IMG/VR virus record: IMGVR_UViG_3300025646_000204
Span: 1 to 31,248 of that record
Reading direction: 5' to 3' (one strand)
DNA length: 31,248 nucleotides
Source of the DNA: a virus
The position numbers and the translations under genes are program-made. Below are positions 1 through 31,248 of the stretch, one piece after another. Below the pieces are notes generated by a model, which worked only from the letters and a program-made list of their open reading frames with translations, did not search any database and had not been told where the DNA came from. Position 1 is the stretch's first letter; the number at the start of each line of letters is the position of its first letter.

Positions 1-36
1 TATGTACAATTATTCCTTCCATATATTTCTATCATA

Positions 37-771
37 TTAGTATCCTAACATTTCTTTTGTCATTAAGTAATCTCTAACAAAATCAGAACGAACAATATCT
101 TCCCAATCAAATGTAATGGTTTTAAATTTCTTTAATTGTTCAGCAATGGCAAGGAATTTATGAATACCTTCCTTTTCATCATTATATTTAAAATCTGACT
201 GCTTGTAATCCCCACAAAAGATAATTTTGGTATCTTCCCCTACTCTTGTAATAACAGAATCAAGTTCATGGAAGTTTAGATTCTGCATTTCATCAACAAG
301 AATGATTGCATTATCCCATGTTGTACCACGGATGAATGATGTAGATTCAAATCGGATTTTTCTTTGTGTAATAGCTTTATTATAAGAGGCTTTATCTTCA
401 AATAGTTGATTACAGATAGCAAGATAAGGTGCTGTATAAGCTTCTTCTTTTTCTTCTTTTGTTCCAGGTAGAAATCCCATATCTCTTGTCGGTACCATGG
501 AACGAACAATGATTAATTCCTCGTATGGTGTGTCAGGATCAAGTACATCCTCAAGAGCAAAATACATTCCTAGAAATGTTTTACCCGTACCGGCACAACC
601 AGCAAGTACTAGATGATACCCATCATCCCATGCATCAAATGCAAGCTCTTGATTCTTGGTAATAGGATCAATCTCTATTAGATCTTCATATCTAACCACT
701 GAACTCCCAGCTCCACCTTTTCCACCATCATTAGTTCTATTCTTTTTACCACGAGCATTTATTTTTTTCAT
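37..771 (-). CDS. phoH: PhoH-like P-loop ATPase
   Basis: The 244-residue product belongs to the PhoH family, cytosolic P-loop NTPases very common in marine phages. A Walker A motif (GCAGTGKT, residues 58-65) and a Walker B motif (ILVDEMQN, in the middle) are visible, with the Q-rich GDYKQSD motif following as in PhoH/helicase-like ATPases. The family is often linked to phosphate stress or RNA metabolism, but its role in phage infection is not settled. The N-terminal 25 residues are K/G-rich and low-complexity. It is last in a run of genes and lies 9 nt after the 77-residue protein upstream, so it is probably co-transcribed. Family call is very secure; function is not. Confidence 0.95.
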   Translation of the reverse strand: MKKINARGKKNRTNDGGKGGAGSSVVRYEDLIEIDPITKNQELAFDAWDDGYHLVLAGCAGTGKTFLGMYFALEDVLDPDTPYEELIIVRSMVPTRDMGFLPGTKEEKEEAYTAPYLAICNQLFEDKASYNKAITQRKIRFESTSFIRGTTWDNAIILVDEMQNLNFHELDSVITRVGEDTKIIFCGDYKQSDFKYNDEKEGIHKFLAIAEQLKKFKTITFDWEDIVRSDFVRDYLMTKEMLGY

Positions 772-780
772 TATTCTCTA

Positions 781-1014
781 TTATACATTAATGGTATTAC
801 CTTTACCAGAACCTTTTTTAACTTTTTTCAAAAGATCACGCCAATCAGTACTTGTTTTACTAATCGTATTGCCCGTTTGAGTTACAAAATTTGGCGTTGA
901 TAAACCTTGTTTAAGATTAGAATTTTCACTTAAAACTATTTGTAATTTATCCCAACTACATTGGATCTCCCACTCTGTATCGTCGCTTATATCAATGATT
1001 GTATATCTAGGCAT
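781..1014 (-). CDS. small conserved phage protein, FmdB-like N-terminus without zinc ribbon
   Basis: A 77-residue protein beginning MPRYTIIDISDDTEWEI. It has the layout of a small T4-like phage family (often labelled FmdB-like) that starts MPxYxF, has a middle SENSNLKQ segment and a C-terminal WRDLLKKVKKGSGKGN tail. No cysteines are present, so it cannot be a zinc ribbon. The start is supported by GGAGG 7 nt upstream. A strong 11-bp hairpin with a GAAA loop sits just upstream of that ribosome binding site. It is followed 9 nt later by phoH. Function unknown. Confidence 0.8.
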   Translation of the reverse strand: MPRYTIIDISDDTEWEIQCSWDKLQIVLSENSNLKQGLSTPNFVTQTGNTISKTSTDWRDLLKKVKKGSGKGNTINV

Positions 1015-1030
1015 TTATTTCCTCCAGTTC

Positions 1031-1056
1031 ACCGACCCTGGTTTCCCAGAGCCGGT
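1031..1056 (-). promoter_or_regulatory. GAAA-tetraloop hairpin in mRNA leader
   Basis: On the minus strand, ACCGGCTCTGG and CCAGGGTCGGT form an 11-bp stem (two G-U pairs) closed by a GAAA loop. It lies between the 52-residue ORF and the GGAGG of the 77-residue gene. No U-tract follows, so it is not an ordinary terminator. An mRNA-stabilising element, processing site or protein-binding operator are possible. Confidence 0.7.
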
Positions 1057-1073
1057 TACTGATTCCTCCCTCT

Positions 1074-1232
1074 TTAAGCAGCCATTCTTTCAGCAATTCT
1101 GGATTCAAGATAATTCAACTTTTTCTCAAGTTTAGTAGCAAGATGTTTATTACCTTTCAGTAATACTTCTTGAATATAAGACTTAAGTTCAGCTGTATCT
1201 TTTTCTAACCTTGCTAATTGAATTTCAGTCAT
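1074..1232 (-). CDS. small hypothetical protein, helical
   Basis: A 52-residue ORF (MTEIQLARLEKD to IAERMAA) with a strong ribosome binding site, AAAGGAG, 6-7 nt before the ATG. It is highly charged, with heptad-like leucine/isoleucine spacing suggesting one or two amphipathic helices (residues 4-25 and 30-50). It fills the gap between the DUF6433-like gene and the 77-residue gene on the same strand. Family not recognised; the clean Shine-Dalgarno and packing make it a likely real gene. Confidence 0.75.
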   Translation of the reverse strand: MTEIQLARLEKDTAELKSYIQEVLLKGNKHLATKLEKKLNYLESRIAERMAA

Positions 1233-1270
1233 GTAGGCTCCTTTCGAAGTTTGTTACAGTTATCACCTAC

Positions 1271-1702
1271 TCATTTTGTAATAAGACCAGGAAATGCTTC
1301 CTGGACCAGTTTCTTGGTAATACCTTTACCAAGAGACTCTTTATTGATCATTTTGACCAATAGTTCTGCATCGTTAGGATGGATAGCTTCCAAAACATTA
1401 ATAAAAATTCTTTCGCGTTTCACTGGCAACATTTTTTCACCAGGACCACCTTTTACAAAGAATTTAAATTGCACGTTTTGTTTTAGAAGTGTTGAGGGAA
1501 TTGAACCTTCTTTGGAAGGCGTATATGGAGGTTTTCCTCCGGGTAGAAGAAACTGAATAGCATCATCATATGTTGCACGAAGCACATCTTTTAGAGCCCA
1601 TGATTCATTTGATTTCAGAATTTGAATCTTTTCTTCTTTCTTGGTAGCTTTTTCAACTAATTCAAGAACTTCATAAATGTGTTTTTTAATAGTATAAGCC
1701 AT
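1271..1702 (-). CDS. conserved T4-like phage protein, DUF6433-like
   Basis: The 143-residue sequence fits a family widespread in marine T4-like phages (DUF6433, recalled from sequence pattern). Recognisable features are a helical N-terminus (IYEVLELVEKATKKEEKIQ), a middle LPGGKPPYTPS motif, and an ending LVQEAFPGLI. No catalytic motif is visible and the function is unknown. It lies 15 nt downstream of the RNase H gene and is probably co-transcribed with it. A TATAAATA match inside RNase H (1825-1832) could give it an additional late promoter. Confidence 0.85.
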   Translation of the reverse strand: MAYTIKKHIYEVLELVEKATKKEEKIQILKSNESWALKDVLRATYDDAIQFLLPGGKPPYTPSKEGSIPSTLLKQNVQFKFFVKGGPGEKMLPVKRERIFINVLEAIHPNDAELLVKMINKESLGKGITKKLVQEAFPGLITK

Positions 1703-1717
1703 GGTATATTGCCTTAA

Positions 1718-2572
1718 TCAACTAATGAATTCATCTAGAACTTCAATAAGATTTCTACATTGATACTTAATAAAGTAGTTCAATACCTTACTTTTGTAAT
1801 TAGATTTATTTTGGTTTTCAAAGGTATTTATAATTTCCTTACGTGTATGATCAGGAAGTGCTGATGTTTCCGTAATATCAATCATCTTTTTATTACGAAG
1901 ATAATTACGATACACTTCTTCACCAAGTGCTTTAGGGTCATTCATTAATACTTCTTTTTTCTTTGCAGAGAGTATATTTTGGCGACGACCTTCGGCAAAT
2001 ACTTTATCATCTGATAGCACATTGGGAACACCATCACCAGCATCACCTGTCAGAATGTGTTCTTGTAGTTCAACACGAGGATTATCCACCTTGATAAACT
2101 TTTTTGTCATCGGTGAATATTGACGAACGTTATCAAATTTGTGTAGTTGTTTGAAATCCTTATCGGCAGATACAATCATCACTTGTTCATAATTGCCAAA
2201 TTCCTGAGTCCATTTTACAATTTCTGCAATGGAATCATCTGCCTCACAGCCCCACTGATGAATAACCTTGTAGGGCATATTATCTTTGATTTCCTGAAGA
2301 ACCATATTGATGATTCGAAATGCCTCATCCCAATCAATTTTAGACTCTTCACGGCTTTCCTTACGTTTAAATTTGTACTCGGGATATACTTCTTTACGCC
2401 AGTTACCACCAGCGTCAGCTACGATAACAACCTCACCATATTCTTTGAACTTCTGACGATACATACGGATCGTGTTCAGAATCATATGACGGATAAGGTT
2501 TTCATCATTAAATTTGGCTTGACCCATCACAATGGGAGCAATGGAAATTCCGGAGTAGTCAATCAAGATCAT
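1718..2572 (-). CDS. rnh: T4 RNase H-type 5'-3' exonuclease (FEN-1 family)
   Basis: In T4 this enzyme removes RNA primers from lagging strands as a 5'-to-3' nuclease of the FEN/PIN-like family. The acidic metal-binding clusters are all visible: an N-terminal LIDYSG aspartate, VADAGG, the EADDS motif, SADKDFKQL, and the helix-hairpin-helix-type GDAGDGVPN. Length (about 284 residues) is close to T4 RNase H. A GTG codon four codons upstream (2584) could also start it; I prefer the ATG at 2570-2572 because a GGAT precedes it at proper spacing. An early-type promoter lies at 2605-2634. Very secure family call. Confidence 0.93.
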   Translation of the reverse strand: MILIDYSGISIAPIVMGQAKFNDENLIRHMILNTIRMYRQKFKEYGEVVIVADAGGNWRKEVYPEYKFKRKESREESKIDWDEAFRIINMVLQEIKDNMPYKVIHQWGCEADDSIAEIVKWTQEFGNYEQVMIVSADKDFKQLHKFDNVRQYSPMTKKFIKVDNPRVELQEHILTGDAGDGVPNVLSDDKVFAEGRRQNILSAKKKEVLMNDPKALGEEVYRNYLRNKKMIDITETSALPDHTRKEIINTFENQNKSNYKSKVLNYFIKYQCRNLIEVLDEFIS

Positions 2573-2604
2573 AGTTTTATCCACATGGTTTTATGTTCAT
2601 CATT

Positions 2605-2634
2605 ATAGTATCACATACTGGATGGCTTGTAAAC
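2605..2634 (-). promoter_or_regulatory. early promoter for rnh
   Basis: The minus strand reads GTTTAC (2629-2634), an 18-nt spacer ending ATGTGA, and TACTAT (2605-2610). The same GTTTAC-N18-TACTAT layout recurs before gp32 and the 64-residue protein at 21356, and resembles T4 early promoters read by host sigma70 RNA polymerase. Confidence 0.8.
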
Positions 2635-2636
2635 AA

Positions 2637-2843
2637 TTATTTTAATTTATTTTTAGCTTGTCTTGCTGCCCATGCAGCCTCAAAGCCAAGTTCGTGCACA
2701 ATGGCTTCATGGTTACCCCAGATTCTTTTAAAGTATGAATCATATATTTTCATAACTTGTTCATCTGACCAATTCTCAGGAATCAGCATTCCTTTTACTA
2801 TCCAGTAATAACGATTGGCTTCCTTACGTTGAAAACTATTCAT
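2637..2843 (-). CDS. small hypothetical protein
   Basis: A 68-residue ORF starting MNSFQRKEANRYYW, tryptophan-rich (five Trp) and helical, ending AARQAKNKLK. The Shine-Dalgarno signal is weak (GTAAAG 7-8 nt upstream). It sits 10 nt after the radical SAM gene in the same direction and its end abuts the rnh promoter. No family recognised. Confidence 0.6.
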   Translation of the reverse strand: MNSFQRKEANRYYWIVKGMLIPENWSDEQVMKIYDSYFKRIWGNHEAIVHELGFEAAWAARQAKNKLK

Positions 2844-2853
2844 TATTTTAACT

Positions 2854-3837
2854 TTACAAATAACTAATTTCTCTAATGTTTGAGTGGTTTAATGAACATC
2901 GTCTAAAGCACGTTTTAGGATTATTTTTAGACCAAGATAATTCTAATAATTTAAAAATATCAGATTGTATAATTTCAACAAATGAATATTCTAATGCATT
3001 AAGTTTATTTAAATCGTTAAATTCAATTATATCATTAAGATATTCGTCATTTTTTTTTCTAAATGAACCTTCAGTATAGCAACAAGGGAATACTAATTTA
3101 TCAAATGAAAGATATATCCTTCTATATTTTTTAGCAAAACATTCTATTTTATTACTATAATTATAAACAATTTCCGGTGATATTTCAGCCTTTTCCAATA
3201 TATTTTTTAAACCATCCTCATAAAATATAAATTCTTTGGTATTTTTAAATCTGGCAGTATTATTAATAATAAATTTTGTAAAATTCATTTTTTTAGCCAT
3301 GTCTTTTGCTGATTCTATTTGATGTTCATTGTGTTTAAAAGGTATAAAAGACCATATTGAAATTGCTTTAGTATTATTAATATATGCAGCGGCATTTTCA
3401 ATAATTTTATTAAAATTAGTATGACGTCTATAAACACTATGAGTATCTTCTAATCCATCAATACCAAATATAACTGTATTATCAATATTACATGATAGTA
3501 TTTTACCTAATTCTTCCCACCAAGATTTTGTTTTTAAACCTCCATTTGTATGAATTGTAATTGTTATATCTTTTTTTGCAATATATTCTATTATTTTTAG
3601 AAAATCTTTTGTTGCTATTGGATCTCCCCAATTACCACAAAAATTATATGATTTTATGTACGGATTTTTATCCATTATAGTTTTAAAATCATAAAATGAA
3701 ATTTGAGTTTTGTTGTCTATTGAAGGTACAACATTATTTGGTTTTGTATTATTAATATTTGTTCTTGCACACATCGGACATGCCGCATTACAAATATTAC
3801 TTAATTCTAAATCAAGATGTATTGGAATATAATTCAT
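2854..3837 (-). CDS. radical SAM protein with C-terminal cysteine-rich (SPASM-like) region
   Basis: The 327-residue protein has the radical SAM cluster motif C16-x3-C20-x2-C23 (CNAACPMC), whose cysteines bind a 4Fe-4S cluster that cleaves S-adenosylmethionine. A GNWGDP motif (SAM-binding GGE-like), HTNG and GIDGLEDTH follow, as in the radical SAM TIM barrel. The C-terminus has FPCCYTEG and TCFRRC cysteines that could hold an auxiliary cluster, as in SPASM proteins. It is a close paralogue of the protein at 4231-5190, sharing CPMCARTNIN and NNTKA and FKHNEHQIE blocks. The start overlaps the GIY-YIG gene by 4 nt (ATGA). Very AT-rich compared with neighbouring core genes, suggesting lateral acquisition. 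Substrate unknown. Confidence 0.9.
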   Translation of the reverse strand: MNYIPIHLDLELSNICNAACPMCARTNINNTKPNNVVPSIDNKTQISFYDFKTIMDKNPYIKSYNFCGNWGDPIATKDFLKIIEYIAKKDITITIHTNGGLKTKSWWEELGKILSCNIDNTVIFGIDGLEDTHSVYRRHTNFNKIIENAAAYINNTKAISIWSFIPFKHNEHQIESAKDMAKKMNFTKFIINNTARFKNTKEFIFYEDGLKNILEKAEISPEIVYNYSNKIECFAKKYRRIYLSFDKLVFPCCYTEGSFRKKNDEYLNDIIEFNDLNKLNALEYSFVEIIQSDIFKLLELSWSKNNPKTCFRRCSLNHSNIREISYL

Positions 3838-4244
3838 TTTAATAAACTTTGAACGTGAGCCCTATGGATTTTACAATTGATAATACCATTATAATAGTTA
3901 TCATCTAGAAGAACATTTCTGGCAAATTGTTCTTTTGCTTCTAAATATCCCATTTCGCCTTTTGTTCTACAAAGATATAATATTTCTCTGTGAAAATTTT
4001 GCTCGCCGTGTTCTTGAAGTAGTTGTTTTACCATGTCTGATGAACCGTAATAGCTTTGCCAATCAGATTCAACAATGGATCTTCTTTTACGAGTTTTACC
4101 TTTTAATGGAGGTAATGTTTTTTTGGACCAAAAGCCTTTTTTGCCAATATACATTTTACCATTGGATTTATCTGTAATAAGATAAACAAATCCTTGATAG
4201 CCTTCAGGTGGTTGTTCTAAAACTTTATTATTATAATACCACAT
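3834..4244 (-). CDS. GIY-YIG family endonuclease (Seg-like homing endonuclease candidate)
   Basis: The 136-residue protein has the GIY-YIG nuclease core: GFVYLI (residues 18-23, the GIY strand), MYIGKK (31-36, the YIG strand), and a downstream glutamate in YLEAKEQF (residue 102) as the metal ligand. Conserved basic residues K46-R55 lie between. Small GIY-YIG proteins starting MWYYN with PPEG are common in T4-like phages and are usually called homing endonucleases. It lies exactly between two paralogous radical SAM genes, overlapping the upstream one by 14 nt and the downstream one by 4 nt. No separate Shine-Dalgarno is obvious, so translation may be coupled. Domain call is strong; homing activity is inferred. 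Confidence 0.87.
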   Translation of the reverse strand: MWYYNNKVLEQPPEGYQGFVYLITDKSNGKMYIGKKGFWSKKTLPPLKGKTRKRRSIVESDWQSYYGSSDMVKQLLQEHGEQNFHREILYLCRTKGEMGYLEAKEQFARNVLLDDNYYNGIINCKIHRAHVQSLLK

Positions 4245-5190
4245 TATTATTTACACTTCTACTATTTCTTGAACACACATTCCAACAAGCACTTGGTTTA
4301 CCATATTTCCATCTATTTTCAATTTCAGTCCATATCATTCCATCCATAATTTCATAAATTGAATATTTTTTTATATTAATTGTTTCTATTCCACATTTAT
4401 TTACTATATCGGATAAATCTGGATCATGTTTGTATCTAGAAGCAGTCCAACAACAAGGCCACAAATAACCTTCGGCTGAAAGATAAATACCTGATCTTTT
4501 TATTGCTTCACATTTTATTTCACCATAAATTTCAGATATTGTACTAAACTCAGCTTTTTCTATTATATTTAAATTATTGTTATCATAAAAACTTACTTTA
4601 TTATTTAAAGGAAATCTATTGGAATATCGACAATTAAAATTTGTAAATCCTATTTCTTTTGCTTTTATTTTTGCTAATTCAATTTGATGTTCATTGTGTT
4701 TAAAAACAAGATATTCCCAACTAGATTTTGCCTTGGTATTATTGATATATGCTTTTGCATTTTCAATAATTTTATCAAAATTGGTATTACGTCTATAAAT
4801 ATGGTGAGTATCTTCTAATCCATCAAGGGCAAATAATACTTTATTATTTGGATTTATGGATAATATATTACCTAATTTTTCAAAATAAGATGTTGTTTTT
4901 AATGATGCATTTGTATGAATAAAAATTTCAGTATTTTCATCGGCAATATATTCTACTATTTTTAGAAAATCTTTTGCAGATAAAGGATCACCATAATTAC
5001 CGGAAAATATATATTTTTTAAATTTAATATTATCAACTATTGATTTAAATTCATCAAATGTAATTTCGACATTTTTTACAAATTCTGTTGTTTTTGAAAT
5101 ATCATTAATATTTGTTCTTGCACACATTGGGCATTGTGCATTACATTTATCAGTTAATTCAATATGAATTTCCTTTGGTTCATAATACAT
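4231..5190 (-). CDS. radical SAM protein, paralogue of 2854-3837
   Basis: A 319-residue radical SAM protein. The chosen ATG (5188-5190) is five codons inside the longest frame. It has GGAG 9 nt upstream and places the cluster cysteines at C16, C20 and C23 (CNAQCPMC), exactly where the paralogue has them. Other shared blocks are SGNYGDP, FIHTNASLKT, ALDGLEDTH and FKHNEHQIE. C-terminal cysteines (LWPCCW, SACWNVCS) could bind an auxiliary cluster. The ribosome binding site lies inside an 11-bp hairpin, so initiation may be controlled. The gene is AT-rich and follows the nrdA/zinc-ribbon operon. Substrate unknown; peptide or nucleotide-sugar modification are guesses. Confidence 0.9.
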   Translation of the reverse strand: MYYEPKEIHIELTDKCNAQCPMCARTNINDISKTTEFVKNVEITFDEFKSIVDNIKFKKYIFSGNYGDPLSAKDFLKIVEYIADENTEIFIHTNASLKTTSYFEKLGNILSINPNNKVLFALDGLEDTHHIYRRNTNFDKIIENAKAYINNTKAKSSWEYLVFKHNEHQIELAKIKAKEIGFTNFNCRYSNRFPLNNKVSFYDNNNLNIIEKAEFSTISEIYGEIKCEAIKRSGIYLSAEGYLWPCCWTASRYKHDPDLSDIVNKCGIETINIKKYSIYEIMDGMIWTEIENRWKYGKPSACWNVCSRNSRSVNNNVVL

Positions 5191-5195
5191 AAAAA

Positions 5196-5221
5196 ATAAC
5201 TCCATATTTCTATGGAGTTAC
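5196..5221 (-). terminator. GAAA-capped hairpin plus U-tract, covering a ribosome binding site
   Basis: On the minus strand GTAACTCCATA-GAAA-TATGGAGTTAT forms an 11-bp stem (one G-U). It is followed immediately by TTTTTT, the layout of an intrinsic terminator after the zinc-ribbon gene. The 3' arm contains the GGAG used by the radical SAM gene starting at 5190, so the same hairpin could hide that site in read-through mRNA. Confidence 0.75.
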
Positions 5222-5230
5222 TTATACCTG

Positions 5231-5392
5231 TTAATCTGCCCACATATCTTCTGGATCTAATTCTTCCCATTCAGTTTGTTCACCACACATTGGACAATAC
5301 AAAGGTAGATCAGAAGCTCCAAATGCTGTTAATTCAAGTTCTGAATCACATACTTCACATGTTGTACCGTATTCTTTTAGATCCTCGTCCAT
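5231..5392 (-). CDS. small zinc-ribbon protein
   Basis: A 53-residue ORF starting MDEDLKEYG, with two CxxC knuckles (CEVC at 12-15 and CPMC at 33-36) spaced as in a zinc ribbon, followed by an acidic tail ending MWAD. The ribosome binding site AAGGAG lies 5 nt before the ATG and overlaps the nrdA stop, so it is the third gene of the nrdB-nrdA operon. Its function is not known; placement suggests co-expression with nucleotide metabolism. The hairpin after it probably terminates the operon. Confidence 0.85.
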   Translation of the reverse strand: MDEDLKEYGTTCEVCDSELELTAFGASDLPLYCPMCGEQTEWEELDPEDMWAD

Positions 5393-5401
5393 TTTAGCTC
5401 C

Positions 5402-7060
5402 TTAGGCTTCGCAGACTGCACAATTCATAATGTCACGTACAAGTTCTTGTGCAGGATTAGCTGATCGTTGGTAATAGAATGTTTTCACTCCAAGTCGCCA
5501 TCCTTCTATAATAAGGCTATTTATATCTTTGGCTGGTACATCAGGATGAATTAGTAGATTCAACGACTGAGCTTGGTCAATATACTTTTGACGTGACGCT
5601 GCTTGTTGTACGATTGAAAGTGGTGTAATTTCAGAGAAAGTTTTAAATACGTCCTTTTCATCTTTTGTCAGGAACTCGAGATGTTGGACTGATCCGCCTC
5701 TTTTGAGGATTGATTCCCAGACTTCGAAAGTGTTCTGTCTTTTTTCTTCCAAAAGTTGAACAAGGTATGGATTCTTGAACGTAAATTTACCTTTGGCAAG
5801 GTCTTTAGTAAAATAGTTGGAGGCAAGTGGCTCAATAGAAGGAGAAACCTGACCAAGAATGAAACTAGAAGAAGTTGTAGGAGCAATAGCAGTGCGAGTG
5901 AGGTTACGTTGACCATATCCGAGTAATCCTTCTGGTTCGCCATATTCAATGGCAAGTTCTTTGGTAGCAGCCATTGATCTATCATCAATAAATTTGGCAA
6001 TTTTAATTGATTCCATTTGAGCCTGGAATGATTCAAATGCAATCATTTTGGATTGTAGATAAGAATGCCATCCGAGAATGCCAAGACCAAGAGCTCTCCA
6101 ACGGACTGCAAAATTATATGATGATTCCATAAACGGAATATCTTTTGTCTTTGTAATATATTCTTCCATGACGGCATCAAGGAAATAAATCATGGTTTCA
6201 ACGGCGTCTGTATTTTGCCACTGATCAAATGTAAGAGCATTCATTGATGCTAAATTACAAACAAATGATTCATCTTCACTAGATGGAAGTGCAATTTCAG
6301 AACATAGATTTGATGCCCAAATAGTTTTATTCTTATCTTTAAGAGCTTGTGGTTTATTATTATTTACCGTATCAGAGAAAAATAGATATGGATAACCAGA
6401 TTCACGACGTTTGCGTAGAACTCTAGCCCAAACATTACGTTTATTGGTATCACCATCAATCATCTCTTGCATAAATTTATCAGAGATACAAACTCCAAGA
6501 GATAGATTATGAATTGATGAACCTTCCTCACGGCACTCAAGGAATTCCATAATATCAGGTGATTCAATATCAAGATAAACCGCCATTGATCCTCGGCGGA
6601 CATTACCTTGTGAAATAATATCTACAGTTGTTTCAAACATATTGGCATAATGGACAGGACCATCTGCCTTGCCGCCGGTATTAATTGCTGATCCACGTGG
6701 ACGAATGGAACCAAGATAACCACTGGTTCCTGCACCCATCTTGGTTTGCATACCAACTTCACCAACCTTTTTTAGAATGGATTCAATTGAATCATCCACC
6801 CATACACCGTTACAAGAAATCGGAAGTCCTTTTTTGGTTCCAAAATTACTCCATACAGGAGAAGAAAGAGAATAGAAACCACGGCTCATGTAATCATAAA
6901 ATTTATCACCAAACCCTTCAATATCAAGAATACGTTCGGCTTCCTTGGCAATTTCTCTTACTCTTTCTTCAACGGTCATATTACCATCAATATAACCTCT
7001 TGATAAAAAGGTCCTTGAGTCTTCGTTTGCCCACCACCATTTGTTCGTTGTATTAATCAT
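5402..7060 (-). CDS. nrdA: aerobic ribonucleotide reductase large subunit (class I)
   Basis: Reduces ribonucleotides to deoxyribonucleotides with NrdB. Visible residues are the first redox cysteine (PISCNGVW), the active-site NLCSEIALP (Asn, Cys, Glu), the partner cysteine in FVCNLASMN, the phosphate-binding APTTSSSF, and the C-terminal shuttle pair NCAVCEA. The protein is short (552 residues) and starts almost directly at the catalytic domain, so the N-terminal ATP-cone that gives dATP inhibition is missing. I chose the ATG at 7060, which has GAGGGG upstream, rather than a longer frame that overlaps nrdB. The gene begins 10 nt after the nrdB stop, in the order nrdB-nrdA. Confidence 0.96.
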   Translation of the reverse strand: MINTTNKWWWANEDSRTFLSRGYIDGNMTVEERVREIAKEAERILDIEGFGDKFYDYMSRGFYSLSSPVWSNFGTKKGLPISCNGVWVDDSIESILKKVGEVGMQTKMGAGTSGYLGSIRPRGSAINTGGKADGPVHYANMFETTVDIISQGNVRRGSMAVYLDIESPDIMEFLECREEGSSIHNLSLGVCISDKFMQEMIDGDTNKRNVWARVLRKRRESGYPYLFFSDTVNNNKPQALKDKNKTIWASNLCSEIALPSSEDESFVCNLASMNALTFDQWQNTDAVETMIYFLDAVMEEYITKTKDIPFMESSYNFAVRWRALGLGILGWHSYLQSKMIAFESFQAQMESIKIAKFIDDRSMAATKELAIEYGEPEGLLGYGQRNLTRTAIAPTTSSSFILGQVSPSIEPLASNYFTKDLAKGKFTFKNPYLVQLLEEKRQNTFEVWESILKRGGSVQHLEFLTKDEKDVFKTFSEITPLSIVQQAASRQKYIDQAQSLNLLIHPDVPAKDINSLIIEGWRLGVKTFYYQRSANPAQELVRDIMNCAVCEA

Positions 7061-7070
7061 TTCTTTCCCC

Positions 7071-8042
7071 TCAAAATAGATCGTCTGCAGTAATACCTTT
7101 GCCCTTTGCATACTCAACAGGACGCTTCTGGAAGAAGTCAGTCATATTGGCGCCAAGGAGTTCTTCATCAAACCAATAGGTCTGGTCAATATGATGTTGG
7201 TTATATTCAATGCCAGAGTTATCGAATCCAATCATCTCAAGAGAATCTTTCATTCTCTTGGCAATAAAACTTTTTAGAATATTAGCGCTCAATCCTGGAA
7301 TAGAATAATCGCCCATAATCCAATCAATTACTTTACCTTCTGCTTCCAAAGATTCAACACATTCTTGTTGAATACGAGTATTTAACTCTTCGTCAAAATA
7401 TTCTGGATATTCTTCTCTGAGAGTCTGGATTAGTTTAACGCCCACTTGAGCATGAAGCATTTCTTCATTACGAGTATATTGGACTTGTTGTGCACAATCT
7501 TTCAATACTGCTTTATTACGATTAAAGTGCATAATGATATAGAACTGACTAAAAAGAGATACGTTTTCTACAAAAAGAGTAAAGAGAATAATTGAGTAGA
7601 TGTATTGCTGCTTTGCGTCTTTATAAACTTTCTTATTATACTTACGAAGATAGTTTACACGACCTTTAATAACTTCTTCATTTAGATTTTCTTCAAATAC
7701 ATGGCTTAAATGGAGAACGTCAAGAAGCTTTTCATATGCTAGGTTATGGATAACCTCTGAATTAGCCATAGCAAACCCAAGGTCGCGGATTGAGGGATGA
7801 GGCATATGCCGACCGATGTCAGCCCAGAATGTTTTTACAGCTACTTCAATCTGACCAATTGCAGATAGAGTGCGAACAACCACCTCTTGTTCTTCTTGTG
7901 TTAGATCTGTTTTAAATTGTGAATAATCTGATCGAAAGTTAAATTCATCTGGTGTCCAAAATCCTTGCCAAATAGCATCTATGAATTTTTTTGTCCATGG
8001 ATAAAGATCTGGCTTTCTTGAAATTTGTTCTTCGAACAGCAT
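7071..8042 (-). CDS. nrdB: aerobic ribonucleotide reductase small subunit (class I)
   Basis: Supplies the radical needed by NrdA using a dinuclear metal site. The ligand pattern is present: SEVIHNLAY (Glu, His and the tyrosyl-radical position), FVENVSLF (Glu) and NEEMLHAQ (Glu and His). The first ligand, usually Asp in E. coli NrdB, appears to be Glu in QIEVAVKTFW, 30 residues before the second ligand. Length (323) is slightly below the E. coli protein. The ribosome binding site is AAGGGGAAG. An early promoter (8134-8163) followed by a leader hairpin with a U-tract precedes it. Confidence 0.95.
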   Translation of the reverse strand: MLFEEQISRKPDLYPWTKKFIDAIWQGFWTPDEFNFRSDYSQFKTDLTQEEQEVVVRTLSAIGQIEVAVKTFWADIGRHMPHPSIRDLGFAMANSEVIHNLAYEKLLDVLHLSHVFEENLNEEVIKGRVNYLRKYNKKVYKDAKQQYIYSIILFTLFVENVSLFSQFYIIMHFNRNKAVLKDCAQQVQYTRNEEMLHAQVGVKLIQTLREEYPEYFDEELNTRIQQECVESLEAEGKVIDWIMGDYSIPGLSANILKSFIAKRMKDSLEMIGFDNSGIEYNQHHIDQTYWFDEELLGANMTDFFQKRPVEYAKGKGITADDLF

Positions 8043-8046
8043 TTAT

Positions 8047-8096
8047 TCTTCCCCTTAAAAAATAAAAATAAGGCAAAATATACAATATGTTGCCTT
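8047..8096 (-). terminator. leader terminator or attenuator before nrdB
   Basis: On the minus strand AAGGCAA (8090-8096) pairs with TTGCCTT (8070-8076). An inner ATAT/ATAT stem with a TGT loop continues it past one mismatch, and ATTTTTATTTTTT follows. It lies between the early promoter and the nrdB start, about 40 nt after the expected transcription start, so it could terminate transcription in the nrdB leader. Confidence 0.7.
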
Positions 8097-8133
8097 TGTT
8101 TATTTAAAATTGTGTTGATATTGTTATTGGTAG

Positions 8134-8163
8134 ATTATATATCACGCTCGAGGCGTTGTAAAC
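8134..8163 (-). promoter_or_regulatory. early promoter for nrdB-nrdA
   Basis: GTTTAC (8158-8163) and a perfect TATAAT (8134-8139), separated by 18 nt. Same layout as the other early promoters in this window. Confidence 0.82.
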
Positions 8164-8191
8164 CAATTATTTTATGTATATTACAATAAAG

Positions 8192-8572
8192 TTAACCTGT
8201 AGGCTCTGCTGGAGTCTCTGTTGTAACTTGCTGTTCATAATATACAATAATCTCTTGTTGTTGTAAAATGTATCTTCTGAGTTCAGCAATACCTAAAGCT
8301 AAATTCTCATAACCTTTTGGTGTGATGGCAATAAAAACTACCTCACCTACATCACTCTGAATACGTGAAATAAACTCGTCAAGATTGTCAGCATTTACAA
8401 CATACCAATCTACATTTGGCATATCCACGGGAGAAGGTCTTTGTTGTACAGGTATGTTTCGTTCAATATATTCTGTTTGAACTACAACTTGAGGTTCTGG
8501 TAATAAACTAGAAACACTTGTACAACTACTGAGCGCTAGTAGCGCCGCTGGTATCACTATCCATTTGACCAC
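8192..8572 (-). CDS. putative outer-membrane spanin subunit (Rz1-like lipoprotein)
   Basis: The protein has a short hydrophobic signal ending in a lipobox (ALLALSSC), then a proline/glutamine-rich stretch (PEPQVV and PVQQRPSPVD), as expected of an outer-membrane spanin lipoprotein. A GTG at 8570-8572, preceded by TGGAGG at 6 nt, gives a 127-residue product beginning MVKWIVIPA. The longer frame from 8614 adds a charged segment before the signal and lacks a ribosome site. The start lies inside the 3' end of the inner-membrane spanin gene, an arrangement typical of Rz/Rz1 pairs. The C-terminal half is longer than in classic Rz1. Inferred from architecture, not sequence identity. Confidence 0.72.
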   Translation of the reverse strand: MVKWIVIPAALLALSSCTSVSSLLPEPQVVVQTEYIERNIPVQQRPSPVDMPNVDWYVVNADNLDEFISRIQSDVGEVVFIAITPKGYENLALGIAELRRYILQQQEIIVYYEQQVTTETPAEPTG

Positions 8573-8942
8573 CGGTTTCCTCCAATATTCTTTCTCTGAG
8601 TCTTTGGACTCCACGATTAATTCTTTCTTCCATATCTACAGGATCTGCCAGTGCTTCACGTGTGATATCAATCTGTGATAGACGAGTTCTTAAACTTCCA
8701 ACTCTTGCTTCAGCTTCTTGTAAACGAGATTGCAATTGTGATTGTAATTGTGCATTTCGTGTTGCATCTGCTACCATACGATCTATAGTCGCCTGGTTCG
8801 TTGCTACGGTCTGTTCCAACAATACATTGTTTTCCCTTAGGGTATTAACTTGTTGCTGAAGTTGCGTTACATATGTGTATCCACCATAACCTATTGCGGA
8901 CACAGTACCGATAATGAATAAAAGTAAATAGAGTCGGATCAT
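8526..8942 (-). CDS. putative inner-membrane spanin subunit (Rz-like)
   Basis: The 138-residue product has one N-terminal membrane helix (residues 3-23, LYLLLFIIGTVSAIGYGGY). A long Q/R-rich coiled coil follows (about 26-90), then a C-terminal RINRGVQRLRERI segment, the classic i-spanin layout. Spanins fuse inner and outer membranes in the last step of lysis. The last 47 nt overlap the lipoprotein start. Its own start overlaps the PP-loop gene stop by 4 nt (ATGA), so it is translationally coupled to the operon that begins at 10837. Confidence 0.78.
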   Translation of the reverse strand: MIRLYLLLFIIGTVSAIGYGGYTYVTQLQQQVNTLRENNVLLEQTVATNQATIDRMVADATRNAQLQSQLQSRLQEAEARVGSLRTRLSQIDITREALADPVDMEERINRGVQRLRERILEETGGQMDSDTSGATSAQ

Positions 8943-9616
8943 TTTATTCCTCCGTCATAGCAATTAAATGCCCAATATTTTTCCTTACACCACATACATT
9001 TTTTACAAGGATTTCCTTTTGCATCAGGAGTTACACAAGATTTGGTAAGAGGAAATAAATTATTCATTAAATCAAATTTTTTATATTGAAATGCTAAAAA
9101 TTTTTTATCAACATGTATAAAAAGGCTTCTTTTTTCTTGCATATCGTTTTCATTATAATTTCGTTCTTTTGTAATAGAACCAAGATTAATTTTATCAAAT
9201 AATGGGGCACTTGTCATTCCACTGATGGAAGTATCTATTAACCCTTTTTCTAATTTATCTACAATAGGTTTTATATATTTATTTTTTTTGATTATAATTG
9301 GTGAATCAAAATCTTTTTTATATTTTATGATATAAGGATCTAATATATTTATTTTAGGATAGCTATCGCGAATAAATTCTAGTATTTTTAAAAAATGAAA
9401 TTTTGTATTAAAAGGAAATCCTAAGTCAACCGCATGAACAGGTAACAATATATGACTATTATGTAAATTTAAATCGTCAATACATTTAGCTAGCCACCAT
9501 AATAAAAATGACGAATCAGTTCCTCCAGAACATATACAACCAATATTTTCATATTTTTTTAAAAAGGATTCAGTTTTATCTACCACTAAACCTCTATCAT
9601 CATATAATATTGTCAC
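8939..9616 (-). CDS. PP-loop ATPase, QueC-like (7-cyano-7-deazaguanine synthase-like)
   Basis: The 225-residue protein has an N-type ATP pyrophosphatase P-loop, SGGTDS (residues 30-35). Its C-terminal cysteine set, C194-x9-C204-x2-C207-x2-C210, matches the zinc site of QueC. QueC makes preQ0 from carboxydeazaguanine; in phages it can feed queuosine or deazaguanine DNA modification. No other pathway gene (FolE, QueD, QueE, a transglycosylase) is visible here, so the substrate is uncertain. It starts at GTG overlapping the upstream stop (GTGA). The gene is AT-rich, like the radical SAM genes, suggesting lateral origin. Fold call is solid, exact reaction is not. Confidence 0.8.
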   Translation of the reverse strand: MTILYDDRGLVVDKTESFLKKYENIGCICSGGTDSSFLLWWLAKCIDDLNLHNSHILLPVHAVDLGFPFNTKFHFLKILEFIRDSYPKINILDPYIIKYKKDFDSPIIIKKNKYIKPIVDKLEKGLIDTSISGMTSAPLFDKINLGSITKERNYNENDMQEKRSLFIHVDKKFLAFQYKKFDLMNNLFPLTKSCVTPDAKGNPCKKCMWCKEKYWAFNCYDGGIK

Positions 9617-9876
9617 GATGGATCTTCTATATACTTTCTAAAACGTTTTCTAAGTACTGGTGCACCACGTTTGGTTTCATCATATCTACGATCAACCATA
9701 ATAATTTCTTGAATCTTGGGATCTTTTCTACGGCGTAATAATCTTTTCGGCATCATGGTCGGAGGAAATGCTACACTTGCTGTGGTTGTATCCTCTGTTG
9801 TTTGTTCATCCAATTCATTACAAGGTTCACAAAATTCGGTAGCAAACTCAGCACAATCTTTGCATTTGTCTTTCAT
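9613..9876 (-). CDS. small protein with N-terminal CxxC pairs
   Basis: 87 residues starting MKDKCKDCAEFATEFCEPCNEL, so two CxxC pairs in the first 19 residues suggest a metal-binding knuckle. The rest is charged and basic (PKRLLRRRKDPK and KRGAPVLRKRF). The start overlaps the previous stop (ATGA) and the stop overlaps the PP-loop GTG, so it is coupled within the 10837-8192 operon. Not recognised as a named family. Confidence 0.75.
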   Translation of the reverse strand: MKDKCKDCAEFATEFCEPCNELDEQTTEDTTTASVAFPPTMMPKRLLRRRKDPKIQEIIMVDRRYDETKRGAPVLRKRFRKYIEDPS

Positions 9877-10472
9877 TTTAAAATTTCCTCGGCAGTAATA
9901 TAAATCTTTTGTCTTGTTGGCATATGAATAGCCTCATAGATATTTAGGCCAAATATTTCACCAATTGGATATGATTTATCTTCTACACGAATTTTATCAA
10001 AAGGTCTTACCATATCGTCAAAAGATCTATTTAAACACTTTGGATTTTTTACACGATAAATTCCAGGTGAAAGCCTTTGATCATTGAGTACAAACCACTG
10101 ATTATTTTCCATTAACATATCAGTAGGATCTATACCGGCTTCTGTCAAACCTTTTTTAATATCCTCTTCAGAGATTCCATATTCCTCTCTAATAAGATAC
10201 AGAGCTGATGCATAGCTTGCGATACGTGATGAACCACCTGGTGCATTTGATAGGAACCTTTTTACATTAAAAACAAGTCTGTGAAATGGTGTAAAATATT
10301 CCTGATATGCTTTACGATTATCCATCGTATTCAATTCAAAATCCTTACGGCGTTTACCTTCGGCATCAATAATACCTGCTTTAAAAGCATCGGTTTCATT
10401 AAAGGGGGTTACAAGAATTTTAAGGAAGCGAAACGTATAAAGTAGATCCGCTGCTGATTTAACAATACCCAT
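9873..10472 (-). CDS. conserved T4-like phage protein, possible virion component
   Basis: A 199-residue protein beginning MGIVKSAADLLYTFRFLKILVTPF, a pattern I recognise from many marine T4-like genomes. Typical features are the early WYxF-type helix, AFKAGIIDAEGKRRKD, and FHRLVFNVKRFL followed by GGSSRIASYASALYLI. No enzymatic motif is visible. Homologues are often annotated as structural or hypothetical; I cannot confirm either. It starts at TAATG overlap with the preceding gene. Confidence 0.75.
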   Translation of the reverse strand: MGIVKSAADLLYTFRFLKILVTPFNETDAFKAGIIDAEGKRRKDFELNTMDNRKAYQEYFTPFHRLVFNVKRFLSNAPGGSSRIASYASALYLIREEYGISEEDIKKGLTEAGIDPTDMLMENNQWFVLNDQRLSPGIYRVKNPKCLNRSFDDMVRPFDKIRVEDKSYPIGEIFGLNIYEAIHMPTRQKIYITAEEILK

Positions 10473-10837
10473 TAGATCTTCCTTAATGCCTCTACAACTA
10501 CCGGATCCATCGGAATCTTAGTATATTGATCATTACGAATATATTTTAAAAAGATTAAAAATGGCTTTAATATAGGCCAATGTGTTTTATTCATTTTCAA
10601 TTCAAGTATATTTAGTGATGCCTCAATACCAAATGCATTAAAGACAACAATTAAATGATTTAATATTAATCGCTCCGATAAATCACCTGTTTCTTCATAA
10701 CGATTAATAAGACGTTTTAAATACTTAAATCTTTTTAGATCGTCTTCGAATTCTTCCATATCAATGAACTTGGGGTTGTAGTAGTTTTTAGCTGCATACA
10801 ACACCAAGTTCTCTTCAGTTAATTCAAATTTGATCAT
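10472..10837 (-). CDS. conserved T4-like phage protein (DUF7207-like)
   Basis: A 121-residue protein starting MIKFELTEENLVLYAAKNYYNP, with the conserved FEDDLKRFKYLKRLINRYEETGDLSERLILNHLIV core seen in many T4-like phages; the DUF label is from memory. Almost entirely helical, no catalytic motif. It is the first gene of a translationally coupled operon ending with the spanins. No Shine-Dalgarno is visible before its ATG. A late-promoter-like TGTAAATA at 10844-10851 would make the mRNA nearly leaderless. Confidence 0.78.
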   Translation of the reverse strand: MIKFELTEENLVLYAAKNYYNPKFIDMEEFEDDLKRFKYLKRLINRYEETGDLSERLILNHLIVVFNAFGIEASLNILELKMNKTHWPILKPFLIFLKYIRNDQYTKIPMDPVVVEALRKI

Positions 10838-10873
10838 ATTAGGTATTTACAAGTCCAAAAAACATGGTATAAT

Positions 10874-10889
10874 AATATAGTACTATATT
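10874..10889. repeat. 16-bp perfect palindrome between genes
   Basis: AATATAGTACTATATT is its own reverse complement. It lies 13 nt past the stop of the large gene at 10902 and is followed on the minus strand by ATTATTATACCATGTTTTTT. It could be a weak terminator or a DNA-binding site. Confidence 0.5.
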
Positions 10890-10901
10890 GGGGAGGTAAT
10901 A

Positions 10902-12827
10902 TTACTTATCAACTCCAGCTTTTTTAGAAGCTCTACTCAAATGGGAATAACCTTTTTTAATATCCGGATATTCTTTAGAAAATTCTGATGCGGCTTTATT
11001 AACATCCTTTGAAACAGCTTGTGCAGTTTTTGCTGAACCGGTTGCTCTTTCAATACCTTTTTTTCTATTTGCAATACTTCTATCTAGATCTTTATCTTTA
11101 CTAGTTATAGCACTTGTATGACTAGTTCTATATTTTTGAGGTATATTTCTTGCTGTTTTTAGATTTGCTAAAGAGGGTGACTCTGGTTCATCCTTATCAC
11201 TACCAATTGCTTTTTTTAGATAATTTTTCTTTGCTTGTTGAGAAATTTCAGAAATTTCAGAATTTTGTTTTTCCAACATTTCTGCATATGCTTCTTTAAT
11301 TTTTCTTACAAAATTATCCATAATCTTTGATCCTACGTTTGATTGTGTTGATTTAATGATATTCTTATCACCAGTTTTTTGATCACCAGTACGATTCATA
11401 CCACCGCCCGGTTTGATTCCATCCGTAGCATGCTTTGCAGTATATTCTGCAGCTTTTTCTCCATCAATGCCTGAATCATTACCCTTCAATTCACCATGTG
11501 GTGCAAGGAAAGCTTTATCAGAAGCAGTTAATTTCGCATCCATGGTTTCTGGTGGTGTTGCGCCTTTGTAATGCATTGCGCGATCATTTGCTTCTTTAAT
11601 ACGTGCATATACCGGCCAAGTAGTAGTTTCAGTCTTAAAGCTTTCTTTTGTAGTTAAAAGATTATTGGTCATTTTAAGTGCATCATCTACTGATTCCATT
11701 GCCTGTTTAGTTGCAGTGGCATACATTACATCTTTCCAACGAGAACCGTATCTCTTTTCAAGATCTGCTTTATTCTTTTTCATACCCATTACAATGTCTT
11801 CACGCTTTTTCTTTTCAGCAGCAGTCATTTCTCTTTCGACAATAACTTCTTTTTGCACCTGAAGCTTTTCTCTCATTGACAAGTTTTCGACTTCCTCATT
11901 CATTTTTTTATAGGCACTGTATGCACCTTCGGTGTCTTTATGAAGGGCAGGAGTATCTGAATCGTTTCCTCCATGTTTTTTGGCCAGTGCTGCATGCTGA
12001 GCCGCTTGTTTTGAATGATATACTGCTTTTCTTAAGTGTTTTTCATTTCTAGTTTTTTCATATCTTGTAAGATGCTCATGAGCATCATGATGATGCTCTG
12101 AAGCTTTCTCGTGGTGTTCACCTGCAGGTGTGCCATGGTGTTCATCGGCTGCGGATGAATGATAATGTGCTGCGGCTTTATGGCCGAGATGGGCGTGAAA
12201 GCCATCACTGTTAGGCTTTTTAGGTCCATCAATAGCAGCGGAAACGAGATTGTGATGATGTGAAAAATGCATAGATTTTTGAAATACACTTGCACCCTTA
12301 CGCAATGTATCTGAGGCGGCAGGTTTTTCTTTTTTGCCTAAAATCTTTTTAACGCCAGATTTGACTTTATCCATCAAACCTTCATCAAGTTCAACTTCCT
12401 CTTTTACAGCACCTGGCTTCCACTTGTTAATGTGATCTCCCGTCTTTGGCATCTTACCACCAGTTTCCTTTGCAGTCACAGTGTACCTATTACCGTTATT
12501 AGTAACAATAGTCATTGTGCCTTTATCGGATGACATGGCATTAATATGATGAGGGTTTTTGCCCTTATATGACTTAGCCATTTTAGCACGATGAGCATCA
12601 GAATATGCTTCTTCAACTTCTTCTTTTTTCATAGCAGTCTTAACGGCTTTACGACGATTGTGTAGGTACTCGTCAGACTTATCAACATCGCCATCATTGT
12701 CGATGTCTTTATCTTTACGCTGAGCGTGAGTTCCCTTTAGCTCATCTGGATTAACTGGATCCATTTTTGCCTTTTCCTGCACCTGCATGTAAGCAGACGC
12801 AATATTTTTAATATCTTGAGTCTTCAT
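10902..12827 (-). CDS. large putative internal head protein, His-rich, with VELDE cleavage-type site
   Basis: The 641-residue protein is very hydrophilic and modular. Residues 41-55 (DIDNDGDVDKSDEYL) form an EF-hand/dockerin-like calcium loop. EEVELDEG at about 144-150 fits the (I/L)-x-E consensus of T4 prohead protease gp21. A His-rich stretch follows (about 180-270, many HH and HHH). AEKKKREDIVMGMKK with RYGSRWKDVMYATATK in the middle is a block shared with many marine phage virion proteins. The C-terminus is basic. The ribosome site is AAGGAGAG. Internal placement in the head is inferred from the cleavage-like site, composition and operon neighbours; no enzyme motif is seen. Confidence 0.72.
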   Translation of the reverse strand: MKTQDIKNIASAYMQVQEKAKMDPVNPDELKGTHAQRKDKDIDNDGDVDKSDEYLHNRRKAVKTAMKKEEVEEAYSDAHRAKMAKSYKGKNPHHINAMSSDKGTMTIVTNNGNRYTVTAKETGGKMPKTGDHINKWKPGAVKEEVELDEGLMDKVKSGVKKILGKKEKPAASDTLRKGASVFQKSMHFSHHHNLVSAAIDGPKKPNSDGFHAHLGHKAAAHYHSSAADEHHGTPAGEHHEKASEHHHDAHEHLTRYEKTRNEKHLRKAVYHSKQAAQHAALAKKHGGNDSDTPALHKDTEGAYSAYKKMNEEVENLSMREKLQVQKEVIVEREMTAAEKKKREDIVMGMKKNKADLEKRYGSRWKDVMYATATKQAMESVDDALKMTNNLLTTKESFKTETTTWPVYARIKEANDRAMHYKGATPPETMDAKLTASDKAFLAPHGELKGNDSGIDGEKAAEYTAKHATDGIKPGGGMNRTGDQKTGDKNIIKSTQSNVGSKIMDNFVRKIKEAYAEMLEKQNSEISEISQQAKKNYLKKAIGSDKDEPESPSLANLKTARNIPQKYRTSHTSAITSKDKDLDRSIANRKKGIERATGSAKTAQAVSKDVNKAASEFSKEYPDIKKGYSHLSRASKKAGVDK

Positions 12828-12837
12828 TTGTCTCTCC

Positions 12838-13119
12838 TTACATCCAGATATTTGCTGCTATTGCTGCTGATGCAGCTGCTATTGCAATCCAGAATAGTTT
12901 GTTAATTGTATTCACAGTATGTGCATTATCATTTACGACTTTTTCAATGGCATCCAATTTCTCAGAAAATCGATTCATTCTTTCATATTGTGCAGCATGC
13001 TTAGACTCTAATGCAATGAGCTTTTCTTCTGCTCTTGCCATTAGAATCATAGCATCTGATAATTTATCAATCTTTTCTTCAATACGATCAAGTCGTGAAC
13101 TAGTTGTGTCAGTAGCCAT
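12838..13119 (-). CDS. coiled-coil protein with C-terminal membrane anchor
   Basis: A 93-residue product starting MATDTTSSRLDRIEEKIDKL, with a helical coiled coil (about 8-70) and one C-terminal membrane segment (LFWIAIAAASAAIAANIWM). The ATG at 13117-13119 is preferred: a TATAAATA late promoter at 13133-13140 would start transcription near 13127, after the more upstream ATG at 13131. GGGAAG precedes it. Tail-anchored small proteins of this type are widespread in marine T4-like phages. Function unknown; a lysis or membrane role is possible. Confidence 0.75.
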   Translation of the reverse strand: MATDTTSSRLDRIEEKIDKLSDAMILMARAEEKLIALESKHAAQYERMNRFSEKLDAIEKVVNDNAHTVNTINKLFWIAIAAASAAIAANIWM

Positions 13120-13132
13120 TGAACTTCCCATT

Positions 13133-13140
13133 TATTTATA
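13133..13140 (-). promoter_or_regulatory. T4-type late promoter
   Basis: TATAAATA on the minus strand, the T4 late -10 consensus, located just after the stop of the 13146-13457 gene and before the tail-anchored protein gene. Confidence 0.75.
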
Positions 13141-13145
13141 GTTAT

Positions 13146-13457
13146 TTACCACTTAACTTTATCTGCCCAATAGGCGGCAGACATCTTACCTTTTGCAATA
13201 TTTCTTGCATGACGTGCTTTAAATGATTTACGTCTTGCTCTTTCACGGTCTGACTCACCTTCTTTTGCAGGAGAGCCTGATACACCTTGCTGACCAAATC
13301 TAATAGTTTTAATTTTATCGCCTTCTTTGGCAACTACAATATGACTGCTCTTAGGATGGCTTGGTGTTCTTTTAGGTTTATTAAAACCTTCCACACCAGC
13401 TGCTTTAACACGAGGATCTTTTTCCTCTGCTAGCATATATTCTTTAAACTTAATCAT
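13146..13457 (-). CDS. small basic protein with capsid-targeting-like N-terminus (DUF5872-like)
   Basis: 103 residues. The N-terminus MIKFKEYMLAE ends in L-A-E, like T4 internal-protein capsid-targeting sequences cut by gp21. The body has the conserved block SHIVVAKEGDKIKTIRFGQQG and an ending ARHARNIAKGKMSAAYWADKVKW, a small family found in phages and other large DNA viruses (DUF5872 from memory). It is basic and lacks cysteines. It overlaps the upstream gene by 4 nt and is last of a coupled run from 18661. Function unknown; packaging in the head is inferred. Confidence 0.75.
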   Translation of the reverse strand: MIKFKEYMLAEEKDPRVKAAGVEGFNKPKRTPSHPKSSHIVVAKEGDKIKTIRFGQQGVSGSPAKEGESDRERARRKSFKARHARNIAKGKMSAAYWADKVKW

Positions 13458-14221
13458 TTGTTACCACGCATTTGTGCAAGAGAACGTTGAGTTGAAGTCA
13501 TGGTCTTTGTTGGAAGCTTTCGGCCGGTCTTTACAGATACACCCATACCTTTTGCATGTTCAGCATCCTTCTGACGTTGCATTTTAATGAAGTCACCCTT
13601 CAATTTAGGTGCAGCTTCATCAATATTTTCTTCAGTTTTTAAACCAACTTTCATACCACCATATTGTTTATTTGTAATACCTTTTGCAGTCATGCTTGGA
13701 CGGGATTTACCAAGTTGGTCTTTCTTTTTATCAGCATCAATTTCTGCTTGTGTAGGCTTTGTATATTTCTTTGTTTGGCGTTCTTTATCTAACATTCTTT
13801 GAATGGAACCAATATGGCCAGGACCATATAACTTAGCTTCTTTCATTTCTTTTTCATCATCTTCTTTGTCTTCGTCTTCATCATCTTCATAATCGCCAGC
13901 TAAAACAGCATGCATATCCTTGGCTTTTTCATGAAGGCCAGAAAGCTTATTCTGCATCCACTCAGGAAATTCTTTATTCTTATTTAAATATTCGGTAATC
14001 TCTTCACCAACGTACTTTAAGAACTTAGCCTGATCTAATGCCATAGATTTTTCATCCTGAGAAGCAGGCATATCATCTTCAGCTTGCTCAGTTTTAATAA
14101 TTTTACGAACAACTGGCACCATACGAATCTTTGGCTTACCATCTGGACCTATATAGGTTTCAGGTTTCTTATCGGCTGAATTAACTGAAGCAGCTTCTCT
14201 TAATTCAAAAAAGCTTTTCAT
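13454..14221 (-). CDS. putative internal head protein with acidic linker and IDE cleavage-type site
   Basis: 255 residues beginning MKSFFELREAAS, a capsid-targeting-like start with L-R-E at 7-9. There is an acidic tract at 110-124 (YEDDEDEDKEDDEKE), then a basic half. ENIDEAAP (199-205) is a second (I/L)-x-E site. The gene overlaps its neighbours by 1 and 4 nt. No catalytic motif was seen. Packaged internal protein is an inference from the N-terminus, cleavage-like sites and operon. Confidence 0.72.
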   Translation of the reverse strand: MKSFFELREAASVNSADKKPETYIGPDGKPKIRMVPVVRKIIKTEQAEDDMPASQDEKSMALDQAKFLKYVGEEITEYLNKNKEFPEWMQNKLSGLHEKAKDMHAVLAGDYEDDEDEDKEDDEKEMKEAKLYGPGHIGSIQRMLDKERQTKKYTKPTQAEIDADKKKDQLGKSRPSMTAKGITNKQYGGMKVGLKTEENIDEAAPKLKGDFIKMQRQKDAEHAKGMGVSVKTGRKLPTKTMTSTQRSLAQMRGNK

Positions 14222-14997
14222 TATTCATGATCCCCCTGGTCCTTACCGATTGCATGTTTAAGATGATCAAAAGTCGGATGATTTTTTTTATTATAATCCA
14301 AATGATTATGTGCAAAATCTCTAAGCTTTTCTTTATCACCAGTCAATCTAACTCTATAATAACCAGGTTGTGTTGAATGAAGAGCATGAGCTTTTATCCC
14401 AGCTTTTTTATAATGATCGCGGTTCTTGCTACCATCATCATGATACTCAGAACGCGCGTTCGGATGTGGCATATCATTAACCTCGAGCGACCCATGACCA
14501 GTTGGTAATTTTTTAGTTTCAGTTAATTCTTGTCTTATGTCCTTAAAACTTTTCATGTTAGTTTCCTTTATTCCGAACATTGCCTGATATTTTTTGGTAT
14601 GTGTTGAAGGTTTTGTTTCTGCTCTTGCATCCCCAGGCGCTGGTTCGTATGCTCTTGGATCTCTGTCAGATAACTTATCTGCCTTTCTCCAATGTGCTTT
14701 TCTTTTTGCAATGGTAGATTTACTTAAACCTTTGAAATAATTTTCACCTTCGGCCATAGTTTCTTCACTACGAAGATCTTTATCAGCACCGTGATAGGTA
14801 CCTTTACCTTTGGTCACATATGAATTAACTCTTGCTAAACCCCACTGAGCTGGTGTAGTACCAGGACGATGACCTGAATTCCAAGCAGCAACACCTCTAC
14901 GATATACCTTCATAAGAGTACCATATGGCATACCTGATGCTTCGGCTTTTTTACGAACCGCAGCATTTTCAGCTATAAAATCGTTAAACTTAATCAT
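14221..14997 (-). CDS. two-part putative internal head protein with internal start (DUF5824-like N-terminus)
   Basis: 258 residues that look like two proteins joined. Part one begins MIKFNDFIAEN, nearly the T4 capsid-targeting sequence with I-A-E at 8-10. It contains a module KKAEASGMPYGTLMKVYRRG and HRPGTTPAQWGLARVNSY, then a DPRAYEPAPGDARAETKPSTHTKK block common in marine phage virion proteins (DUF5824-like, from memory). At residue 148 a second N-terminus-like sequence begins, MKSFKDIRQELTET, whose ATG (14554-14556) has AAAGGA 8 nt upstream. Thus a shorter 111-residue product may also be made. It overlaps both neighbours by 1 nt. Confidence 0.75.
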   Translation of the reverse strand: MIKFNDFIAENAAVRKKAEASGMPYGTLMKVYRRGVAAWNSGHRPGTTPAQWGLARVNSYVTKGKGTYHGADKDLRSEETMAEGENYFKGLSKSTIAKRKAHWRKADKLSDRDPRAYEPAPGDARAETKPSTHTKKYQAMFGIKETNMKSFKDIRQELTETKKLPTGHGSLEVNDMPHPNARSEYHDDGSKNRDHYKKAGIKAHALHSTQPGYYRVRLTGDKEKLRDFAHNHLDYNKKNHPTFDHLKHAIGKDQGDHE

Positions 14998-16148
14998 TAC
15001 TTGGTTTCCTGATTCTGCTGTTTGGCTTTTAAAAGTCTTGCTCTATCCATAATTTGGTCATGTCTACGAGCAGCAATTTCTTTCTGTCTTTGTACACGAA
15101 GTTTTGCTGCATCAATAGGATCTTTTTGTTCTATATTTAGTGTTTTAGGATAACCCTTATCACCAGGTTTTAGCCTTGGTTTACCAGCTGCGCGTCTCTT
15201 ACGAATATTAGCCCAAAGACTTTCTTCCATCTCACCTGGAGTAGCTTTTTTCCATTTCTTGGTAGCTTCTGGTGTACCCCAGTCAGGCTTATCTTTGTAC
15301 ATAGACTTTTTATTATCTTGTTCAACTATTTTCTCAACAGCATCTAACCAATAACGAGAGCGTTTACCTTCGGATGATTCTACAATAACATAATTGGATC
15401 CAAGTACAACAATTGTACCTACCTCATCCGTCTTTTTAATAATAACACTTTCACCAAGATCAAATAACTGACCTTTTACAAATGATTCACGTGTTAATGA
15501 TATAGGATCTAATTGTACGTGATTCCTAAATGTCTTTTCTTCTTTAAGGCCCATACCTTTACGAACATCATTAAAAAGTCTACGTGCGTCTTTGGTATTC
15601 ATAGCAATTGGAAGACCTTGAGAGAATTTAATAAAGTCATTGGCTGAAGCATAACCGCGCTGTTTAGTTCCAGAAGCACCTTCAGCACCTTCAGCATCCG
15701 GGTCTCTTTCACCAGCAGAAATAATCTTTATACCATCTTTAAAGTTATAGAAACCGTGGCCGCCTTCTTTGCCATTATAATTATTTAAACGCAAGTCATA
15801 TTCATTAATACGGTCTGAACCAGCAACCATTATAACCTTACGATAACCTTCATTATATAAAGCAGTCAGCGCATCAAATGGTGTCCTAACTTTTTTATTA
15901 ATCATTACATTACGTGCATGTTTTGGAAACATCTTACGAACGCTTTTAATCTTATCAGAATATTGTAATGGATTCTTTTTAGGATCTTGTGATTGAGACA
16001 AGAATACTTTGTATGGATTACGTCCAGCTATAGACGCAAGTTTATCTAATAACTTACCATGACCAATTGTTGGAGGATTCATTCTACCAAAGGTAAAATA
16101 AACAACCCTTTCCTCTTCAATAAGGTAATTCTTAAACGAATTAATCAT
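14997..16148 (-). CDS. cytidylyltransferase-like nucleotidyltransferase with capsid-targeting-like start
   Basis: 383 residues. After an N-terminal MINSFKNYLIEEE (L-I-E at 9-11), the protein enters a nucleotidyltransferase domain. FTFGRMNPPTIGH (residues 18-30) matches the NMN/pantetheine adenylyltransferase signature GRFxPxHxGH, except the first His is Thr (TIGH). Further conserved strands are MINKKVRTPFDAL and KVIMVAGSDRINEY, and ASGTKQRGYASANDF corresponds to the ISxT-type loop. The C-terminal 120 residues are basic. It transfers nucleotidyl groups in the named families; the phage substrate (NMN, phosphopantetheine or other) is unknown. It overlaps the upstream gene by ATGA. Packaging is inferred from the N-terminus. 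Confidence 0.8.
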   Translation of the reverse strand: MINSFKNYLIEEERVVYFTFGRMNPPTIGHGKLLDKLASIAGRNPYKVFLSQSQDPKKNPLQYSDKIKSVRKMFPKHARNVMINKKVRTPFDALTALYNEGYRKVIMVAGSDRINEYDLRLNNYNGKEGGHGFYNFKDGIKIISAGERDPDAEGAEGASGTKQRGYASANDFIKFSQGLPIAMNTKDARRLFNDVRKGMGLKEEKTFRNHVQLDPISLTRESFVKGQLFDLGESVIIKKTDEVGTIVVLGSNYVIVESSEGKRSRYWLDAVEKIVEQDNKKSMYKDKPDWGTPEATKKWKKATPGEMEESLWANIRKRRAAGKPRLKPGDKGYPKTLNIEQKDPIDAAKLRVQRQKEIAARRHDQIMDRARLLKAKQQNQETK

Positions 16149-17431
16149 TTATCTTCTTTATCTGCTCTACGTTCTTTATCTAATTTTCTAACTTTAGGCA
16201 TAAGTTTTATTGCAAGGCGCTTAATACGACCTCTCATTTTCTCCATACGTTTTTCAATTTCTTGTTTACGCTGTGGAGGTACTTCATCTCTTGATAGACC
16301 TTTTGCAAGTCTACGGAAGATAGCATTTCTAGCTGCTTTTTCAGCACGTGTTTTAAGACGCTTAGGATCGGCTGCTCTTTTTAGAACTCTTTTACGGCTG
16401 ACCTCAATCTGACGCCGCTTGAGTTTCATCTTACGGCCACGAGCACGTCTTTGCTGAAGGTTCAATGCTTCATCAACTTCTTCTGTCTCTTCAACAATTT
16501 TGATACCAGCTTTCTTTCTCCAGTCTGAACCATACTTAGAACGAAGCATACTATGATCTGCTTTGAGTTTCATACCAGCTGCTAGACCCATAGGCTCATC
16601 ACGCTTCAATTGCTTATGCACATCATGGGCTAGTTTCTTATGTGTTGCAGTCATTGCTTCATCAAGTTCTACTTCTTCATTAAAATGCTTAGTAACTAAT
16701 TTCTTAGCATCTTCGTGAGAATTCAGTCTTTCATGTCTATGAATGTTTTTACTGCCTTTGGGTATACTATCAGTTTTATATTGAATTACGTGATAACCTT
16801 CTGGTCTCCCATTTCTTGGATGATGTTTGCCGATAGAACCAACAAACTTGTTCTTATGAAAAATATCAGTAACTTTGCTTCCGTCTTTAAAAGTTTTATC
16901 GTGAAACTTTAATTCTTCATCAAGCTCAACTTCTTCTTTTTTCATAAGACGATTGTATGATTGACCAGCTTTTTTCTCTGCTTTATTAGCTGCTTTGGTA
17001 TGAGCAAATGCCTTCATCATATCAGGTTCATCCACTGCTTTTTGGCGTAGATTTGAAGCCTGTGCCTGTCTTGCTTTTGCTACCTTATGTGCTAGAGCTT
17101 GTGATACTTCATCAAGCTCTGCTTCCTCACCAGTAAATTGGAAAACATGAACATGTCTTCCTTTTTTGGAACCTGGGTCTTTTATTGTTTTATGTTTACC
17201 AGTGTAACCCATGCCAACATTCTTAGCATGGGTTCCTAGTTCAATAGGATCTGTTGTTTTTTCACCAATGGTATCTATCTGATCTTCAGGTGAGTACCTG
17301 GAAGAATATTCTGCATTTGTACCAGCACCAGTATCACCTTTACGCTTCTTAGCGTTTTTCTTAATTAGATCAGGCATGCCTGGTGCATAGTCTACAGTAA
17401 GGAAATCTTTAAAGTCAAGTTTTTTAGCCAT
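16145..17431 (-). CDS. putative internal head polyprotein with three VELDE/AELDE sites and basic tail
   Basis: 428 residues of segments joined by near-identical linkers: GEEAELDE (101-108), KEEVELDE (165-172) and NEEVELDE (251-258), plus TEEVDE near 321. Each L-D-E fits the gp21 prohead-protease consensus (I/L)-x-E. Cutting there would give pieces of about 108, 64, 86, 63 and 107 residues. The last piece is extremely basic (QQRRARGRKMKLKRRQ onward) and resembles a DNA-binding protein family of marine phages. The middle piece (173-258) is compact with FKDGSKVTDIFHKNKFVGSIGKH. Its N-terminus MAKKLDFKDFLTVDY only partly resembles the capsid-targeting motif. Head-internal role inferred. Confidence 0.75.
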   Translation of the reverse strand: MAKKLDFKDFLTVDYAPGMPDLIKKNAKKRKGDTGAGTNAEYSSRYSPEDQIDTIGEKTTDPIELGTHAKNVGMGYTGKHKTIKDPGSKKGRHVHVFQFTGEEAELDEVSQALAHKVAKARQAQASNLRQKAVDEPDMMKAFAHTKAANKAEKKAGQSYNRLMKKEEVELDEELKFHDKTFKDGSKVTDIFHKNKFVGSIGKHHPRNGRPEGYHVIQYKTDSIPKGSKNIHRHERLNSHEDAKKLVTKHFNEEVELDEAMTATHKKLAHDVHKQLKRDEPMGLAAGMKLKADHSMLRSKYGSDWRKKAGIKIVEETEEVDEALNLQQRRARGRKMKLKRRQIEVSRKRVLKRAADPKRLKTRAEKAARNAIFRRLAKGLSRDEVPPQRKQEIEKRMEKMRGRIKRLAIKLMPKVRKLDKERRADKEDK

Positions 17432-18661
17432 TTATTTTCTTCCTGGTTTATCCCATCCCTTTAATATATCAGGTGAGAAATTGTTGTAGGAAAATTCCAT
17501 CCTATCAACAATTTTCACCGCATCACCACCGAGAGTATCAATAGCAACAAAGCCTTCAGCGCCGGTTACCTTGAATCCATTACGAGTTTTTACAAAAGTT
17601 TGTATACTTTGTAATTTATTTAAACTATTTATAAGTTTTAATTTAGCAAAAACTATCACTTTTTGTAAATCAAAAATACGTTTTAAGTTTATTTGATTCT
17701 CGTCGGAAAAGAAAGTTAAGATTTCGTCGAGCTTTTTTTGGCCGGCGGACTTGCCTTTCTCGGTTTTCTTGGCGTTGATTTCTTTTTGGTACTTGGCTTT
17801 GATCCACTTAATGAGGCCTGATACGTGTCTTCCTGTATCTCCAATGATTTCGCCTCGTCTAACAAAGGTGTTGTTGTAGGTTTCAATGAGCTGAGCGAGT
17901 TGTCCGTTTCGTTCCAGCTCTCTGAGTGTGGATCCTGCGATTTGGTTAAATAGTTTACCAGCCTGCGAAAGATATTCATTCACTTCCTCCGTTTCTTTTT
18001 TACTCATAGTTGCTTTGGTTAAATCCCTTAGCATAGCATCTTGTGACCATACATTTCGAGATTGTTTAAACATGCTTACATCAACTCCGTATGATGCACG
18101 CATGGATTCAAATGTATTACCTGTATATGTAGTGTGCCAGACAATACCGATTTTAGCAGATTTAATAGTTTTTGCTTCTTTTGAATTAGCAGGTACTGCA
18201 TATACAATTGTATTAGGATGAAAAGTTAAATACTTCTCACCTTTAATTATACTTGTAGATAAATCGCCTGGTCCGAAGAGAAAGTCTCCTTGAACCACAC
18301 CCTTGATTCCAAGCTCTGGCAAATACTCGAGGGCAGCTTTGAGCTTAGAAGCAAGATCACCAGAAGTATCAGCATCAATGTCAGCTGGAGATTTATAGAC
18401 TTTAGGATTTTTGTTGAATATGCCCTTCTTGGCAACAAAAAATTGACCATCACTCGGGTCAATACCAGCAAAAATAGCAGGAGCGCCATCCCATTTAACA
18501 GAGATACTTCCATCGTGCGATCCTTTTAACATATCTCTTAATTCACGTAAGGCATTTATTGCCTGGCGTGTTCCATTTACACCACCATAAAGGACTTTGT
18601 CCTCAATGTGAGTCATGTGGGTATTTTTTTCTTCGGTTATGTATGAGCTAAACTTTTCCAT
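17432..18661 (-). CDS. KxDG nucleotidyltransferase/ligase-like protein (DUF6267-like)
   Basis: 409 residues. The start MEKFSSYITEE has the capsid-targeting-like I-T-E (8-10). SVKWDGAPAIFAG (K56-W-D58-G59) matches motif I (KxDG) of covalent nucleotidyltransferases such as DNA/RNA ligases. Candidates for later motifs are GVVQGDFLFG (121-130, motif III), EGFVAI (369-374, motif IV) and AVKIVDR (381-387, motif V). The 180-360 region would be a helical insertion. The family, which I recall as DUF6267, is widespread in T4-like marine phages with no assigned function. The stop is directly followed by the polyprotein gene. Ligase activity is a motif-level inference. Confidence 0.8.
   Translation of the reverse strand: MEKFSSYITEEKNTHMTHIEDKVLYGGVNGTRQAINALRELRDMLKGSHDGSISVKWDGAPAIFAGIDPSDGQFFVAKKGIFNKNPKVYKSPADIDADTSGDLASKLKAALEYLPELGIKGVVQGDFLFGPGDLSTSIIKGEKYLTFHPNTIVYAVPANSKEAKTIKSAKIGIVWHTTYTGNTFESMRASYGVDVSMFKQSRNVWSQDAMLRDLTKATMSKKETEEVNEYLSQAGKLFNQIAGSTLRELERNGQLAQLIETYNNTFVRRGEIIGDTGRHVSGLIKWIKAKYQKEINAKKTEKGKSAGQKKLDEILTFFSDENQINLKRIFDLQKVIVFAKLKLINSLNKLQSIQTFVKTRNGFKVTGAEGFVAIDTLGGDAVKIVDRMEFSYNNFSPDILKGWDKPGRK
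17626..17633 (-). promoter_or_regulatory. intragenic late promoter candidate
   Basis: TATAAATAG on the minus strand inside the 3' part of the ligase-like gene, about 195 nt before the polyprotein gene starting at 17431. It could supply late expression of the head-protein operon, whose only other nearby promoter is early-type. Confidence 0.5.
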
Positions 18662-18667
18662 ACTAAC

Positions 18668-18697
18668 ATGATATCCTAATTCGAATCATTTGTAAAC
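18668..18697 (-). promoter_or_regulatory. early-type promoter before the ligase-like gene
   Basis: GTTTAC (18692-18697), 18-nt spacer, TATCAT (18668-18673). The -10 ends only 7 nt before the start codon, so transcription would begin at or near the ATG (leaderless) unless the true start lies downstream. Confidence 0.6.
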
Positions 18698-18702
18698 CTC
18701 TA

Positions 18703-20031
18703 TTAACGAGTTACCGTATCCCAATCTAGACCACCCCAGACACCATATCCATTAGTATCACTAGCAACTGCAAGAGTAAAAGTTTCAGCTGAATCTGTGA
18801 AAGTATTTCTTTGAAGCTGAAACTTGAATAAAGCATCTTTTAAAATATCAATGGTAGGAGACCCTTGATTTGAACTATTGAGAAATCCACCAGCCAATGT
18901 TCTTCCGATTTTATTTCCAGATCCGTCAGATTCATGGAAGTTTATTCCAGTTAAATTATATTCTACGGCAGCAGCACTATCCTCGGTAAGCCAAGTACCG
19001 CCTTCTACTCTACCGCCAGCAACCATTTTATAATGGTAATTGATACCATTACCATCACCTAAAATACTGGCCGCGCTTGGAAGAACTATTGCATCCAATT
19101 TATTGGATTTCAGTCTTATTGATACAACAGGATAATAATTACCAGCAGTAGCCATATCATATCTAGCCGTAATCGGCGTATGCACCTCTCTTTGGCGACC
19201 TGATAATTCATAACCGCCCTCAGAAATAACTGTAGTACATACCTCTTTATATGTACTCGGACCACTGGTGATACCGGTATTTGTAATTTCAGTTCTTATA
19301 GGAAGACTTGCTGTCGTAGAATATGTACCTTCAATTAAATTAGCATGATGAAATACATGACAAACAATAAATTGGCCATTAATAACAAATCCCATACGAA
19401 TAGAACCTACGCCCAGCCATTCAATATCACACCACATAATTTGAGATTTAGAAATATCTAGAGTAATACCAGATGGCCCGGTACCATTTAGATTATCTAC
19501 ATTCCACGAACCTTGGATAAGTCTGGTATCAACTGGTGCTCCAGATACAGAACTACGCTTCACGAGATAAGTATCAGTGCCGTCTACTTCTACAAAAAAT
19601 CCATTTTCTGTTCCAAAATATCCAGTTCTTTGTCTCAGATTTTCTTTTGGAGTAGCCATTGTAAAAGAGTTCATAACCAATAAAGATTTACCAGGTTGAT
19701 ATCCAAAAACCTTTACCGATTCTCTTAATACTTGATCACCATCGGCGCTTCCTATAACCAAATCAACTAGGCCTTGATTAGCATTATATGTTGCGCTTGC
19801 AGTTCCTGTAAGATCAGTATTAAAAAGACCATTATCACTAAATCGATGGTTGGAATCAAACAGCGTGAATGGTTCAGATACACGTAATCTACCAAATGCG
19901 TCTGATGAAGCATTCAGGTTACCTTTTGGTACATAAATTGATGGCCCGGCTTGTCCAGAGACCATTACAACTTCGTATGTGTCGTTATTATTATTAAGAA
20001 GTTTGTTACGGCTCGTACTAAATTGTGCCAT
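18703..20031 (-). CDS. virion structural protein
   Basis: 442 residues, beta-rich and low in lysine, with a virion-type composition (many T, S, N, G). Characteristic blocks are SSDAFGRLRVSEPFTLFDS (41-59), QRTGYFGTENGFFVEVDG and ILKDALFKFQLQRNTFTDSAETFTLAV, as in a family of marine phage structural proteins of unclear location (fibre or decoration). No transmembrane segments. A ribosome site AAGGA precedes the ATG. No late promoter lies directly upstream, so it probably depends on the promoter at 20791 via read-through. Confidence 0.78.
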   Translation of the reverse strand: MAQFSTSRNKLLNNNNDTYEVVMVSGQAGPSIYVPKGNLNASSDAFGRLRVSEPFTLFDSNHRFSDNGLFNTDLTGTASATYNANQGLVDLVIGSADGDQVLRESVKVFGYQPGKSLLVMNSFTMATPKENLRQRTGYFGTENGFFVEVDGTDTYLVKRSSVSGAPVDTRLIQGSWNVDNLNGTGPSGITLDISKSQIMWCDIEWLGVGSIRMGFVINGQFIVCHVFHHANLIEGTYSTTASLPIRTEITNTGITSGPSTYKEVCTTVISEGGYELSGRQREVHTPITARYDMATAGNYYPVVSIRLKSNKLDAIVLPSAASILGDGNGINYHYKMVAGGRVEGGTWLTEDSAAAVEYNLTGINFHESDGSGNKIGRTLAGGFLNSSNQGSPTIDILKDALFKFQLQRNTFTDSAETFTLAVASDTNGYGVWGGLDWDTVTR

Positions 20032-20052
20032 GAGTTAATATCCTTATTTTTT

Positions 20053-20073
20053 GAATGGAATATTTTTCCATTA
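20053..20073 (-). other. intergenic hairpin without U-tract
   Basis: AATGGAA and TTCCATT on the minus strand form a 7-bp stem just after the stop of the nuclease-like gene. An A-rich rather than U-rich sequence follows, so it probably stabilises or separates messages rather than terminating. Confidence 0.4.
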
Positions 20074-20760
20074 TCTCATACCATGCTTTTTACCTAATAA
20101 TTCTGCATGTTTATCAATATCAACTGACGAAGGTTTGTGATCCTTTAAAACAAATGTCACAAGCGATCCATATCCTTTTTTACCTGTCTTTTTATTAGTA
20201 CCACGATATTTCATTCTAGCACGAAATTGTGTTTTGCCATTTAGTTCAGGAACTCCTAAACGACCTTCATCGTTACCCATATGATGAAGACCTGATTTAC
20301 CAATTTGTATATATGGAGTTTTTCTATCTTTACCATAATGATCCTTGATGGGATCTGTATTAGGATGATCTTTATAAATATTGCCCATCTTCAGATCTGT
20401 ATCATAATCACCAGATGGTTTTTTCCATTTTTTATTTACATCTGGTAGAAAATGTCTTTCAATATGAGCCGCAGTTTTAGGATATTTATTTTTAGAACGA
20501 TCACCAATGTGCCAACCTTTTTCATCACTATATTTAAGTTCTAATTGTCCCATCATAGCACTTTTATCTTTTTTAATTTCAAGATTATGATGTTTACCGC
20601 CAGCATGAATGGTTCCGTCTGGAGCATCAGCTGATGAACCAGCACTTCTTACATTTTCAGGTTGTAGGCCGTATTGTTTAAGTTTGGCATTAACAACATC
20701 TTCATAATCAAAACCGCCTTTTGCGGCTTTTTCGGAAAGATATTTTCTAAAAGATAACAT
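20071..20760 (-). CDS. PD-(D/E)XK-like nuclease with capsid-targeting-like start
   Basis: The chosen ATG (20758-20760), with GGGGT 6 nt upstream, gives MLSFRKYLSEKAAKG, whose L-S-E (8-10) fits the capsid-targeting pattern. The body shows a PD-(D/E)XK arrangement: a helical Glu20 (FDYEDVVNAKL), AGSSADAPD (P47-D48), LEIKKD (E61-x-K63) and MMGQ (Q72). This is the active-site order of many Mg2+-dependent nucleases. The C-terminal half (HHMGNDEGRLGVPELNGKTQFRARMKY) is a second conserved part. About 229 residues. DNA cleavage is inferred from motif geometry only. A late promoter (20791) drives it. Confidence 0.75.
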   Translation of the reverse strand: MLSFRKYLSEKAAKGGFDYEDVVNAKLKQYGLQPENVRSAGSSADAPDGTIHAGGKHHNLEIKKDKSAMMGQLELKYSDEKGWHIGDRSKNKYPKTAAHIERHFLPDVNKKWKKPSGDYDTDLKMGNIYKDHPNTDPIKDHYGKDRKTPYIQIGKSGLHHMGNDEGRLGVPELNGKTQFRARMKYRGTNKKTGKKGYGSLVTFVLKDHKPSSVDIDKHAELLGKKHGMR

Positions 20761-20790
20761 CAGTGACCCCATATTTGAATAGATTTATTA

Positions 20791-20798
20791 TATTTATA
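20791..20798 (-). promoter_or_regulatory. T4-type late promoter
   Basis: TATAAATA on the minus strand 31 nt upstream of the nuclease-like gene, directly downstream of a strong terminator. Confidence 0.8.
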
Positions 20799-20801
20799 AT
20801 A

Positions 20802-20830
20802 CAAAAAAATAAAGGGGCCGAAGCCCCTTT
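20802..20830 (-). terminator. intrinsic terminator with UUCG loop
   Basis: AAAGGGGC-TTCG-GCCCCTTT (8-bp stem, UUCG tetraloop) followed by ATTTTTTT on the minus strand, right after the gene ending at 20834. A textbook intrinsic terminator. Confidence 0.95.
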
Positions 20831-20833
20831 ATC

Positions 20834-21160
20834 TCAGTACCTTTGTGGTACCACACGTTTATAAATCAAATCCCTTCGGATTGTGCCATGAAGTGCATGA
20901 TGATCATGTTCATCAATTGCATAAATCATTGCTGCTCTGATCCGATTAGGTTCCTGTAGAACAATCTTAGCATATGCAACAGCACGTTCAAGATCTGTAA
21001 AACTTTGAGCCAACCGAGAGCTACTACCAGGCGTAAAAAGAATCACATTATATAATACTGCATTTTTACGAATGGTTTCCTCATAAGCATCCATTGGTTT
21101 CAAATCACCAGGACGTGCTTTATAATCATTCTGATCAATAATATTTTCAATAGTAGCCAT
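20834..21160 (-). CDS. conserved small phage protein
   Basis: 108 residues from the ATG at 21160 (GAAAGG 9 nt upstream; an in-frame TTG three codons earlier is less likely). Starts MATIENIIDQNDYKARPGD; has TPGSSSRLAQSFTDLERAVAYAKIVL and a C-terminal DEHDHHALHGTIRRD. I recall similar proteins from T4-like phages without assigned function. Coupled to the gene ending at 21162 and followed by the UUCG terminator. Confidence 0.75.
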   Translation of the reverse strand: MATIENIIDQNDYKARPGDLKPMDAYEETIRKNAVLYNVILFTPGSSSRLAQSFTDLERAVAYAKIVLQEPNRIRAAMIYAIDEHDHHALHGTIRRDLIYKRVVPQRY

Positions 21161-21161
21161 A

Positions 21162-21356
21162 TTAGGCAACCTTTCTCACATATGCTTTATTACCAGTAAC
21201 TTCAAGTTTGTACTGATAATTTTCAAAACCGGAATCAACCAGAGCAATATTCATATTATTGACAATACGTTCAATATTTTGAATCTCTGCCGTATCATCA
21301 TCTTTGTCAATTACAAAGACAAGTTCAGGATCCTTGACATCATTAACATAAGACAT
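21162..21356 (-). CDS. small hypothetical protein, early
   Basis: 64 residues from the ATG at 21354-21356 (GGAGG 6 nt upstream), starting MSYVNDVKDPELVFVIDKDDD. The preceding frame codes through the promoter and is not expected to be translated. It has an early promoter (21383-21412) and is followed by a tightly linked gene, so the pair form a two-gene early unit. Confidence 0.75.
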   Translation of the reverse strand: MSYVNDVKDPELVFVIDKDDDTAEIQNIERIVNNMNIALVDSGFENYQYKLEVTGNKAYVRKVA

Positions 21357-21382
21357 GTGATTCCTCCATAATGTATAGTAGT

Positions 21383-21412
21383 ATAGTATCACATATTAGT
21401 ATTAAAGTAAAC
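21383..21412 (-). promoter_or_regulatory. early promoter
   Basis: GTTTAC (21407-21412), an 18-nt spacer ending ATGTGA, and TACTAT (21383-21388). Its -35 lies inside the arm of a hairpin that follows the endolysin gene. Confidence 0.82.
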
Positions 21413-21434
21413 ACGAAAATGTATCCGTGTTTAC
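21407..21434. terminator. hairpin after endolysin, overlapping next promoter's -35
   Basis: GTAAACACG and CGTGTTTAC form a 9-bp perfect stem with a 10-nt loop. On the minus strand the following sequence is CTTTAATAC-like (weak U-tract). On the plus strand TTTTTT follows, making it a better terminator for that direction. Confidence 0.65.
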
Positions 21435-21441
21435 TTTTTTA

Positions 21442-22323
21442 TTAATCTAGTAGTTTTGCAAAAGTAGCAGGACCTGCAATACCGTCTGCTTTCAGACCAT
21501 TCTTCTCTTGCCATGCTTTAAGAGCACGTTCAGTGCCTGGTCCAAAGTCACCATCAGCATTAATACCTAGTGCTTTCTGCATGATCTTTACACCTTCACC
21601 CTTACAACCACGACGTAGAACACCAATATCATCTGCTACATCGTCATCTTTTTCCTCAACGATAGCTACCTTCGGCGCCGGCTGACCAAGGATCTTAAGA
21701 GCTTCTTCCCACCGGCGAACACGATCCTCTAGACCAATAGTACCACCATTGATCTTTTTGCTCAAACCTACAATATCACCTGCATCCGCAAATGTATTGA
21801 GTTTATTAGTATGCCAGAACCAGCATGCTGATTCAACAGCACCCTTTTCAGTTGCAACATACTCAGCTGCTTCCTCTGCGGACATACCAATAGTCTTACC
21901 AAATGCTGTATAGTTATTACGGCCGGTAAGTTGTTTTAGTCCACGACCACGGAATCTCCAACCGTCGCCTGCTTTAGTGTTACCCATTGCACCTTGCTTA
22001 CTACGGAACTCGTCTTGGTAAACATAGTTTGCAATTTTCTCTGGGTTCCGAGCATACTCAGCCGCATTACGCTTTGGCGCAGGACCAAAGTAACGACCGA
22101 ACACTGCATTCAGAGATTTCTCGGAATAATTTAGATTCTCTTCCAGGATACGGAAGTCACCTGATTCATGAGCACATTGTGCAATAAAACCAGCAATTCG
22201 TTGTGGGGTATTAATTTCGTATTTTGGTAGGATTTCCTTGAGTGCAGCATGCCATTTACCAGCGGCAGCTTTATTACTAGGAATCATTGCGGCCAAGTGG
22301 CCTTCTTCAAGTTTAAATGACAT
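21442..22323 (-). CDS. endolysin: GH19 chitinase-like lysozyme plus peptidoglycan-binding domain
   Basis: 293 residues. The N-terminal domain (about 1-215) is glycoside hydrolase family 19-like: AGFIAQCAHESGDFRILEENLNY contains the catalytic Glu (AHE, residue 53) and a second Glu near 61, and FRGRGLKQLTGRNNY and ESACWFWHTNKLN follow. The C-terminal part (about 228-293) has the peptidoglycan-binding-1 repeat RRGCKGEGVKIMQKAL with NADGDFGPGTERALKAWQ and DGIAGPATFAKLL. No signal peptide, so it probably needs a holin. It overlaps the SGNH gene stop by 1 nt. Confidence 0.93.
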   Translation of the reverse strand: MSFKLEEGHLAAMIPSNKAAAGKWHAALKEILPKYEINTPQRIAGFIAQCAHESGDFRILEENLNYSEKSLNAVFGRYFGPAPKRNAAEYARNPEKIANYVYQDEFRSKQGAMGNTKAGDGWRFRGRGLKQLTGRNNYTAFGKTIGMSAEEAAEYVATEKGAVESACWFWHTNKLNTFADAGDIVGLSKKINGGTIGLEDRVRRWEEALKILGQPAPKVAIVEEKDDDVADDIGVLRRGCKGEGVKIMQKALGINADGDFGPGTERALKAWQEKNGLKADGIAGPATFAKLLD

Positions 22324-23024
22324 TATTTACCTCTACTTTTAATTTGATTTAGTATTTCTTCTGCGGTTTGTTCATTTGAAAGTTTTCCAGGATGTACTAG
22401 ATCCCTTGCAAGATCTAATTTTGCAAATTTAGTAATATTATAAAATTTAATATTATATTCATGACAAATGTGTTTTAAGGCATATAATCCTTTTAAATTA
22501 TTAATATCCCAATGTTTATCACTCAACATATCTTCTTGCTTATTTATTATTATTTGCTCACATATATTTCCTTTTTTTATTTTTTCACATCTTCTTTCAA
22601 AAAGATTCATAAATACAACGGCGGTGGGTTTTAACTTAGGAATCCAATAATGACCTATACGAAAAGAAGAATCCGCCCCACCTGCACCTACTCCTAAGTT
22701 ATAATTTTTTAAATTTAACTCTTTTGCAATAATAGATGTAAAAGAATGTTCTATTTTTATACCTATACCTACTGTATAACTACAACCCAAAAATAAAATA
22801 CTAGGTATAGAAACATCTTCAAATTCATCAGACCTAAACCCGTATGAATTAAAACTATAGTTTATTTCTGTATCCAACCACCCAAAAGTTTTTAATATGG
22901 ATCTTCTATCCCTACATTCCCTAAAATGATAAAATCTTCTTTCGGTATCCATTGGTAAAAACTTAACGGTTTGATTTATTAATTTCGGATATGCTGAATA
23001 TAAGGGGTCGAAATCATAAATCAT
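22323..23024 (-). CDS. SGNH/GDSL-type hydrolase
   Basis: 233 residues with the four SGNH blocks. FLGCSYTVG carries the nucleophile Ser82, NLGVGAGG (109-116) the Gly block, FMNLFERR the Asn140 block, and DLVHPGKL (D208-x-x-H211) the catalytic Asp-His. Such enzymes are esterases or deacetylases. It is AT-rich like the radical SAM genes. It overlaps the 25-residue ORF (ATGA) and the endolysin gene follows with a 1-nt overlap, placing it in a lysis-linked operon. Deacetylation of peptidoglycan or envelope sugars would fit but is an inference. No signal peptide visible. Confidence 0.85.
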   Translation of the reverse strand: MIYDFDPLYSAYPKLINQTVKFLPMDTERRFYHFRECRDRRSILKTFGWLDTEINYSFNSYGFRSDEFEDVSIPSILFLGCSYTVGIGIKIEHSFTSIIAKELNLKNYNLGVGAGGADSSFRIGHYWIPKLKPTAVVFMNLFERRCEKIKKGNICEQIIINKQEDMLSDKHWDINNLKGLYALKHICHEYNIKFYNITKFAKLDLARDLVHPGKLSNEQTAEEILNQIKSRGK

Positions 23025-23098
23025 TTTTCATCTGAGTCTTTTCTTTGTTCTCTCAATTGCCTCAATATCCACTCATAATAACGTTCTTGTTTTTCCAT
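23021..23098 (-). CDS. very small ORF, 25 residues
   Basis: A 25-codon ORF, MEKQERYYEWILRQLREQRK onward, whose ATG overlaps the previous gene's stop (TAATG) and whose TGA overlaps the next gene's ATG (ATGA). No clear Shine-Dalgarno. The tight double overlap suggests a coupled micro-gene or a coupling bridge to the SGNH gene. Confidence 0.45.
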   Translation of the reverse strand: MEKQERYYEWILRQLREQRKDSDEK

Positions 23099-23304
23099 TA
23101 GTACAATTTCTTTACTTTGTAACTAAAAGGTTTTACGGAATTAAGTTCTACTGCTAAACCTTCCTCATTAATACCTTTTAAAGCGGTATTTGAAAGTTTC
23201 TTGATATGTTGTAATTTATAGACACTTTTATTACCATTCTCTTCGGTAATTTCAACAATGTAAAGATCATTGAAAAGTCTATAAAGCCAGCTTCTTTTTT
23301 TCAT
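23098..23304 (-). CDS. small hypothetical protein
   Basis: 68 residues starting MKKRSWLYRLFNDLYIVEIT, with beta-strand-like alternation and a lysine-rich end (VKPFSYKVKKLY). It starts 1 nt after the 87-residue gene stops and is followed by overlapping genes toward the endolysin. Not recognised. Confidence 0.65.
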   Translation of the reverse strand: MKKRSWLYRLFNDLYIVEITEENGNKSVYKLQHIKKLSNTALKGINEEGLAVELNSVKPFSYKVKKLY

Positions 23305-23305
23305 A

Positions 23306-23569
23306 CTAGTTACCGGTATAAATTTTTTGAATATAATCCTCGAACTGTTCGACCTTATTAAGTCGATCAGGCCATAGTATATATTCCTTTTCCGGATTCT
23401 TCTTCAAGTTATTCAGTAGGGGAGTGATTGCGTTGTACAAATTATCAAGTCTGGTTTGTACATCCTTGGCGACACCTTCGGCATCCTTGGCAAGACTTGT
23501 GACTGCTTGGACGATATGTAATTCTTCTTCATCAACTGCAGTGAATCCGAAATCAAAGAAATCTGCCAT
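23306..23569 (-). CDS. small acidic helical protein
   Basis: 87 residues starting MADFFDFGFTAVDEEELHIVQ, helical with a coiled-coil-like middle (VAKDVQTRLDNLYNAITPLLNNLKK). I recall related proteins in T4-like marine phages but no function. GAGG 9 nt upstream supports the ATG. A late promoter at 23593-23600 suggests a late or structural-time role. Confidence 0.75.
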   Translation of the reverse strand: MADFFDFGFTAVDEEELHIVQAVTSLAKDAEGVAKDVQTRLDNLYNAITPLLNNLKKNPEKEYILWPDRLNKVEQFEDYIQKIYTGN

Positions 23570-23592
23570 TGGTTGATCCTCAAATTAATACC

Positions 23593-23600
23593 TATTTATA
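23593..23600 (-). promoter_or_regulatory. T4-type late promoter
   Basis: TATAAATAGG on the minus strand, 24 nt before the 87-residue gene and immediately after the 3' end of tRNA-Gly. Confidence 0.8.
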
Positions 23601-23601
23601 T

Positions 23602-23675
23602 TGGAGCGGGTAGGGAGAATCGAACTCCACTCTTCACGGCTTGGAAGGCCGGAGACTCACCTTGAGCTTACCCGC
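23602..23675 (-). tRNA. tRNA-Gly (UCC)
   Basis: 74 nt with encoded CCA. The 7-bp acceptor GCGGGTA/TACCCGC is perfect, with U73 as usual for Gly. The T-arm has GTTCGAT and the anticodon loop is CTTCCAA. The anticodon stem has four canonical pairs and one C-U mismatch. Confidence 0.88.
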
Positions 23676-23684
23676 AATAATAAA

Positions 23685-23812
23685 GTAGGCAGGTGCGGTA
23701 TCTCTCTTCGTCTCCAACGTTTCCGAGTGCCCATGCTCCTTTTACAGTTTGGCCAAACTGCTCTGAACATATGCCTATGATCACTTGGCTTGTTCAGACT
23801 TTCCTTACCTAC
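23685..23812 (-). ncRNA. candidate structured RNA between tRNA-Pro and tRNA-Gly
   Basis: No tRNA or ORF occupies this stretch, but on the minus strand it has a closing 7-bp helix (GTAGGTA/TGCCTAC, one G-U). Inside are an 8-bp perfect hairpin TCTGAACA/TGTTCAGA with a GCC/GGC inner pairing, and the perfect palindrome CAGTTTGGCCAAACTG (23745-23760). Its place in a tRNA cluster resembles T4 stable RNAs C and D. It contains GGAAAGTC, which also occurs in RNase P RNA, but no matching second P4 strand was found. Confidence 0.5.
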
Positions 23813-23832
23813 AGACCCCAAAAAGGGGACAT

Positions 23833-23909
23833 TGGTCTCGGTGGAGAGATTCGAACTCCCGACCCTCTGGTCCCAAACCAGATGCTCTACCAAGCTGAGC
23901 TACACCGAG
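23833..23909 (-). tRNA. tRNA-Pro (UGG)
   Basis: 77 nt with encoded CCA. Acceptor CTCGGTG/CACCGAG, A73, anticodon loop TTTGGGA, T-loop TTCGAAT. A late promoter lies 12 nt upstream. Confidence 0.95.
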
Positions 23910-24134
23910 TTATCTTTTTGTATTTATATACACCCATTCACAATCAGACTTTGCCGACTGAAGAGATCTACGATGCCACGGAGTGTTCTTTTTGATTTGT
24001 ACCTCGAACCTCCGTGGCCCTTTACCTTTATTACGAATAGTAGCAATCTGCCAAGGACCATCATACATCACATGGATGTTTTCACACGTGTTTGTATCAC
24101 GCTCCCTTAGCCACCTGATTCCCACCATTTCCAT
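23910..24134 (-). CDS. small hypothetical protein
   Basis: Up to 74 residues, start uncertain (overlaps the previous gene; no strong Shine-Dalgarno). The conserved-looking part is DGPWQIATIRNKGKGPRRFEV, then IKKNTPWHRRSLQSAKSDCEW, which is basic and compact and resembles small early phage proteins. The stop lies directly before tRNA-Pro and overlaps no tRNA base. The late promoter 23921-23928 lies inside its C-terminal codons. Confidence 0.65.
   Translation of the reverse strand: MEMVGIRWLRERDTNTCENIHVMYDGPWQIATIRNKGKGPRRFEVQIKKNTPWHRRSLQSAKSDCEWVYINTKR
23921..23928 (-). promoter_or_regulatory. late promoter upstream of tRNA-Pro
   Basis: TATAAATA on the minus strand, ending 12 nt before the 5' end of tRNA-Pro; the expected transcription start is about 6 nt before the tRNA. 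Confidence 0.65.
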
Positions 24135-24345
24135 ATTCCATAATCAAATCATCAACCAAATCACATACAAAGTCAACATCCTTCTGTGTCATAGGGGAAA
24201 GAGCACCGGACATGATACCCATAGTGATTTGTTCTTCAATGTTCTCACGATTGCACTTGCCATTTACGATAGGCTGGTGAAAATTATTCCGAAGAACATC
24301 GAATACAACAACACCAGTTTCAGCAGCGGTAAGATAGGTAGTCAT
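24097..24345 (-). CDS. small hypothetical protein
   Basis: 82 residues starting MTTYLTAAETGVVVFDVLRNN, helical and acidic (TQKDVDFVCDLVDDLIMEYG). GAGG 7 nt upstream supports the start. It is in a run of overlapping small genes from 25283 down to 23910, all in the same direction. Not recognised. Confidence 0.7.
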   Translation of the reverse strand: MTTYLTAAETGVVVFDVLRNNFHQPIVNGKCNRENIEEQITMGIMSGALSPMTQKDVDFVCDLVDDLIMEYGNGGNQVAKGA

Positions 24346-24461
24346 AGTGTCACCTCATAGACAGAGAATTGGAATCCGGCAGATTTGCCATAAGCTTCGG
24401 CTTTATCACGAGACGTAAAGTGATACACAGAACGTATATTATAGAAATCACATGCCCACAT
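24342..24461 (-). CDS. small hypothetical protein
   Basis: 39 residues from the ATG at 24459-24461 (AAGGAAG 7 nt upstream): MWACDFYNIRSVYHFTSRDK, then AEAYGKSAGFQFSVYEVTL. Short alpha/beta pattern. It overlaps the previous gene by 14 nt and the next by 4 nt. A longer frame upstream lacks a ribosome site. Confidence 0.65.
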   Translation of the reverse strand: MWACDFYNIRSVYHFTSRDKAEAYGKSAGFQFSVYEVTL

Positions 24462-24681
24462 TATCAACTTCCTTTGCAAATGCTTCATATATCTCGTTGA
24501 AGGAACCGTAGCTGTTGCTGCTAACACCTGTCAAGATCTGAGGGTCTTGAATATAACTACCTACAAGTTTACCCCAAGACCATGTGTTAGAGCGATGATC
24601 ATCATCTTCATAGATCTCGTTAACAAGTACGTATCCATTATAGATGTAGTGTTCATCAAAGGTATTCAGATTATATTGCAT
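24448..24681 (-). CDS. small hypothetical protein
   Basis: 77 residues from the ATG at 24681 (AAGGA 6 nt upstream). Starts MQYNLNTFDEHYIYNGYVLVNEIY, acidic and aromatic-rich. Member of the 25283-23910 run of small early genes. Not recognised. Confidence 0.65.
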   Translation of the reverse strand: MQYNLNTFDEHYIYNGYVLVNEIYEDDDHRSNTWSWGKLVGSYIQDPQILTGVSSNSYGSFNEIYEAFAKEVDNVGM

Positions 24682-24690
24682 CACATATCC

Positions 24691-24879
24691 TTATCCAAAA
24701 AAGAACCAGTTCCAGTAAGCAATTACCAAAATGATTGGTGTCCAGATCCGCCAGAGAGAGATGTTAAGACGGTTAGTCACATTGTCACGAGCCGTAATCG
24801 ACAAAACCACAAAGGCAAAGATGACCATCGCCAACCAGCCATGAGCAACAATACCTACAGTATACATGATCCAATCCAT
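24691..24879 (-). CDS. small membrane protein
   Basis: 62 residues with two likely membrane segments: IMYTVGIVAHGWLAMVIFAF (4-24 region) and IWTPIILVIAYWNWFFFG at the end, joined by a basic loop (TARDNVTNRL). The ATG overlaps the previous gene's TGA. Function unknown; two-helix membrane proteins of this size are common in early T4-like regions. Confidence 0.7.
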   Translation of the reverse strand: MDWIMYTVGIVAHGWLAMVIFAFVVLSITARDNVTNRLNISLWRIWTPIILVIAYWNWFFFG

Positions 24880-25283
24880 CACACAACCTCATAAAGCATT
24901 TGGTTCATAGCTTCCTGAATCGGAAGCTCTTTAGCAGCACTATAGCTGAGACCGAAGTGGTAGCAGAAGTAACTAGGACCATAACGAAGATCGATATCAT
25001 CGAACTCTTCGGCTTCCATGATCCACTTGAGAGCCTGGACCTCGTCCTTGGCACCAAGGAGCATGGTACCCTGGATCCGCTGATGCAGAGCAATCATAGC
25101 CTCTGCTTCCAACCGACGTTCACGGTCCATGGTTTCCTCTAGTTCCTTACAAAGATTATCCCACATTGCCTGGCGGGTATCATCGCCGCACTGAGTCCAC
25201 TCTTCCCAGAAGTATTCAGTAGGACGGAAACCACGAGCATCTTTGTGGAGGTCAGAAACAATGTTTTCGTCGAAGGTATACAT
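24879..25283 (-). CDS. conserved early phage protein
   Basis: 134 residues starting MYTFDENIVSDLHKDARGFRP, a start shared by a family found across many tailed phages and always of unknown function. Aromatic/acidic helical protein with W28-type YFWEEW and a coiled RERRLEAEAMIALHQRIQ middle. It heads a run of small genes under an early promoter (25313-25341). Its start codon lies inside one arm of a 13-bp inverted repeat. Confidence 0.82.
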   Translation of the reverse strand: MYTFDENIVSDLHKDARGFRPTEYFWEEWTQCGDDTRQAMWDNLCKELEETMDRERRLEAEAMIALHQRIQGTMLLGAKDEVQALKWIMEAEEFDDIDLRYGPSYFCYHFGLSYSAAKELPIQEAMNQMLYEVV

Positions 25284-25351
25284 GGGGGGTTCCTTTCAAT
25301 CCCTATAGTAGTAATATAATACTTCTATAGTAAAAGTAAACCCCCCATGTA
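25279..25351. repeat. 13-bp inverted repeat flanking an early promoter and covering a start codon
   Basis: TACATGGGGGGTT (25279-25291) and AACCCCCCATGTA (25339-25351) are exact reverse complements. The first arm contains the start codon and leader of the gene at 25283. The second overlaps the -35 of its promoter. Only RNA reading through from gp32 carries both arms. Confidence 0.85.
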
Positions 25352-25408
25352 CATTTTTTTTCAAAAAAGTTTTGTTAAAAAACAATCACTTATAAAATTA
25401 TTTGAAAA
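25281..25408 (-). repeat. promoter-leader cassette, copy A
   Basis: This stretch, from the gp32 stop region through T-rich tracts, GGGGGGTTTAC, AGAAGT, TTATATTACTACTAT and TGAAAGGAA to CCCCATG, is repeated with changes at 28759-28890 (copy B). The most conserved part is the promoter and leader. Confidence 0.75.
25313..25341 (-). promoter_or_regulatory. early promoter
   Basis: GTTTAC (25336-25341), 17-nt spacer and TATATT (25313-25318), followed by ACTACTATAGGG. Nearly repeated at 28792-28820. Confidence 0.78.
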
Positions 25409-25412
25409 AAGT

Positions 25413-26291
25413 TTAGTCCTCGTTAGCCAGTTTTGCAAAGTAGCTCATGGTATCATCGTCGTCATCCATGGAGATATTCTCTGCTGTGGGCATGGGAGCT
25501 GGAGTACGAACCTCATCCAACGCCACTTCCTGTTTAACAGTACGAGGTGCGGTTTCACCAAGGACAAGTGCCAGACGAGTCTTGAGTTCATCATAGCTCT
25601 TGTAGTTCTTAGGATCAGTCCATTCCCCAAGGTCGTATTGTTTATTATACAATGTCTCGAGTCTGGTTTCATCCCCACCGAACAGTGCTGATGCCGATTT
25701 GAAAGCCGAAGCATCATAGTTAGGATAGCTCTCAACGGTACGAATCTTAAGCACGAAGTCAGCACCCTCCCACATATCGAACGGATTCATGGGTTGTTCA
25801 TCAGGGAACTTAGGTTGCATTGCATCCATGATCTTATCAAAGATCTTTTTGCCGAAACGATAGAGTTTCACTTGACCTTCGTTCTCTGGTGCTGAAGGAT
25901 CAGATACAATAAGGACGTTAGCAATGTAACGAAGGTTACGTTTACGTTCACGCACGATTGCCTTATCGGATTCAATTCCAGAATTCCACAGTTTGGAATT
26001 CAATTCGGCAATAGGATCCTGTTGACCAATAGAGGTAAGCGATTTTTCAATATACCACTGACCAGTTGGCCCCTTAAAGGCGTGATCCCAATAACGCACC
26101 CAAGGTGTACTAGCACTTGCAAGACCAGGAAGGAAACGAATTACCGCATAGCCATTACCAGCCTTATCACGCTGGGGATACCAAAAGCGATCATCCTTGG
26201 AACCAGATTGAGATGTTCCCGAGGCCTCTGTTGCTTTTTGAACCAGTGCTGAGAGGTCGGTACGATTACGTTTTAGATTTGCAAAAGACAT
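25413..26291 (-). CDS. 32: single-stranded DNA-binding protein gp32
   Basis: 292 residues. Coats single-stranded DNA during replication, recombination and repair. Shows the gp32 order: basic N-terminus (MSFANLKRNRTDLSALVQK) for cooperative binding, the OB-fold core with DDRFWYPQRDKAGNGYAVIRFLP and VRYWDHAFKGPTGQWYIEKS, then ANVLIVSDP and VKLYRFGKKIFDKI. It ends in an acidic tail (MDDDDDTMSYFAKLANED) for partner binding. Unlike T4 gp32 it has no cysteine at all, so the zinc site is missing. GGAG 8 nt upstream. Early promoter at 26334-26363. Confidence 0.95.
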   Translation of the reverse strand: MSFANLKRNRTDLSALVQKATEASGTSQSGSKDDRFWYPQRDKAGNGYAVIRFLPGLASASTPWVRYWDHAFKGPTGQWYIEKSLTSIGQQDPIAELNSKLWNSGIESDKAIVRERKRNLRYIANVLIVSDPSAPENEGQVKLYRFGKKIFDKIMDAMQPKFPDEQPMNPFDMWEGADFVLKIRTVESYPNYDASAFKSASALFGGDETRLETLYNKQYDLGEWTDPKNYKSYDELKTRLALVLGETAPRTVKQEVALDEVRTPAPMPTAENISMDDDDDTMSYFAKLANED

Positions 26292-26333
26292 ATGTATTCT
26301 CCGTATGTTTAAATATATTTTGTATGTTTTTGT

Positions 26334-26363
26334 ATAGTATCATATTAAGTGTGATGTGTAAAC
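26334..26363 (-). promoter_or_regulatory. early promoter for gp32
   Basis: GTTTAC (26358-26363), 18-nt spacer ending ATATGA, and TACTAT (26334-26339). Confidence 0.82.
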
Positions 26364-26366
26364 CAT

Positions 26367-26591
26367 TTAAATTGGTAGTGTATTTTGCCTAGGTAGAAAA
26401 TTTAAATTCCTTGCCTCAGCCTCAATCTTGTCCTTGATAATACCAGTAATATATTTACTTACATCTTCAACTTCAAGATTATTCTCATTGCAAATATTTA
26501 TGACGGCTTCAATATAACTAAGCCGTTTCTCGTGTACGACGCTTTCGACCATTTTTGTGAATTGATTCTTGTTCAGAAATTGTACTTCCAT
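26367..26591 (-). CDS. 33: late-transcription coactivator gp33
   Basis: 74 residues from the ATG at 26591 (GAGG upstream), starting MEVQFLNKNQFTKMVES. The core MVESVVHEKRLSYIEAVINICNENNLEVEDVSKYITGIIKDKIEAEA aligns by eye with T4 gp33 (KMVEEFGMSYLEAT to IIEKIQSEA). In T4, gp33 links RNA polymerase to the sliding clamp at late promoters. The TATAAATA sites in this window support that role. Its 5' end overlaps the upstream gene by 74 nt. Position next to gene 32 matches the T4 region rnh-dsbA-33-59-32. Confidence 0.85.
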   Translation of the reverse strand: MEVQFLNKNQFTKMVESVVHEKRLSYIEAVINICNENNLEVEDVSKYITGIIKDKIEAEARNLNFLPRQNTLPI

Positions 26592-27147
26592 TATCTCCCT
26601 CATATACCTTTCCAAGATCAGTATAATAAACTCCAACGGTCCGCTTTGGAGTGCCGTCCGGATAATAAGCCATTTTTACACAGGTGTGTTGAATGGTATT
26701 TTCCATGTGCTCACCTGACTTGTGATCAAAATAAACACCATATTTTAAATAACCTTCAAGGTTTTGTACATATGTAGCTACAACATTGTACGTATTTCTT
26801 TCAGATGATTCTTTACTATCCTTGAAATGTTTTACAGAAGAAAGAATTTCCTTCTGTGTATTAATCCACTGTTTAACTTTTTTAAGAGACAAAGGATGTT
26901 CATCAGGCAAATTACGAACCGTTTCATCATATGATGAATTTTTTGCAGGTTCACGAGCTTCTCTTGCCTTCGCCAGACGTTCGGCAGCAATTGCCTTTTG
27001 TTCTGGTGTCATTTCCTTACGAGGTTTCCGAGTCTTTTTTCTTTTTACAAGTTCGGATAGTGCGGCCTTTTGTTTTGCTTCACGTGTGGCTTTAGCTTTT
27101 GCTGTCTTACGAGCAATAGCCTCTTTTGTCATAGGGCGTCTAGCCAT
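26518..27147 (-). CDS. conserved basic protein in the gp33 neighbourhood
   Basis: 209 residues starting MARRPMTKEAIARKTAKAKATREAKQ. The N-terminal 70 residues are K/R/A-rich, ending in AKAREAREPAKNSSY. Then comes a conserved-looking domain, LPDEHPLSLKKVKQWINTQKEI, followed by VYFDHKSGEHMENTIQHTCVKMAYYPDGTPKR. Its position beside gene 33 suggests a role in transcription or DNA binding (dsbA or gp59 occupy this place in T4, but no similarity was noticed). AGAGG precedes the ATG. Confidence 0.75.
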   Translation of the reverse strand: MARRPMTKEAIARKTAKAKATREAKQKAALSELVKRKKTRKPRKEMTPEQKAIAAERLAKAREAREPAKNSSYDETVRNLPDEHPLSLKKVKQWINTQKEILSSVKHFKDSKESSERNTYNVVATYVQNLEGYLKYGVYFDHKSGEHMENTIQHTCVKMAYYPDGTPKRTVGVYYTDLGKVYEGDNGSTISEQESIHKNGRKRRTRETA

Positions 27148-27149
27148 AA

Positions 27150-27359
27150 TTATTCCTCTAGCTTAAGGAGTTCAATTTCGCCTTTGATATTTTTTTGAGA
27201 TTTAAGGTAACCATCCTTGATAAGATAGTTAATAGTATTTTCAACTATTTCATCTGTTTTATCTGGAATGCTCCACCTTCCAAGTAGAAAACTTACAATG
27301 AAAATACCACCGCCGATAATAGCAGTAGCAATATAGGGGTTTACAGTAATTTCAATCAA
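27150..27359 (-). CDS. small membrane protein
   Basis: 69 residues, start TTG at 27359 overlapping the previous stop (TTGA), with one membrane helix (IATAIIGGGIFIVSFLLG, residues 10-27) and a soluble C-terminus (DEIVENTINYLIKDGYLKSQ). No clear Shine-Dalgarno besides AGG. Function unknown. Confidence 0.62.
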   Translation of the reverse strand: MIEITVNPYIATAIIGGGIFIVSFLLGRWSIPDKTDEIVENTINYLIKDGYLKSQKNIKGEIELLKLEE

Positions 27360-27709
27360 GAGTCAACAACCTGCCATGATAGAATTTTATCAATTTCAAT
27401 ATTAATCCATATATTATTGTTAGTAGAATAAATTTTTAACCAGTTTGGAATAATAAATGGTGAATCATTATTTTCAATAGACCGGATTATATCACTTCTA
27501 TCTGAATCAGAGCCTTCCCATAAACCTAAATGATAATCCGAAAATATAATTGATTTATCATATCTATTTAAATCATCTTCAGAACCTGGGATTAGATCTC
27601 TAATTAAAGTACCTTTAATATTAAGTACTACATCACCTTTTTGATATTGAAAATATACAATATTATTTCTTACAAGATTGTAGAAATCTTCAAATGTGGT
27701 TACAGCCAT
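27356..27709 (-). CDS. hypothetical protein under a late promoter
   Basis: 117 residues starting MAVTTFEDFYNLVRNNIVYF, with KGDVVLNIKGTLIRDLIP, and a C-terminus IEIDKILSWQVVDS. Low GC, alpha/beta pattern. GGGAG 7 nt upstream and a TATAAATA late promoter (27741-27748) support the start. Not recognised. Confidence 0.7.
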   Translation of the reverse strand: MAVTTFEDFYNLVRNNIVYFQYQKGDVVLNIKGTLIRDLIPGSEDDLNRYDKSIIFSDYHLGLWEGSDSDRSDIIRSIENNDSPFIIPNWLKIYSTNNNIWINIEIDKILSWQVVDS

Positions 27710-27739
27710 TTGCCGTCTCCCATTAGAGTTAAACTACAA

Positions 27740-28000
27740 CTATTTATATGAAAAAGAAATAACACTATCTACACGGAAGGACCGCCATCCTTGTTTTTCA
27801 ATATCCCAAGCAGCAATAACCTCATCATTCAAGGTTCTAACTTTGGTCTGAGATAGAGTATCGGATTTGGTTGCTTGAGGGATCACCCCTTCTTGCAAGG
27901 TACAAATCATCTCACGTTCTTCACCGGTTGATTGCTTCTTAAAAATTACACGGCATTCCTTTTCATAAAGTGCCGCCATCATTTCATTACGTGTCATCAT
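27740..28000 (-). CDS. small protein, DUF2693/WYL-like domain
   Basis: 86 residues starting MMTRNEMMAALYEKECRVIF. The pattern CRVIFKKQSTGEEREMICTLQEGVIPQAT, ending VIAAWDIEKQGWRSFRVDSV, fits a phage family with a small WYL-like (Sm-like) fold (DUF2693 by recall). Such proteins are common in T4-like early regions. The final codons and TAG stop form the sequence TATAAATAG, so a late promoter is built into the gene end. Overlaps the previous gene by 4 nt. Confidence 0.78.
   Translation of the reverse strand: MMTRNEMMAALYEKECRVIFKKQSTGEEREMICTLQEGVIPQATKSDTLSQTKVRTLNDEVIAAWDIEKQGWRSFRVDSVISFSYK
27741..27748 (-). promoter_or_regulatory. late promoter overlapping a stop codon
   Basis: TATAAATAG on the minus strand is both the Tyr-Lys-stop end of the 86-residue gene and the late promoter for the gene starting at 27709. 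Confidence 0.78.
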
Positions 28001-28158
28001 TCCTTAAACCTATTTTCCCATGCAAGATCATTGATGATATGTTTTACCTCATCAATATTGTCATTTAATTGAGCTTCAATCGAGGCAAACTTATTTGCAA
28101 GAGCATCAAGCTTGTCCTGAATCAAAAGCAATTTAACTTCAAGTTCACGATTGTCCAT
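27997..28158 (-). CDS. small coiled-coil protein
   Basis: 53 residues from the ATG at 28158 (GGGA 9 nt upstream), starting MDNRELEVKLLLIQDKLDAL and ending NDLAWENRFKE. Heptad pattern throughout suggests a coiled coil. A longer upstream frame overlaps the previous gene heavily and lacks a ribosome site. Not recognised. Confidence 0.68.
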   Translation of the reverse strand: MDNRELEVKLLLIQDKLDALANKFASIEAQLNDNIDEVKHIINDLAWENRFKE

Positions 28159-28162
28159 AGTA

Positions 28163-28396
28163 TTAATCCCAATCATTATCGAATCGAGTGGTTTCACGGT
28201 ACACTTCACCATAGTACTCTTTAGCATATTTCGGAGCATCAGTCCAGTGACGTTCATCATCCGTGTCACGCATATATGATTGAACTTTTACACTTTCCTG
28301 GCGCTTGAAATGTCCAAGTTTTGCTTGTTTCATCCGAAATTTCCGAGCAGCTTCACGAATCAGAGCCATACGTTCTGCAGTTGTTTGAGTAGTCAT
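28163..28396 (-). CDS. small basic protein
   Basis: 77 residues starting MTTQTTAERMALIREAARKFRMKQ, rich in R/K and then D/E (RDTDDERHWTDAPKYAKEYYG). GAGG 10 nt upstream. Second gene after the early promoter at 28792. Not recognised. Confidence 0.68.
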   Translation of the reverse strand: MTTQTTAERMALIREAARKFRMKQAKLGHFKRQESVKVQSYMRDTDDERHWTDAPKYAKEYYGEVYRETTRFDNDWD

Positions 28397-28398
28397 GA

Positions 28399-28761
28399 TT
28401 ATGCAACCTCACCGATTTCATCATTGAAGAAGTAGATAGGAGTGAATCCGAAAGAATCCACCATGTAGAACTGAGCACCTTTCCGGAAGATATCACCAAC
28501 CGAAGAAGAAGATTGACGAGGGCCAAGCCGATTGATCTTGGATTCGTCTTCCCACAGATTGGTGAGTTCAAAGGCCTTTTCCAAATCGTCGGTATCAACG
28601 GTCATGGTAGGCATGTAGTACTGAAAGTCCTCGTGCTTGAAGTTTTTGGCCCCAAACTGGACACTCAGTTTGGCTTTCATAGCCGGGACCGAATCAAATC
28701 CATAAGCATTGACCTTGTCGATTTGTTCGTCGGTCAGTTGGATCTGGTAGATGGTGATCAT
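28399..28761 (-). CDS. early conserved phage protein
   Basis: 120 residues from the ATG at 28761 (AAAGGA 9-10 nt upstream): MITIYQIQLTDEQIDKVNAY. FKHEDFQYYMPTMTVDTDDLEKAFELTNLW follows, then KGAQFYMVDSFGFTPIYFF. The opening MxTYxIQLTD is shared by small proteins of many tailed phages. It heads a second early unit whose promoter and leader are a copy of that at 25283. Confidence 0.78.
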   Translation of the reverse strand: MITIYQIQLTDEQIDKVNAYGFDSVPAMKAKLSVQFGAKNFKHEDFQYYMPTMTVDTDDLEKAFELTNLWEDESKINRLGPRQSSSSVGDIFRKGAQFYMVDSFGFTPIYFFNDEIGEVA

Positions 28762-28890
28762 GGGGTGTTTCCTTTCAAACCTCATAGTAGTAATATAATC
28801 ACTTCTACGGCAAAGTAAACCCCCCCGAACGATTTTTTTTCGTTTTTTTAAAAAAAGATTTTGTGGGAAATCAATTACTTAAAAATTATT
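28759..28890 (-). repeat. promoter-leader cassette, copy B
   Basis: Parallel to the cassette at 25281-25408: T-rich tracts, GGGGGG, GTTTAC, AGAAGT, TTATATTACTACTAT, TTGAAAGGAA and CCCCATG appear in the same order with short changes. Here the inverted-repeat arm carries a one-base mismatch (ACACCCC against GGGGGG). Confidence 0.72.
28792..28820 (-). promoter_or_regulatory. early promoter, copy B
   Basis: GTTTAC (28815-28820), 17-nt spacer, TATATT (28792-28797). Confidence 0.78.
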
Positions 28891-29332
28891 TTTGGTAATT
28901 TAAAGTAACCGTCTTAGATCCATCACGGAATGTGATGCTTGAATGGCTATAGACCGTCCTGGATACAATTGAATACTCTGTAACCTCTTGGCACTGACGT
29001 TCTACACGGTAGCCAGTCACTTGTCTATTGCCACTTGTACCACCAATGATTGCACCGGTCATTGCTCCTACACCAGTAGCTGCTTCACGTCCAGATCCTC
29101 CTCCGACCTGGTTACCAAGAATACCACCAATCAAACCACCAAGGACGGCACCACCAGTATTAAAGTTACCGGTATTCCCATACACGGGAACTTCAACGTC
29201 CTGGCATCGTTGAGCCGTTACAGGAACGGATTCATTCACTGTAGTGTAGTGATCTTCAATCCTAGCACTTACAGTATCAGCATGTGCTGAACCGACAAAG
29301 ATGAATGTTGCTAGTGTGGCATATTTGAGCAT
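28886..29332 (-). CDS. secreted glycine-zipper protein (17 kDa antigen/SlyB-like)
   Basis: 148 residues with an N-terminal signal peptide (MLKYATLATFIFVGSAHA, cleavage before DTVSA). A glycine-zipper membrane region follows (GGAVLGGLIGGILGNQVGGG with TGVGAMTGAIIGG), then a C-terminal domain RQVTGYRVERQCQEVTEYS. This is the layout of the bacterial SlyB/17-kDa outer-membrane family. No lipobox is seen, so it is exported rather than lipid-anchored. Host acquisition is likely. It has a late promoter (29353-29360) and GGAGG. Confidence 0.82.
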   Translation of the reverse strand: MLKYATLATFIFVGSAHADTVSARIEDHYTTVNESVPVTAQRCQDVEVPVYGNTGNFNTGGAVLGGLIGGILGNQVGGGSGREAATGVGAMTGAIIGGTSGNRQVTGYRVERQCQEVTEYSIVSRTVYSHSSITFRDGSKTVTLNYQK

Positions 29333-29352
29333 TGTAGGTCCTCCATTGAACC

Positions 29353-29360
29353 TATTTATA
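29353..29360 (-). promoter_or_regulatory. T4-type late promoter
   Basis: TATAAATAGG on the minus strand, 21 nt before the glycine-zipper gene and next to the 3' end of tRNA-Met/Ile. Confidence 0.82.
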
Positions 29361-29364
29361 ATAA

Positions 29365-29441
29365 TGGTGCTCCCACCAGGACTCGAACCTGGAACCTACC
29401 CGTTATGAGCGGGGAGCTCTGACCAATTGAGCTATAAGAGC
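29365..29441 (-). tRNA. tRNA-Met or tRNA-Ile2 (CAU)
   Basis: 77 nt with encoded CCA. Acceptor GCTCTTA/TGGGAGC (two G-U), anticodon loop CTCATAA, A73. The G1-C72 pair excludes initiator Met. Elongator Met or lysidine-type Ile cannot be told apart by sequence alone. Confidence 0.93.
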
Positions 29442-29442
29442 T

Positions 29443-29534
29443 TGGTAGGAGTGCAGGGATTCGAACCCCGTCGAGAACGCTAATCTGGCGCTGAAAGGCT
29501 TATAAGGCCTCCCTGTGTACCAACACCCACTCCC
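29443..29534 (-). tRNA. class-II-like tRNA with apparent UAU anticodon (unusual)
   Basis: 92 nt with encoded CCA, one nt from tRNA-CAU. Acceptor GGGAGTG/CACTCCT (first pair G-U), T-arm CGGGG-TTCGAAT-CCCTG. The anticodon stem GAGGC/GCCTT encloses loop CTTATAA, so the anticodon is UAU. A 24-nt variable arm follows, which is normal for Leu, Ser or Tyr but not Ile. The D-arm is short (about 3 bp, TTGGTA loop). Amino acid identity cannot be assigned confidently. Confidence 0.75.
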
Positions 29535-29535
29535 G

Positions 29536-29670
29536 TTATTTGTTTTTTAGATAATCAATACGTAGTTGAATCCATTTTTGAACTTCAGGAGGAACATTTT
29601 TATTTACTTTAATATAAGACAAATAAAGTTCTAGGCCTAGGAGTTCTGAGTATTCATTACTAGATTTCAT
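29536..29670 (-). CDS. small hypothetical protein in the tRNA cluster
   Basis: 44 residues, MKSSNEYSELLGLELYLSYI to YLKNK, with NKNVPPEVQKWIQLRIDYL like small phage helical proteins. A weak TAGAG precedes the ATG. The stop lies 1 nt before the class-II-like tRNA. Confidence 0.6.
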   Translation of the reverse strand: MKSSNEYSELLGLELYLSYIKVNKNVPPEVQKWIQLRIDYLKNK

Positions 29671-29685
29671 TGTACACTCTAAAAT

Positions 29686-29768
29686 TGGTGCGGGCACCCG
29701 GACTCGAACCGGGACGCACTAGGCAACAGATTTTAAGTCTGTCGTGTCTACCATTTCACCATGCCCGC
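29686..29768 (-). tRNA. tRNA-Leu (UAA)
   Basis: 83 nt with encoded CCA. Acceptor GCGGGCA/TGCCCGC, anticodon stem CAGA/TCTG with loop CTTAAAA, long variable arm, A73. Confidence 0.95.
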
Positions 29769-29774
29769 GTTCGA

Positions 29775-30137
29775 TTAGCCAGCAGAGCGAGTCACAAAGT
29801 TGACACGAACTTTTTTTGGATTAAAGTATTTCTGGATTGTATCCTGAGCAATACCAATATCAACAGGCTTACAAGAGAAAATATCAAAGTATCCATCACC
29901 ATTTGCATCAACCAAATGACCAGAAATATTGCTAGTCTCAATCATCTGACAAAAACTGATACCAGCCTTGTCAGCGGCATGGGTAGCAAAGTGTTCGATC
30001 ATTGGTTCACCAAAAGCAATCATGTCAATTGCAGGAACCAATTCCTTGATAAAGTTATAAACGTTTTCTTTAGATGTAATTTTATCAATGTCGCAGGCTG
30101 CGCAGTCGAACATTGCGTGATAACCCCAATATGCCAT
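29775..30137 (-). CDS. speD: SpeD-like pyruvoyl decarboxylase (AdoMetDC family)
   Basis: 120 residues from the ATG at 30135-30137 (AGGAG 9 nt upstream), MAYWGYHAMFDCAACDID. It matches the small phage/bacterial S-adenosylmethionine decarboxylase family by QMIETSNISGHLVD with FDIFSCK. The serine (S69) that would become the pyruvoyl group, the following His (H74) and Cys (C89) are kept. The residue before the serine is Thr rather than the usual Glu. Phage relatives may act on ornithine or arginine, so substrate is open. Sits between two tRNA-Leu genes. Confidence 0.85.
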   Translation of the reverse strand: MAYWGYHAMFDCAACDIDKITSKENVYNFIKELVPAIDMIAFGEPMIEHFATHAADKAGISFCQMIETSNISGHLVDANGDGYFDIFSCKPVDIGIAQDTIQKYFNPKKVRVNFVTRSAG

Positions 30138-30170
30138 TAATGATTCTCCTATAAAAATGACAAAGTTTAT

Positions 30171-30253
30171 TGGTGCCCTTGGAGGGACTTGAACCCCCAC
30201 GCCGAAGCAACAGATTCTAAGTCTGCCGTGTCTGCCAATTTCACCACAAGGGC
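30171..30253 (-). tRNA. tRNA-Leu (UAG)
   Basis: 83 nt with encoded CCA. Acceptor GCCCTTG/CAAGGGC, anticodon stem CAGA/TCTG with loop CTTAGAA, long variable arm, A73. Confidence 0.95.
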
Positions 30254-30261
30254 AATATTAA

Positions 30262-30504
30262 TTAAGCATCACTATTTCCGAAGAAATAATTGATGATAGT
30301 AGAAACTGCTGTACCAAGTAAGAAACCAAGAATAATATTGGCAAAGTTTTCACCTGACGTTGGTACAGTGAGGAAAGTAATAGCAAAGAAATAGACTACG
30401 CTAACAATACCCCAGAACCATGCAAACCAATATGTAAAGTGAGTTGCAACTTTATCACCACGTTTTACCAATTCTTCATGTAGATTAGAATTTTCATCAG
30501 TCAT
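30262..30504 (-). CDS. two-helix membrane protein, holin candidate
   Basis: 80 residues. A charged N-terminus MTDENSNLHEELVKRGDKVA is followed by two hydrophobic helices: YWFAWFWGIVSVVYFFAITF and ANIILGFLLGTAVSTIINYF. They are separated by a short loop with PTSGEN; the size and layout fit class II holins. AAAGGG upstream supports the ATG. No sequence motif defines holins, and it is far from the endolysin. It could instead be a membrane protein of unknown role. Confidence 0.7.
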   Translation of the reverse strand: MTDENSNLHEELVKRGDKVATHFTYWFAWFWGIVSVVYFFAITFLTVPTSGENFANIILGFLLGTAVSTIINYFFGNSDA

Positions 30505-30526
30505 GTGTTACCCTTTATAAAAACGG

Positions 30527-30602
30527 TGGTGCTGTAGGAGAGATTCGAACTCCCGACCTGATGATTACTAATCAACTGCTCTACCAACTGAGCTACTACA
30601 GC
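30527..30602 (-). tRNA. tRNA-Thr (AGU), A34 unusual
   Basis: 76 nt with encoded CCA. Acceptor GCTGTAG/CTACAGC, anticodon loop TTAGTAA so anticodon AGU. One T-T mismatch occurs in the anticodon stem (28-42). D-arm and T-arm canonical. A34 is rare in bacteria outside Arg-ACG. Confidence 0.85.
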
Positions 30603-30605
30603 ATT

Positions 30606-30681
30606 TGGTGGGAGATAAGAGACTCGAACTCCTGACATCTTCGGTGTAAACGAAGCGCTCTACCAACTGAGCTAATCTCCC
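30606..30681 (-). tRNA. tRNA-Val (UAC)
   Basis: 76 nt with encoded CCA. Acceptor GGGAGAT/ATCTCCC, anticodon stem CTTCG/CGAAG with loop TTTACAC, A73. Confidence 0.95.
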
Positions 30682-30682
30682 A

Positions 30683-30859
30683 TTATTTCTTTTTCATCAA
30701 CTTAGCTTTCAGATCATCAGCTGCTGAAGACTTAGGCTTAGGTTGTTCTTTAACTTCTATTTCAGGCTCAGAATAATTATCTGAATCACCTTTATCTATC
30801 ATCTTTCTCATAGCATCTATACGAGCCTGGATTTCATCTATTCTAGATTTTAAATCCAT
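30683..30859 (-). CDS. small hypothetical protein in the tRNA cluster
   Basis: 58 residues, MDLKSRIDEIQARIDAMRKM and onward, N-terminal coiled-coil heptads, then an acidic linker (DSDNYSEPEIEVKEQ) and basic end (KAKLMKKK). AAGGAG 7 nt before the ATG. Lies between tRNA-Asp and tRNA-Val. Not recognised. Confidence 0.72.
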   Translation of the reverse strand: MDLKSRIDEIQARIDAMRKMIDKGDSDNYSEPEIEVKEQPKPKSSAADDLKAKLMKKK

Positions 30860-30874
30860 TGAAAGACTCCTTAA

Positions 30875-30949
30875 TGGCGACCTTATGGGGAATCGAACCC
30901 CAATTTCCCGGTAGACAGCCGAGCGTAATAACCACTATACCATAAGGCC
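30875..30949 (-). tRNA. tRNA-Asp (GUC)
   Basis: 75 nt with encoded CCA. Acceptor GGCCTTA/TAAGGTC (one G-U), loop CTGTCTA, G73 as expected for Asp. Confidence 0.94.
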
Positions 30950-30954
30950 ATTAT

Positions 30955-31029
30955 TGGAGCGGATAACGGGATTCGAACCCGTGACCGTCTGCTTGGCAAG
31001 CAGAAGCTCTACCTCTGAGCTACATCCGC
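30955..31029 (-). tRNA. tRNA-Gly (GCC)
   Basis: 75 nt with encoded CCA. Acceptor GCGGAT-type, anticodon stem CTGC/GCAG with loop TTGCCAA, U73. Confidence 0.95.
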
Positions 31030-31036
31030 AAATATT

Positions 31037-31117
31037 TGCTAATACTCACGTATGACTTGTATTAGCACATCTAGCATTATTACGCCGTCTCACTTCTTTA
31101 TGGAGCCGAAGCTAGAT
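31037..31117 (-). ncRNA. candidate structured RNA in tRNA cluster
   Basis: Between tRNA-Ala and tRNA-Gly the minus strand can form two helices. ATCTAGC/GCTAGAT (7 bp) encloses 35 nt. TGCTAATAC/GTATTAGCA (9 bp perfect) has a 13-nt loop. No tRNA or ORF fits. It may be a stable RNA, a processing element or a degraded tRNA. Confidence 0.45.
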
Positions 31118-31123
31118 TGTAAT

Positions 31124-31199
31124 TGGTGGAGAATAGCGGGATCGAACCGCTGACCTACTGCTTGCAAAACAGTCGCTCTCCCAACTGAGCTAATTCCCC
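31124..31199 (-). tRNA. tRNA-Ala (UGC)
   Basis: 76 nt with encoded CCA. Acceptor GGGGAAT/ATTCTCC (one G-U), loop TTTGCAA, A73. Confidence 0.94.
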
Positions 31200-31203
31200 A
31201 AAA

Positions 31204-31248
31204 TGGCGGTGAGGGTGGGATTCGAACCCACGGTAGACTTCCGCCTAC
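31204..31248 (-). tRNA. tRNA, 3' part only, probably Ser
   Basis: The window cuts this tRNA. The visible part has a variable-arm hairpin (GTAG/CTAC), a T-arm with TTCGAAT, acceptor CCTCACC, G73 and CCA. The long variable arm with G73 favours Ser; the anticodon is outside the window. Confidence 0.7.

Follow-up and report, generated by a model that had tools for sequence, protein, structure and literature searches.

Unrelated phage genes share a leader with the layout of the T4 capsid-targeting sequence, a candidate tag for loading enzymes into the head

The internal proteins IPII and IPIII of phage T4 are basic, have unrelated bodies, and carry a ten-residue capsid-targeting sequence (CTS) with F/Y at residue 4, an aromatic residue at 7, Ile or Leu at 8 and Glu at 10; their protease, gp21, cuts after this leader. 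An enzyme can also reside in the T4 head, as shown by the ADP-ribosyltransferase Alt (leader MELITE), which is packaged and injected. Head-packaged effectors are likewise known as the Dar proteins of P1 (PMC9024508) and the ejection proteins of SPN3US (PMC5694885), both phages with a prohead protease. Head targeting of P1 DarB depends on an N-terminal signal mapped by truncation (PMC9024508), and the SPN3US propeptides are mostly long, at 124-127 residues (PMC5694885). NMNAT/cytidylyltransferases are present in virions of the cyanophages S-SCSM1, S-SZBM1 and S-CREM2, and the sections of these papers bearing on it report their presence without a targeting mechanism (PMC9602691, PMC9146016, PMC10665884). 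Our literature search for a link between the CTS and cyanophages found only a T4 review, although others may exist.

Here we describe a block of genes in a 31,248-nucleotide viral sequence (the whole stretch analysed, hereafter the window) that resemble IPII and IPIII in leader layout, in the basic character of the predicted mature proteins, in having one tag on unrelated bodies and, in relatives of the window, in the presence of a gp21-family protease. Unlike the T4 proteins, the putative cargo includes nuclease-like, KxDG, nucleotidyltransferase-like and multi-module proteins and lies in one gene block rather than in small IP genes, and no body similarity to the T4 IPs was seen. The enzymes would parallel Alt, whose leader resembles the shortened MELLNE leaders of HTVC-type phages, but the window leaders are of the longer IP type and the window yielded no ADP-ribosyltransferase. 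These leaders are also shorter than most SPN3US propeptides, and the P1 signal is one defined by truncation. The cyanophage virion enzymes share both family and N-terminal CTS with one window protein; their gene adjoins DUF6267 in many cyanophages although, unlike in the window, the DUF6267 neighbours examined lack a tag. We propose that the products of these genes are probably internal proteins of the head of a marine T4-like phage, CTS-targeted, gp21-processed and probably injected, where packaging in this phage, the cut, injection and the biochemical activities are all inferred.

A shared leader on unrelated bodies

An earlier note, made without database searches, had claimed a common motif on seven leader segments between 13146 and 20760. 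All seven are present, at or inside the positions given, on the minus strand, which also carries every feature described below, and the claim held, with four strict matches, one with an extra residue and two loose fits. The strict pattern (M.{1,4}F..[YFIL][ILMV].E) is met by MEKFSSYITE (18661), MIKFNDFIAE (14997) and MLSFRKYLSE (20760), which match the T4 functional residues exactly, and by MINSFKNYLIE (16148), which is displaced by one; the respective products are a DUF6267 protein, a DUF5824 protein, a PD-(D/E)XK-like nuclease and a cytidylyltransferase-like protein. MIKFKEYMLAE (13457) is one residue too long for the pattern, which its orthologues MIKFKEFLEE and MIKFRDFINE fit exactly. The loose fits are MKSFFELRE (14221) and the internal MKSFKDIRQELTE (14556).

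Four strict matches among 55 ORFs compare with a chance expectation of about 0.2, a value derived from shuffled versions of 1,243 related genes (residues 2-17 only), where a slightly wider pattern gave a mean of 4.6 matches against 201 observed. As a control, ipII and ipIII are the only ones of 69 T4 ORFs that carry the motif. A nucleotide search of INPHARED with the window gave no match. In phage C48C1, which carries an orthologous gene block, the strict pattern occurs on 6 of 207 ORFs, and that block contains five of the six.

Across 241 related IMG/VR loci the tag is found on 329 of 2,827 genes, against 11.6 expected. Homology inflates the statistical unit in these counts. The tagged genes belong to unrelated families, and many further families at these loci lack the tag. 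Within the leader, positions 4, 8 and 10 are constrained and use varied codons, and positions 5, 6 and 9 are variable. The leader is conserved across homologues, an alignment check suggested in the earlier note, and bodies are unrelated between genes, as that note had stated. Tagged families are more basic than the remainder (median +6.8 vs +0.3 per 100 aa, p = 0.0003), as are the T4 IPs. The tagged set differs between phages. Among the tagged families are homologues of type II restriction enzymes (E 9.5e-11 and 6.2e-14), which occur in relatives, and a SAM lyase (E 2.3e-19).

Tagged genes and multi-module proteins

The DUF6267 gene (17432..18661; PF19782, E 1.4e-103) has its leader at 18632..18661. 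In 119 of 119 distinct homologous leaders from three lineages, [ILMV]xE directly precedes the body, and the intervening residues vary; E10 and the KxDG motif I (K56-W57-D58-G59) are invariant in 27 homologues. Several cyanophage homologues have no tag, and the absence is clean: they begin MAKNTHLEHLED where the window protein reads MEKFSSYITE-EKNTHMTHIED, which places the tag exactly at the body boundary. HTVC008M-type homologues keep only the shortened MELLNE, the aromatic half being lost. The earlier note had named homologues without the motif as a refutation, and for cyanophage DUF6267 this is met. Its description of the protein as KxDG ligase-like held for the motif, although profile, sequence and fold searches did not confirm a ligase. 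Pfam returned only DUF6267 itself and no ligase profile; searches of the PDB found no sequence match and, using a model of moderate quality (pLDDT 72), Foldseek found nothing at E <= 0.001. Since the DUF6267 profile also failed to match T4 rnlB, the ligase label is kept only as a possible, motif-based guess resting on the invariant KWDG.

The nuclease-like gene (20071..20760; phrog_26930, E 7.6e-42) starts at the ATG at 20760, whereas the ORF list begins four codons upstream at 20772. Its leader (20731..20760) has counterparts in the homologous leaders MKSFYEHLTE, MDSFKGYISE and MLKFKSFLEE. The PD-(D/E)XK catalytic set E ... D ... (E/D)xK is present in order, and E18, D46 and E59-x-K61 are invariant in seven homologues with 23-58% identity to the window protein. 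The nuclease-like label of the earlier note held for this catalytic set; the only family match is a PHROG of unknown function, the best PDB match is a weak one to a Holliday junction resolvase (E 0.06), and the AlphaFold model (pLDDT 45) is too poor for a fold search. A pattern scan for this nuclease recovered one identical contig and few relatives. A T4-type late-promoter-like box, TATAAATA (20791..20798), lies upstream of the gene, at a distance of about 19 nt from its first in-frame ATG (20772). With one mismatch allowed, this AT-rich window contains no clear excess of the box (105 vs 93 expected), and this exact copy is recorded for its position only.

The cytidylyltransferase/NMNAT-like protein (14997..16148; phrog_3041, E 2.9e-61) has its leader at 16116..16148, and the motif is kept in 73 of 75 members of the window-like lineage. 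The earlier note's cytidylyltransferase-like label held narrowly, with the Pfam CTP_transf_like match (PF01467) at 21.9 bits against a cut-off of 21. The HTVC008M homologue begins MKTLKELLRKK, without [IL]xE.

The adjacent gene encodes a two-module protein (14221..14997), consisting of DUF5824 (PF19141, E 1.9e-17) behind its CTS (14968..14997), matched in 28 of 37 homologues, and a second module after MKSFKDIRQELTE (14518..14556), which may mark either an internal start or a linker for cleavage. DUF5824 is a free-standing gene with a CTS in most relatives; in HTVC008M and Melnitz it is embedded and preceded by IEIDE or FQLDE. The protein with the loose leader MKSFFELRE (13454..14221) has a second module following EENIDE and no phage homologue by tblastn. 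The small basic protein (net +14) that begins MIKFKEYMLAE (13146..13457) matches phrog_7595 (E 3.3e-41), a family in which three of five members are strictly tagged.

Two larger basic proteins contain acidic linkers between modules. The first (16145..17431; net +38) has a degenerate leader, MAKKLDFKDFLTVD, overlooked in the earlier note and intact in the C48C1 orthologue; in its family F..F is mostly retained and the Glu is not. Its linkers EEAELDE (17108..17128) and EEVELDE (16916..16936 and 16658..16678) are candidate protease sites, and ETEEVDE (16469..16489) precedes a C-terminal helical module, which is free-standing in C48C1 with the intact CTS MLSFKQFVSE and has a CTS-like leader in Melnitz. 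This product is possibly a polyprotein. The second (10902..12827) contains the motif DIDNDGDVDKSDE and EEVELDE-type linkers (one at 12381..12401), has no clear CTS, and shares a module with C48C1 CDS98 and Melnitz; it is a tentative candidate for a core or cargo polyprotein. The EVELDE-type signature is enriched in both proteins (7 vs 0.1 expected and 5 vs 0.2, respectively). It alone is raised, the density of plain [IL]xE within cargo proteins not being clearly so.

Prohead protease and virion detection

No gp21 was found in the window record, because this 31-kb sequence is a fragment. The earlier note expected a gp21 homologue elsewhere in the genome, and among relatives one is present in C48C1 (PF03420, Pfam S77; E 1.9e-39) and in six of seven long related contigs. 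Seven marine major capsid proteins were compared at the position of T4 gp23 Glu65, where six have [FIL]LxE and the seventh has LQE. Both the protease in relatives and the capsid-site LxE are observed rather than inferred, but they bear only indirectly on a cut after [IL]xE, which was not itself seen.

Published virion proteomes, to which the earlier note had pointed for detection of the cargo and of peptides starting just after the Glu, contain tagged homologues from other phages. In S-CREM2 the strict motif occurs on three of 241 ORFs and all three products (a SAM hydrolase, an APH-like kinase and a cytidylyltransferase) are virion-detected (Fisher p = 0.0085); the S-SCSM1 NMNAT, with the leader MKSFLQFLKE, is also detected. 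One of three strict matches in S-SZBM1 is detected, namely the tagged cytidylyltransferase, and the combined S-CREM2 and S-SZBM1 result remains significant (p = 0.0073); these tests are independent but small. The S-SZBM1 proteins with the good tags MKSFKSFLSE and MKTFKQYITE were undetected in the published virion proteome, which rules out that every CTS homologue is virion-detected. Packaging, which the earlier note had inferred, is supported by these homologues, and injection is still an inference. Packaging and cleavage are well supported and likely, yet inferred for the window phage, as no virion data for this phage or for tagged DUF6267 appear in the literature consulted and no post-Glu peptide was seen.

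Proposed mechanism and alternatives

A mechanism is proposed in which each cargo protein carries a CTS of about ten residues that works like those of IPII and IPIII. Aromatic residues 4 and 7 would bind the prohead scaffold core, and a gp21-type prohead protease would cut at [IL]8-x-E10 during head maturation, leaving the processed protein free in the head interior alongside the DNA. The predicted cargo comprises nuclease-like, KxDG (DUF6267) and cytidylyltransferase/NMNAT-like proteins and basic modules, some of it as strings of modules with E(V)ELDE-type linkers that the same protease may cut. It would probably enter the host with the DNA and act before phage gene expression.

The EEVELDE-like linkers joining cargo modules may also be cut. 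They could almost equally well be ordinary uncut acidic hinges, with processing at the N-terminal leader only. The residue three before the boundary is variable (V, T, L, I) and often outside the strict [IL]xE of T4, and several module boundaries have no such site. Against this stand the enrichment of the linker signature and the occurrence elsewhere of the same modules as free-standing, CTS-bearing proteins, the junction Glu often being present in both arrangements.

A second alternative is that the tag does target the prohead core, and the cargo serves assembly, as scaffold-like or DNA-condensing proteins, rather than being injected. T4 IPIII influences head morphogenesis, the cargo is strongly basic, as expected of DNA-binding head proteins, and several modules have no enzymatic signature. 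We lean against this explanation: clear enzymes are tagged (restriction enzyme homologues, SAM lyase and cytidylyltransferases), which is not expected for head building, and the tagged set changes from phage to phage, unlike assembly factors. That the shared N-terminus arose by convergence, as an amphipathic leader with no part in head targeting, such as a peptide docking on a different intracellular complex or a translation-start bias, is very improbable, for although the motif is short, AT-rich starts favor F, I and K, and a direct assay is lacking in the window lineage, this is opposed by the shuffle and T4 controls, the codon variation at constrained residues, the virion detection of unrelated tagged enzymes, including cytidylyltransferases of other phages, and the many untagged families of the same AT-rich loci.

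Head packaging behind a cleaved CTS, followed by injection, remains our preferred reading. In a bolder version, possible but less likely than not, one short tag would let abundant T4-like phages of the sea fill their heads, beside their own DNA, with an exchangeable set of enzymes that cut DNA, perhaps join it, and transfer nucleotides, some of them made as polyproteins that the prohead protease would cut into active modules. As type II restriction enzyme homologues are tagged in relatives, the nuclease may in this version attack host or competitor DNA at entry, with the phage genome protected.

The leaders are candidate packaging tags for marine phages, and DUF6267 supplies natural tagged and untagged pairs for a direct test. 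The tag offers an explanation for the recurrence of NMNAT/cytidylyltransferases in cyanophage virion proteomes and flags candidate anti-restriction and nuclease cargo. If it predicts head-borne proteins, many ocean-phage genes now called hypothetical or auxiliary metabolic would become testable injected effectors.

Capsid-targeting-like leaders and their conservation

The 31,248-base IMG/VR viral contig derives from a T4-like marine phage. It encodes PhoH, ribonucleotide reductase, endolysin and a single-strand binding protein of T4 type, and carries ten tRNA genes at 29365-31199 and 23833-23909, nine of which cluster at the window end. Among annotated genomes the closest is that of the 156-kb Kyanoviridae phage C48C1, whose DUF6267 protein is 68% identical to the window's; Methylophilales phage Melnitz, Pelagibacter phage HTVC008M and cyanophages are farther relatives. 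Elsewhere in the window, a small protein (3834-4244) between two radical-SAM-like proteins (2854-5205) appears GIY-YIG endonuclease-like by eye. Among small overlapping genes at 8192-8942, 8192-8614 matches an Rz-like spanin (phrog_812) and its partner 8526-8942 resembles, by eye, the other spanin half.

All seven leader segments claimed in the earlier note are present where it placed them. The first ten residues of T4 IPIII suffice for packaging, with residues 4 and 7 serving targeting and 8 and 10 processing (PMC9026906); MEKFSSYITE, MIKFNDFIAE and MLSFRKYLSE fit these positions exactly, and MINSFKNYLIE fits with a one-residue shift. A motif derived from the window, M.{1,4}F..[YFIL][ILMV].E, was run on other genomes unchanged or slightly varied. 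It picked out only ipII and ipIII in a T4 control (48-kb piece, 69 ORFs) and 6 of 207 ORFs in C48C1, 5 of them inside the orthologous block. The tag of the C48C1 cytidylyltransferase (CDS89; locus L002, 13448-14857) was missed in annotation because the gene is annotated 66 bases too short: an in-frame start at 63448, upstream of the annotated 63514, gives MIKNFSQYLLE. An in-frame extension of C48C1 CDS0012 (locus L001, 14434-14631), between portal and gp21, gives the CTS-like start MRTFKELREAKDKTVFKKK, at a location matching T4 gene 68.

Across 241 IMG/VR loci collected around DUF6267 and the nuclease, which fall into window-like, Melnitz-like and HTVC-like lineages, the motif occurs on 329 of 2,827 called genes, versus 11.6 after shuffling. 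These counts cover homologues that are not independent, and thus measure strength of conservation rather than giving a clean probability. Leader position is conserved on unrelated bodies: [ILMV]xE is kept in 119/119 distinct DUF6267 leaders, and BLAST clustering found no relationship among tagged families, which are more basic than the many untagged families of the same loci. Synonymous codon variation is seen at F4, position 8 and E10, whereas at positions 5, 6 and 9 the residues themselves change, which makes protein-level selection the probable cause. HTVC-like DUF6267 proteins (L177-L256) carry shortened leaders (MELLNE, MLLVE, MYNDLLVE) that lose the aromatic half and retain the cleavage half; T4 Alt has the similar leader MELITE.

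Homologues lacking the motif, which the earlier note had named as refuting, do exist: in several cyanophages an untagged DUF6267 starts exactly where the window's tag ends. The cytidylyltransferase of these cyanophages is tagged in S-RIM2 and Syn9. The tag thus behaves like a module acquired or shed by individual genes.

Virion proteomes and the head protease

Published cyanophage virion proteomes provide independent data on tag and packaging, and the prediction that tagged proteins occur in virions held in part. In S-CREM2 (PMC10665884), the strict motif is found on 3 of 241 ORFs, all three virion-detected (p = 0.0085): a SAM hydrolase (MKDFDSFLEE), an APH-like kinase ([M]KRFDAFLTE) and a cytidylyltransferase (MKNFSSFLTE). 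Near matches ORF13 (MKDLHSFLTE) and ORF136 (MQTFSMFFSE) were also detected, as was ORF12, with LRFASFMAE 16 residues from its start; no Pfam family supporting its Cas9 annotation was found. The genes for the SAM hydrolase, the kinase, ORF13 and ORF12 occupy 3837-5081, 7704-10313, 10310-10546 and 10579-12846 of locus L014. The virion-detected NMNAT of S-SCSM1 (PMC9602691) begins MKSFLQFLKE. In S-SZBM1 (PMC9146016) the tagged cytidylyltransferase was detected, but two other strict-motif proteins and the tag-like SSZBM1_192 are absent from the published virion-detected set, as is the untagged DUF6267.

The predicted gp21 homologue was confirmed in relatives only, as a Peptidase_S77 protein in C48C1 (E 1.9e-39) and in 6/7 long contigs related to the window; the window's own gp21 is not visible because the gp20-gp23 head-gene cluster lies outside it. 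T4 gp23 is cleaved after Glu65. Aligned marine major capsid proteins have [FIL]LxE at this position in six of seven cases and LQE in the seventh, indirect evidence that protease specificity is probably unchanged from T4.

Predicted cargo enzymes and modular proteins

In the nuclease-like protein (20071-20760), E18, D46 and E59-x-K61, a PD-(D/E)XK set, are invariant among seven homologues; its structure model was too poor for use. KWDG is invariant in DUF6267 (17432-18661), and comparisons with known ligases by PDB sequence, fold, Pfam profile and T4 rnlB detected no relative. The slot upstream of DUF6267 is variable, holding 25 families, several of them tagged, and some loci lack an upstream gene. 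Homologues of type II restriction enzymes (PADLOC REase_II) occur among the tagged genes of relatives (L076 8995-9975 and L041 452-1426, the latter directly upstream of DUF6267). Another gene in this slot (L162 5046-5492; non-strict leader MKTLKQLYEA) resembles ADP-ribosyltransferases (ART-PolyVal) below the Pfam cut-off, a possible activity reminiscent of T4 Alt.

DUF5824, the first module of the 14221-14997 protein, is a free-standing tagged gene in most relatives, but HTVC008M and Melnitz have it embedded in a larger protein, where it follows IEIDE and FQLDE, respectively. Modules of the 16145-17431 protein are linked by EEAELDE, EEVELDE, EEVELDE and ETEEVDE, and its C-terminal basic module is a separate C48C1 gene with leader MLSFKQFVSE. 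The linker signature occurs 7 times (overlaps counted) versus 0.1 expected here, and 5 versus 0.2 in 10902-12827. A polyprotein diced by the head protease would be consistent with these data, but remains a hypothesis: no cut has been observed, and the P3 residue at linker boundaries varies among homologues. The 16145-17431 family mostly keeps the targeting half, F..F[LMI], with VD replacing xE. Asp at residue 10 is reported to prevent cutting in T4 yet permit targeting, so these proteins may be packaged uncut. A DxDNDGDVD motif, resembling an EF-hand-type calcium loop, is conserved in candidate head/core proteins (window 10902-12827, L011 20560-21126, L012 18520-19275).

Proposed packaging route

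In the proposed mechanism, a T4-type CTS would direct cargo proteins into the head, gp21 would cleave the leader after Glu, and the cargo would be injected together with DNA. Targeting and packaging are very likely, although packaging in this phage is inferred; cleavage by gp21 is likely, the cut itself again being inferred. Injection rests on analogy to T4 IPI and Alt, and we lean only slightly towards it. The cargo could serve anti-restriction, host takeover or DNA repair, none of which is preferred. This kind of system is already known from T4; what is new is how large the cargo is, its enzymatic character, its construction from modules and its occurrence across marine phages.

Follow-up and report, generated by a model that had tools for sequence, protein, structure and literature searches.

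A 428-residue protein encoded on the minus strand of a 31,248-nucleotide virus fragment (IMG/VR record IMGVR_UViG_3300025646_000204; the whole of this stretch is referred to here as the window) is probably a head-internal polyprotein, in which small modules occupy a slot between a conserved N-terminus and a basic tail, gp21-type cuts would be made at L-D-E linkers, and the parts would be packaged and probably ejected. The protein and its relatives are modular, with an open slot whose content varies, many module edges marked by linkers that obey the gp21 rule, and targeting sequences at the start of several genes in the same cluster. Comparison with related phages gives strong support to the L-D-E linkers as predicted prohead-protease sites in such a polyprotein. 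We found no account of linkers of this type in the open-access literature, which was the scope of the search.

The 428-residue protein and its linkers

The window carries gp32-like, ribonucleotide reductase and tRNA genes (the ribonucleotide reductase genes being named from sequence and position) and is from an aquatic T4-like myovirus. Elsewhere in it, radical-SAM paralogues at 2854-3837 and 4231-5205 flank a SegE-like GIY-YIG endonuclease gene (3834-4244) that may be a mobile intruder, and the product of 8939-9616 is an ATP-pyrophosphatase-like protein whose similarity to QueC is weak and under the Pfam cut-off. Nine tRNA genes are densely arrayed among small ORFs at 29365-31199, and a tenth (Pro) lies apart at 23833; the tRNA-Thr has the anticodon AGT.

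The polyprotein ORF (16145..17431, minus strand, as are all the window features described below) begins with ATG. The three near-identical linkers of the original prediction are real: GEEAELDE (EEAELDE at 17108..17128), KEEVELDE (EEVELDE at 16916..16936) and NEEVELDE (EEVELDE at 16658..16678) end at residues 108, 172 and 258, the predicted cut positions, and at all three the L-D-E conforms exactly, as had been proposed, to the L/I-X-E rule for gp21 cleavage (PMC9026906). A fourth, VEETEEVDE (EETEEVDE at 16469..16492), ends at residue 321 ahead of the basic tail; its P3 is V and the cut there is uncertain. EExELDE occurs in three copies, compared with 0.00005 per sequence in composition-preserving protein shuffles. 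Cleavage after all four linkers would yield five fragments of 108, 64, 86, 63 and 107 residues.

Inspection by eye agrees with the earlier claim that the segments following the linkers are mutually unlike. Segment 2 (residues 109-172; 16916..17107), segment 3 (residues 173-258; 16658..16915; a low-confidence beta prediction) and segment 4 (residues 259-321; 16469..16657) each lacked relatives in a close-relative search of IMG/VR, and the three together had none among 50,697 phage records. A weak resemblance of segment 4 to the KYG module spans 15 alignment columns, and the identification was rejected. No Pfam domain, peptidase domains included, was found in the protein, and its sole strong PHROGs match, to phrog_23027 (function unknown), is at the basic tail.

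That tail, a basic helical module of 107 residues (322-428; 16148..16468), has 42 K+R against 13 D+E, a pI of 11.8 and a net charge of +29, bearing out the prediction of an extremely basic C-terminal fragment; the other fragments have pI values of 6.9-9.6. The same module is a stand-alone gene in phages HTVC008M (gp142) and C48C1 (CDS0088). AlphaFold2, supplied with input rows from the window and IMG/VR sequences only, was confident for the helical tail alone (core pLDDT up to ~92, with a whole-protein mean of 51.8). Fold searches with this largely low-confidence model returned nothing significant from the PDB, and three matches at E<=0.001 from BFVD, among them an uncultured-phage cytidyltransferase protein, and so yielded no firm assignment. 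Homology of the tail to T4 gp68 was considered and is unsupported (hhalign probability 1.3). On the strength of its charge, the tail may bind or coat DNA.

An open slot among the orthologues

The window protein and 46 IMG/VR homologues make up an orthologue set of 47 distinct proteins, nearly all of which share the same N-terminus and basic tail. The middle region is shorter or different in all 46 homologues, and the distance from N-terminus to tail, 290 aa in the window protein, is 7-124 aa in homologues that have this N-terminus. The slot is nearly empty in some orthologues; elsewhere it holds the HVHVF module (residues 64-98 of the window protein, 17138..17242; also in IMG/VR contigs L002, L004 and L181), a CW module (L167, L203), a cysteine-rich stretch (L184) or other modules (L135, L137). 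The proteins of L139 and L137 have flanks identical but for one residue, and L137 carries a single clean 70-aa insert that starts with EEVEGLDE, is directly followed by EEVEETDE, and is edged by a near-perfect 12-nt repeat, GAAGAGGTCGA(A/G). The insert in L135 has L-D-E at both edges and recurs in L007 after I-D-E. From these two cases it follows that the sites travel with modules and are not conserved positions. The expectation that the ELDE sites would be conserved across homologues, whose failure had been named in advance as a refutation, was accordingly not borne out: the three sites are missing from every orthologue listed, because the segments that they flank are absent, a pattern that fits module gain and loss and does not refute the polyprotein reading.

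At boundary 4 the glutamate is kept, with P3 among the 47 proteins being T in 20, V in 14, A in 5 and L in 4; an exact [ILVM]xE is present in only 11 of 30 distinct contexts, and the V-D-E of the window protein falls outside the L/I-x-E rule. Cutting at this boundary is therefore doubtful, helix capping being a reasonable alternative there, and the view that put its support on a par with that of sites 1-3 was dropped after this survey. More generally, the virion protein might have several domains and stay uncut, the linkers being acidic, flexible spacers or helix caps ahead of the next domain, and their likeness arising from composition and capping and not from recognition by a protease. The conserved part of boundary 4, D-E followed by A-L with T or V at P3, is what a helix cap would show, all of the linkers are E-rich, and polyvalent proteins, the N4 virion RNA polymerase for one, are packaged without being cut (PMC5512222). 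We nevertheless regard this explanation as unlikely, given that at other module starts P3 is I or L, P1 is E and P2 is free, and that the same pattern closes N-terminal targeting sequences, where a spacer would be needless.

Module boundaries in related phages

The DUF5824 module is found in two settings: as a gene of its own, after a targeting sequence (MIKFNDFIAE/N in the window, the slash separating P1 from P1'), and as part of a larger protein, after a linker, which is DIEIDE/T in HTVC008M gp130 and EEVQICE/T in IMG/VR contigs. [ILVM]xE precedes 60 of its 62 starts (null 0.19). The 44 distinct contexts comprise 21 at N-termini and 23 within proteins; in them P3 is I (27), L (12), M (4) or V (1), P2 is any of nine different residues and P1' is mostly S, T, A, N or G. 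The motif likewise precedes 21 of 27 starts of the CW module (null 0.18), 20 of 23 of VYV (0.14) and 8 of 9 of LWANI (0.15); all of these counts, those for DUF5824 included, overstate independence because the contexts are related by descent and are not independent events. Arbitrary comparison starts in the same proteins came out near the null or lower (KSTS 7/37, KYG 1/7, EFh 0/9). We relied on these named-module tests in place of an all-versus-all breakpoint test, which was noisy (strong linker 0.11 versus 0.036). Among the carriers of the DUF5824 module are proteins of 1,343-1,503 aa encoded by IMG/VR contigs L028 (5934-9965), L089 (1512-5624) and L029 (3074-7585), those of L028 and L089 also containing cytidylyltransferase, basic and other modules.

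There are 104 strong linkers, where shuffling gives 15, and the leucine codons at their P3 position are diverse, roughly following background, which together place the conservation at the protein level. Both this diversity and the variation of synonymous codons among linkers, GTT/GTA and GAG/GAA in the 428-residue ORF for example, tell against the linkers being mainly recombination footprints, that is, short DNA homologies used for module swaps and kept by gene conversion and not for protein function; so does the occurrence in other lineages of I-C-E or L-Y-E in an unchanged pattern. We therefore hold that explanation to be quite improbable, in spite of the repeat at the edges of the L137 insert and of the CTT GAT GAA that is common to all L-D-E linkers of the window despite their synonymous differences elsewhere. 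Recombination at the linkers could, however, operate alongside cleavage.

Targeting sequences in the gene cluster

T4 internal proteins are brought into the head by a 10-residue N-terminal sequence, in which residues 4 and 7 are responsible for targeting and residues 8 and 10 govern processing by gp21 (PMC9026906). Judged by this rule and by the homologue set, the N-terminal MAKKLDFKDFLTVD of the 428-residue protein (17390..17431) resembles a targeting sequence (F..F L) without the x-E cut. The core FKDFLxVD, FKDFLTVD in the window, is present in 46 of the 47 proteins, and the cleavable I/L-x-E version that characterizes the capsid-targeting sequence (CTS) of T4 internal proteins is found in none of the 47; the precursor may thus be targeted differently.

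The gene belongs to a dense minus-strand cluster that also encodes one DUF6267 and one DUF5824 protein, a cytidylyltransferase and several unknowns, and that resembles clusters of Pelagibacter phage HTVC008M, Syn9, S-SM1 and S-CREM2 in content and in proximity to nrdA/nrdB. Targeting sequences begin the DUF6267 protein (17432..18661; MEKFSSYITE), the cytidylyltransferase (14997..16148; MINSFKNYLIE), the 258-aa DUF5824-module protein (14221..14997; its sequence is given above), a 103-aa protein (13146..13457; MIKFKEYMLAE) whose family recurs as the fused VYV module of L089, and a 233-aa protein (20071..20772; MLSFRKYLSE at residues 5-14). Internal sites are also present: MEE/S (15222..15230) precedes the LWANI module at the C-terminus of the cytidylyltransferase, a 255-aa protein (13454..14221) has EENIDE/A at residues 197-202 (13616..13633), and a 641-aa protein (10902..12827), a second putative polyprotein, contains EEVEE/A and EEVELDE/G, the latter (within KEEVELDE) at residues 143-149 (12381..12401). 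Inside the 258-aa gene, an in-frame ATG preceded by a Shine-Dalgarno-like AAAGGAA opens MKSFKDIRQELTE/T (14518..14556), which may be either a relic targeting sequence left after fusion or a second, internal start. As a general rule, a fusion-scar origin of internal targeting sequences was rejected, with 4 observed and 4.6 expected.

The targeting pattern is found in 5 of 10 cluster genes (null 0.19, with a maximum of 2 in 500 shuffles) compared with 1 of the 38 other genes of the window, although it was drawn up after the N-termini had been seen; a scan of T4 genes is therefore the fairer check, and among 64 of them it picked out ipII and ipIII only. Across loci, 39 of 54 cytidylyltransferases and 31 of 52 DUF6267 proteins have the pattern (null about 0.04), and over the whole of two large contigs it is only modestly in excess, although the matches cluster together.

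Protease and virion evidence

A Peptidase_S77 prohead protease is encoded by all nine large records, T4 included, and is missing only from two fragments of <75 kb; no prohead protease gene lies within the 31-kb window. The HTVC008M capsid protein has AFLGE aligned with the FLTE site of T4 gp23, and S-CREM2 has LLTE/A. The cytidylyltransferase of S-SM1 (gp190) has been found in virions by mass spectrometry (PMC3037559), as have that of S-CREM2 (gp154) and S-CREM2 gp160 (PMC10665884). The authors of the S-CREM2 study allow that enzymes of this kind could instead be preparation contaminants. The two cytidylyltransferases begin with MKKFSAFLNE/AE (gp190) and MKNFSSFLTE/AD (gp154), and gp160 (12343-13236 of the S-CREM2 record, L111) consists of a CW-like module, an EETEISE/G linker and then another module. 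These published reports bear on the presence of relatives of cluster members in virions, not on their cutting. A non-virion role for the 428-residue protein, early or regulatory, with linkers that serve a host protease or nothing, would suit the position of the cluster beside nucleotide-metabolism genes and away from capsid genes, and is very improbable in the light of the virion members in cyanophages with the same cluster position and of the targeting-sequence N-termini. A polyprotein cut by the prohead protease, the core of the original prediction, is favoured by the module edges, the protease of the relatives and the virion data for those relatives; it is qualified at the fourth site, which is off the rule, and in the conservation of the ELDE motifs.

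Discussion

The closest parallels are the T4 internal proteins IPI-III, which resemble the cluster genes in having a short N-terminal F/Y..F/Y-L/I-x-E signal with the same cut rule, and which are small packaged basic proteins cut by gp21, as is predicted here. Whereas each of these is single and small with one propeptide, here there are several modules per chain, and internal linkers would replace the propeptide cut. By analogy, the 428-residue protein would work like several T4 internal proteins joined in a single chain, without the cleavable targeting sequence.

Polyvalent proteins (Iyer et al. 2017, PMC5512222) are similarly multidomain, mosaic, and predicted to be packaged in the head and injected, and their authors likened them to polyproteins. 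The 428-residue protein shares with them the mosaic chain of unrelated domains, given the varying slot content of its orthologues, but not the recognizable effector or peptidase domains; they often have their own metallopeptidase or assemblin-like domain, whereas none was found in this chain, for which a prohead protease acting in trans is the likely agent. The head proteins of phiKZ and SPN3US also undergo several x-x-E prohead-protease cuts per protein (PMC9026906, PMC10052503), although those cuts remove and shred propeptides, whereas in the 428-residue protein they would separate unrelated domains. The virion cytidylyltransferase of cyanophages (T4-GC190) and HTVC008M gp126-gp143 represent the same gene cluster, with DUF5824, basic and other modules in common; in HTVC008M the basic module stays a stand-alone gene, whereas three further segments are present in the window gene.

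We propose that the conserved N-terminus acts as a capsid-targeting sequence that is not removed and brings the protein into the prohead core. Comparison of the orthologues shows that small unrelated modules enter the slot between it and the basic tail, often together with a linker of the E-E-x-x-L-D-E type. In the prohead, a gp21-type Peptidase_S77 would cut each L-D-E on the C-terminal side of its glutamate (residues 108, 172 and 258), and possibly V-D-E at 321 likewise, and the small domains so released would be packaged with the DNA, to which the tail might bind, and probably be ejected into the host. The neighbouring genes would belong to this packaged set too, with one module or several each.

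Whether this extends to a general system of plug-in head cargo in aquatic T4-like phages, in which any small domain inserted together with an E-E-x-x-L/I-x-E linker can be co-packaged, cut free and delivered, we judge to be an even question. If it does, cargo would evolve through module swapping at the linkers, in polyproteins of >1,300 aa among others, and one head could load and release many different proteins in T4-like phages that are very abundant in marine and freshwater environments. I/L-x-E at module edges would then serve as a sequence rule by which the unknown phage proteins that are first into the host could be predicted, and the system would provide a ready list of small cargo domains that possibly fold independently.
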